Shown here: piece by piece, positions 1 through 46,973 of the stretch
How the letters are laid out: every line of letters starts with the position of its first letter
Position numbering within the stretch: the stretch's first letter is position 1
Assembly (NCBI GenBank): GCA_021781835.1
Contig: JAJXWD010000017.1
Location: 1-46,973 of the forward strand
Length of the DNA stretch: 46,973 nucleotides
From: Pseudomonadota bacterium
GTDB taxonomy: Bacteria; Pseudomonadota; Alphaproteobacteria; Acetobacterales; Acetobacteraceae
Direction: 5' to 3'
Notes under the pieces: generated by a model
Databases searched by the model: none
What the model was told of the DNA's origin: nothing
The model's input: the letters and a program-made list of their open reading frames with translations, nothing else
Translations under genes and position numbers: made by a program

Positions 1-1748
1 GCCGCGGGCTGGACCATCGCGGCGGGTGCCGAGGGCGGGGCGGGGGGCATATGCGCCGGCGCGGCTGGCGCGGCGGGTGCTGCCGGGGCCAGCGTGCTAC
101 GGATCTCGCTCTTGATCGCGGCGAGCGCCGCCGCGGTCAGGGGCGGGGGCGGGGCCACATGGTCGGCCAGGCTTTCGCGCGTCGCGTCGGGGGCGGGCAC
201 GGCGCAGCTGCCGGTGGCCACGAACTGCATTACCACCGGGTGGCTGTCATTGGCGAAGAAGCTGGCGGTGTCGGTATGAATCTGCACATGCCCGCCGGCC
301 AGCAAGATGATCTCCTCCGAGATCTTGCGGGCCTGGCGCTGGTTATGCAGCACCACCAGCAGGGCGGCGCGCTCGGCCAGCGGCATCAGCAGGTCGAGCA
401 GGATGTTGGCGTCCTTGTCAGAGAGCCCCGAGGTCGGCTCATCGATCATCAGCAGCTCGGTCTCGGCGGCGGCCTCGCGCAAGATGGTCACGGCGCGCTG
501 ATACACGGGCTCCAGCTCGATGAACGAGGTCTCGAGCATGGGGATGATATATGTCGCGCCCAGGCGGGTCAGCCATTCGGTGGCCCAGAGGCGGCGCGCC
601 TCGTCGGATGCCCCCTCCATCTGGTCGCGCAGATGGAAGGTCAGGCTGTCGAGCGCCGAGCGCTGGGTCAGCTGGATGCGCTGGGCCACCAGCAGCGGGC
701 GGTTGCCGAGCGCCAGCGGCTTGTCGCGGTACCAGGCCTGGCCCCAGTTTTTATAGAGCGTGCTCTGGCCGTAAATCCCGGCCAGCGAGCGCAGCAGCGT
801 CGATTTGCCGGTGCCCACCGGCCCCATCAGGGTGGTGATGCCGCGCGGCCGCAGCTCCAGATTGATGTCGGCCAGCACGATCTTGTTGCCAAACCCGGCG
901 CCATAGCCCCGGCAGGTGAGCACGGGCAGGCTGGGCGCGGCCATCGCGGGCGCGGCCATGGGGGCCGCCACGGTCGCGGGGGTAAAGACCGGCTCGGGCA
1001 CGGGGGCGGGCGTGATGGGGGTAAAGAGTGGCGCGGCGGCGGCCGGGCTTGGCACCCAGAGCGGCTCCGGCTCCGGCGCCGGCGCGCTCTCGGGCTCGGG
1101 CGGCTGGTAGGCCACCGGTTCGGGCTGCGCGTAAAAGGCGGGCTCTGGGGTATAAGGCGCGGGTTCGGGGGCGCTCTGGGGCGCGGGCTCGGGCGGCTGA
1201 TAGGCCACCGGCGCCGGCTGCGTGTAAAAGGCGGGCTCTGGGGTGTAAGGCGCGGGTTCGGGGGCGCTCTGGGGCGCGGGCTCGGGCGGCTGATAGGCCA
1301 CCGGCTCGGGCTGCGTGTAAAAGGCGGGTTCTGGGGTGTAAGGCGCGGGTTCGGGGGCGCTCTGGGGCGCGGGCTCGGGCGGCGCATAAGGCGCGGGCTC
1401 GGAGGCTATTGGTGCCGCGCCGCCGTCGGCGGGCTCGCTCTGCGTCTGCTGGGCGTCCGCCATGCGGGCCACATGCGCGAACAGCCCGATCGGGGGCAGG
1501 GATTCCCGGGGCTCGCTGGGGGCAACGGGTTCGGGGGCGCTCAGGCTCTGCCGGTTGCGGGGTTTGCGCGGAAACTCCCCCCCATCGCCCAGCGCATCGG
1601 TGCCCGCGCTCTGGTTGAACCGCGACATGTCGATCGGCCGCTCCGCCGCGCGGCGCTTGGCCCGGCTGATCAGATCAACGACAAGCAGGACAACACCGAT
1701 AACGATGACACCCAGCGCGACAGACAATGTTAACACTTCGTGGTTCAA
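1..1748 (-). CDS. ABC-type ATPase with N-terminal membrane anchor and Pro-rich repeats (3' end outside window)
   Basis: Partial gene; the reading frame stays open to the window edge. Read from a TTG at 1748, the product starts with one hydrophobic helix (about residues 5-25), then a basic stretch, then a long Pro/Glu/Ala linker with three 31-residue repeats, then an ABC ATPase domain. Visible motifs are Walker A GPVGTGKST (about residue 305), Walker B LLMIDEPTSG followed by a D-loop GLSD (about 432), and an H-loop histidine in VVLHN. The LSGGQ signature is not recognisable: FIELEPVYQRA stands where it should be. The overall layout resembles PstB-type phosphate ATPases, but the substrate cannot be told. 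A second Pro/Ala-rich tail follows the ATPase. The start is uncertain because no ATG fits; TTG 1748 follows a G-rich stretch, and a GTG four codons later is an alternative. The real ATP-driven partner is not in view. Confidence 0.75.
   Translation of the reverse strand, partial: MNHEVLTLSVALGVIVIGVVLLVVDLISRAKRRAAERPIDMSRFNQSAGTDALGDGGEFPRKPRNRQSLSAPEPVAPSEPRESLPPIGLFAHVARMADAQQTQSEPADGGAAPIASEPAPYAPPEPAPQSAPEPAPYTPEPAFYTQPEPVAYQPPEPAPQSAPEPAPYTPEPAFYTQPAPVAYQPPEPAPQSAPEPAPYTPEPAFYAQPEPVAYQPPEPESAPAPEPEPLWVPSPAAAAPLFTPITPAPVPEPVFTPATVAAPMAAPAMAAPSLPVLTCRGYGAGFGNKIVLADINLELRPRGITTLMGPVGTGKSTLLRSLAGIYGQSTLYKNWGQAWYRDKPLALGNRPLLVAQRIQLTQRSALDSLTFHLRDQMEGASDEARRLWATEWLTRLGATYIIPMLETSFIELEPVYQRAVTILREAAAETELLMIDEPTSGLSDKDANILLDLLMPLAERAALLVVLHNQRQARKISEEIILLAGGHVQIHTDTASFFANDSHPVVMQFVATGSCAVPAPDATRESLADHVAPPPPLTAAALAAIKSEIRSTLAPAAPAAPAAPAHMPPAPPSAPAAMVQPA
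1101..1393 (-). repeat. 93-bp tandem repeat, three copies, in the ABC ATPase linker
   Basis: The same 93-bp unit starts at 1101, 1194 and 1287, with a fading fourth start at 1380. The period is exactly 31 codons, so the encoded Pro/Glu/Tyr-rich unit stays in frame (it contains PEPAPYTPEPAFYTQ). The near-identity of the copies implies recent expansion by slippage or unequal recombination, so copy number may vary between strains. The linker probably spans space between the membrane anchor and the ATPase domain. Confidence 0.9.
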
Positions 1749-2245
1749 GGTCAGACAGCCCCCGTAATTGAGCCCCAGACGGACCGGACAAGCCGATGCC
1801 TCAAACCATGACAGCAAAAAGCCTTGCCCGAACCCGCGCGGCGCCCCGCAATGGACCCCGCATGCCCGCCAAACGGGCACCCGGTCTCCTGGAAGGCTGA
1901 CGATAACGGGTCGCCCGGTGTTTGAGAAGATGTGTGCCCGCCCATATCGCCGCCGCCGCCAGTTTTAACCTTTTGGTGGCATTTGCGGCACGCGGTGGTC
2001 ATGGCGGGGGGCGGCGCGAACAATCTTTCGTGAGATGATATTTATTTTTTATAACGCAATCTGTAGATAGATGACGTTTTGGGGATGTGCGTGGGGGGCG
2101 CTGTTTGGCGCACCATGTTTTCACGTAACAATCAGAAACAACGTATAATTTTAACAAATTAACGTCATTTTAAAAAGGGGAGGGTCAAAGCTGCTTCGCG
2201 GTGCCCTGGTGGCGCGCGCCGGTTCCCCCCCTGAGGTGAGGTGAG
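1749..2245. promoter_or_regulatory. Divergent intergenic region, about 500 bp
   Basis: No convincing gene lies here. Short frames exist on both strands (for example 1751-2023 minus), but they have GC-rich shadow composition and no good ribosome site. The stretch 2030-2175 is clearly AT-rich compared with its surroundings and ends just before the tad genes; it is the probable promoter region for them. The leader 2230-2245 contains GGTGAGGTGAG directly before the ATG at 2246, which serves as Shine-Dalgarno. I could not assign a single convincing -35/-10 pair. Confidence 0.4.
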
Positions 2246-2785
2246 ATGAAGGGTCGCAGTCTGCGCTTGATTGTCCGGCGGTTCTGCCATGAGCGCCGCG
2301 CGGTCACCGCTCTTGAGTTCGCGATGATCGGCATGGCGTTTTTCACGCTCGTATTTGGCATTCTCCTGGTCTCTCTCGACCTGTTCTGGCAGCTCACCCT
2401 TGACGATGCGGTGCGCAACGCGGTCCGCCAGGTTCAGATCGGCAAGATCACCACGGGCCCCGAATTCAGCGCCGCCATATGCGCCGAGTTTGGCGCCGCG
2501 GTGCCAAACTGCCGGGCCAATCTGCAATATGCCGTGCAGGGCGGGCAGTTTTTCGGCACGGGCGCCAACAGCGTGGCGCCGGTGACGTTTGATGGCAGCG
2601 GCAATCTCGGTTCCCAGGCTTTGTTCAGCGGCATCACCGCCAGCAGCCCGGCCAGCGAGACGGTGGTGCTCGCCCAGGTCGCCTTCCCCGTGCCCATCAC
2701 GCTGCTGATGCTGCCCAACGGCGCCGTCACCGAAAACGGCACGCCCTCTCTCTACGCGGTTGTTTCCACGGTGATGGCCCCATGA
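2246..2785 (+). CDS. TadE-like pseudopilin/pilus assembly protein
   Basis: 179 residues. The N-terminus has the TadE pattern: a basic leader (KGRSLRLIVRRFCHERRAVT), then ALEFAM and a hydrophobic helix (about residues 22-47). The conserved Glu in the ALEFA motif is the type seen in TadE/TadF minor pseudopilins, which are processed by a prepilin peptidase and sit in the inner membrane or pilus. The remaining 130 residues are a periplasmic domain with two Cys. Its stop overlaps the start of the next gene (ATGA at 2782-2785), so the two are translationally coupled. The three genes 2246-6120 form one operon. No tadABC or flp gene is visible in this window, so the assembly machine must be elsewhere. 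Confidence 0.8.
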   Translation: MKGRSLRLIVRRFCHERRAVTALEFAMIGMAFFTLVFGILLVSLDLFWQLTLDDAVRNAVRQVQIGKITTGPEFSAAICAEFGAAVPNCRANLQYAVQGGQFFGTGANSVAPVTFDGSGNLGSQALFSGITASSPASETVVLAQVAFPVPITLLMLPNGAVTENGTPSLYAVVSTVMAP

Positions 2786-3537
2786 TCAAGCGCCCCTTTC
2801 CCAAAGACCGGCGGGCCGTGGCGGCGCTGGAATTCGCCTTGGTGGCGCCGTTTCTGGTGCTGCTGCTGCTGGGGGTGGTCGAGCTCAACACCCTCTACCG
2901 CGCCCAGGCCAAGCTCGAGATGCTGGCCGTCAATGTCGCCCAGATGGTGGGCGCCGAGAGCACCGCCAACACGTCGGGCGTCGCCACCATCAACGCCCAG
3001 GGCACCAGCTTCGCCGCCCTGCAAGATATTTGCCAGGGCGCGGTGGAGGGCATGGCGCCGTTTCCGGCTTCGGGCCTCGTGCTCAACATCGCCAGCGTCA
3101 CGCTCGAATCAAACCCCAACGGCACCGCCAGCGCCGCGGTCAACAGCAGTTCCCCCACCTATGACATGTGGGAGGCCGATTTCACCGTTTCGGGCCATAA
3201 CTGCACCCCCACCAGCACCGCCCAAACCGCGACCATAGGCGCCGCCGCGGCGGAAAACCTGGCCACCACCTCGCCGCCCAGCACCAAGGGCGCCAGCGGC
3301 ACGTCGGGCCTGCTCGCCTATCCGTGCGACAATGCCATCATCATCCAGGCCAGCATGCCCTATCCCGGCATCATCGGTCTCGTGCTGTCCTCGCGGCCCA
3401 CCTTGTCGCAAAACATCTACACACGCTGGATCTACGCCAGCCCGCAAACCGAGCTGCAATGCTCCACCTCCGACAGCGCCTGTTACACCAGCTACGTTGC
3501 CACGCCGCTCTGCGACAGCACCAACACCGCCAACTGA
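2782..3537 (+). CDS. TadE/TadF-like minor pseudopilin
   Basis: 251 residues. It starts with a basic leader and RRAVAALEFALVAPFLVLLL, the same processing-site pattern as the gene before it, followed by one transmembrane helix (about residues 12-35). The rest is a Ser/Thr/Ala-rich extracytoplasmic domain with seven Cys, several near the C-terminus, compatible with disulfides. It begins inside the stop codon of the upstream gene and ends 15 bp before the TadG-like gene, which has its own strong GAGGAGG site. The role is inferred from the family: a minor component of the Flp/Tad pilus or related envelope structure. It could equally be called TadE or TadF; the sequence does not decide. Confidence 0.75.
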   Translation: MIKRPFPKDRRAVAALEFALVAPFLVLLLLGVVELNTLYRAQAKLEMLAVNVAQMVGAESTANTSGVATINAQGTSFAALQDICQGAVEGMAPFPASGLVLNIASVTLESNPNGTASAAVNSSSPTYDMWEADFTVSGHNCTPTSTAQTATIGAAAAENLATTSPPSTKGASGTSGLLAYPCDNAIIIQASMPYPGIIGLVLSSRPTLSQNIYTRWIYASPQTELQCSTSDSACYTSYVATPLCDSTNTAN

Positions 3538-3552
3538 GGAGGACCAGGCACC

Positions 3553-6120
3553 ATGATGTCACGCCTCGCCAAATTCCGTAAAGACCGCCGGGCCGTCACC
3601 GCCATGGCGCTGGCCCTGATGATCGTGCCCCTGGTGGTGGGCGCCAGTGCCGCGGTCGATATTTCGCGCATCGCCTCCACCCGCGCCGAGCTGCAGGCCG
3701 CGGCCGATGCCGCCGCCATCGCTGGCGCTGGCGCGTGGCAGACCTCCGAGCAGGCCGCCGCCGCCCACAACGCCGCCAGCGCCGCCTATGCGGGCACGGC
3801 CTCCACCATCGCCAATTTTGTCTCCAGCCCCAGCTCGGCGGTCGAGCTCACCTGCACCGGCAGCTCCACCCAATGCGGCGCCGCCACGCCAGACAGCTAC
3901 GCCACCACCCCCTCGGCCCATAACTGCCCCGGCGGGTCCGAATATTGCGTCATCGTCAAGGCCTCGGGCACGCTCGCCAACTCGCTGATCAGTGGCATGA
4001 TCCCGAGCGAGCTGCTCACCGTCTCGGCCATGGCCACCACCGCCTTCCCGGCCACCACCATTTCGGGCAAAAACATTCCCCCCAGCCCCGGCTTCGGCTC
4101 GGCGGGCGATGTCAGCGGCATCTACGCCTATGCCGTGCCCATGAGCGGCACCGGCGCCAGCGCCACGCCCAACTACACCACCATGCCCGCGGCGGGCAGC
4201 AGTTGCGGCAGCTACTCGTCCATCGGCCCGCTGGCGCTCAAGGAAAGCGTCGCCTCGGCCGCGTGCAATTATCTGTTCATCGCGCTGTCCACCAGCTCGG
4301 GCACGGCGGGCGCGGGCGGCTCCATCACCTTGCAGCAAAACCAGCCCATCGCCTTCACCTTCGTCAACTACACCGGCGCTGACGGCTATCACTCATCCAA
4401 TTATTACCAGACCAGCACGCAGCTTTACGTTTCGGCCAGCTCGGGTTCGCTCGGCACCTATCACCAAAACGGCGATACCGTGACGAACGACATCACGACC
4501 TACACGACCAGCGAGTATTTATGCTGGGACTATCAGCTCAACGGCGGTAATTGCGATACATCCGGACAAGCCTATTCCACAGCCACCTCAACCACCGGCA
4601 CGGACGGCACAACGACAAGCTGCGACTATTACTATTATGGCCAGCAATATTGCGTCACGAACGTGACCACGTCGGCGACGATCACCAACTCGGTCAAACT
4701 ATATGGCCAATGCCCCGCCCACACGCTGTATGGCTCGCTTGATTCCATTAACGTCAACACCAGCACCGGCGCGGCCTCGGGCGGCGGCCCACCCGCCGAC
4801 AGCATCAATGTCTATTCCTCGGCCTATGAGGTGGCCGGCTATCCGCCCACCTTCGAGACCAACCACGCCCTCGTGCCCTTTGCCGCCACCGGGCTGGCAA
4901 AGGCGGAAACGGTCAATGGCACGACCTACCATGTCACGGCCATCTGCCCCAATTACGCCACCACCGGTACCACCATCAACGCGCTGATTGCCTCCACCTA
5001 TGCCGGCGACATCGCCGCCACCCTCGCCAACCAGGGGGGCGATGGTTCGGTCTGGCAAGGGCTCAACATCTATTCCACCGCCTTCCCCGGCCAGACCTAC
5101 ACCGACACCGGCACCGCCTACCCGCCCGATGATTCGACCGGCCTCTACAGCAGCGGCGCGGTCGCCATGGTCGGCGGCGGCAACGATGTTTACCCCCCCG
5201 CCATTGCCGGCTGTTCCCCGGCCACCAACGCATCCGATAACGGTGTCACCACAACCCCCGCGAATTGGTGGAACTGGAACGCCAGCAACGCCGGCAGTTG
5301 CGCGCAAGAGAGTTCGGCGCATCAGTCGAGCTACCTCGCCGCCGCCCAGTCCAATTCCTCGGGCACCACGGTCGGCCAGCCGCAATACAGCAATTGCGCG
5401 CTGCTCATTCAGCCGCTGGGCACGGCCGTGCCCACCAACGGCAACAACCAGGCCCTGCTGCCCGACTATTATATTCTGGTCAGCACCGCCGCGAATGGCG
5501 GCGGCACCATCCTGGCGATCGATCCGGTCTGGGATGGCCAGACCTTCCCGGATCTGGTGCCGGGCGTGCTCGCCAGCTTGGTCGCCAATCAGATCGACCC
5601 CAACATCAGCATCAGCAACGGCGCGGTCACCGACCAGGACACCGCCGCCACCTATAATTCCAGCGGCGGCTTGACCGGCAACGGATTTGTCCCCTCCACT
5701 TACCAAAGTTTCCAAATCACCTCCGGGGCCTATAACGGCGATTACGGCTATTTCGAGCCCCCCTCGCATGGTGGCAGCGAGTTCGACCCTCCCGATCAAA
5801 CGTCGCACCAATGCTATGACCCGCAAAGAAACGGCAACGCGGCGCATATGGTGGCCATCCAGAACGGCACCAGCCAGCCCACCAGCTTCACCGCCGTGAA
5901 CGACCAGAACGACAATGAGGCGATCGACGCCATCGCCAACCCGCAGGACGGCGCCATCATCTGCGGCAGCAATCCGCCCGAAACCTATGCGCTCTACTGG
6001 AACGATCTCGGCACCTATGGCTCCGACGATCTCGGCTACTGGAATGCCGTCATGGCCTTCACCTGCTCGGTTCCCGGCACCAGCACCGCGGGCGGCGGCC
6101 CGGTGACACTATCTGGATAA
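3553..6120 (+). CDS. TadG-like pilus assembly protein, very long Ser/Thr/Asn-rich form
   Basis: 855 residues. The N-terminus (KFRKDRRAVTAMALALMIVP, then VVGASAAVDISR and a Tad-type helix ending in AELQAAADAAAIAGA) is typical of the TadG N-terminal domain that anchors the protein in the inner membrane. The remaining roughly 780 residues are rich in Ser, Thr, Gly, Asn and Tyr, with scattered Cys and Trp. I see no clear von Willebrand A MIDAS motif (DxSxS), which many TadG proteins have. The start at 3553 follows GAGGAGG nine bases upstream; a second ATG follows directly at 3556. The large size and polar composition suggest a surface-exposed or periplasmic structural role, but the function is inference. 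A perfect hairpin (6151-6180) follows the stop. Confidence 0.7.
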   Translation: MMSRLAKFRKDRRAVTAMALALMIVPLVVGASAAVDISRIASTRAELQAAADAAAIAGAGAWQTSEQAAAAHNAASAAYAGTASTIANFVSSPSSAVELTCTGSSTQCGAATPDSYATTPSAHNCPGGSEYCVIVKASGTLANSLISGMIPSELLTVSAMATTAFPATTISGKNIPPSPGFGSAGDVSGIYAYAVPMSGTGASATPNYTTMPAAGSSCGSYSSIGPLALKESVASAACNYLFIALSTSSGTAGAGGSITLQQNQPIAFTFVNYTGADGYHSSNYYQTSTQLYVSASSGSLGTYHQNGDTVTNDITTYTTSEYLCWDYQLNGGNCDTSGQAYSTATSTTGTDGTTTSCDYYYYGQQYCVTNVTTSATITNSVKLYGQCPAHTLYGSLDSINVNTSTGAASGGGPPADSINVYSSAYEVAGYPPTFETNHALVPFAATGLAKAETVNGTTYHVTAICPNYATTGTTINALIASTYAGDIAATLANQGGDGSVWQGLNIYSTAFPGQTYTDTGTAYPPDDSTGLYSSGAVAMVGGGNDVYPPAIAGCSPATNASDNGVTTTPANWWNWNASNAGSCAQESSAHQSSYLAAAQSNSSGTTVGQPQYSNCALLIQPLGTAVPTNGNNQALLPDYYILVSTAANGGGTILAIDPVWDGQTFPDLVPGVLASLVANQIDPNISISNGAVTDQDTAATYNSSGGLTGNGFVPSTYQSFQITSGAYNGDYGYFEPPSHGGSEFDPPDQTSHQCYDPQRNGNAAHMVAIQNGTSQPTSFTAVNDQNDNEAIDAIANPQDGAIICGSNPPETYALYWNDLGTYGSDDLGYWNAVMAFTCSVPGTSTAGGGPVTLSG

Positions 6121-6150
6121 CCAGGCCTCCCCTTGGATCGGGCCAAGCAA

Positions 6151-6180
6151 AACAGGCTGAACCGCGCGGTTCAGCCTGTT
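6151..6180 (+). terminator. Perfect 15-bp palindrome after the tad operon
   Basis: The halves AACAGGCTGAACCGC and GCGGTTCAGCCTGTT are exact inverted repeats with no spacer. The hairpin begins 30 bp after the TadG-like stop. The downstream sequence GCTGTTTCATCC has only a short T-run, so it may be a weak intrinsic terminator or an RNA-stabilising hairpin. Confidence 0.65.
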
Positions 6181-6258
6181 GCTGTTTCATCCACCAACGT
6201 CGCGCCCAAAACGCGCGATCAATCAGGCGGGGCAGGCGCAGGAGGTTCAGGGTTTGCC

Positions 6259-6273
6259 GTGGCGGAGAGACAG
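6259..6273. repeat. attL of the island (15-bp tRNA-Ser 3'-end remnant)
   Basis: GTGGCGGAGAGACAG is identical to 21122-21136, where it forms the 3' end of tRNA-Ser including the CCA end. Nothing else of the tRNA is present here. Identity stops at both edges (C versus G before it, T versus G after it), which fixes the crossover core to 15 bp. Confidence 0.9.
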
Positions 6274-6565
6274 TCCTCCATAAAATTTACATAATACATT
6301 GATTATATTATCTATTATAGTATCATTTTGAATTTTATCCCACATAAAAACCCTTGTTTTAGCTCAAGCCCGTATATTGAGCATTATGGCGTTGGGCAGT
6401 CTTTGAGCATCGTCCGCCACTGGGTGAATTTCCTCAAATTCCATCCAGAACATAACAAGAACATTCGTCCCAGAGCCAAGTATGGCAGAATCAACCAAAG
6501 TAGGTAAACTTCCATCCATGAGTTAAGCAAGGCCAATGTCTATGAACTGGGACACTCATTAGCCT
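6274..6565. promoter_or_regulatory. AT-rich leader region of the island's left end
   Basis: These 292 bp between attL and the HEPN gene contain no credible gene. The first 90 bp are strongly AT-rich (a run of TATTAT/TATAGT-like hexamers at about 6296-6330) and probably hold the promoter for the HEPN-restriction operon. The octamer TTGAGCAT occurs twice (about 6376 and 6402). I cannot define a unique start site. Confidence 0.35.
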
Positions 6566-7120
6566 ATGAAAAGCATTGATGACGCTCTTCAGCCTGACCC
6601 ATACTGGGTGTCCAGCGTCTGTTTGGATAAGATTACGGGAGAGTTCCGCCCCTGCCAGTTTTCGGATTTCTACGGTGCTCTCCCTGATCTGACCTTGGAT
6701 GAGGCTGTGCCCGCACACATACGGCGCGAGTTCGATGCTGCTTGCCATACGTTCATCTATGCCTGGTTGTCCTATGATTTGGCGACGGTCGGCGAGCATT
6801 ACGCCTATGCGGTGCTTGAAATGGCGTTGAGGGAACGTCTTTCCGTCTCTGAAAAGCCACCACGCGCGCGCGACGGTATGAAAGACCTTCTAAAAGCCGC
6901 TTTCAAAAGAGGCCTCTTGAACGAGAAGGATTACGAGTTCCATGCCATGCCGGATAGCCCGCCACTGTGTCATCTCCGGGATGGTGTTGTGCGTTTGCGG
7001 AACGGTCTTAGCCACGGTCAAATTCACCGCTTCATTCAAGGTAGCGAGATGGCCCTAGAATTATGCCGTGATGTTATTAACAAGTTGTTCGCCTCCTCCC
7101 CTTCAAGCTCCGTCCTGTAA
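6566..7120 (+). CDS. HEPN-domain protein (putative RNase/toxin) next to restriction enzyme
   Basis: 184 residues, no signal peptide or membrane helix. Residues 145-150 read RNGLSH, an exact RNxxxH motif of the kind that forms the RNase active site of HEPN domains. It is preceded by helices with the usual HEPN spacing (EHYAYAVLEMALRERL at 77-92; LRDGVVRL just before the motif). HEPN proteins with this motif typically cut RNA when activated, in abortive-infection, toxin-antitoxin or restriction-linked systems. The gene lies 13 bp upstream of the MmeI-like gene on the same strand, so the two are probably co-transcribed. No obvious MNT nucleotidyltransferase antitoxin is nearby. The family call is from motif and helix pattern only; the exact target is unknown. 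Confidence 0.55.
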   Translation: MKSIDDALQPDPYWVSSVCLDKITGEFRPCQFSDFYGALPDLTLDEAVPAHIRREFDAACHTFIYAWLSYDLATVGEHYAYAVLEMALRERLSVSEKPPRARDGMKDLLKAAFKRGLLNEKDYEFHAMPDSPPLCHLRDGVVRLRNGLSHGQIHRFIQGSEMALELCRDVINKLFASSPSSSVL

Positions 7121-7133
7121 TCAAAGGTAGACG

Positions 7134-9920
7134 ATGCCCCTTTCGTGGAATGAGATACGTGACCGCGCCCTAAATTTCTCCCGTGAATGGGCGAACGAAA
7201 CATCGGAAGACGCGGAAGCAAAATCGTTCTGGGATGCCTTTTTCCAGGTATTTGGGCTGTCCCGCCGCCGCTTTGCCACCTTTGAGGAGCCGGTCAAAAA
7301 GTCGGATGGGCATGGCGGCTATATCGATCTCCTCTGGAAGGGCATCCTGCTCGTTGAACACAAGTCTAAGGGGAAAAACTTGGACAAGGCGTTTAGCCAG
7401 GCCAAGGATTACTTTCCAGGCCTGAAGGATAATGACCTTCCCCGGTACATCATCGTTTCCGATTTCGATCGCTTCCGGCTTTATGATCTGGAAGAAGGCA
7501 CACAAGAAAATTTTGCTCTCAAAGATTTCTACAAGAACGTAAAGCTGTTCGGCTTCATCGCGGGATACCAGACAACTAAATTCAAGGCCCAAGATCCAGT
7601 TAATGTCGAAGCTGCGGAGCGGATGGGTAAGCTCCATGATCGCTTGAAAGAGTCCGGTTATGAGGGGCATCAGCTCGAGGTCTATCTTGTCCGCCTCCTC
7701 TTCTGTTTGTTCGCGGAAGACACCAGTATTTTTGAGCGTCGTCAGTTTCAGGATTTGATCGAGCAGCGGACTAGGGAAGATGGTCAAGATTTGGCTCAAT
7801 GGCTGGAAACTCTTTTCCAGGTCTTGAATACTGAGGAAACCAAGCGTCTCAAAACTCATGATGAGCAATTAAAGGAATTCCCCTACGTCAACGGAAACCT
7901 CTTTGGGGAGCGTCTTGCTACAGCTGGCTTCAATCGGGAGATGAGAGATATTCTCCTTGAATGCTGCGCCCTTGATTGGAGTAAAATCTCTCCAGCTATT
8001 TTTGGCGCCCTCTTTCAATCCGTCATGGACCCAAAACTTCGGCGAAATCTCGGGGCGCACTACACCTCAGAGCAAAACATCCTGAAGGTCATTAAGCCCC
8101 TATTTCTAGAGGAGCTTTGGAATGAGTTCGAAAAAACTAAGGGCAATAAAAGAAAGCTGTTGGAGTTTCATCAGAAACTTGCCAAGCTAACCTTTCTTGA
8201 CCCCGCCTGCGGCTGTGGTAACTTCCTTGTTATAGCATACCGCGAATTGCGGCAGCTTGAATTAGAGATATTGCGTGTCCTTTACCCGCGTGCTGGGGTT
8301 GGCAGTACCATGCCCGGCGCACGGCAAACTTCTATAGATATTGCTCACGAAGTCCAATGCGATGTAGATCAATTCTATGGGATAGAAATCGAAGAATTTC
8401 CCGCTCAAATTGCCGCTACTGCTTTGTGGCTAATGGACCATCAAATGAACATGAAGGTCTCTGAGGAGTTTGGACTATATTATCGCCGCCTCCCTTTGAG
8501 AAAGTCGGCCACGATTAAAAACAAAAATGCTCTCAATTATGATTGGCATGATATTATCCAGCCACAGAACCTAAATTTCATTTTCGGCAACCCACCATTC
8601 GTGGGTGCAAAAATTATGAATGACACTCAGCGTAAGGAAATGGCTGATGTCTTCGGGAGGGTGAAAGGGGCAAAGCTTCTAGACTATGTAGCCGGTTGGT
8701 ACAAAAAGGCTGCGGACTATATGGAAGAAAATAAGGAAATCCGAACAGCCTTTGTGTCCACAAATTCGATATCTCAAGGGGAACAGGTCGGCGCGCTTTG
8801 GACATACCTCTTGAGTAAAGGAGCACATATTTTCTTTGGTCATCGTACTTTCCGCTGGTCTAATGAGGCCAGTGGCATGGCGGCTGTTCATTGCGTTATT
8901 ATCGGCTTCTCTCTCAGCAGCCTTGCAATTCCAAAGCGGATATTTGAATACGAAACTCCTCAATCGGAAGCGCACGAAGTCTCTGCTAAGAATATTAATC
9001 CTTACCTTGCGGATGCCGACGATATCCTAATTGTCCGGCGATCTTCGCCTCTTTGTGATGTTCCAGAAATTAGATTTGGTAATCAGCCTATAGATGGCGG
9101 ACATTTGCTCATGGAGCCAGATGAAAAAATCGAATTTCTTAAAAAGGAACCGGACGCAAAGAAATTCATTCGACGGTATGTTGGTTCGGAAGAATTCATC
9201 AACAACGTCGAGCGTTGGTGCCTGTGGTTGGTGAATGCCAAGCCAAGCGACATTAACTCCTTGCCGCTAGTCAAGCAGCGCCTCGCCCTCGTTAAAAAAT
9301 TTAGAAACGAGAGTGAGAGAGAGGCAACCCGGAACCTTGCTTCTACCCCAGCCCGCTTTGCTTTCATCTCACACACGGAAACGTCATACCTCATAGTTCC
9401 AAGCGTTTCCTCTGAACGTCGGAATTATATACCTATTGGCTTTATGCCCTCGGCTGTGATTGCCAGCAATCTCTGCCTCATTATCCCTGGCGCGACCCTT
9501 TACCATTTCGGTGTTATCTCATCCTCGATGCACATGGCTTGGGTCCGATACGTCTGTGGCCGCCTTGAAAGCCGATATCGGTACTCAAACACCATTGTTT
9601 ACAACAATTTCCCCTGGCCTACTTCGATTAGTGACAAACAGGCCAAAGCAATCGAGACTGCGGCACAATCAGTTTTAGATGCCCGTTCGGCGTATAAGGA
9701 ATCATCTTTGGCGGAATTGTATGATCCGTTGTCCATGCCAGTTGATCTTGTGAAAGCGCACAAGAAATTGGACGCTGCGGTTGAGGCAGCATATCGGAGT
9801 CGTGCTTTTGCGAGTGACGGTGAAAGGGCGACATTTCTCTTCGATCAATATGAAAAATTGTCTAGTCCTCTTGCTATGCCTGTACCCAAGAAAACAGCCG
9901 TCCAACGCAGGAAAAAGTAG
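7134..9920 (+). CDS. MmeI-like (type IIL/IIG) fused restriction endonuclease-N6-adenine methyltransferase
   Basis: 928 residues, the usual size of MmeI-type enzymes, which cut and methylate DNA with one polypeptide. The N-terminal nuclease shows the PD-(D/E)xK pattern: D65 in GYIDLLWKG and E75-x-K77 in LLVEHKSKG. The methyltransferase has motif I LDPACGCGNF (355-364, AdoMet binding) and motif IV GNPPF (486-489, catalytic NPPF for adenine N6). The C-terminal 350 residues would be the target-recognition domain. Methylation is probably on one strand only, as known for the family. The ATG follows the HEPN gene closely. Base composition is lower in GC than the chromosome, consistent with transfer. 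All key residues are present, so the enzyme should be active; the recognition site cannot be predicted by eye. Confidence 0.88.
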   Translation: MPLSWNEIRDRALNFSREWANETSEDAEAKSFWDAFFQVFGLSRRRFATFEEPVKKSDGHGGYIDLLWKGILLVEHKSKGKNLDKAFSQAKDYFPGLKDNDLPRYIIVSDFDRFRLYDLEEGTQENFALKDFYKNVKLFGFIAGYQTTKFKAQDPVNVEAAERMGKLHDRLKESGYEGHQLEVYLVRLLFCLFAEDTSIFERRQFQDLIEQRTREDGQDLAQWLETLFQVLNTEETKRLKTHDEQLKEFPYVNGNLFGERLATAGFNREMRDILLECCALDWSKISPAIFGALFQSVMDPKLRRNLGAHYTSEQNILKVIKPLFLEELWNEFEKTKGNKRKLLEFHQKLAKLTFLDPACGCGNFLVIAYRELRQLELEILRVLYPRAGVGSTMPGARQTSIDIAHEVQCDVDQFYGIEIEEFPAQIAATALWLMDHQMNMKVSEEFGLYYRRLPLRKSATIKNKNALNYDWHDIIQPQNLNFIFGNPPFVGAKIMNDTQRKEMADVFGRVKGAKLLDYVAGWYKKAADYMEENKEIRTAFVSTNSISQGEQVGALWTYLLSKGAHIFFGHRTFRWSNEASGMAAVHCVIIGFSLSSLAIPKRIFEYETPQSEAHEVSAKNINPYLADADDILIVRRSSPLCDVPEIRFGNQPIDGGHLLMEPDEKIEFLKKEPDAKKFIRRYVGSEEFINNVERWCLWLVNAKPSDINSLPLVKQRLALVKKFRNESEREATRNLASTPARFAFISHTETSYLIVPSVSSERRNYIPIGFMPSAVIASNLCLIIPGATLYHFGVISSSMHMAWVRYVCGRLESRYRYSNTIVYNNFPWPTSISDKQAKAIETAAQSVLDARSAYKESSLAELYDPLSMPVDLVKAHKKLDAAVEAAYRSRAFASDGERATFLFDQYEKLSSPLAMPVPKKTAVQRRKK

Positions 9921-9961
9921 TCCATGTGCGGACGCTGTGCCCAAGCCTGGAAATATGACGA

Positions 9962-10489
9962 ATGACAAACCGTTTGCCGGCGTTAATTGCTGCGACTAAG
10001 ACCTTGGCCACCACGCCGGAGTGGCTGGAATTGGATGACCAGTTCAATTTTACCGTGCCACTGGATATTAACAGCGTCACGCAGATTGGTCTTCGGTTGC
10101 GCGGCAAGTGTAACCGGGATTATCCCGACGAAAATGTCACCTTCCAGATCGAATACCAGTTCAGTGGTATGTCCAAGCTGGTGCCGGTTACTCGTATCGA
10201 CTGGCGGCCTAAGCAGCCGCACCAAAATAAAAATATAGGTCCGGTTGAGTGGCAGTTAAGGCGTTTCCATGTATCCCATATCCATCCTTTCCAAGAAAAC
10301 TACGATTGGATAATTGGCAATGGTCAGCCGCTGGCGGATAGCATAAAGTCAAACCTGCCCATTGCGATACCGCTGGAGACCGATCCCGATGGGGTGGCGG
10401 CTTTGGTGGCGCTGATGGGAAACGTGTTTAATATCAATGGGGTGGGGGCTATTCCGGCTCCCCCGTGGCAGGCCCCGAGGTTGTTGTGA
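9962..10489 (+). CDS. Uncharacterised protein, coupled to downstream DUF1828-like gene
   Basis: 175 residues, soluble, no recognised catalytic motif. It is mostly beta-type sequence (for example VTFQIEYQFSG and VPVTRIDWRPKQPH) with a conserved-looking HVSHIHPFQENYDWIIG stretch. It begins 41 bp after the restriction gene on the same strand, and its TGA stop overlaps the ATG of the next gene (TGATG), so the two products are made together and probably act together. It resembles small proteins of unknown function that I associate with defence islands (possibly DUF6978), but I am not certain of the family. Pairing suggests a two-component module, perhaps toxin and antitoxin; this is inference. Confidence 0.6.
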   Translation: MTNRLPALIAATKTLATTPEWLELDDQFNFTVPLDINSVTQIGLRLRGKCNRDYPDENVTFQIEYQFSGMSKLVPVTRIDWRPKQPHQNKNIGPVEWQLRRFHVSHIHPFQENYDWIIGNGQPLADSIKSNLPIAIPLETDPDGVAALVALMGNVFNINGVGAIPAPPWQAPRLL

Positions 10490-11259
10490 TGACAAGTGGG
10501 TTGGATGAGCGGAGTACGGCATTTCGTGAAGTGGTGGACGGTGTGGCACGCACCTTAGCTGACGCGCGCCATATGAACGGTGCCTCCTTTCTTAGCTTGC
10601 CGGTCATGTACCCCAGCGGCTCGCTGGTGACGGTTCGCATCGAACCCCACAGCGAGGGGCGTTACTTCGTGTCCGACATGGGGATGGGCTTCGAGGAAGC
10701 CGATCTGATGGCGGCAGGGCGGCAATTTGTCCATTCGGCGCCGGGGATTGCTGTGAAGGCGGGGGTTCATCTTGACCGCCAGAGCTTTACCTTGGGTGTT
10801 CGCCGGGAACAGCTTGTCGGCGCTGTTTCGGTCATCGCCGCTTGCTCGCAAGAGGCGGTCCAGCTTGCCGTCTTCAAGCTGGATGAGAAAAAGAGGGCTG
10901 ATGCTGCTGACCGGCTTTGCGAGCGCCTATACCGCCTGTTCACACCGGCCAAGGTGGAACGGGAGGCGACTATCGTTGGCGCATCGAATACAGCCTGGAG
11001 CGTCACGGCGCTGGTGCGGGCCGATGGCCATAAAGCTGTTTACGAGCCGGTTTCGGAGCACCCGAATTCCGTGGCGTCCGTTCTGACGAAGTTTGTCGAT
11101 CTCAACCAGTTGGAACATCCCCCGGCGCGTATCGCCGTGGTGCGGAAGAAGGAACTGCTGGGAACGCGGCTGGCGCTGATTTCCACGGCGGGTAATGTTG
11201 TTGAGGAAAGTGTATCTGATAAGGCGCTAGAGCGGTTGGCGCTGGAGGATGTGGTGTAG
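10489..11259 (+). CDS. DUF1828-like protein
   Basis: 256 residues from the ATG at 10489, chosen because it overlaps the upstream stop (TGATG); an earlier in-frame start at 10465 would add eight residues. The N-terminal part (VMYPSGSLVTVRIEPHSEGRY followed by FVSDMGMGFEEAD) matches the pattern I know for DUF1828, a domain of unknown function found in phage, island and toxin-antitoxin contexts. The second half is a mixed helix/strand domain with no motif I can name. It has no membrane segments. It ends 14 bp from the convergent reverse transcriptase gene, so the region between them has no room for a terminator. Confidence 0.6.
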   Translation: MTSGLDERSTAFREVVDGVARTLADARHMNGASFLSLPVMYPSGSLVTVRIEPHSEGRYFVSDMGMGFEEADLMAAGRQFVHSAPGIAVKAGVHLDRQSFTLGVRREQLVGAVSVIAACSQEAVQLAVFKLDEKKRADAADRLCERLYRLFTPAKVEREATIVGASNTAWSVTALVRADGHKAVYEPVSEHPNSVASVLTKFVDLNQLEHPPARIAVVRKKELLGTRLALISTAGNVVEESVSDKALERLALEDVV

Positions 11260-11273
11260 ATTCTTGGTACGTA

Positions 11274-12566
11274 TCAAAGAGCCTTAAGTTTAGCAATTTC
11301 TCGCTGAGCGGCCTGCTCAAAACGCCTCACCTGCTGGGTAATTTTCTCATCCGCACCAAAAGCCTCTGCGCTTCGCCTGCCGTAAGATGAAAAATTCCGA
11401 AGCGTTCTTAGTGTTCCCTCTTCATTGATTTTGATGTGTGAAAAACGGCGGTAAAGCTTCTTTGTATGCGCCTTGCCAGACAGTCCCGCAGTGGCGCGCC
11501 ACATAGCTGATTTTTTGGCACGCCGTATTGCTCGTCTCATCTTACGCCACTGCCGGGCGAGAGAGCTTTCACGAATTGCCGCGCCAGTTTCATCAAAAGT
11601 GAAGCCGAGATACTGGGCGGCCTTGGTGGCGCGGGGTATGGTTTGCCTCTCCTCAAACCGAGTCTTTTCAGTCTTATGAGAAGCAATTTCTAGTTTCTCT
11701 GCGGCGATCAGGTTTATGATTTCTGTTTCGATAGCCTGCGCGTAATCGGGTTTGCAGATGATGAGAATGTCGTCGGAATAACGTCGGTAGAGCGCGCCGA
11801 CTTGGTCACAACAGGCGCGTGCTGCTACATCGAACTCTATCATATAGAGATTGGAAGCAGCAGCACTTATTGGTGTCCCTTGCGGAATTCCTCGCCGACA
11901 GTCCTTAGTCACTCCAGGATTAGCGTGAAAGACGATCCCCTTTGCTTTCATTTCTTCTACACTGGCAATCCGATCTCGGCTCTTTTCTCTTAGGCGTGCT
12001 CCGAAAACCGGATGAGCTTTCAACTCGTTGAGATCGACATAGTGGAACCGGGTGATAAAGCGGAAAACTTTTTGCCAATCGTCGGTCAATTCCTGAACGT
12101 TGAGCAGAGATTTTAGCCGTCGCTTGAGAAGTGTATGGTCAAGGGTATCAAAGAAGCTTGTAATGTCGAATGCCAAAATGACGGCTGGAGCCTCGGCTCG
12201 TGCAAAACTCATAGCTTCCGCTGCAAAATTATAGTTGGCCTGTCCCAGAGCCCGATAGGCAATCACGTTGTCTGAAATGCCCTTCTCTTTATATCTAGCG
12301 TCGAGCGCTTGGTTTATCTGGTGAGCATAATAGGAAAGGATGCAGGCGTCCCGATGCGAAGCATATTTGATGGGGCGTTCTTTCTGAACAATCGTCCGTG
12401 TCCCAGTCTTCGGACATTTTTTATAACGTGTCTCTGTCTTAGTGTAATGGATGAGCGGCAAAAATATGTGCCGAGATACCATGTCAGGATTCATTACCTT
12501 ATGGGCGAAGACTTTGTTAACGGGCAGGTCGAAGTGCCGATAGCGGCGGGGCTTTAGCCAATCCAT
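11274..12566 (-). CDS. Reverse transcriptase, DRT2-like defence candidate
   Basis: 430 residues from ATG 12566; a GTG lies directly upstream, and GGGAGG stands 8 bases before the ATG. The polymerase core is complete: motif A FDITSFFDTLDH (133-144), motif B GIPQGTPISAAASNLYM (226-242) and motif C RYSDDILII (262-270), a YxDD catalytic box with Ser. There is no maturase or endonuclease domain as in group II introns, and the protein has no obvious fused effector. The N-terminal part (MNPDMVSRHIFLPLIHYTK, RPIKYASHRDACILSYY) fits the UG2/DRT2 class in my memory, but I could not search. The upstream noncoding region has the architecture expected for DRT2, with a promoter and endless frame created by repeat synthesis. 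Alternatives are a retron or another UG class. A defence role by abortive infection is inference. Confidence 0.7.
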   Translation of the reverse strand: MDWLKPRRYRHFDLPVNKVFAHKVMNPDMVSRHIFLPLIHYTKTETRYKKCPKTGTRTIVQKERPIKYASHRDACILSYYAHQINQALDARYKEKGISDNVIAYRALGQANYNFAAEAMSFARAEAPAVILAFDITSFFDTLDHTLLKRRLKSLLNVQELTDDWQKVFRFITRFHYVDLNELKAHPVFGARLREKSRDRIASVEEMKAKGIVFHANPGVTKDCRRGIPQGTPISAAASNLYMIEFDVAARACCDQVGALYRRYSDDILIICKPDYAQAIETEIINLIAAEKLEIASHKTEKTRFEERQTIPRATKAAQYLGFTFDETGAAIRESSLARQWRKMRRAIRRAKKSAMWRATAGLSGKAHTKKLYRRFSHIKINEEGTLRTLRNFSSYGRRSAEAFGADEKITQQVRRFEQAAQREIAKLKAL

Positions 12567-12569
12567 CAC

Positions 12570-12876
12570 ACCTCCCTATTAACGCAGAGTTCGGGGGACT
12601 GACCCTGACCCTGGGTTCCGGTCGAAACCGGGCGCCCCCCGAACGCACGCCACCTTCTGCCAGCCATTGCGTTCAGCGTCTCAACTCCAAACGCCTCGCC
12701 GACACGGGCCTCAAAACGCGAGGTGGTATAGTATAACTGTGGAGGTCCGAGCGATGCTCGATGTCTCACTCAATCTGGCCGCCGTCATGGCGATGCTGTT
12801 CGGCATCGTCGTGCCGGGCGTCAGTATCAAGGTTGACAGTCTCAACAGTCCAACCGCCAAGCCAATTCCTGACGGC
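12570..12876 (-). ncRNA. Putative structured template RNA upstream of the reverse transcriptase
   Basis: A possible promoter on the minus strand is TTGACT (12911-12906), 17-bp spacer, CACTAT (12888-12883; weak), giving an RNA of about 300 nt that ends at the reverse transcriptase ribosome site. Stem-loops in it are 12831-12835 with 12851-12855, 12789-12796 with 12803-12810 (one wobble), 12748-12752 with 12756-12760, and a 9-bp stem 12589-12597 with 12636-12644. The last encloses a CCGGT-TTCG-ACCGG hairpin. GTTGAGAC occurs twice, each time in the loop of a similar stem. This matches the idea of a reverse-transcribed noncoding RNA, but boundaries are estimates. A 67-codon frame (12769-12566) crosses it and is the main competing explanation. 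Confidence 0.45.
12715..12843 (+). other. Candidate 129-nt template unit encoding an endless ORF when repeated
   Basis: On the plus (cDNA-sense) strand the unit holds, in order, TATAGT (12727-12732), GGAGG (12741-12745), ATG (12754) and, at its end, a perfect TTGACA (12833-12838). AAC occurs at 12715-12717 and again at 12844-12846, exactly 129 bp apart. Joining the unit to itself there gives TTGACA, a 17-base spacer (GTCTCAACGCGAGGTGG), TATAGT. All 43 codons are free of stops and the length is a multiple of three, so a concatemer would encode a repeating hydrophobic-helix protein. In unrearranged DNA the same frame runs only 57 codons from ATG 12754 to 12927 and lacks a -35 box. The unit boundaries are inferred from microhomology and coding logic, not observed. 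Confidence 0.5.
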
Positions 12877-12959
12877 AAGAACATAGTGGGAACAAATTGT
12901 TTCCGAGTCAAGGGTTATATTGCATAAATCGATACCGCAACGAGATGGCCGGAAAGCAG

Positions 12960-15722
12960 TTATAAGCCCATTCCTATGGATGCCGCCGTACTGTTTACCA
13001 TGTTAGTGTTAGCCTCCCGCATAAGCGCGGTCTGCTTCTCGCCTGTGCGTTCGGCGATGGCTGCAACCAGCTTGGTCCGGTCATTGGTGTAGACGACGGT
13101 GGTTTCCTTGGCGCGGGACAAAGCAACATAAAAACTCTTTTGGTCGATGAGGTGCGTGGCGGTGCTGTCGGCATGGATAAAGGTGCGCTCGGCGGTGCGG
13201 CCCTGGGCGGCAAAGGCGGTGGCGACATAGGCATGGGTAACATGTTGGTCACGGGGATTGTCGAGCGCCAACGTCTCGACTTTGCTGCTGGCCAGCTTGA
13301 TCGTGGCCTGTCGCGTGGCCGGATCAACGGCGACAATCTCGCCTTGCTGGCCGTTGATCCGCCCCAGCGCGCGGTCATTGCGGGTAAATCGCACCTGGTC
13401 CCCAGCCTGTAGCTCCATCGTCTCGGTGGTGAACGCCTGGGCATGGGAAGCGCCCCACTGCTGGAGCCGCCAGTCGATCATCCTGCCATCCTGGCTTTCC
13501 AGCATGATGGCAGCCTTGGCCGTGTCTATGCCTGCCACCCGGTAGGCTTGGGCCTTTGACACGCCCTTGTCGGCATAATCCTTGGTAAAGCGGATCATGT
13601 CACCAACGGCATAGCTATGAGGGTCTTTGGCCTCGGCGCGGGTCAGGTCGTGCGGCGCAAGCCTGGTGGCCGCTACGGCAGGGCCATGCAGCGCGCCGAT
13701 CTCCGCCAGACGTTGGCGGATTTCCCTGGTCAGCACATCGCGCCCCTCGCGGGATGGTTCAATGACTAGGGCCTTGCGCCTCTCCTTGGCGTCCAACTTG
13801 GTATAGTCCTGGGCAATCTGGGCAAAGCGCGCCTCGCGGCTGTCATGCTCAATGATCCGCCCGCCGCCTGCATCCAGGGCAGCGAGAGCCTTCCTGGCGT
13901 CACCGGCCAGACTGGCCTCCACCGCTGCCTTGGCCTGCTCATTGGTCTGGCGAAGAATTTTTGTCAGGCGGGCAGTTTCCATGCCCGCCCCCTGGAGCTG
14001 GGCAAATGCCGCCCCCGCCTCCACGGAGCCAAGCTGCGCCGTGTCGCCCACCAATAAGACTCTTGCGCGGTGTGACTCGGCTAGGCCGAGCAGTTTGGCG
14101 GCATCCGCTGTTGAGATTAGGGAAGCCTCGTCCACGATCCATAGGCGTTCCCTGGAACTGGGGCGGCCCGGCGCCAACAAATGCCGGGCCAGCGTGTCGG
14201 CACGGGCATCAAGCGCCTCGCCCAAAACCTGCGCCGCCGATGCGGTGGGAGCAAGCGCCGTCACCTGAATACCTCGCGCCTCGGCCTCCCGCGCGGTGGT
14301 CGCCAACACGGTAGAAGTTTTGGCGGTGCCAGCCGTCCCCTGCAAACCGATAATCCGGTTGCGGCTGGTAAGAATTTGCTGTGCCGCCGTCCTCTGTTCA
14401 TCGGTCCAAGCATGGCCGTGCAATGCGCTGCGCCGTTCGGCTTCGGCAACAGTACGGGCAGCAGCGGTGGGAGACAGGATCGGCTCTACCTGTCGGCGCG
14501 CCTGCTCCTCCAGCCGCAACATCGTGGTCTCGTTGGAGATATTGGCGGCGCTGGTAAAACCCTCGAAGGCCACGCCGCGCCGGTCAAGGCATTCGCGCGG
14601 TTGCAACGCGCCAATCTTTTCCGCGCGGGCGGTGGCGGCGGTAATATCACCATGCCCGATGCGCCCCATGCCGAACCGCCCCGCCGCTTCATGTAGCGCC
14701 GTGGTCGAGAACACGGATTGCCGCTCCCCCAACATGGCCGCGCCCTGTGCCACGGCCCGGTCAGCCGCCAACTCGCGGGCAAATTCTTGGTCCACGCCAA
14801 GGGTAACGGCTTCCGCCTGCGCCTCGGCCTGGGCAATCAGATTGCGCCGCGCCTGTTTACCCCACCCGGCTGCATCGGCGGCCTCCCGCCATTCCCCTAC
14901 CAGCTCGGCATGGGGGATAGCTTCCTTGGCCAACCGCGTATCCAGTGCCGCGATCTGTTTCTCGGCGGCGCTGGCCTCGGCCCGGCTCTTGCCCCGCTCT
15001 GCTAGCCGAGCCTCAATCGCGGTACTGCGCTGGCTGAAAGCTTCCAAGGTGTCCGCGCCGATACCGGCAATCTCAAAGGTCGAATCCTTGCCGCGCTCAA
15101 TCGTGTAGCCAAGGCGCTGCACTTCACTGGCTAACTCCTGCCGGTAGATGGCCCCAAGCTGCTTTTGCAGTTGGTAGAGAACACGGGGTTCCAGGCTGCG
15201 CCATTGCCCGGCCTCATCCTGTGTCATGTTGAGAATGATGTTATGGCTATGAAGCTGCGGGTCGAGCGCCCGGCTGGTGCCGTGCCGGAAGGAAGCGATA
15301 ACCAGATTGCCGGTCGCCTCACGCCGGACAGCACCATCCTTGCGGATGCGCGTGGCCGATAAATGTATTTCTGCCAGGTCCAGCGCGGTTCGTGCCGCCC
15401 GCTCATGCGCCGCGATAAGGCGGCGGTCGCCCGCCACCTCGGCCATGACCGACACGGATTTCGGCGCGCTGAACGTAATGTCCCAACCGGGCCGGTGCTC
15501 CCATTCGCCGTCGCGCATCGTCCCCAATTCCTGACCGGCGACATGCCCCGCCAGCAGCGCGGCGAATTGCTGGCGGTCCACTGCCCCGGCCAGCTTCAGC
15601 GTCTGGGCACCTTTGCCCCGCCATTCCGATGGGGCCAAACCTCCTTCGGCATAATAATCGTCAGCCTCATAATAGCTGGCGGCTTGGGCGGCGCTGGTCA
15701 GCGCTGATATGGTGGCAACCAT
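12960..15722 (-). CDS. MobF-family relaxase-helicase (TraA/TrwC-like)
   Basis: 920 residues from ATG 15722, whose codon overlaps the stop of the coupling-protein gene (TGATG). The N-terminal relaxase domain carries two tyrosine pairs (Y17-Y18, Y23-Y24) that are the expected nicking residues, and the metal-binding HUH triad in FRHGTSRALDPQLHSHN (H147, H158, H160). The C-terminal part is a RecD-type helicase with Walker A GTAGTAKTS (about 461-469) and Walker B LWIVDEASL. The protein nicks oriT, stays bound to the 5' end and unwinds the transferred strand. It is shorter than F TraI but close to TrwC size. Everything needed for activity is visible. It is the last gene of the mobilisation operon; the reverse transcriptase and its RNA region follow on the same strand. 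Confidence 0.92.
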   Translation of the reverse strand: MVATISALTSAAQAASYYEADDYYAEGGLAPSEWRGKGAQTLKLAGAVDRQQFAALLAGHVAGQELGTMRDGEWEHRPGWDITFSAPKSVSVMAEVAGDRRLIAAHERAARTALDLAEIHLSATRIRKDGAVRREATGNLVIASFRHGTSRALDPQLHSHNIILNMTQDEAGQWRSLEPRVLYQLQKQLGAIYRQELASEVQRLGYTIERGKDSTFEIAGIGADTLEAFSQRSTAIEARLAERGKSRAEASAAEKQIAALDTRLAKEAIPHAELVGEWREAADAAGWGKQARRNLIAQAEAQAEAVTLGVDQEFARELAADRAVAQGAAMLGERQSVFSTTALHEAAGRFGMGRIGHGDITAATARAEKIGALQPRECLDRRGVAFEGFTSAANISNETTMLRLEEQARRQVEPILSPTAAARTVAEAERRSALHGHAWTDEQRTAAQQILTSRNRIIGLQGTAGTAKTSTVLATTAREAEARGIQVTALAPTASAAQVLGEALDARADTLARHLLAPGRPSSRERLWIVDEASLISTADAAKLLGLAESHRARVLLVGDTAQLGSVEAGAAFAQLQGAGMETARLTKILRQTNEQAKAAVEASLAGDARKALAALDAGGGRIIEHDSREARFAQIAQDYTKLDAKERRKALVIEPSREGRDVLTREIRQRLAEIGALHGPAVAATRLAPHDLTRAEAKDPHSYAVGDMIRFTKDYADKGVSKAQAYRVAGIDTAKAAIMLESQDGRMIDWRLQQWGASHAQAFTTETMELQAGDQVRFTRNDRALGRINGQQGEIVAVDPATRQATIKLASSKVETLALDNPRDQHVTHAYVATAFAAQGRTAERTFIHADSTATHLIDQKSFYVALSRAKETTVVYTNDRTKLVAAIAERTGEKQTALMREANTNMVNSTAASIGMGL

Positions 15723-17572
15723 CACACCGGCCCCGGTCCAAGAGGCAGGCTCGGGCCAGGGGCCATAGCCTCCTTGTCCTTATTCCCCTTGGCTGCTTGC
15801 AGTCCGCCCCAGAGCGTTTCCACGATGTCCCCCGCTACAAAGCCAGGGTGATGGGCAGGGCCTCGGGCATGGATATGGTCATCCGTCAGCCTGATTCTGG
15901 CGGCGGGTAAGCCGTCCGGTAATAATAGGTAAGCCGTATGCTTGGGCAGGCGCAGCTCGCTTTCCAATACGGCGGGGCGCGTCTCGCGCGTGGTACTCAA
16001 TGTCTGCTGAGGTTTGCCTGTTTTCGGGTCGAGCGTGTCAGCGATGGTGGAGATTTCCACCTCGACCATGCCAATGGTCGCGGATGCCCATTCCCGGCTG
16101 GCCTGGTCAACCAGTTGCAGGAATAGCTTGGTGTTGCAGCACCCAAGCAATGCCTCCGCCCCCTCACGGCCATAACGATCACGCATCAGGTCGATGGTCT
16201 GGAAGGTAAGAATGACGGATGCGCCAAATTTGCGGCCCTCGGGCAATAACCGCGCAAGGTTATCGACGCGCGGCATGTCGGCCAATTCATCGAGAATGAA
16301 CCACACGCGCCGCTTGGCAGCGGGTGCAAGCCCCAAGACGCCACTGGCGGCGCATTCCAGCCAGAGCGCCATGAGAGGCTTCATGGCCTCAAAATAATCC
16401 TCCTTCCGTGGCACAAATATCCAGGGCTTTGGGCCTGGCCGCTCGTCAACCGTCTTTAAGAAGTGGGCAAACGAAAAGCCCGTCTCGCCCTCCCGTGGCA
16501 TGGCGCGCAAAAACATAAGCAGATTGACGGCCATCGACAGCATGAACAGCACGCTGCCGGTGGCGCGGTCGGCCCCTTGAGCGAAGATGCGGGCCGAGGA
16601 TGTATGAGCCAGCCAGCGTTCCAGCTTTTCACGTGGCATGGACTGCAAGGCGTCCAATAAATCCCGTGGGGACCGCCGCCCCTCCTGCCAGAGGGTACGC
16701 AGCACATTGGCGACAAGCATCCGGGAAGTGTCCAACCAGATGTCTCGGTCCTCCTCGCCCGTCTCGGTGATGAGATAACGGGCGATGCGATCGGCGTCGG
16801 CGGGATGAGAAATTTCATCAAATGGATTCCAGAACGCCCCACGCCGGTCAAAGGGATTGAGGATGATGTCGCCGCGTTCGGGGTTATAATAATGAGCGAT
16901 GAACTCCCCCGATGTGTCGTAGATCAGGGCGGTGTCGCCCCGTGCTTCAATAGCGTCCAGGTTCTGGCGCAAGGCAGTGGTTTTTCCGGTGCCTGTGGTC
17001 CCCAGGATGGTTATGTGCCTTGGCTCCAGGGTGTACGGGACAGGGACGTTTCCAAACCGTAGGGGGCAGGCATGGCTTTCCGGCGCGGTCATGCGTGCAA
17101 GATCGTTTTCGTTCACAACCCGCGTACCGGCAATGATGCGGTCGGCCAGCAGTTCTTCTTGCTTTCGGCGGCGGTGATCGGCGGTTATCCATAAACAGAC
17201 ACCGCCGACCCCAAGCCCTATTATGCCACCCAAGGCGAGCTGTTCGGCGAGAGCGATGGCGTCACCGCCGAAGCCCTGGATGCTGGCCAGCTCCTTGACG
17301 CCAATTCGATAGACTTGGCCTTGGTAGGTGAAATTCATCACCGGATCGGCGGGCGTGGCTTTCAGCATGTAGGCTATGAAGCTGGCAAGCGTGTACTCGC
17401 CCACTTCTTTGACCTGTCCGGCGGTGGATGTTGCCCAGCCAAAAAGCAATGCGCCCCCTGCCGCGCAAACGGCGAGCGCCCTGGCGGCGAAGCGGAACTG
17501 GGCTTGCCCGTTGGCACGCTCCCGTGCGCGTAGGGCGTCGGCATGGGCGCGGCGATTTTGCACATTGGCCAT
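15722..17572 (-). CDS. Type IV coupling protein (TraD/VirD4-like)
   Basis: 616 residues from ATG 17572, which overlaps the stop of the MobC-like gene (TGATG). Two N-terminal membrane helices (about 27-46 and 119-140) flank a short periplasmic loop. They are followed by the cytoplasmic motor with Walker A LGTTGTGKTT (about 190-199) and Walker B VWFILDELADMPR (about 420-432). This arrangement is the TraD/VirD4 type: it brings the relaxase-DNA complex to a type IV secretion channel and pumps DNA. No channel genes are in the island, so it must dock to a channel supplied by another conjugative element. Expression is coupled to the genes on both sides. Confidence 0.92.
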   Translation of the reverse strand: MANVQNRRAHADALRARERANGQAQFRFAARALAVCAAGGALLFGWATSTAGQVKEVGEYTLASFIAYMLKATPADPVMNFTYQGQVYRIGVKELASIQGFGGDAIALAEQLALGGIIGLGVGGVCLWITADHRRRKQEELLADRIIAGTRVVNENDLARMTAPESHACPLRFGNVPVPYTLEPRHITILGTTGTGKTTALRQNLDAIEARGDTALIYDTSGEFIAHYYNPERGDIILNPFDRRGAFWNPFDEISHPADADRIARYLITETGEEDRDIWLDTSRMLVANVLRTLWQEGRRSPRDLLDALQSMPREKLERWLAHTSSARIFAQGADRATGSVLFMLSMAVNLLMFLRAMPREGETGFSFAHFLKTVDERPGPKPWIFVPRKEDYFEAMKPLMALWLECAASGVLGLAPAAKRRVWFILDELADMPRVDNLARLLPEGRKFGASVILTFQTIDLMRDRYGREGAEALLGCCNTKLFLQLVDQASREWASATIGMVEVEISTIADTLDPKTGKPQQTLSTTRETRPAVLESELRLPKHTAYLLLPDGLPAARIRLTDDHIHARGPAHHPGFVAGDIVETLWGGLQAAKGNKDKEAMAPGPSLPLGPGPV

Positions 17573-17934
17573 CACACGTCTCCGGCAAGGTTAAGTTGCC
17601 GCGCGAAGGCGGCATTGATTTCAGCAGCGAGGGAGGTATCGTTGGCGTGGGGACCGGCGGCGGCGCGGGCGTACACGTAGGCCGCGCAGGCGACGAAGAG
17701 AGCACGCTCCGTCAGTCTCTCGACATGGGCCAGCCGGGCGCTAATCGCTCCAATCTCTTGGGCAATCTCGGTGGTGATTTGAGATACGGCCTGTTCGCCG
17801 GAGAGCGAGGCGATACCAGCCTTCACGCATTGCTGAAGCAGAGCATAGACCGTGACTTGGTGGCTCTGTGCGGCGTGCCGAAGTGCCTTGTCCAACGCCA
17901 GAGGCAACCGGACGGTGTGCTGGACGTACTTCAT
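17572..17934 (-). CDS. Small mobilisation accessory protein (MobC/TraM-like, likely DNA-binding)
   Basis: 120 residues. The N-terminus (VQHTVRLPLALDKALRHAAQ) fits a ribbon-helix-helix start, and the rest is helical. It is the first gene of the three-gene operon and overlaps the coupling-protein gene. Proteins in this place usually bind near oriT, help the relaxase nick and repress their own operon. The region directly upstream (17951-18031) contains two pairs of GTACTC-type repeats spaced 11 bp apart, a good candidate binding site. Family assignment rests on position, size and the N-terminal pattern. Confidence 0.6.
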   Translation of the reverse strand: MKYVQHTVRLPLALDKALRHAAQSHQVTVYALLQQCVKAGIASLSGEQAVSQITTEIAQEIGAISARLAHVERLTERALFVACAAYVYARAAAGPHANDTSLAAEINAAFARQLNLAGDV

Positions 17935-17950
17935 GGCTCACCCGCCTCCC

Positions 17951-18031
17951 GTACTCGCCCCGTATTCTCAGCCGATTCAAGAATTGCGCGGGATATGAAA
18001 AGCGTTTCGACTCCGTACTCTGATCGTACTC
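17951..18031 (-). promoter_or_regulatory. Paired GTACTC repeats upstream of the mobilisation operon (operator or oriT candidate)
   Basis: GTACTC occurs at 17951, 18015 and 18026, and the variant GTATTC at 17962. Each pair has an 11-bp start-to-start spacing, one helical turn, and the pairs are 64 bp apart. They lie between the MobC-like gene and the divergence from the upstream hypothetical gene, inside the only sizeable gap of the mobilisation module (17935-18147). This is where an operon promoter and oriT would be expected. I cannot identify the nick site. Confidence 0.45.
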
Positions 18032-18147
18032 TTGAAAAGTCTTGTGAAACAGCCGCAGGCCAGTGCGTGCGGTGTGGAGCTTTCATGGGGCCATGCGGCG
18101 GAGCCGTATGGCCATATCTCTTCACGAGGCGTGATGATTGCGGGGTT

Positions 18148-18606
18148 TTACGCATCTTCTGGCCCCCGATGCTGATGTTGGGGGAGGGTTTTCCAAGGGC
18201 CACGATTCGTCTCATCGGCCCAATCCCGGATGGTTTGCTCGATGGCCGTCTTGAGGCGATTATCCAGGTTATGGGCTTCCTGGGATGAGAGGCGTGCGGT
18301 CAGGCCAGGGGCCTCAACCAAGCCCCCGGCGGGGAGGTTGGCTCCCTCTGCCGTGAGTGATGGGCCATTGACCCTGCACAAGGAGACAGTACCCTGGTAC
18401 ATTGTGAGAGGCGGCTCATCCCAACGGTGCCAGAGTGCAACGGCACAGCGATAGGTCTCGCCAATCTTGTCGTCACGGATTAGCCTCTCGACAATCGGTA
18501 TGACGAAATGGGCGATACGGGGGGTGACCCGCACGGTGAAAGTGGCAACATCCTTGGGGAAGTATCGGGTATACAGACGAGCGGCAAGGTTCTGAAAGAC
18601 AGGCAT
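18148..18606 (-). CDS. Hypothetical island protein
   Basis: 152 residues, soluble, no recognised domain. It starts at ATG 18606 behind AGGA (AAAAGGATACCCC). The sequence has a compact N-terminal part (FTVRVTPRIAHFVIPIVERLIRDDK) and a C-terminal helix (LDNRLKTAIEQTIRDWADE). It lies between the AlpA-like regulator and the mobilisation operon, all on the minus strand, so it may assist regulation or transfer. A GC-rich hairpin (18618-18637) sits just before its ribosome site and may influence translation. I do not recognise the family. Confidence 0.55.
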   Translation of the reverse strand: MPVFQNLAARLYTRYFPKDVATFTVRVTPRIAHFVIPIVERLIRDDKIGETYRCAVALWHRWDEPPLTMYQGTVSLCRVNGPSLTAEGANLPAGGLVEAPGLTARLSSQEAHNLDNRLKTAIEQTIRDWADETNRGPWKTLPQHQHRGPEDA

Positions 18607-18617
18607 GGGGTATCCTT

Positions 18618-18637
18618 TTCGCGCGCGCGGGCGCGAA
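18618..18637 (-). other. GC-rich hairpin in the leader of the 18148-18606 gene
   Basis: TTCGCGC (18618-18624) and GCGCGAA (18631-18637) are inverted repeats around a six-base loop. On the minus strand the hairpin ends 11 bp before the start codon and next to the Shine-Dalgarno, where it could hide the site or end transcription from the AlpA-like gene. It has no T-run. Confidence 0.35.
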
Positions 18638-18709
18638 CCGGTGAAGATCAGTGTTGGAAGACGACGGGCGGCCCAGGCTGCTCAAGAGCAGCGGGGCAGG
18701 GTCAACCCA

Positions 18710-18913
18710 TCAGGAATAGGTCTGGGTAGGGAGCCCCCGGAGCCATTGTTCAATCTCGCTGGAACGCCAGCGGATACGTCCCCCGCCGAGAACAACAGGT
18801 TGAGGAAAATCTCGATGCCGCATACGGCGGTAAATAGACGAACGGCTCTTGTAACCAGTCAGTCGCAGTACGTCGTCGATTGTCAGCAGGAGCATCGAAG
18901 CGTTGTCATGCAT
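18710..18913 (-). CDS. AlpA-family DNA-binding regulator/excisionase
   Basis: 67 residues from ATG 18913; an upstream TTG (18985) would give 91 residues, but the extra part does not look like AlpA. The sequence LLTIDDVLRLTGYKSRSSIYRRM followed by FPQPVVLGGGRIRWRSSEIEQWL is a classic AlpA winged-helix (MerR-like) domain. In P4-like islands AlpA proteins activate the integrase or serve as excision directionality factors. It lies between the integrase and the mobilisation genes, the expected position. Tandem TTCAACTGTC repeats just upstream (18981-19012) are probably its operator. Confidence 0.85.
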   Translation of the reverse strand: MHDNASMLLLTIDDVLRLTGYKSRSSIYRRMRHRDFPQPVVLGGGRIRWRSSEIEQWLRGLPTQTYS

Positions 18914-18980
18914 TGTGTTGATCCATGATGGTTCGGTACGGATCGCAAAACAACACAACGATTGTAGAATACGCAATTCA

Positions 18981-19012
18981 TTCAACTGTCATTCAGTATT
19001 CGTTCAACTGTC
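18981..19012. repeat. Direct repeat TTCAACTGTC upstream of alpA-like gene
   Basis: The 10-mer TTCAACTGTC occurs at 18981-18990 and 19003-19012, 22 bp apart, that is two helical turns on the same DNA face. The second copy overlaps the 3' end of the neighbouring gene. The position upstream of the AlpA-like gene fits an autoregulatory operator. Confidence 0.45.
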
Positions 19013-19795
19013 GCTTGGTTTTCGTGGTACAGTAACGGGGTAAAATTTTCTCACAAAATTTTCAAATGGATCGTAGTTACCTGAATATATTTTCTGAACG
19101 GTGCTAGGTGTGAATCGCCTTCTGTTTGGAGCAGGATCAGAAAGGATTGAGATAACTTCTTTCTGTGAAAGCTCGCGGTGTTCCGGCTTTCGTAGTTCGT
19201 CAATTAAGCTCAAACTTTCCAATATGGACGCACGAGTACGGTACTCCTGCTTTTTGGCTTCTTCTTCCAGTCGCCGCCGTACTTGACCGTACTCATTGTT
19301 ATCCATTTTAATCAAAAATTTTGAACTGAGCTTGGAAGCAAAAACGCGGACCCTTTTGGTCTTGGTGGCCGTCGCAGCGGTTGAGGATGCTGCGATTTCT
19401 TCCCCATGCTCGGCAGGGCATTTGTCCACCTCTTGTTGGGCGCTCTGCCTCACATCATTAGCATCTTTTTCATTCTCATATGGTTCTTCGTATATAGAAA
19501 CGTTACGATATATAACTTCTGTATTTCCACCTTCCTTTTTAATTAGCCGCTCATTAATGTAGTCTATCTCTATCCCATCGGATGAAGTGTTGTTTGAAAG
19601 AACCCGCATCAACAAGTTCCAAAACTCACGCTCAATACGAGTTATTTGATACTCCCCAGAGCGCCAGCCTGTGGCATAAAATTCGTTGTCGATAAATTTT
19701 CTGATGAATCTGAAAGCAACCTCTCGTTCTTCCTCGAACGTACTTTGGTCTAACACATGTTTTTTATATGCTTCGTAGAGGTTTATGCCAGTCAT
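19004..19795 (-). CDS. Hypothetical AT-rich island protein
   Basis: 263 residues from ATG 19795 (a TTG directly before it is possible). No domain is recognised. The middle is a charged low-complexity linker (EEIAASSTAATATKTKRV) and the C-terminal 110 residues are helical and basic (YGQVRRRLEEEAKKQEYRT; PNRRRFTPSTVQKIYSG), which suggests nucleic acid binding. Its GC content is well below that of neighbouring genes. It sits 45 bp from the integrase stop on the same strand. GTACTC-like words found in the mobilisation operator also occur here (19234-19246 as a palindrome, and 19289), which may be chance since they encode Glu-Tyr-rich text. Confidence 0.5.
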   Translation of the reverse strand: MTGINLYEAYKKHVLDQSTFEEEREVAFRFIRKFIDNEFYATGWRSGEYQITRIEREFWNLLMRVLSNNTSSDGIEIDYINERLIKKEGGNTEVIYRNVSIYEEPYENEKDANDVRQSAQQEVDKCPAEHGEEIAASSTAATATKTKRVRVFASKLSSKFLIKMDNNEYGQVRRRLEEEAKKQEYRTRASILESLSLIDELRKPEHRELSQKEVISILSDPAPNRRRFTPSTVQKIYSGNYDPFENFVRKFYPVTVPRKPSDS

Positions 19796-19840
19796 CAAAA
19801 TTATAGCTCCCCAAGATGGCCGATATGACGCTCCACATTT

Positions 19841-20986
19841 CTAATTTGGCACACAATACCGCCCCCATGCCTCCATGACCGCTTTCCTCTTTTCCAGAAG
19901 ATTACCCCGCCGGTAAGCGGCCTCCACCTTATTCCCAATGGCGTGGGCCAGGGCCATCTCGGCAATATCCCCATCAAAATCCGTCTCCTCGGCTACCCAG
20001 TCCCGGAAAGATGACCGGAAGCCATGCGGCACGGCCGCCATCTCCATGTCACGGCAAATCTTGGTCAGGGTCATGTCGGAAAGCGGCTTGTCGCCCCGTT
20101 GGCCGGGGAACACCAACTCGCTCCGTGCCTCTCGGTAGCCTTGCGCCCGCCGGAACACGTCCAGGGCAGCAGATGACAGCGGGACAACATGCTCTCGCCC
20201 CGCCTTCATCCGTTCGGCGGGGATTGTCCATAGGGCATTATTCAGATCAACCTCGCCCCAAGTCGCGCCGCGAATCTCGCCGGACCTGGTCGCGGTAAGG
20301 ATCAGTGCCTCAAGGGCAAGCCTCCCCACCGAGTCCCGCTCCCGGAGCTTGCCAGTGAACGCCGGGACTTCGGCGTAGGGCAGGGCTGTATGGTGCGCCC
20401 TCTTGGCTTTTACCTTGGGCAGTGACTTATTCATGGCCGCGATGGGCAGGGGGATGGTCCGATACCCTTTACCAATCGCCCAATCGACCACGGTGTTGAT
20501 CCGTTGGCGTACCCGCCGCGCCGTCTCGGGCTTCTCAAGCCATATAGAGATGACCGCATCCCGGACATGGTGCCCGTCGATTTCGGCCACGGAGAGATTG
20601 CCCAGGGTGGGGAAGGCGTAGGTTTCCAAGGTGGAAAGCCACTGTGCCCGGTGTTTTTGATTCCGCCAACTCGCTTTGTGCTCGGTAAACACCCGTGCGG
20701 CGGCTTCTTTAAAGGTGGGAATCCCTGCCTCTTTCCGCCGCTCGGCAACGGGATCAATTCCCACCTCAACCTGCATCCGCACCTTTGTGGCGCGATCACG
20801 GGCCAGGGCCAGAGGCACCTTTTTGGCACTTCCTAGCCCCACATCCCGGCGCTTTCCGTCTTTCTGCACCCGGCAAACCCAGGATTTGCCGCCTCTGGGG
20901 CTAATGACAAGGTATAGGCCATCGCCATCGCCATAGCGCCCTGGTTCTTTTGCGGCCTTTACGGAGGTGGCAGAGAGCTTGCCCAT
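19841..20986 (-). CDS. P4-type tyrosine integrase
   Basis: 381 residues from ATG 20986 (MGKLSATSVKAAKEPGRYGD, the usual start of this family); an upstream GTG at 20998 is less likely. An arm-binding N-terminal domain (DUF4102 type) is followed by the catalytic domain with R234 (TATRSGEIR), H321 and R324 (HGFRSSFRDW), H348 (ALAHAIG) and the nucleophile Y358 (EAAYRR). All five catalytic positions are intact, so it should be active. The gene lies 136 bp from the tRNA-Ser 3' end and reads away from it, the standard layout for islands that recombine at a tRNA end. Inverted repeats in its promoter (20990-21022) probably bind Int or the regulator. Confidence 0.95.
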   Translation of the reverse strand: MGKLSATSVKAAKEPGRYGDGDGLYLVISPRGGKSWVCRVQKDGKRRDVGLGSAKKVPLALARDRATKVRMQVEVGIDPVAERRKEAGIPTFKEAAARVFTEHKASWRNQKHRAQWLSTLETYAFPTLGNLSVAEIDGHHVRDAVISIWLEKPETARRVRQRINTVVDWAIGKGYRTIPLPIAAMNKSLPKVKAKRAHHTALPYAEVPAFTGKLRERDSVGRLALEALILTATRSGEIRGATWGEVDLNNALWTIPAERMKAGREHVVPLSSAALDVFRRAQGYREARSELVFPGQRGDKPLSDMTLTKICRDMEMAAVPHGFRSSFRDWVAEETDFDGDIAEMALAHAIGNKVEAAYRRGNLLEKRKAVMEAWGRYCVPN

Positions 20987-20989
20987 TTC

Positions 20990-21022
20990 ATCCCACACTA
21001 ATTACCACATATCATGTGGGAT
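20990..21022. promoter_or_regulatory. Nested inverted repeats at the integrase start (arm site or operator)
   Basis: ATCCCACA (20990-20997) pairs with TGTGGGAT (21015-21022), and inside it CCACAT (21005-21010) pairs with ATGTGG (21014-21019). The CCCACA/CCACAT word therefore occurs three or four times in 33 bp across the integrase start. Such clusters are typical of integrase arm-type sites and autoregulatory operators. Confidence 0.5.
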
Positions 21023-21064
21023 ACTATGAAATGCGGTAAGCCTGCATGCAACATAAAAACGCCA

Positions 21065-21090
21065 AAAACCGGCAGATTTCTGCCGGTTTT
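21065..21090. terminator. Bidirectional terminator between integrase and tRNA
   Basis: AAAACCGGCAGA and TCTGCCGGTTTT form a perfect 12-bp stem with a two-base spacer. On the minus strand it is followed by T-rich sequence (GGTTTTTGGCGTTTTTATG), so it would stop transcription coming out of the tRNA-Ser gene before the integrase. Confidence 0.75.
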
Positions 21091-21121
21091 GGGTCTGTTT
21101 GAAACTCAAAAATCTAAGGGG

Positions 21122-21136
21122 GTGGCGGAGAGACAG
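21122..21136. repeat. attR of the island (3' end of tRNA-Ser)
   Basis: GTGGCGGAGAGACAG, identical to 6259-6273. It covers the encoded CCA, the discriminator base, the 3' acceptor strand and the first bases of the T-stem of tRNA-Ser. Confidence 0.9.
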
Positions 21137-21213
21137 GGATTCGAACCCTGGGTACGCTATTAACGTACACACGCTTTCCAAGCGTGCGCCTTAAGCCGCT
21201 CGGCCATCTCTCC
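21123..21213 (-). tRNA. tRNA-Ser (anticodon GGA)
   Basis: 91 nt with encoded CCA. The acceptor strands GGAGAGA and TCTCTCC pair perfectly. The anticodon arm CACGC-TTGGAAA-GCGTG gives anticodon GGA, which reads UCC and UCU. A long variable arm (TGTACGTTAATAGCGTACC) marks it as a class II tRNA, and the T-arm has GGTTCGAATCC. It is the island's integration target and remains complete. Confidence 0.97.
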
Positions 21214-21263
21214 ATCCGGCGTGGGGGCCTGCTTAGCGAAATGCAGGCCATCCCACAAGGGGT

Positions 21264-23069
21264 TCAGCCATCCATTTTCAACGCGGCCAGAAAGGCGCTC
21301 TGCGGAATCTCCACCTTGCCGAACTGGCGCATGCGCTTTTTGCCTTCCTTCTGCTTTTCCAGCAGCTTGCGCTTGCGGGTAATGTCGCCGCCATAGCATT
21401 TGGCGGTCACGTCCTTCGAGAGCGCCGAGATGGTCTCGCGCGCGATGATGCGCGAGCCGATGGCGGCCTGAATGGCGATCTTGAACAGCTGCTTGGGGAT
21501 CAGCTCCTTGAGCTTGCCGCAAATGGCCCGCCCGCGCGTATCGGCCTGCGAGCGATGGGCGATGAAGGAGAGCGCGTCCACCGGCTCGGCATTCACCAAA
21601 ATGGAAATCTTGACGAGGTCGGCCTCGGCATACTCATCCATATGGTAATCGAAGCTGGCATAGCCCCGGCTCACCGATTTCAGCCGGTCGTAAAAATCAA
21701 ACACCACCTCGTTGAGCGGCAGCTTGTAAACGGCCATGGCGCGGTTGCCCACATAGGTCAGGTCCATCTGCTGGCCGCGCCGCTCCGAGCAGAGGGTCAA
21801 AATCGAGCCCAGATACTCATCGGGCACCATGATGGTGGCCTTGATCCACGGCTCGTCGATATGGTCGATCACCGAGCCGTCGGGCATGTCGGCGGGGTTG
21901 TGCAGCTCCTCCACCTCGCCATTGGTTTTGTGGATCTTGTAAACCACCGAAGGCGCGGTGGCGATCAGGTCGAGGTCGAATTCGCGGCTCAGCCGCTCCT
22001 GGATGATTTCGAGGTGCAGAAGCCCCAAGAAGCCGCAGCGGAAGCCAAAGCCCAGCGCCGCCGAGGTCTCGGCCTCATAATGGAAGCTGGCGTCGTTCAG
22101 CCGCAGCTTGGCGAGCGAGTCGCGCAGCTTCTCGAAATCATCGGCCACCACCGGAAACAGCCCGCACCACACCACCGGCACCGAGGGCTTGAAGCCCGGC
22201 AGGGCCTCGGGGGCGGGGCGGCGGTCATCGGTAATGGTATCGCCCACATTGCAATCCGCCACGGTCTTGATGGCGGCGGTGATATAGCCCATCTCGCCGG
22301 GCCCCAGCTCCTCCACCGGGCGCATGCGCGGGGTGAACACGCCAATCTGCTCCACCGGATGCACCGCCCCGGTCGACATCATGCGGATCTTCTGCCCCTT
22401 CTTCAGCACGCCGTTCTTCACGCGCACCAGAATCACCACGCCCAGATACTGGTCGTACCAGCTATCCACCAGCAGCGCCTGCAGCTCGGCCTTTTCCTCG
22501 CCCTTAGGGGGCGGCAGGCGGGTGACCAGCGCCTCCAGCACGCCCTCGATATTGATGCCGGTCTTGGCCGAGATCTCCACCGCGTCCGAGGCGTCGATCC
22601 CGATCACATCCTCGATCTGCTGCTTCACCCGCGGCACATCCGCCGCCGGCAGGTCGATCTTGTTGAGCACCGGCACGATTTCGTGGTTGGCATCAATGGC
22701 CTGGTACACATTGGCCAGGGTCTGCGCCTCCACGCCCTGGCTGGCATCCACCACCAGCAGCGAGCCCTCGCAGGCGGCCAGCGAGCGCGAGACCTCATAG
22801 GCAAAGTCCACATGGCCGGGCGTGTCCATGAGGTTCAGCACATAGGTCTTGCCGTCATGGGCGGGGTAGTGCAGGCGCACGGTCTGCGCCTTGATGGTGA
22901 TGCCGCGCTCTTTCTCGATATCCATGTTATCGAGCACCTGCTCGGTCATCTCACGGGCGGAGAGGCCGCCGCAAAACTGGATCAGCCGGTCGGCCAGCGT
23001 CGATTTGCCGTGGTCGATATGGGCGATGATGGAGAAATTGCGGATAAGCTCGAGAGGTGTGCCGGTCAT
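21264..23069 (-). CDS. lepA: Elongation factor 4 (LepA) GTPase
   Basis: 601 residues, the normal LepA length. G1 is AHIDHGKST (16-24), G3 DTPGHVDF and G4 NKID; the family-specific C-terminus ([26 protein letters not shown]) is intact and would bind the ribosome/tRNA. LepA is a ribosome-binding translational GTPase linked to back-translocation, ribosome biogenesis and growth in ionic stress. The start ATG at 23069 gives the usual N-terminus [20 protein letters not shown]. It stands alone between the tRNA-Ser and a strong terminator that closes the upstream transporter gene. Long open frames on the opposite strand are shadows of GC-rich codons. Confidence 0.98.
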
Positions 23070-23087
23070 GGCGGAGCTTTACTTGAA

Positions 23088-23120
23088 TTTGGGCCCCCGC
23101 GCCAAGGGCGGGGGCCCAAA
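23088..23120 (-). terminator. Terminator after the NCS1 transporter gene
   Basis: A 13-bp stem, TTTGGGCCCCCGC (23088-23100) with GCGGGGGCCCAAA (23108-23120), around a seven-base loop. It lies 20 bp past the transporter stop and just upstream of lepA on the same strand. It ends in a short T-run. Confidence 0.75.
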
Positions 23121-23140
23121 ATAGCCAATGCGGCGCCTTG

Positions 23141-24484
23141 TCAGGCGTTTTGGGCGGCGGCCGGCTTGGTGAGCAGCATATAGAGCACCGCGCCGATCAC
23201 GAAGGAGACCACGAAGGTCGAGTCACCAAATTGCGGGTGCCCGGCGGCAAAGACGCCGGTATAAAGCTGCTGGTCCCAAAACGGCACCGAGGCCGCCACC
23301 GCCGCGATCCAGGCCACGAACGCCGCGCTGAGGGGCAGGCGCGAGACGCGGTCGGTCTTGTGGCAGAGCAGCGTCACCGAAATCCACGGCATGGTCCAGT
23401 AGCCCAGCACCAGCAGGAAGTTGGTGTAGCTCTCGACGAACGAGTTGATGACGATGGCCGAGATGATGGCGCCGATGATGCCGGTGGTGATCGAGGCGAC
23501 ATGCTGCTTGAGCCGGATGCCCACCGCCAGGATCGACATGGTGGCCGAGTAGATATTGATGATATTGGCCGAAATCGTGCCCAAGATCACCGCGATCAGG
23601 AACGGATAGGTAAACCAAGACGGCATCCAGGCGGTCAGCAGGTCGGAGGGCTTGGAGAAAAACGGCACCGACGAGCCGATCAGCGCCCCCAGCCCCTCGA
23701 TCCACACGGTCGAGATCAGCGCGCCCCAGAAGGCATAGGTGAACACGGTTTTCTTCACCCCGGCGGCATTGGTCTCGGTGCGCAGATAGCGGGTATAATC
23801 GGAGGAGTAAGGAATCCAGCCCACCTGATACCCGACCATGATGGCGGTCGAGAGCATGAAGGCCCCGGAGGTGCCGCCCATCTGGGCCAGGGTCTTGGGG
23901 TTGGCGGGGGCCGAGATGCCGAGATGGCGCACCGCGATCACGGTCAGCCCCAAAAAGGCCAGCACCAGCACGATCATCAGATATTTCTCGGCGGCGTGGA
24001 TCAGGTCATACCCCACCACCGCGATGGCGATCTGCACCACCGACATGCCGAGCGCCGCCGGGATCAGCCCGGTATGCAGCACCAGATTGAGCGCATAGGC
24101 GCCCGCCGTGGTGTTGACCGCGAACCACGAAAACCCGCCGAAGAAATTGAGCAGCGAAGGCAGCCGGTTGCCCCAGGCGCCAAACCAGTTGGCGCCCTGG
24201 ATCATCTGCGGGCGGCCATAATCGACGCCGAACGTGCTGAAATAGCCCAGGATCACCGCCCCGATCAGGTTGGCGAGCAAAATGGAGAGCATGGCCTGCC
24301 CAAAGGAGAGGCCGGTCAGGCAGGTGGCCAGCGCGCCAGTGGTCAGGGTCGCGAACTCGACATTGGCGGCCATCCACAAGCCAAACACGGCTTTCGGGCT
24401 GCCATGGGTCTCTTTGAGCGAGACCTCGGCGATGCCTTTTTCCTCGATGAGGCCATAAAGTTCCGGGGTTACGTCAGCGGTCAC
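23141..24484 (-). CDS. NCS1-family nucleobase:cation symporter (cytosine/purine permease type)
   Basis: 447 residues with about 12 hydrophobic segments. The N-terminal core (GLWMAANVEFATLTTGALAT, then LANLIGAVILGYFSTFGVDYGRPQMI) is the pattern of the cytosine-purine permease family (CodB relatives), inner-membrane proteins that import nucleobases or similar compounds with Na+ or H+. The GTG start at 24484 has a strong GGAGGTGAAGT site. No catabolic gene such as cytosine deaminase is beside it, so the substrate is not determined. It is transcribed alone and closed by the terminator before lepA. Confidence 0.9.
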   Translation of the reverse strand: MTADVTPELYGLIEEKGIAEVSLKETHGSPKAVFGLWMAANVEFATLTTGALATCLTGLSFGQAMLSILLANLIGAVILGYFSTFGVDYGRPQMIQGANWFGAWGNRLPSLLNFFGGFSWFAVNTTAGAYALNLVLHTGLIPAALGMSVVQIAIAVVGYDLIHAAEKYLMIVLVLAFLGLTVIAVRHLGISAPANPKTLAQMGGTSGAFMLSTAIMVGYQVGWIPYSSDYTRYLRTETNAAGVKKTVFTYAFWGALISTVWIEGLGALIGSSVPFFSKPSDLLTAWMPSWFTYPFLIAVILGTISANIINIYSATMSILAVGIRLKQHVASITTGIIGAIISAIVINSFVESYTNFLLVLGYWTMPWISVTLLCHKTDRVSRLPLSAAFVAWIAAVAASVPFWDQQLYTGVFAAGHPQFGDSTFVVSFVIGAVLYMLLTKPAAAQNA

Positions 24485-24642
24485 ACTTCACCTCCAGCGC
24501 GGCTGTTCGCCGTGTTCGGTTGGGCCAATTTCTGTGCGCGCCAAACATGGCTGCCATGAGCCCGGCGCACCAAGACCCTGCCCAGATATTAACAAAAACG
24601 TCAAGTTACCGGCGGGATTTTGGCCGCTGAAAACCGTGCTTT

Positions 24643-24972
24643 TCAGCCGATCGCCGGGGGGTTCGCAAGCAGCGCGCTTTGGGTCTCGCCGGTCTCGTTG
24701 GGGTTGTAGTGAGAGGGCGGCAGCATGCGGTCGAGCAGCAGCAGCACCATGAACAGCATCACGAACCAGCCGGCATACCCGCCCAGCGAGCGCATGGAGA
24801 GCATCACCACAAACACCGTGGTCATCAGCAGGGCGTAAAACTGGTAGTCGCTATCCTGCACCCCTATGAAGTTGAGCAGGCCGGTCCACCACCCATCGGC
24901 GATGCCGATCAGAGACATGGCCGCCCATACGGCCAAAAACACGCCCTGAAGTAACGCGCCCAGAAACTGCAT
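24643..24972 (-). CDS. Small integral membrane protein, unknown function
   Basis: 109 residues with three predicted membrane helices (about 5-25, 45-62 and 66-85) and a short polar tail (RMLPPSHYNPNETGETQS). The ATG at 24972 begins MQFLGALLQGVFLAVWAAMS. No family recognised. It lies alone between the NCS1 transporter and the MFS gene, on the same strand as both but separated by more than 90 bp on each side, so an operon is uncertain. Composition is like the chromosome. Function cannot be inferred. Confidence 0.7.
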   Translation of the reverse strand: MQFLGALLQGVFLAVWAAMSLIGIADGWWTGLLNFIGVQDSDYQFYALLMTTVFVVMLSMRSLGGYAGWFVMLFMVLLLLDRMLPPSHYNPNETGETQSALLANPPAIG

Positions 24973-25067
24973 TGCCCGTGTTTCCCCTCTCGGCGTTTCC
25001 GCAAGCCTGGCGTCACACCCTCGCTATTCGCGGCCATTGTAGCATATCCCAGGGGCTTGCCCAGGAA

Positions 25068-26297
25068 TCATTCCAGTTTCTCGACATTTTTCAGCCCCGG
25101 AAACAGCCGCATCCACAACAGCGCCACCGCTATTGTGCCCAACCCCCCGATCACCACCGCCGGCACCGCCCCAAACAGCGCCGCGGTCATGCCGCTCTCA
25201 AACTCGCCCAGCTGGTTGGAGGCGTTGATGAACAAATAATTCACCGCCCCCACCCGCCCGCGCATCTCATCGGGGGTGCGCAGCTGCACGAGCGAGAGGC
25301 GGATGACCACGCTGATCATATCGGCGGCGCCGAGCGCGAACAAAGCCGCCACCGAGAGCCAGATCTCGCGCGAGAGCCCAAACACCAAGGTCGCCGCCCC
25401 AAACCCGATCACGGCCTGAAACATCCGCAGCCCCACCCGGCGCTCAAAGGGCGCGCGGGTCACCAGCGCGGTGGTCAGCAGCGCGCCCAGCGCCGGGGCG
25501 CCGCGCAGCAGGCCCAGCCCCCACGGGCCGGTGTGCAATATGTCATGGGCATAGACCGGCAGCAGCGCCGTCGCCCCGCCCAGCAGCACGGCGAACAGAT
25601 CGAGCGAGATGGTGCCCAAAATGGCCTGGTTGGCGCGCACAAACCCCACCCCCGCGAACAGCGCCTGCAAGGTGGGCGGGGTCGAGGGCACCACGCGCGC
25701 GGCGGTTTTTATCATCCCCGTCGCCAGCGCGCCGCCCAGCAGGCTCACCGCCATCACCCCGTAGGGCACGCCGGGGTTGAGCGCATAAAGCAACCCGCCC
25801 AGCGCCGGGCCGATGATGGTGGCCATCTGAAACATGCTCGATGAGATGGCGGTGGCTTTTTGCAGGCTGCCGGCCGGCACGGTGGCGGGCAGCAGCGCGC
25901 CGCTGGCCGGAGATTCAAACGCCCGCGCGGCGGCGATCAGCGCCACGGCGCCAAAAATCATGGCGGGTGTCAGTCGCCCGGCAAAGCTGCCCGTGGCCAA
26001 ACCCAGCGCGGCCAGCCCCTGGGTCAGCTGGCACAGCCGCACCACGCTCTGGCGCCGGTAGCGGTCGGCGGCATGGCCGGCGAAAAAGGTCAGCCCGGCG
26101 GCGGGAATAAACTGGGCCAGCCCGAGCAGCCCCAGCTCAAAGGCCGAGCGGGTGAGGGCATAAAGCTGCCAGCCCACCGCCACGGCGCCAATCTGGTAGG
26201 CCGCGCTCGAGCAGATGCGGGTGAGCAGAAACAGCGCGAAGGCGCGGTGGCGCAGCAGTTCGGCAAGCCTGTAGGGCGCGGCTGAATTGGTCTCCAT
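25068..26297 (-). CDS. MFS transporter, EntS/MFS_3-like exporter
   Basis: 409 residues, about 12 membrane helices. The N-terminal region (HRAFALFLLTRICSSAAYQI, GWQLYALTRSAFELG, then FAGHAADRYRRQSVV with the loop 2-3 MFS motif) resembles the enterobactin-exporter-like MFS branch (EntS, macrolide exporters). These are proton-driven efflux proteins. No siderophore or resistance genes are adjacent, so the substrate is unknown. It is divergent from asd, with about 130 bp in between holding both promoters. Confidence 0.85.
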   Translation of the reverse strand: METNSAAPYRLAELLRHRAFALFLLTRICSSAAYQIGAVAVGWQLYALTRSAFELGLLGLAQFIPAAGLTFFAGHAADRYRRQSVVRLCQLTQGLAALGLATGSFAGRLTPAMIFGAVALIAAARAFESPASGALLPATVPAGSLQKATAISSSMFQMATIIGPALGGLLYALNPGVPYGVMAVSLLGGALATGMIKTAARVVPSTPPTLQALFAGVGFVRANQAILGTISLDLFAVLLGGATALLPVYAHDILHTGPWGLGLLRGAPALGALLTTALVTRAPFERRVGLRMFQAVIGFGAATLVFGLSREIWLSVAALFALGAADMISVVIRLSLVQLRTPDEMRGRVGAVNYLFINASNQLGEFESGMTAALFGAVPAVVIGGLGTIAVALLWMRLFPGLKNVEKLE

Positions 26298-26431
26298 GCC
26301 TGCCCTTTATCACAGGCGGGCCTTGCCGCCATGCTCAAAGCCTCGCTCAGCCCCGCCCTGGTCCTGCTTGCGCCCGGCGCCAATTGGCCCTAGTGCAGCC
26401 TGCATTATTTCGCATTTTCGGAGTTCTGGTC

Positions 26432-27466
26432 ATGTCTTACAGGGTTGCGGTTGTCGGTGCCACCGGTGCGGTCGGGCGCGAAATCCTCAAAACCCTCGCG
26501 CAGCGCAACTTCCCCGCGTCCGAGGTGGCGGCGCTCGCCTCCGGCCGTTCGGCCGGCCAGCAGGTCTCGTTCGGTGACGACAAGGTGCTCACCGTGCAAA
26601 ACCTCGAGACGTTCGACTTCACCGGCTGGGATATCGGCCTGTTCTCGCCCGGCGCCTCGGTTTCCGCCGTTCACGCCCCGCGCGCGGGCAAAGCCGGCTG
26701 CGTGGTCATCGACAACACCTCCCAGTTCCGCATGGACCCCGAGATTCCCCTCATCGTGCCCGAGGTGAACCCCCAGGACCTGCCCAAATTCGCCAAGCGC
26801 AACATCATCGCCAACCCCAACTGCTCGACCATCCAGATGGTGGTGGCCTTGAAGCCCCTGCACGATGCCTACAAGATCAAGCGCGTGGTGGTTTCCACCT
26901 ACCAGTCCGTCTCGGGCGCCGGCAAAGAGGGCATGGACGAGCTCTACCAGAACACCAAGGTGTCGTTCGTGAACCAGGAGGCCAAGCCCGAAGTGTTCCA
27001 GAAAGACATCGCCTTCAACTGCATCCCGCAGATCGATGTGTTCATGGATGACGGCGCCACCAAGGAAGAGTGGAAAATGACCGTCGAGACCAAGAAGATC
27101 CTCGACCCCAACGTGCCGGTCATCGCCACCTGCGTGCGCGTGCCGGTGTTCATCGGCCATTCCGAGGCGGTGTATGTCGAGTTCGAGAAGCCGGTGAACG
27201 TGGCCGAGGCCCGCGCCCTGCTCGCCAAGGCGCCGGGCATCGAGGTCGAGGACCGCCACGTGCCGGGCGGCTACATCACCCCCATCGAGTGCAAGGGTGA
27301 GGATGCGGTGTTCGTCTCGCGCCTGCGCCGCGACCCCACCGTCGAGCACGGTCTGGCTTTCTGGTGCGTGTCCGACAATCTGCGCAAGGGCGCCGCCCTC
27401 AACGCCGTGCAGATCGCCGAGGCCCTGATCGCCCACAAGCTCCTGCCCGCGCAAAACCGGGGGTAA
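26432..27466 (+). CDS. asd: Aspartate-semialdehyde dehydrogenase
   Basis: 344 residues from ATG 26432, preceded by GGAG eight bases upstream; an earlier in-frame start at 26384 would add an unlikely tail. The NADP-binding start VAVVGATGAVGREIL and the active-site cysteine in NPNCSTIQM are clear, and GHSEAVYVE is the typical C-terminal family motif. The enzyme makes aspartate semialdehyde from aspartyl phosphate, the branch point to lysine/diaminopimelate, threonine and methionine, in the cytosol. It forms a single-gene unit ended by a strong bidirectional terminator shared with the convergent clpA. Confidence 0.97.
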   Translation: MSYRVAVVGATGAVGREILKTLAQRNFPASEVAALASGRSAGQQVSFGDDKVLTVQNLETFDFTGWDIGLFSPGASVSAVHAPRAGKAGCVVIDNTSQFRMDPEIPLIVPEVNPQDLPKFAKRNIIANPNCSTIQMVVALKPLHDAYKIKRVVVSTYQSVSGAGKEGMDELYQNTKVSFVNQEAKPEVFQKDIAFNCIPQIDVFMDDGATKEEWKMTVETKKILDPNVPVIATCVRVPVFIGHSEAVYVEFEKPVNVAEARALLAKAPGIEVEDRHVPGGYITPIECKGEDAVFVSRLRRDPTVEHGLAFWCVSDNLRKGAALNAVQIAEALIAHKLLPAQNRG

Positions 27467-27523
27467 TAAGGGTCTTGGGTGGGGATCTTTTGTTTGAGAA
27501 AAGGTCCGCATTTCTTGCCGTTA

Positions 27524-27555
27524 AAAAAGGCCGCTCCATTGGGGGCGGCCTTTTT
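27524..27555. terminator. Bidirectional terminator between asd and clpA
   Basis: AAAAAGGCCGC (27524-27534) and GCGGCCTTTTT (27545-27555) form an 11-bp stem with T-runs on both strands. It serves asd on the plus strand and may also serve clpA from the other side. Confidence 0.88.
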
Positions 27556-27563
27556 GGGTTGAA

Positions 27564-27614
27564 AGACGTGGGGGAGTTTTTGCAAAAACTCCCCCACACC
27601 CCCCAAAAACGTCT
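27564..27614. repeat. 30-bp perfect palindrome nested in a larger inverted repeat
   Basis: 27568-27597 is an uninterrupted perfect palindrome (arms GTGGGGGAGTTTTTG and CAAAAACTCCCCCAC). It is enclosed by AGACGT (27564) and ACGTCT (27609). It lies in the gap between the asd terminator and the clpA stop, and could form a cruciform in DNA or a stable RNA hairpin. Confidence 0.85.
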
Positions 27615-27619
27615 GAGAC

Positions 27620-29950
<2,331 letters not shown>

Positions 29951-30100
29951 GGTCAAACCGTTCTTTCACGCCGGAAACCGGCGGCTTGGGCTCCGGGCTC
30001 TAAAATTGCCGGCCCGGCTGGCAGTCTTCTGGGCTTCACCCCCGCCGCGTCGCATGGGGCCAAACATTTGAAATGGCGATGCGGCGGCCAGAGTAAAGCC

Positions 30101-30430
30101 TCATTCTTTCTCAATCGTGCATTGCAGCGGGTGCTGGTTCTGGCGGGCCAGATCCATCACCTGGGTCACCTTGGTCTCGGCCACCTCGTATGTATAAACC
30201 CCGCACACCCCAACGCCCCGCCGGTGCACATGCAGCATGATCTGCGTCGCCTGCTCGCGCGATTTCTGGAAGAACCGCTCGAGCACATGCACCACGAACT
30301 CCATGGGCGTGTAATCGTCGTTGAGCATCAGCACCTTGTACATGGTGGGCTTGCGGGTTTTGGGCCGCGGCTTCGCCACCACGTTGGCGCTGGGGCCGTC
30401 TGCCCCTCTGCGCTTGTCGTTTTCACTCAT
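30101..30430 (-). CDS. clpS: ClpS adaptor protein
   Basis: 109 residues. The core [19 protein letters not shown] holds the N-degron pocket, and [19 protein letters not shown] is the family signature near the ClpA-binding face. ClpS binds proteins with bulky N-terminal residues and hands them to ClpAP. The N-terminal 25 residues are a flexible tail rich in Lys, Arg and Pro, which the family uses to contact the ClpA pore. clpA follows 150 bp downstream; the gap holds a CGCCGG-AAA-CCGGCG hairpin (29968-29982) but no T-run, so read-through is likely. Confidence 0.97.
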
Positions 30431-30490
30431 AGCCCATCACCCCACATCACCCCGCATCACGTCGCACCTGCTCTCTGGCCGCTCACACAC

Positions 30491-30572
30491 AAGCGCCGCT
30501 CATATAAAAGCGCCGCTCACATCGCGCCGCGCCACACTCCGTTTACCCGGCCGGCCACGCCGCGCCACACTC
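30491..30572. repeat. Two sets of short direct repeats upstream of clpS
   Basis: AAGCGCCGCTCA occurs at 30491-30502 and 30508-30519 (17-bp period). CGCCGCGCCACACTC occurs at 30525-30539 and 30558-30572 (33-bp period). They fill part of a 513-bp gene-free stretch (30431-30943). I see no gene in the rest of that stretch; it also holds the two hairpins after the phasin gene. Confidence 0.7.
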
Positions 30573-30795
30573 TGTCATGTTTGGTGTCCGCGGCTTTTTG
30601 TCCAGCTCCACCGCTTGTCATCCCGGCGCGCCGCCGCCGGTCATCCCGGCCATCGCCGTTCCGGCCCGCGCGGGCGCCATGGGCTGAGCATATCGAATGG
30701 CGGGGCTCATAGAAAAGAGCGAATCTGCCCCAAGCGACAAAAACATGAGTTTATGAACGGCGCGTCACCGCCGGCCCGGCGGCCGGGCGCACTGC

Positions 30796-30834
30796 AAAAA
30801 GCCGGCCCCCGTGGATACGGGGAGCCGGCTTTTT
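30796..30834 (-). terminator. Strong terminator downstream of the phasin gene
   Basis: AAAAAGCCGGC (30796-30806) pairs with GCCGGCTTTTT (30824-30834), with an inner stem CCCCGT/ACGGGG. T-runs are present on both strands. It lies 110 bp after the phasin stop. Confidence 0.85.
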
Positions 30835-30894
30835 GGCGGCAACCAGAAACGGCGCTCATCATCACGTCATGAGGCCGCCCGCTCAAGCCAAATT

Positions 30895-30920
30895 GCCTGG
30901 CGCGGTTTCGCGCGCCAGGC
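30895..30920 (-). terminator. Perfect 10-bp hairpin directly after the phasin stop
   Basis: GCCTGGCGCG (30895-30904) and CGCGCCAGGC (30911-30920) around GTTTCG. On the minus strand it begins 23 bp after the phasin stop and is followed by AATTTGG rather than a long T-run, so it may stabilise the mRNA end in concert with the terminator at 30796-30834. Confidence 0.6.
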
Positions 30921-30943
30921 TGGCGGGGCGGGAGAGCCTGATA

Positions 30944-31462
30944 TCAGGCGGAGGTCTTGCCGAAGGTCTCGACCGCCAGGGTCAGGCGGGCGGCGATCGG
31001 GGCAATGGCCTGCTCGGTCAGCTTCACGGCGGCGTCGGCCAGCTTGTTGCTCTCGGCAACGGCCTTCTCGATCGAAGCCTTGGTGTAGCCGGTCTGCAGG
31101 TCCACGGCTTCCTTCACCGACTTCACGCCCATCAGCGACTTGCTGAACGCGACCGACTCCTCGACCGAAGCCTTGGAGGCGGCGGCGATGTGCTTGGAAA
31201 TGTCCTGGAAGCCGGTGGCATAGATCTGGGTGGCCTTCACGAAGGCTTCGAGGTTGCCCTGGCTGAAGGCCAGCAGCTCTTCCGAGGTCTTCACGGCCTT
31301 CTCCACGCCTTCCTTCAGCTTGACCTGGCTGGCTTCGAAATTCTTGGTGGCCTTCTCGATGCCCTCGCGCATGGCGCCGACGGACTTCTCAAAGTTCTTC
31401 ACCGACGCGTCGGCGGCGGTCTCAAAGGTGGCGGTGGCAGGCTTCGACTTGGTGGCGCTCAT
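30944..31462 (-). CDS. Phasin family protein (PHA granule-associated)
   Basis: 172 residues from ATG 31462, which has GGGAG nine bases upstream; the longer frame to 31609 runs through the promoter and is not used. The product is Ala/Lys/Glu-rich and almost entirely helical (KNFEKSVGAMREGIEKATKN; LLAFSQGNLEAFVKATQIYA), the phasin pattern. Phasins coat polyhydroxyalkanoate granules and control their number and size. Three palindromes lie upstream (31523-31611), one of them a CTGC-N3-GCAG site like those reported for the PHA regulator PhaR in other alphaproteobacteria. Synthesis is therefore probably tied to PHA content. No PHA synthase is in view. Confidence 0.9.
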   Translation of the reverse strand: MSATKSKPATATFETAADASVKNFEKSVGAMREGIEKATKNFEASQVKLKEGVEKAVKTSEELLAFSQGNLEAFVKATQIYATGFQDISKHIAAASKASVEESVAFSKSLMGVKSVKEAVDLQTGYTKASIEKAVAESNKLADAAVKLTEQAIAPIAARLTLAVETFGKTSA

Positions 31463-31522
31463 GGTAAATCTCCCGCAAAAATCAACGATTCTGCGCGACC
31501 CCATCCAGGCGGGCCGTGCGGC

Positions 31523-31611
31523 GTCCCATATTGGGACATACTGCAATGCAGCAAACACGTTATGCGCGAAAAGAAATGCGCCGTCAAGAAGATTTTGTGC
31601 GTCGCACAAAA
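31523..31611 (-). promoter_or_regulatory. Three palindromes upstream of the phasin gene (PhaR-type operator candidate)
   Basis: GTCCCA-TAT-TGGGAC (31523-31537), CTGC-AAT-GCAG (31541-31551) and TTTTGTGC-GTC-GCACAAAA (31593-31611) lie in the 336-bp gap upstream of the phasin start. The second matches CTGC-N3-GCAG, described for PhaR in Rhodobacter/Paracoccus. Nothing else of note is seen in 31612-31798, which would carry the promoter of the divergent carboxypeptidase gene. Confidence 0.5.
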
Positions 31612-31798
31612 GTCATAAACCACCCGCCCGTGGGCGCCTGGGGCGTGTCGGGCGGGCGTGCCGGGCGCCACCTCAAGCTGCGTTGATAAGCCATTGGCTT
31701 TATAAAAGATTTAAAAAACGTCCCGCAATTTGGGCCTGGACAGCATCGGCGCTTGAACGCTAGATTAACGCCCGATCATCTTGTCAGTGAGTGGCGTA

Positions 31799-33238
31799 AT
31801 GCGAAGCAGGCAGACAAGTCGGTGGTTTGGCGCGGCGGCGGGGCTTTGTCTCGCGGCCCTGTCGGCTCTGCCGGCCAGCGCGTATGTGCGCCATCACCCC
31901 TATTACCATCATTATAGTCATCGTGTGGCGCCCGGCTTCATCCGCGCGGATGACAGCGCCGATACCGGCTTTGGCCCCACCGCCGCCGGCGTCAGCTCCA
32001 TCCTCATCGATGCCCGGTCCGGCGCCGTGCTCTCGGCCAATGGCGCCGATATTCCGCGCTACCCCGCCAGCCTCACCAAGCTGATGACGCTGGACCTCGC
32101 CTTCCAGGCCTTGCGCGCCGGCCAGATCAGCCTCGACACCCGCATTCCCGTCTCCTACCACGCCGCCTCGGTCGAGCCGGTCAAGCTCGGCCTGATGCCC
32201 GGTGACACCATCTCCGTCCGCGCCGCCATCCTGGCCATGACCACCATGTCCGCCAACGACGCAGCGACCGCCTTGGGCGAATATCTCGGTGGCGGCTCCG
32301 AGGTGCGCTGCGCCGAACTGATGACCGCGCGCGCCCAGGCGCTTGGCATGGCGCAAACCCATTTCGCCAACGCCTCGGGCCTGCCCAACGCCACCCAGGT
32401 CACCACCGCGCGCGATCTGGCGCTCCTCGCGCGCGACATTGTCCTCAACTACCCCGAGGATCAGCAATTCTTCGAGGTGGTGTCCTTCGATTTCCGGGGC
32501 CGCACGGTCTACAGCAACAACGACATGCTGCGCTCCTACCCCGGCGCCACCGGCATGAAGACCGGCTACACCGATCTGGCCCGTCATAACCTCGTCACCA
32601 GCGCCATGCGGGGCGGGCGGGTGCTCATCGGCGTCGAGCTGCACGAGCCCAGCTGGGGCGACAGTTACGCCCAGATGACCCAGCTCCTCAATGCCGGGTT
32701 CGAGGGGCGCCTGGCCGCCGAAGGCTCGGTGCTCACCCCGCAAATCGCCGATATGGCCGCGCCCGCGACGCAAATCGCCGCCGCGCCCGCCCTGCCGGCG
32801 GGCACCCAAATGGCCGGCGCGCGCCTGGCCCAGGCCACGCCCGCCCGGGCCTTGCCGCTGCCCCCGCCGCCGCCCGGCCGGGTGTTGCCCTTGCCGCCGC
32901 CGCCCTCGCCCGGCCATCCCGCCATCCGCTATGCCGAAACCGAGCGCCCCGCCATCCATACGGGTGACTGGGTGGCCCAGCTCGGCCTTTATTCGCGCAT
33001 GGCCAAGGCCCGCACCGAGGCGGTGGCCGCCCGCCGTCTGCGCGGCATCGGCATCGTGCGCGTCGCGCGGGTCGAGCATCACGGCCGTACCTTATGGGGC
33101 GCCCAGCTCGCCGGCCTCAGCTTCGATGCCGCCCACAGCACCTGCTCGGCGGTCAATGCCCGCGGCGGCGCCTGCCATGTGGTCTCGGCGGTCGAGGATC
33201 ATGTCGCCATGCTGGACGATAACCGGTCCGGCACCTGA
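31799..33238 (+). CDS. D-alanyl-D-alanine carboxypeptidase (S11 family) with Pro-rich linker and SPOR-like end
   Basis: 479 residues from ATG 31799; an earlier in-frame GTG at 31781 would add six residues. A Sec signal peptide (residues 1-28, cut after ALPASA) is followed by the penicillin-binding fold: S91-x-x-K94 (PASLTKLM), S151-A-N153 and KTG (254-256). These enzymes trim pentapeptide side chains of peptidoglycan in the periplasm. After the catalytic domain come a Pro-rich linker with two LPLPPPPP runs (about 360-385) and a C-terminal 80-residue domain (GDWVAQLGLYSRMAKARTEA) that looks like SPOR, which binds denuded glycan strands at the septum. A His-rich stretch (HHPYYHHYSHR) follows the signal peptide. 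Confidence 0.92.
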   Translation: MRSRQTSRWFGAAAGLCLAALSALPASAYVRHHPYYHHYSHRVAPGFIRADDSADTGFGPTAAGVSSILIDARSGAVLSANGADIPRYPASLTKLMTLDLAFQALRAGQISLDTRIPVSYHAASVEPVKLGLMPGDTISVRAAILAMTTMSANDAATALGEYLGGGSEVRCAELMTARAQALGMAQTHFANASGLPNATQVTTARDLALLARDIVLNYPEDQQFFEVVSFDFRGRTVYSNNDMLRSYPGATGMKTGYTDLARHNLVTSAMRGGRVLIGVELHEPSWGDSYAQMTQLLNAGFEGRLAAEGSVLTPQIADMAAPATQIAAAPALPAGTQMAGARLAQATPARALPLPPPPPGRVLPLPPPPSPGHPAIRYAETERPAIHTGDWVAQLGLYSRMAKARTEAVAARRLRGIGIVRVARVEHHGRTLWGAQLAGLSFDAAHSTCSAVNARGGACHVVSAVEDHVAMLDDNRSGT

Positions 33239-33257
33239 TCCCCAAGGCGCCCCTCAC

Positions 33258-33285
33258 CGCCGCCCAGGCATGCGGCCGGGCGGCG
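33258..33285. terminator. Hairpin between convergent carboxypeptidase and yjdM genes
   Basis: CGCCGCCC (33258-33265) pairs with GGGCGGCG (33278-33285) around a 12-base loop. It sits in the short gap between two convergent stops. There is no T-run, so termination is plausible but not certain. Confidence 0.4.
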
Positions 33286-33303
33286 TGATCTCTCAGGCGG
33301 CGC

Positions 33304-33624
33304 TCAGTTGGCCTTTTTCACGAATTCCTGCTTGATGAGATAATCCCCCGCCTCCACGGCGTGGTCGCCCGTGCCGAGCCGGATATTCTTGAGCTTGGTG
33401 CCCACCTTCAGCCCGCTCGACGAGCCCTTGACCTTGAGGTCCTTGATCAGCACCACCGTGTCGCCATTGGCCAGCACATTGCCGTTGGCATCCTTGATGA
33501 TTTCGGCCGCCTCGGCGAGCTCGGCGGGCCATTCATAGCCGCACGTGTCGCAAACATGGGTGGCGCCTTCCACATGGGTCTGGTCGAGCGCGCATTGCGG
33601 GCAGGTTTGGGGGTTTGTGGTCAT
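33304..33624 (-). CDS. yjdM: Zinc-ribbon protein YjdM (PhnA-like)
   Basis: 106 residues. The N-terminus has a zinc ribbon CPQC...CDTCGYEW (C8, C11, C25, C28), followed by the PhnA-type domain with IIKDANGNVLANGDTVVLIKDLKVKG. The family was once linked to alkylphosphonate use by gene position; its molecular role is not established. The gene is divergent from the sulfotransferase-like gene, with a long inverted repeat in the shared promoter region (33660-33716). Length is normal for the family and all Cys are present. Confidence 0.92.
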   Translation of the reverse strand: MTTNPQTCPQCALDQTHVEGATHVCDTCGYEWPAELAEAAEIIKDANGNVLANGDTVVLIKDLKVKGSSSGLKVGTKLKNIRLGTGDHAVEAGDYLIKQEFVKKAN

Positions 33625-33659
33625 GTCCGGGCTCTAACCGCTCTGGTGGCCGCCGTCTA

Positions 33660-33716
33660 GATCAATATTGGTTTGGATTGAGTCGACAGACGTAAGCTAA
33701 ACCAATGAAATTGATC
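33660..33716. repeat. Long imperfect inverted repeat between yjdM and the sulfotransferase gene
   Basis: GATCAATATTGGTTT (33660-33674) pairs with AAACCAAT-GAA-ATTGATC (33699-33716): 15 bp with a three-base bulge and a 24-base loop. It lies in a 171-bp divergent intergenic region where both promoters must be, and its AT-rich arms stand out from the surroundings. Confidence 0.75.
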
Positions 33717-33795
33717 GTTAAAACATGCGTGGAGCGGGGGCGTCATACCGCATCCCGCTCTAGCCACGCGCCGCCTCCGCCGGTAAGCTCGGCTC

Positions 33796-35613
33796 ATGGC
33801 CGATCTCACACCCTGCCCCTGCGGCTCTGGCCTTCGCCAGCTTCGCTGCTGCGCGCTCGACCTCGCCGCCCTGTCCCCGCCCGAGGCCACGGCCCTGCTC
33901 GCGCCGCTGCTCACCCAGGCCGAGGCCGCGCTGGCGGCGGGCGACCTGGCGGGGGCCGAAAACCAGACCCGCCATTTGCTCGAGCTGGCGCCGGGGCATG
34001 AGGAGGGGCTGATGCTGCTCCACCGCACCAGCCGCCAGCAGGGCCGCCTGCCCGCCGCCGAGGCGCTGATCCGCCGGGTGGTCACGCTCAACCCCAATAA
34101 TTTCTGGGCCACCAACGAGCTGACCCTGCTGCTGCTCAGCCGCGGCGCCCTGGCCGAGGCCGAGCTGCACGCGCGCAACGCCATCCGCATCGCCCCCCAA
34201 AACGCCCAGGCCCACAACCTCATGGGCCTGGTGCTCACCGAGGCCAACCGCCCCCTGATCGGCGAGTATCATTACCGCCGCGTGCTCGAGCTGGCCGAGG
34301 AGGAGGAGCCGATCACCCTCGCCAACCTCGCCTGGAATCTCAAGAACCAGGGCCGCATCGCCGAATCCCGCGCGCTCTACCAGCGCTCCCTGGCGCTCCG
34401 CCCAGACGTGCTGCAAACCGTGCTGGGCTACGCCAAAATGGAGGAAGCCGACCGCGACTTCCCCCGCGCCCTCGCGCTGCTCGACGAGGCCGAAACCCTT
34501 CTGCCCAACAGCCCCTCCATGCAGCTCACCCGCGCCACCGTGCTCTCGCGCCTCAAGCGCCACGATGAGGCGCTGGCCATCCTGCATGAGCCCGAGGATG
34601 GCCGCCTCAGGCTCGGCCCCGCCGAGCTGTCGGAAAAAGGCCGCCTGCTCGACCAGCTCGGCCGCCACGATGAAGCCTTCGCCTGTTTCGCGCAGGGCAA
34701 AGCCCTGGCGCTGGAGCTGGGCGCGCGCCCCTACATGGCCGAGGCCGCCGCCGACATGGCGGCCCGCCTCAAAAGCTTTTTCATCGCCCGCCGGCTCGCC
34801 ATCCTGCCCCGCGCCGAACCCCGCGCCGATCTGCCCCAGCCCGTGTTCATCGTCGGCTTCCCGCGCTCGGGCACCACGCTGCTCGAGCAGACGCTGAGCG
34901 TCCATCCGCGCATCAGCGCGGGCGACGAGCTGCCCTACATCAACGACATCACCCAGATCATGCCGCGCCTCCTGGCCAGCCCGCTCGCCTACCCCGAGGC
35001 GCTGGCCGAGCTGTGGATGGGCGACCACCGCGACGGCCTCGCCGAGCTGCGCGACCACTACCTCACCCGCGCCGCCAAATCGGGCATTTTCCGCGAGGGC
35101 GCGGATCTCTTCACCGACAAGATGCCCCTCAACGAGACGCATCTCGGCCTCATCCACCTGCTGTTTCCGCAAGCGCCCATCATCCACCTGCTGCGCCACC
35201 CGCTCGATGTGCTGCTCAGCGTCTATTCCAACCACCTCACCCACGGCTATTTCTGCGCGGCCCAGCTCGAAACCATCGCCCGCCATTACGCCCTCACCAT
35301 AGACCTCGTCGCCCATTACCGCGCCCAAATCCCGGCGCTGCGCTACCTGCCGCTGCGCTACGAGGACATGGTCGGCGCCCAGGAGCAAACGATCCGCCAG
35401 GCGCTCGCCTTCATTGGCGTCGCGTTCGACCCGCGCTGCCTGAGCTTCGAGAAAAACACCCGCTACGCCCGCACCGCCTCCTACGCCCAGGTCACCGAAA
35501 AACTCTATGACCGCTCAAAATACCGCTACAAACCCTACCTCAAACATCTCCAACCCGCCCTCGAAATCCTCCGCCCCCTGTGCGAGCGGCTGGGGTACGA
35601 AATCGAGGGCTGA
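33796..35613 (+). CDS. SEC-C / tetratricopeptide / sulfotransferase-domain protein
   Basis: 605 residues. An N-terminal SEC-C zinc motif (TPCPCGSGLRQLRCC; C7, C9, C18, C19) is followed by about eight TPR-like helical pairs (residues 30-330; for example NAQAHNLMGLVLTEANRPLI), then a sulfotransferase domain with the PAPS-binding P-loop FIVGFPRSGTTLLEQT (about 351-366) and a LRHPLDVLLSVYSN motif. Such TPR-sulfotransferases are common in alphaproteobacteria; the acceptor is unknown. The extra SEC-C head is unusual to me. No signal peptide is seen, so it acts in the cytosol. The DUF3429 gene follows after 12 bp and is probably co-transcribed. Confidence 0.85.
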   Translation: MADLTPCPCGSGLRQLRCCALDLAALSPPEATALLAPLLTQAEAALAAGDLAGAENQTRHLLELAPGHEEGLMLLHRTSRQQGRLPAAEALIRRVVTLNPNNFWATNELTLLLLSRGALAEAELHARNAIRIAPQNAQAHNLMGLVLTEANRPLIGEYHYRRVLELAEEEEPITLANLAWNLKNQGRIAESRALYQRSLALRPDVLQTVLGYAKMEEADRDFPRALALLDEAETLLPNSPSMQLTRATVLSRLKRHDEALAILHEPEDGRLRLGPAELSEKGRLLDQLGRHDEAFACFAQGKALALELGARPYMAEAAADMAARLKSFFIARRLAILPRAEPRADLPQPVFIVGFPRSGTTLLEQTLSVHPRISAGDELPYINDITQIMPRLLASPLAYPEALAELWMGDHRDGLAELRDHYLTRAAKSGIFREGADLFTDKMPLNETHLGLIHLLFPQAPIIHLLRHPLDVLLSVYSNHLTHGYFCAAQLETIARHYALTIDLVAHYRAQIPALRYLPLRYEDMVGAQEQTIRQALAFIGVAFDPRCLSFEKNTRYARTASYAQVTEKLYDRSKYRYKPYLKHLQPALEILRPLCERLGYEIEG

Positions 35614-35625
35614 ACCGGACGTCCC

Positions 35626-36129
35626 ATGCTGAAAACCCCCTTCACCCTCGCCATTCTGCTCACCCTCGCGGGCGCGCTGCCCTTTCTGGCCTTCACCGCC
35701 GTGGTGCTGCTCGAGCCCGTCGGCTCGCCCGCCGCCATCGAGGGGTTGATCGCCTATGGCGCGGTCATTTTATCCTTTCTGGGGGCGGTGCATTGGGGCT
35801 TCGCGCTGCGCGAAACCGCCCATCCGGTGGCGGAAAAACTGCCCCCCGCCACGCTCGGCGCCGAAACGCGCCTGCTCGGCTTTGGCGTGGTGCCCGCGCT
35901 CATCGCCTGGGCGGGGCTGATCATCATGCTGCATTTCCACGCCCCCGTGCTGGCGCTGTTCGTGCTGCTGGTGGGGTTTTTTCTCACCGTGGTGGTCGAG
36001 ACCATCGGGCGCGGGCGGGGCGTGGTGGCGCTCAATTATCTCATTTTGCGCTGGGTGGCCTCGGTGGTGGTGCTGCTGTGCCTGCTGGCCACGCTGGGGG
36101 CGGTGCTCTCGGGCATGCGGGTAGGGTAG
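35626..36129 (+). CDS. DUF3429 membrane protein
   Basis: 167 residues, five predicted membrane helices. The sequence AYGAVILSFLGAVHWGFALR is the mark of DUF3429, a family of small inner-membrane proteins of unknown function, relatives of TMEM69 in eukaryotes. It starts 12 bp after the sulfotransferase-like gene and likely belongs to the same transcript. No charged catalytic site is evident. It converges on the MFS pump gene, with about 75 bp in between. Confidence 0.88.
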   Translation: MLKTPFTLAILLTLAGALPFLAFTAVVLLEPVGSPAAIEGLIAYGAVILSFLGAVHWGFALRETAHPVAEKLPPATLGAETRLLGFGVVPALIAWAGLIIMLHFHAPVLALFVLLVGFFLTVVVETIGRGRGVVALNYLILRWVASVVVLLCLLATLGAVLSGMRVG

Positions 36130-36175
36130 GCGGCCCAAACTCGTGGCGCTTTTTTATAAAAAGGCGCGATGCCCC

Positions 36176-36214
36176 CAAAAATTTTCAATAGTTTCAATCT
36201 ATTGTTAATTTGCC
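36176..36214. repeat. AT-rich intergenic repeat, copy 1
   Basis: Starts CAAAAATTTTCAATAGTTTC and resembles 43455-43495 (CAAAAATTTTAAATAACTTC) over about 40 bp, with roughly three quarters of bases shared. It overlaps the stop of the MFS gene at its right end. Both copies sit just beyond the 3' end of a minus-strand gene. Confidence 0.5.
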
Positions 36215-37620
36215 GTGCCCAGCCCCACATCGGGCATGCGCGTCAGCACCAGCAGCGCCAGGCCCAGCGCGCCGGCCGCCCCCAGCAGCCCGGCCTGAAA
36301 CCCCGCCAGCGTGCCCGGCGCCGAGAGCGCCAGCGCCACCCCGGCCAGGGTCGCCCCAAAGGCGCCGCCTGTTGAGCGCACCAGCAGCAGCATTCCGGTC
36401 ATGGTGCCCACATCGCGCCCGCCCGCCAGGCTTTGCACGCTCACCAGCGAGGTCGGCATCAGCAAGCCGAGCCCGATCCCGGTCAGCAAAGACCAGCCCA
36501 CCGGCCAGCCCAGCCCCTGGCCCAGCGGCCAGATGCCCACCGGCACCACCCCGCAGATCGCCAGCACCAGCCCGCAGGCCAGCACCGTGCGCACCCGCCC
36601 GGTGGCGCGCAAGACCTGCCCGGCGCCATAAGCCCCGATGGTGGTGCCAAACAGCATCGGCATCAGCCCCGCCCCCGCGCCGGCCGGGCTGGCATGGTAG
36701 GCCCCCTGCAACAGCAGCGGCAGCTGAAAGATGATCTCGAACAGCGCGCCCGAATACAGAAACGCGATGAGGCTGACATGGGCCTGCCGGGCGAGCAGAT
36801 GGCCGGGCAGCAGCGGCGCCGGCGCGGCGCTCTGCTGGCGCCACAACAGCCCAGACAGCAGCGCCGCCAGGCCAAACAGCCCCAGCTCGCGCCCCGAGCC
36901 CCAGGCCAGATCCACGCCCCCCATCGAGAGCGCCAGCAGCAGCGCCGCCACCGCGCAAACCAGCAGCAGCGCCCCGGCATAATCGATCGGCGCCCGCCCG
37001 CCCCGGGGCGCCAGCCCGGCCAGCGCCCGGTGGCTCACCCCCAGCGCCAGCAGCACGAGCGGCACATTGCCCCAGAAAATCCACCGCCAGGAGATATGCT
37101 GCGCGACAAACCCGCCCACCACCGGCCCCACCAGCGTCGAGACCGCCCACGTCCCGGCAAACCAGCCCTGATAGCGCCCCCGCTCGCGGGGCGGCACCAC
37201 ATCCGCCACCGCCGACTGCGCCACCGCCATCAGCGCGCCGCCACCCACGCCCTGCAGGGCCCGGCCCAAAATCAGCCAGGCCGCCGACCCGGCCGCCGCG
37301 CACACGCAGCTGGCCGCCAAAAACACCAGCAGCGCCGGCGAGAGCACGGCCCGCCGCCCCAGCTGGTCCGAGAGCTTGCCATAGACCGGCGTGGTGGCGG
37401 TGGTGGTGAGCAGATACGCCGACACCACCCACGCAATATGCGCGCGGTCATGCAGGCTGGCGCTCATTTGCGGTATGGCGGGCAGCACCACGGTCTGGTC
37501 GATCGAGGCCAGCAAGATGCAGGTGAGAATGCCGAAAATCACCCGCATCCGCGCCGCGTGATCATGGCTGGCGGGGCTGTGCGCGGCGTCCGTCTGGCTG
37601 TGCGGGTGGGGGGCGTCCAT
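36205..37620 (-). CDS. MFS multidrug efflux pump, DHA2 (EmrB/QacA) type
   Basis: 471 residues with about 14 membrane helices, the DHA2 arrangement. A His-rich cytoplasmic head (HPHSQTDAAHSPASHDHAAR) comes before helix 1; motif C-type text VVSAYLLTTTATTPVYGKLSDQ (about 64-85) covers helix 2 and the loop 2-3. These pumps export hydrophobic drugs by proton antiport. No EmrA-like membrane-fusion gene or regulator is adjacent, so a single-component pump is likely. It is divergent from the DUF2889 gene. The long opposite frame (36433-37782) is a shadow. Confidence 0.88.
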   Translation of the reverse strand: MDAPHPHSQTDAAHSPASHDHAARMRVIFGILTCILLASIDQTVVLPAIPQMSASLHDRAHIAWVVSAYLLTTTATTPVYGKLSDQLGRRAVLSPALLVFLAASCVCAAAGSAAWLILGRALQGVGGGALMAVAQSAVADVVPPRERGRYQGWFAGTWAVSTLVGPVVGGFVAQHISWRWIFWGNVPLVLLALGVSHRALAGLAPRGGRAPIDYAGALLLVCAVAALLLALSMGGVDLAWGSGRELGLFGLAALLSGLLWRQQSAAPAPLLPGHLLARQAHVSLIAFLYSGALFEIIFQLPLLLQGAYHASPAGAGAGLMPMLFGTTIGAYGAGQVLRATGRVRTVLACGLVLAICGVVPVGIWPLGQGLGWPVGWSLLTGIGLGLLMPTSLVSVQSLAGGRDVGTMTGMLLLVRSTGGAFGATLAGVALALSAPGTLAGFQAGLLGAAGALGLALLVLTRMPDVGLGTAN

Positions 37621-37792
37621 GCGGCGGCTTGGTCCTCAAATGGGGGATATGGCAGCCACGCCGCCTTATATGGTTGCTTATGTCCCGGGCCTTGCCAATA
37701 TAACAAGCGTCTGCCGCCGGCCCCAGCCTTGCGGCGCCCGCAATCCCTGTTCGTGTCCGCTACCCTGCTCGTTGCCGCTTAAGGAGTCCGCC

Positions 37793-38344
37793 ATGCCCTT
37801 GCCCCGCCCCCATCGCCGCAAATTGCTGCACACGCGGCACGTCGAGCTGCGCGGCTATGAGCGCGAGGACGGGCTGATCGACATCGAAGCCCGCCTGACC
37901 GACGAAAAAACCTACGCGTTTGGCAATGAGGATCGCGGCGGCATCAACCCGGGCGACTATGTGCACGACATGAGCGTGCGCCTCACCATCACCCCCGACC
38001 AGGAGATCGTCGAGGCCCTCGCCAGCATGGATGCCACGCCCTACGCCATCTGCCCCGGCGTGGCGCCCAACATGGCCCGCCTGGTGGGGCTGCGTCTGGG
38101 CAAGGGGTTTTTGAAATCGGCCATGATGCGCCTGCCCGGCCCCGAGGGCTGCACCCATCTGCGCGAGCTGCTCCAGCCGCTGGCCACCGCCGCCTTCCAG
38201 ACCACGGTCGGGCTCAAAACCGGGTTCGACAATAAAACCGCCATCGAGGAGCCGGCCCTCACCCACAGCCTGCTCAATTCCTGCCACGCCTATGACGAGC
38301 AAGGCCCCGTCATCGCCCGCCGGCGCGCCCCGGCGGCCGAATGA
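37793..38344 (+). CDS. DUF2889 protein
   Basis: 183 residues from ATG 37793, preceded by AAGGAG at the ideal distance; upstream in-frame starts would add 58 unlikely residues. The sequence HTRHVELRGYEREDGLIDIEARLTD and LREL...TAAFQTT are the DUF2889 pattern, a family of unknown function found in proteobacteria, sometimes near aromatic-compound genes. It is cytosolic, without signal or membrane segments. Here it stands alone just upstream of the ATP synthase operon, with about 100 bp between; a link is not implied. Confidence 0.85.
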   Translation: MPLPRPHRRKLLHTRHVELRGYEREDGLIDIEARLTDEKTYAFGNEDRGGINPGDYVHDMSVRLTITPDQEIVEALASMDATPYAICPGVAPNMARLVGLRLGKGFLKSAMMRLPGPEGCTHLRELLQPLATAAFQTTVGLKTGFDNKTAIEEPALTHSLLNSCHAYDEQGPVIARRRAPAAE

Positions 38345-38446
38345 GCCCGCTCCGGCGCGCATCTGCCCCAATCTGACACATCATCTGATATTATTTACAG
38401 CAAGTAATACTTCTGGCCCGATCGGCCTTGCTGCCAGGAAACGCCT

Positions 38447-39076
38447 ATGTTACGTCGCGCCAGCCTCGGAAATGAGGCAGGCAGGCCACGGCAAGCATAC
38501 GGGATAAGAATATTGGGCGAGATAACTGGCACGGGAGAGACAGGGCTTAGCGCGCGTTACGCGGCGGCTCTCTATGCGCTGGCGTTCGAGAAGAACGCCC
38601 TCAACGAGGTTGTCGAGCAGATGGAGGCTCTGGGCCGGCTCATCGCCGAATCCCCGGCCTTGGCGGCGCTGCTGGCCAACCCGCTGACCAATTCCAAAAC
38701 GGCCGCTCCGGCCCTGAACGAGGCGCTGAACGCCCAGGGCTTTGGCGTGCTGGTGCGCAATTTCGTGCAAGTGGCGGTGGCCAACCGCCGCCTGCGCGAC
38801 CTGCCGGCCCTCATCGCCGGCTTTGCCGCCTATGTCGCGCGCAAGCGCGGCGAGGTGGTGGCCGATGTCACCACCGCCACCCCCCTCACCGATCTGCAGC
38901 GCGCCCAGCTGCATGCCCGCCTGGCCGAAGCCGGCTATGGCAGCGTGCGCCTCACCGAGCGCACCGACCCCGCCATACTGGGCGGCATGGTGCTCAAGAT
39001 CGGGTCCAAGCTTTTCGATACCAGCCTCAAATCACGCCTTAACCGGCTTAATTTTTCTCTAAAGGGAGCTGCCTGA
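38447..39076 (+). CDS. atpH: ATP synthase delta subunit (F1 stator)
   Basis: 209 residues if begun at ATG 38447, which has AGGA seven bases before it; a TTG at 38513 would give the more usual start ([20 protein letters not shown]) and 187 residues, so the start is uncertain. The conserved helices [15 protein letters not shown] and the C-terminal domain [20 protein letters not shown] are clear. The subunit ties the F1 head to the b subunits of Fo. First gene of the atpHAGDC operon; the stop and the next ATG are only 1 bp apart. The Fo genes (atpB, E, F) are not in the window, as usual for alphaproteobacteria, where they form a separate operon. Confidence 0.93.
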
Positions 39077-39077
39077 C

Positions 39078-40610
<1,533 letters not shown>

Positions 40611-40617
40611 AAACGCC

Positions 40618-42935
<2,318 letters not shown>

Positions 42936-42938
42936 GCC

Positions 42939-43361
42939 ATGGCCATCGCGCTCGAAATCCTCAGCCCCGAGAAGCTCCTGCTGGCGCGGGATGTCGACAT
43001 GGTCGTCATCCCCGGCACCGAGGGTGACATCGGCGTGCTGCCGGGTCACTCGAAGCTGGTGACCTCTCTGCGCGGCGGTCTCGTCGATATTTACGAGAAC
43101 GGCGCCGTCGCCGAGCGTTTCTATGTCTCGGGCGGCTTTGCCGAGGTCACCGAGTCGCGTGTCGCCGTGCTGGCCGATGAGATCGTCCGCCAGTCCGAGA
43201 TCAACGCCGCCAAGGCCGCCGAGGCCCTGACGGCGGCGAAAGACGCCTTCGCCGCCGTGAGCCTCGACGATGCCGAAGCCTACCGCGAGGCCTCCGACAC
43301 CCTCATCGCCGCCCAGGCGCTGGTCGACTCGGTCCCCCCTCACGCGATCGACAAGATCTGA
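42939..43361 (+). CDS. atpC: ATP synthase epsilon subunit
   Basis: 140 residues. The beta-sandwich part (EILSPEKLLLARDVDMVVIP, GDIGVLPGHSKLVTSL) and a C-terminal helical hairpin (INAAKAAEALTAAKDA) are as expected. The subunit joins the rotor and can brake ATP hydrolysis. It is the last gene of the operon and is followed by a strong terminator 30 bp later. Confidence 0.97.
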   Translation: MAIALEILSPEKLLLARDVDMVVIPGTEGDIGVLPGHSKLVTSLRGGLVDIYENGAVAERFYVSGGFAEVTESRVAVLADEIVRQSEINAAKAAEALTAAKDAFAAVSLDDAEAYREASDTLIAAQALVDSVPPHAIDKI

Positions 43362-43391
43362 GGGCCACCCCCCTAAAAATCCACCCCTCAG

Positions 43392-43419
43392 AAAAGGCGC
43401 CTCCGGGCGCCTTTTTTTT
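43392..43419 (+). terminator. Rho-independent terminator of the atp operon
   Basis: AAAAGGCGCC (43392-43401), loop TCCG, GGCGCCTTTTTTTT (43406-43419): a 10-bp stem followed by an eight-T run. Textbook intrinsic terminator, 30 bp after the atpC stop. Confidence 0.95.
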
Positions 43420-43454
43420 GGCACTCGAATTTGTGGCGTTTCCCGCGCGGCCCG

Positions 43455-43495
43455 CAAAAATTTTAAATAACTTCAATATGATGTAAAGTAATGCC
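43455..43495. repeat. AT-rich intergenic repeat, copy 2
   Basis: Related to 36176-36214 (see copy 1). It lies in the gap between the atp operon terminator and the autotransporter stop. Confidence 0.5.
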
Positions 43496-43573
43496 CCAAG
43501 GATCGCCGCCCCGTCGCCAGGGCGGCGATCCCCACGCCCCGCCACGCCTTACCCCAAGGCAGGCGGGCACGGT

Positions 43574-46243
43574 TCAAAACCGCACCATCAGCCCGCCTTC
43601 CAGGCTTTCCGCCTGCCAGTTCCGGCTCAGCGCGGCCTGGCAGGTCACGCTCAGCGCCCAGGCCCCGCGCCCAACCCGCACGCCCAGCGCCGCCTCGCCC
43701 GCCACCGGGCTCAAAGGCCGGGCCGGTACGCCGAACATCGTGCCATCCTGGGCGCTCACATGCAGGTTTTGCCCGGCATTTCCGGCCCATCCCCGCACCC
43801 CCAGCATGGCGCTCGGCACCACCGCCAGCCCATCGCCCAGCGTAAAGCGGCGCGTCAGCGTCAGGCGCCCATAAGGCATCGCCGCCACGCCGCCGCCGCC
43901 CGCCAGGCTCACCGCAAAGGCTGTCTGCGCCGCGCCCTCATCCAGCCGCCCCATGGTCACATCCACCACATCCAGCCCCACAGCCGGCGTCACGCCCCAG
44001 CCCCCGCGCGCCAGCGGCACGCTCACCCGCAGCCCCAGGCTGGTCACATTGCCATGCGCCATGCCGGCGGCCGGGCCCGCGCCGGTCTCGCGCCCGGTGG
44101 AAAGCGTGGCGAAATCTTCCAGCACATCGCCGCTCACCAGCCCGGCCCCCACGGGCAGGCTGCCATAAACGCCCAGCCGCAACCCGCCCAGCGTGGCGCT
44201 GCCCGCTCCGGCGGCCCATAAATCCTGGGTCGCATACCCCACGGCCAGCCCCAGCCGCAGCCCGCTTGCCCCCACCGGCCGGTCCACCCCGGCCATGAAG
44301 CCGCCGCCCGCCGCGCCAAACGCGCCATCCACCGCCATCAGCCCGCCCTCGGCCCGCACCCAGCCGCCGGCTTGGCACATGCCGCGCGCCAGCGCCGCCG
44401 CCACCCCCGCCGCCGTGCTGGTGGATGTCACGGGCGCCGCCGGGCAGGGCGTGGCCTCGCCGCCCCCGGCATGGGCGAGCAGCAGCTCATCCTCCGTTCC
44501 CGCCGCCAGCGCCTGCGCCTCGGCCATGCCCGAAAACAGCCTCATGCCCGCGGGCGCCACGCTCAGCGCCCGGCCCAGCCGCAGGCTGGCGCTGCCCGGC
44601 CCCGGCAGGCTCGCCCCGCTAATTTGGGCGCCTGCCGTGGGGTCGTTCATGGCGTTCACGCTCGCAAACGCCCCGCTCACCCCGCCGCTCGCGGTCAAAA
44701 ACGTCGTGCTGCCCGGCTCATAGGTGCCCGGCGCCAGCATATAATCCAGCGTGCCCGCCAGCGTGGCGCTGCCGCTGATGGCAAAAGGCGCGATGCCATT
44801 GGGCGCCACATAAACCTTCAGCACCCCGGCCGTCCCTTGCACAAAATTGCCGTTCAGCGTCAGCGCCGCGCCCACCAGCCCGGGGGTAAAGGTGCCGTCA
44901 TTCACCAGCGCGCCGATGCTCCAGCTCCCCGCCCCCACCCAGGCCGCGCCGGGCATCACGGTCAGCGCGCTGCCGGCGCCGAAATGGCTGAGCGGCGTAT
45001 CCAGCAGCCCGCTGCCGCTCAGCTCGATCTGGCTGGCCGTGCTCCCGCCATCCACCCCGCCGATGATCACCGCCCCCGTGTCCAGCGCCAGCGTGCTGGC
45101 ACCGCTCAAAAACCCCACGGCCACGCCGCCGCTCTGCCCGCTGATCACCCCGCTATTGGCAATGTTCACCGGCCCCCCGGCCAAAATACCGTCAAGCCCG
45201 GCAATCGTGCCGCTATTGGTAATGACATCGCCGCTCACCGCCTCCACGCCATAGCGCCCGCCGGTGATCACGCCGGTATTGGTCAGCCCATCGCCCCCGC
45301 CCAGCCGCGCGCCGATCTGCCCGCCGCCAATGACCCCGCCATTCAGTATGGCCGCGCCCGTGCCCGCCACCCGCGCGCCAATCACCCCGCCGCTCACCAC
45401 GCCCGCGACATTGTCGAGCGTGGCGCCATTGGCCAGCGCCATGGCGCCCACCTGCCCGCCGCTCAGCGTGCCGCTATTGCTCAGGCTCACCGCCCCGCCA
45501 TTCAACAGCGCGCCATACCGCGCGCCGCTAATCAGCCCGGCATTGCTCACCCCCATGGCCGCCCCGCCATAAAGCCCGGCATACCCGCCCTCGATCACCC
45601 CGCCCGCCAGATTATCCACCATGCCGCCCTTGAACAGCGACACGCCATCCCCCGTGCCGCCGCCAATGGTGCCGGCATTGCTCAGGCTGGCCGGGCCGCC
45701 GGTGCTGTAAACCCCAATGGCCCCGCCGCTGAGCGCGCCGCCATTGGCCACGCTTCCCCCGGCCTCCAGCGCCACGCCGATAAACCCGGCATCGAGCGTG
45801 CCGCCATTGCTCACCATCCCGGCGCCGCCGCTCACCTGCACGCCATAAAGCACGGCGCGCACGGTTCCGGCATTGGCGAGCGTGCCGCCCGCGCCCAGCC
45901 GCACGCCATCCTGGCCGCCGAGCACGCCGCCATTGCTCACCACCCCCCCGCCGGCCAGCGAAACCCCCACCCCCGCCGCGGCGCTGACCGTGCCGAGATT
46001 GATCACCCGCGAGGGCGACAAATCCCATAAATCCACGGCCCCTGGCGCGCTCAGCGTCACGCCGGGCGCGATGCTCACCCCCGCGGCGCCAAAGCCGGAC
46101 AGGTCGATCGGGCTGGTCTGGTTGACGGTAATCGCGGTCTGGGCCTGGGCCGGGGGGCTAAGCCCGAGCGCGGCGGGCAGCACCAGCAGCGAGGCGCCGG
46201 CGGCGCCAAACACGGCCCGCGGGTCATCTTGAAAGTGGGACAT
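43574..46243 (-). CDS. Autotransporter (type Va) with Gly-rich repeat passenger
   Basis: 889 residues. A long N-terminal leader with signal peptide (cut probably after PAQA, about residue 34) is followed by a passenger of about 400 residues built from degenerate repeats of roughly 20 residues (patterns such as VSNGGTLDAG, LSNAGTIGGG and GGGQIGARLGGG). This suggests a right-handed beta-helix. A linker leads to a C-terminal beta-barrel (about 610-889) ending in GGLMVRF, with the terminal Phe needed for outer-membrane insertion. It would be displayed on the cell surface; a role in adhesion or biofilm is likely for the family but not shown. The repeats have many Gly, Ala and Val, and the opposite strand is open as a shadow. 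Confidence 0.85.
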   Translation of the reverse strand: MSHFQDDPRAVFGAAGASLLVLPAALGLSPPAQAQTAITVNQTSPIDLSGFGAAGVSIAPGVTLSAPGAVDLWDLSPSRVINLGTVSAAAGVGVSLAGGGVVSNGGVLGGQDGVRLGAGGTLANAGTVRAVLYGVQVSGGAGMVSNGGTLDAGFIGVALEAGGSVANGGALSGGAIGVYSTGGPASLSNAGTIGGGTGDGVSLFKGGMVDNLAGGVIEGGYAGLYGGAAMGVSNAGLISGARYGALLNGGAVSLSNSGTLSGGQVGAMALANGATLDNVAGVVSGGVIGARVAGTGAAILNGGVIGGGQIGARLGGGDGLTNTGVITGGRYGVEAVSGDVITNSGTIAGLDGILAGGPVNIANSGVISGQSGGVAVGFLSGASTLALDTGAVIIGGVDGGSTASQIELSGSGLLDTPLSHFGAGSALTVMPGAAWVGAGSWSIGALVNDGTFTPGLVGAALTLNGNFVQGTAGVLKVYVAPNGIAPFAISGSATLAGTLDYMLAPGTYEPGSTTFLTASGGVSGAFASVNAMNDPTAGAQISGASLPGPGSASLRLGRALSVAPAGMRLFSGMAEAQALAAGTEDELLLAHAGGGEATPCPAAPVTSTSTAAGVAAALARGMCQAGGWVRAEGGLMAVDGAFGAAGGGFMAGVDRPVGASGLRLGLAVGYATQDLWAAGAGSATLGGLRLGVYGSLPVGAGLVSGDVLEDFATLSTGRETGAGPAAGMAHGNVTSLGLRVSVPLARGGWGVTPAVGLDVVDVTMGRLDEGAAQTAFAVSLAGGGGVAAMPYGRLTLTRRFTLGDGLAVVPSAMLGVRGWAGNAGQNLHVSAQDGTMFGVPARPLSPVAGEAALGVRVGRGAWALSVTCQAALSRNWQAESLEGGLMVRF

Positions 46244-46489
46244 GGCTGTAAAGTCCTTGGGGCCGAACCGCTTTTGCGGCCCGAAAACGACTACAGAATG
46301 ACGTACAGCTACGCCCCAGAGTTGAATCGGCCATTAATCTCCCCGGCCAATTTCACCCCAAAACCATTTTTGTCATTAACCATTTTCCCCGCCCCGCGCC
46401 TCGCAAAACCGCGCCCAGGCTTGCGCCAGGCCTAAAGGCGGCGTAATGCCCCGCCACGATCATTCAGTCCTCAATCCGCAGAGAATCCC

Positions 46490-46973
46490 ATGAAGCAGCA
46501 GGCTAACCTCATCCGCGCCGGCCAGGTCATCGAACATGAAGGCCAGCGCTGGACCGTGCTCAAGCAGCAAATCATCACCCCGGGCAAAGGCGGCGCCTTC
46601 ATCCAGGTCGAAATGCGCAACCTCAAAACCGGCAACAAAACCAATGAGCGCTGGCGCACCGCCGATACCGTCGAACGCCTGACCACCGAGGACCGCGACT
46701 ACACCTACTCCTACACCGACGGCGAAAACCTCGTGCTCATGGACCCCGAAACCTTCGAGCAGTTCATGGTCCCCGTCGGCCTGCTCGGCGATAGCGCGCC
46801 CTTCCTGCAAGATAACATGGAAGTCTCCGTCGCCCTCGTCGAAGGCGACCCGGTCGGCATCACCCTGCCCCCCAACGTCACCCTCGAAGTGGTCGAGGCC
46901 GACCCGGTCGTCAAAGGCCAAACCGCCTCCTCCTCCTATAAACCCGCCAAACTCTCCAACGGCGTCAAAACCC
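46490..46973 (+). CDS. efp: Elongation factor P (3' end outside window)
   Basis: At least 161 residues to the window edge; a full EF-P has about 185-190. The KOW-like domain I starts MKQQANLIRAGQVIEHEGQR, with the modifiable lysine in the loop TPGKGGAF (K33). Domains II and III follow (YSYTDGENLVLMDPETFEQF; LPPNVTLEVVEADPVVKGQT). EF-P relieves ribosomes stalled at polyproline, which fits the Pro-rich proteins in this genome (the ABC linker and the carboxypeptidase linker). No efp-modification gene is in the window. Confidence 0.96.
   Translation, partial: MKQQANLIRAGQVIEHEGQRWTVLKQQIITPGKGGAFIQVEMRNLKTGNKTNERWRTADTVERLTTEDRDYTYSYTDGENLVLMDPETFEQFMVPVGLLGDSAPFLQDNMEVSVALVEGDPVGITLPPNVTLEVVEADPVVKGQTASSSYKPAKLSNGVKT

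What the first reader, a model, noticed from the sequence alone, without database searches (positions are those of the whole stretch)
12715..12843. DRT2-like endless gene hidden in the noncoding region of a reverse transcriptase
Seen directly: the cDNA-sense strand holds TATAGT, GGAGG and ATG at one end and a perfect TTGACA at the other, in the wrong order for normal expression. If a 129-nt unit bounded by AAC at 12715 and AAC at 12844 is repeated head-to-tail, TTGACA comes to lie exactly 17 bp before TATAGT. The 129 nt are 43 codons with no stop, so the reading frame never ends. Known: in DRT2, the reverse transcriptase makes tandem repeats from its noncoding RNA, which rebuild a promoter and an endless ORF whose protein stops growth after phage attack. 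Inference: this island carries a DRT2-type system. The coincidence of spacing, frame and strand is hard to explain otherwise, though I picked the unit by that logic.
Basis: partly seen in the sequence, partly recalled or inferred. Interest (0 to 1): 0.93.

Follow-up and report, generated by a model that had tools for sequence, protein, structure and literature searches.

The report
Hidden endless toxin gene, divergent DRT2
A bacterial reverse transcriptase here very probably copies a stretch of its own RNA over and over to build a growth-stopping gene that does not exist as such in the genome, and it marks the ends of that stretch with a different three-letter signal (GUU) from the ACA known in the studied systems, which helps to find such hidden genes in branches where they had been hard to find.

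Summary
The finding holds. The minus-strand RT (11274-12569) is DRT2: PADLOC Drt2 E 3e-135, NCBIfam NF041746.1 393.4 bits (cut-off 390), best PDB match the solved DRT2. Upstream lies a structured, covarying ncRNA whose 3' part is Rfam RT-13. The 129-nt unit is exact: GUU...GUU bounds in the RNA, 43 codons, no stop, TTGACA-17-TATAGT only across the junction, GGAGG and ATG in frame.

Relatives decide it. Of 9 relatives in the same RT clade, 8 have an aligned open template of 66, 120 or 129 nt; L008 does not fit. A rule taken from this clade, loosened at one point after seeing data, hits 8 of 18 other DRT2 loci (0.003 expected). Then fixed in writing, it hit 4 of 10 unseen loci (0.002 expected): all 4 alphaproteobacterial ones. 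In the window it hits only this locus.

Unlike the studied Klebsiella DRT2: GUU instead of ACA, jump point shifted, RT-13 instead of RT-12 scaffold, and one relative with a 22-codon unit. cDNA, transcription and toxicity are predicted, not shown.

The parts
11274..12569 (-). DRT2 reverse transcriptase, 431 aa (GTG at 12569; the next codon is an ATG, 12566), with YSDD at residues 264-267
   Evidence: PADLOC Drt2 E 3.1e-135; NCBIfam NF041746.1 393.4 bits, cut-off 390; PDB DRT2 9lje/9c0i E 1.4e-60 and 2.2e-60; invariant motif columns in 7 RTs
12584..12877 (-). noncoding RNA of the system, about 294 nt; the 5' end is inferred from the candidate promoter, the 3' end from the RT-13 match
   Evidence: conserved alignment; consensus fold of 8 sequences with 24 of 71 pairs changed on both sides, shuffled mean 8.8
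12584..12650 (-). Rfam RT-13 (RF03017): 3' scaffold part of the ncRNA
   Evidence: 85.9 bits, gathering 69.1, E 3.4e-16
12718..12846 (+). template region read in cDNA sense: predicted 129-nt neo repeat unit, 43 codons without stop, ARWYSITVEVRAMLDVSLNLAAVMAMLFGIVVPGVSIKVDSLN
12844..12846 (+). boundary motif 1 (AAC in cDNA, GUU in RNA), last codon of the unit; analogue of ACA-1
   Evidence: GTTGA invariant in the 8 rows; L147 (not in that alignment) has GUC
12715..12717 (+). boundary motif 2 (AAC in cDNA, GUU in RNA), just outside the unit; analogue of ACA-2
   Evidence: GTT in 7 of the 8 rows; L007 has GTA by the placing
12727..12732 (+). -10 element TATAGT of the junction promoter
12833..12838 (+). 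-35 element TTGACA of the junction promoter (upstream of the -10 only in the concatemer)
12741..12745 (+). Shine-Dalgarno GGAGG of neo, 8 nt before the ATG
   Evidence: sequence
12754..12756 (+). ATG start codon of neo, in frame 0 of the unit
   Evidence: sequence
12883..12911 (-). candidate native promoter of the ncRNA-RT transcript: TTGACT - 17 bp - CACTAT, ending 36 nt before the template
   Evidence: best-ranked pair at 36-37 nt also in L003, L006, L027, L007; third-ranked in L004; weak in L030; not seen in L147 and L029
6259..6273 (+). 15-bp direct repeat of the tRNA-Ser 3' end: likely far end of the mobile island that carries the system
   Evidence: 14-mer first found
21122..21136 (+). 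matching 15 bp at the 3' end of tRNA-Ser (21123-21213, minus)
19841..20998 (-). tyrosine integrase of the island, next to the tRNA
   Evidence: Pfam PF00589, PF22022, PF13356

Best explanation
This is a DRT2 anti-phage defence system of a divergent branch, in an alphaproteobacterium. SHOWN BY SEQUENCE: the RT is DRT2; a structured RNA lies just upstream on the same strand; 129 nt of it are bounded by GUU on both sides; read in cDNA sense and joined head to tail they form TTGACA-17 bp-TATAGT, a ribosome-binding site, an ATG and a reading frame without end; relatives keep this. INFERRED, after the studied Klebsiella DRT2: the RT binds the RNA, copies the template to its 5' GUU, the nascent ...AAC end re-pairs with the second GUU at the template's 3' end, and copying restarts. 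Phage infection makes the product double-stranded, the junction promoter fires, and the repetitive, hydrophobic Neo protein (43-residue repeat) stops growth, so that the infected cell does not release phage. Because in many more distant relatives only AC (GU in the RNA) is shared by both ends, two to three base pairs plus a position set by the RNA fold would guide the jump.
For: RT family. ncRNA: RT-13 match; 24 pairs changed on both sides against 8.8 in shuffles, 94.5% of cells paired against 31.6-42.9% for slid versions. Unit: 7 of 7 loci, placed by the GTT boundaries of the alignment, have lengths divisible by 3 (129, or 120 in L027) and frame 0 open; with L147, L007 and L149, 10 of 10. Promoter: in those 10 the -35 lies 17 bp from the -10 position, the -10 being weak in one (L027: CATATA), while the chromosome has 1-3 of 6 matches upstream of the -10. 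Held-out test: 8 of 18 loci, 0.003 expected. Test fixed in writing before the loci were fetched: 4 of 10, 0.0023 expected. Specificity: one strict hit on both strands of the whole window, this locus; 3 strict hits in 1.95 Mb of strand sequence from fetched viral contigs; 0 of 11 loci with weak matches to other RTs. Host class: alpha_tmRNA in the window's genome, 260 bits, and of 14 control genomes only in Caulobacter. Published mechanism: PMC12039810 (named sections read) and PMC11100668 (parts 1-4 of 8 read).
Against: No cDNA, RNA or protein was measured. The boundary motif is not the ACA of the studied DRT2. L147, 78% identical in the RT, has GUC against GUU, and L007 GUU against GUA, so a strict three-base match is not kept. 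L147 and L027 of the window's own clade fail the strict rule, and L008, inside that clade on the tree, fits neither form. 10 of 18 held-out loci fail it, 6 of them alphaproteobacterial (L008, L009, L013, L036, L150, L156; the last and L150 pass the loose form), and 6 of 10 new loci fail. The rule was loosened at one point (second motif xAC rather than AAC) after part of the held-out data had been seen; with AAC at both ends 3 of the 27 loci given to that check pass strictly, 5 loosely. The lengths 66 (L007) and 132 (L149) were placed with searches that asked for divisibility by 3, so only the 120 of L027 is an independent change of length that keeps the frame. Protein-level selection is not clear: over 6 units codon position 2 varies least (17, against 40 and 27; permutation p 0.008), but position 1 varies more than 3, and synonymous changes are not in excess in frame 0. 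The hydrophobic stretch is no stronger than codon-position shuffles give.
Confidence: 0.93

Rival explanations
1. An ordinary small antisense gene: the + strand ORF 12667-12927 is transcribed and translated from the chromosome, and the promoter and repeat geometry is accidental.
For: The chromosomal ORF is open for 86 codons. In two Rhizobiaceae plasmids annotators called a hypothetical protein from the same ATG (L029 1177-1305, L030 1171-1305).
Against: No -35 upstream of the -10 on the chromosome in 10 of 10 loci (1-3 of 6 matches). Beyond the unit the frame ends after 10 to 81 codons at unrelated places. It does not explain why the rule with both boundary motifs, spacer and frame holds in distant DRT2 loci.
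Confidence: 0.03
2. The RT is a working DRT2 with a structured RNA, but the reader's unit is wrong: it jumps elsewhere, e.g. at the CTCAA repeat (12710-12714 and 12841-12845), giving a 131-nt unit.
For: CTCAA is a longer repeat (5 nt) than AAC in this sequence.
Against: 131 is not divisible by 3 and gives a 19-bp spacer. CTCAA is not kept on the 3' side of the template in L004, L006, L027, L029, L030 (read), whereas the AAC position and the frame are.
Confidence: 0.03
3. A decayed or silent copy: the locus has the parts but no longer works.
For: A near relative (L003, 91%) carries a TGA inside its RT frame, so copies may decay.
Against: Here the RT is full length with YSDD, the scaffold scores above Rfam's cut-off, and promoter, start and frame are all intact.
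Confidence: 0.06

Closest known systems
Klebsiella pneumoniae DRT2 (KpnDRT2; PMC11100668, PMC12039810, PMC12596737)
   Same: RT family; upstream ncRNA of about 280 nt (about 294 here, inferred) on the same strand with the template at nt 29-148 there, about 31-159 here (inferred); antisense promoter rebuilt with a 17-bp spacer across the repeat junction; unit divisible by 3 without stop; ribosome-binding site and start soon after the -10; repeat rich in hydrophobic residues.
   Different: The window's RT is 28-31% identical to the RTs of two relatives of KpnDRT2 on plasmids (H6, H8) and matches the solved DRT2 chains at 200-209 bits; YSDD instead of YCDD; boundary GUU instead of ACA; by my reading the unit ends 8 nt after the -35 instead of 6; RT-13 instead of RT-12 scaffold; different Neo sequence.
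Rfam RT-13 RNA (RF03017)
   Same: The window's scaffold is a member (85.9 bits, gathering 69.1); so are 5 of the 20 loci scanned (L004, L147, L006, L029, L030), and L027 reaches the cut-off; L007 matches below it (55.7 bits).
   Different: The family covers 67 nt of the 3' part only. That it is the scaffold of a DRT2 neo RNA is this report's inference; one search with two phrases for its name found no paper in the held library.
Photobacterium DRT2 on pPHDD1 (L155), a KpnDRT2-like relative with RT-12 scaffold
   Same: 111-nt unit, 17-bp junction promoter TTGACA/TATAAT, open frame: one control that the search finds the known type.
   Different: Boundary ATCT (AGAU in the RNA) instead of AAC; RT-12 RNA; RT 479 bits to the solved DRT2 chains against 208 for the window.

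Membership tests
DRT2 (UG2 defence-associated RT) | RT belongs to the Drt2 protein family | tested here: met
   PADLOC 450 bits, next family 90.7; NCBIfam 393.4 bits, narrowly above its cut-off of 390; PDB DRT2 E 1e-60, next RT 1.5e-6
DRT2 (UG2 defence-associated RT) | Catalytic aspartate pair intact | tested here: met
   YSDD aligned with YCDD of the solved DRT2; invariant in 7 RTs
DRT2 (UG2 defence-associated RT) | Structured ncRNA upstream of the RT on the same strand | tested here: met
DRT2 (UG2 defence-associated RT) | No separate effector gene in the operon | tested here: met
   The next long ORF beyond the RT, 10465-11259, is on the opposite strand; small mechanical ORFs on the RT's strand overlap it
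DRT2 (UG2 defence-associated RT) | Template unit divisible by 3, stop-free across the junction | tested here: met
   129 nt, frame 0 open
DRT2 (UG2 defence-associated RT) | Sigma-70 promoter formed only across the junction | tested here: met
   TTGACA-17-TATAGT; chromosome 1 of 6
DRT2 (UG2 defence-associated RT) | Concatemeric cDNA, phage-triggered second strand, Neo growth arrest | not testable with these tools
   needs cDNA sequencing and phage assays
KpnDRT2-like subgroup with ACA jump motif | ACA at both template ends | tested here: not met
   GUU at both ends
KpnDRT2-like subgroup with ACA jump motif | RT-12 type scaffold and grouping with KpnDRT2-like RTs | tested here: not met
   RT-13 instead; on the RT tree the window sits in a 9-row clade with support 100/100, apart from L155, L162, L163; that RT-12 marks the subgroup rests on one locus
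Group II intron or retron | RT above the family cut-off | tested here: not met
   TIGR04416 71 bits, cut-off 300; NF038233 62 bits, cut-off 235

The most novel reading that the evidence does not exclude
DRT2 systems use at least two jump grammars. The published ACA type is one. The other, '-35, 5 nt, AAC ... xAC, 9 nt, -10' (GU at both RNA ends), is spread over three RT branches, so far in Alphaproteobacteria, and lets Neo be read in branches where annotation had been reported as difficult, with repeat units from 22 to 49 codons. The jump would need only a two-base match, its exact position being set by the RNA fold, and the crossover can move within the promoter spacer while spacer length and reading frame stay fixed.
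Probability: 0.8. Interest if true: 0.68.

Novelty: new variant of a known kind. Interest (0 to 1): 0.62.

Why it matters
The first DRT2 preprint reported that ncRNAs could be predicted in more divergent DRT2 clades but that Neo annotation there was more challenging, suggesting alternative mechanisms (PMC11100668, part 4 read). I do not know whether its divergent clades are the ones seen here. The grammar found here reads Neo units in 12 of 28 DRT2 loci outside the clade it was taken from (L007, a member of that clade, counts among them), with about 0.0006 strict false hits per 420 nt of unrelated DNA. So that question becomes directly testable: which bases the RT needs to jump, how short a toxic repeat can be (22 codons predicted in one relative), and whether the junction rather than the motif is what evolution holds fixed. 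It also proposes a function for the Rfam RNA RT-13, as the scaffold of a gene-writing RT, and by one locus for RT-12.

Tried and rejected
CTCAA as the boundary (131 nt): out of frame, not conserved. Ordinary antisense gene: no promoter, ragged ends. Transmembrane-like clustering of hydrophobic residues in Neo: not above codon-position shuffles (fractions 0.10-0.32 for the 8 units of 120 or 129 nt, 0.73 for L149, 0.997 for the 22-codon unit), so I make no claim of membrane action. Synonymous excess in frame 0: absent. A general rule with any 3-nt boundary motif and a strong -10 hit only 12 of 35 loci, with shuffle rates up to 0.021. Viral contigs: no relative of the RT found by sequence; a 15-base RNA pattern brought in 109 stretches, none with the RT or the RNA by BLAST, used only as background. 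Phylum-wide draw: 1 of 299 genomes at E <= 1e-55, the window's own.

Limits of the rule test: -35, 5 nt, AAC, 9 nt to the -10 and frame 0 come from the window's clade; 'xAC' for the second motif was set after one search had shown held-out rows. The 18 held-out loci include L157 with only 49 nt upstream, the near-identical Calothrix pair L031 and L158, and L007 and L008 from the window's RT clade. In the tree I labelled L009 as AAC-type by eye, though it fails the rule, L150 by the loose rule, and L147 and L027 by alignment; L156, which passes the loose rule, was labelled not-AAC. For the 10 new loci I did not fetch H18, H29, H30/H46, H48-H50 and H53.

Full report
WHAT WAS CLAIMED AND WHAT IS THERE. 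The 129-nt unit, joined to itself, gives TTGACA-17 bp-TATAGT, GGAGG, ATG and a frame without stop. Dinucleotide shuffles of the 420 nt upstream of the RT reach the same score with ribosome-binding site and start in 15 of 20,000 cases. That is unlikely but was chosen after the fact, so I looked for independent evidence.

THE RT. The 431-aa RT on the minus strand (11274-12569) is DRT2: PADLOC Drt2 450 bits against 90.7 for the next family, NCBIfam NF041746.1 393.4 bits with cut-off 390, PDB DRT2 chains at E 1e-60 with the next RT at 1.5e-6. YSDD aligns with YCDD. In its genome the only other match covers 76 residues at E 1.8e-4. The genome has an alpha_tmRNA (260 bits), a family that rang in only one of 14 control genomes, Caulobacter, so the host, and the other genomes labelled as its class, are taken as Alphaproteobacteria.

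THE RNA. Rfam RT-13 matches 12584-12650 on the minus strand. A MAFFT alignment of the upstream regions shows long conserved blocks on both sides of a more variable template. Eight sequences give a consensus fold with 71 pairs, 24 of them changed on both sides; shuffles give 8.8, and slid versions 2-5. A candidate native promoter (TTGACT-17-CACTAT) ends 36 nt before the template, so the template would begin at about nt 31 of the RNA, against nt 29 in Klebsiella (PMC12039810).

THE UNIT IN RELATIVES; 7 of 7 loci (window, L003, L004, L006, L027, L029, L030; RT identity 50-100%) have GTT at both ends and lengths 129 or 120 with frame 0 open. One search adds L147 (129; GUC against GUU), L007 (66; GUU against GUA) and L149 (132), all with frame 0 open: 10 of 10 placed. 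L008, inside the same RT clade, could not be placed. L007 and L149 were placed with searches that asked for length divisible by 3, so of the changes of length only the 9 nt missing in L027 is independent evidence for the frame. Nine of the ten have a recognisable -10 at 17 bp; in L027 it is CATATA. On the chromosome none of the ten has a -35 upstream of its -10, and past the unit the frame ends after 10-81 codons at unrelated places.

HELD-OUT AND PROSPECTIVE TESTS. Rule: TTGNNN (at least 5 of 6), 5 nt, AAC; xAC, 9 nt, -10 (at least 4 of 6); length divisible by 3; frame 0 open. Over 18 further DRT2 loci it hits 8 (L007, L148, L149, L153, L010, L011, L035, L012) with 0.003 expected from shuffles; with a weak -35 allowed, 10 with 0.017 expected. 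Of the 10 strict misses, 6 are alphaproteobacterial (L008, L009, L013, L036, L150, L156) and 4 are not (L031, L158, L155, L157). The xAC element was set after some of these had been seen. The 6 misses are from a desulfovibrio, a Psychrobacter, a Persicobacter, a Lactobacillus and two phage contigs of unknown host. Background: 1 strict hit in both strands of the window, the locus itself; 3 in 1,946,864 nt of strand sequence from fetched viral contigs; 0 of 11 loci with weak RT matches. With AAC demanded at both ends, 3 of the 27 loci given to that check pass strictly (L149, L010, L161) and 5 loosely.

WHERE THE GRAMMAR LIES ON THE TREE. In a tree of 35 RTs the window's clade (9 rows, support 100/100) contains seven more rows read as AAC type plus L008, which does not fit. 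AAC-type loci also make up 10 of 12 and 3 of 4 rows of two other groups, while the group of KpnDRT2-like RTs (L155, L157, L162, L163, with the Calothrix pair) has none; the labels need 6 changes on the tree against 11.2 when shuffled (labelling choices are told under Tried and rejected). In L155, the one KpnDRT2-like control whose unit I placed, the unit is 111 nt with boundary ATCT. By my reading the unit there ends 6 nt after the -35, here 8 nt, both with a 17-bp spacer.

WHAT IS NOT SUPPORTED. Protein-level constraint on Neo is weak in these data. Over 6 units codon position 2 is the least variable (17 against 40 and 27; permutation p 0.008), but position 1 exceeds position 3 and synonymous changes are not in excess. 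The hydrophobic stretch is what the base make-up by codon position gives. The Klebsiella authors likewise ascribed most conserved residues to nucleotide-level conservation (PMC12039810, section read).

LITERATURE. PMC12039810: abstract, outline, sections 6-8 and 10, part 1 of section 9, section 23 and the figure legends read. PMC11100668: parts 1-4 of 8 read and passages found. PMC12596737, PMC12632851 and PMC12483538: passages only. A journal version of PMC11100668 did not appear in the listings. No paper in the held library came up for 'RT-13 RNA' or 'RT-13 motif'; a search for at least two of 'rolling circle reverse transcription', 'DRT2' and 'GUU' gave 4 papers, none holding both DRT2 and GUU. 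That is no proof that it is unpublished.

SETTING. The system sits in a likely mobile island of about 14.9 kb between a 15-bp direct repeat (6259-6273) and the 3' end of tRNA-Ser (21122-21136), with a tyrosine integrase, an AlpA-like regulator, TrwB/TrwC conjugation proteins and an MmeI-type restriction-methylation enzyme.

VERDICT. The system is a DRT2 of a divergent branch with a different jump motif: a new variant of a known kind, made testable by a simple rule.

Noticed in passing
window 6259-21136: Likely integrated mobile island at tRNA-Ser with a 15-bp direct repeat, integrase, TrwB/TrwC, DRT2 and a type IIG (MmeI-like) restriction enzyme as defence cargo.
   Followed up: partly
L007 2578-2643: A relative (46% RT identity) has a predicted neo unit of only 66 nt, 22 codons; the example lengths given for the 42 Klebsiella relatives are 111-129 nt (PMC12039810).
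   Followed up: partly
L029 1177-1305, L030 1171-1305: The plasmid records annotate a 'hypothetical protein' that begins at the predicted neo start codon and runs off the unit; it is probably the unassembled neo frame. In L029 the drt2 gene is annotated from an ATG far upstream, inside the ncRNA region.
   Followed up: partly
L155 1046-1158: Rfam RT-12 matches just upstream of the RT of a KpnDRT2-like system, as RT-13 does here.
   Followed up: no
L008 upstream of the RT: An RT inside the window's clade (38.6%) does not fit the AAC rule; a 78-nt open unit with a 17-bp promoter but AAG/GGG boundaries is possible.
   Followed up: no
L162 upstream of the RT: By eye, a Nitratidesulfovibrio DRT2 may use AGT at both ends, 3 nt after the -35 (sequence); not tested by a script.
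   Followed up: no
L003 2001-3293: The nearest relative (91%, an environmental MAG) has a TGA inside its RT frame while its predicted neo unit is intact.
   Followed up: no
window 1063-1398: Three copies of a 150-nt stretch at 93-nt spacing, 84-87% alike.
   Followed up: no
window 9962-11259 and 6566-7120 (+): Three unknown ORFs beside the restriction enzyme and the RT without matches in Pfam, NCBIfam or PADLOC.
   Followed up: no
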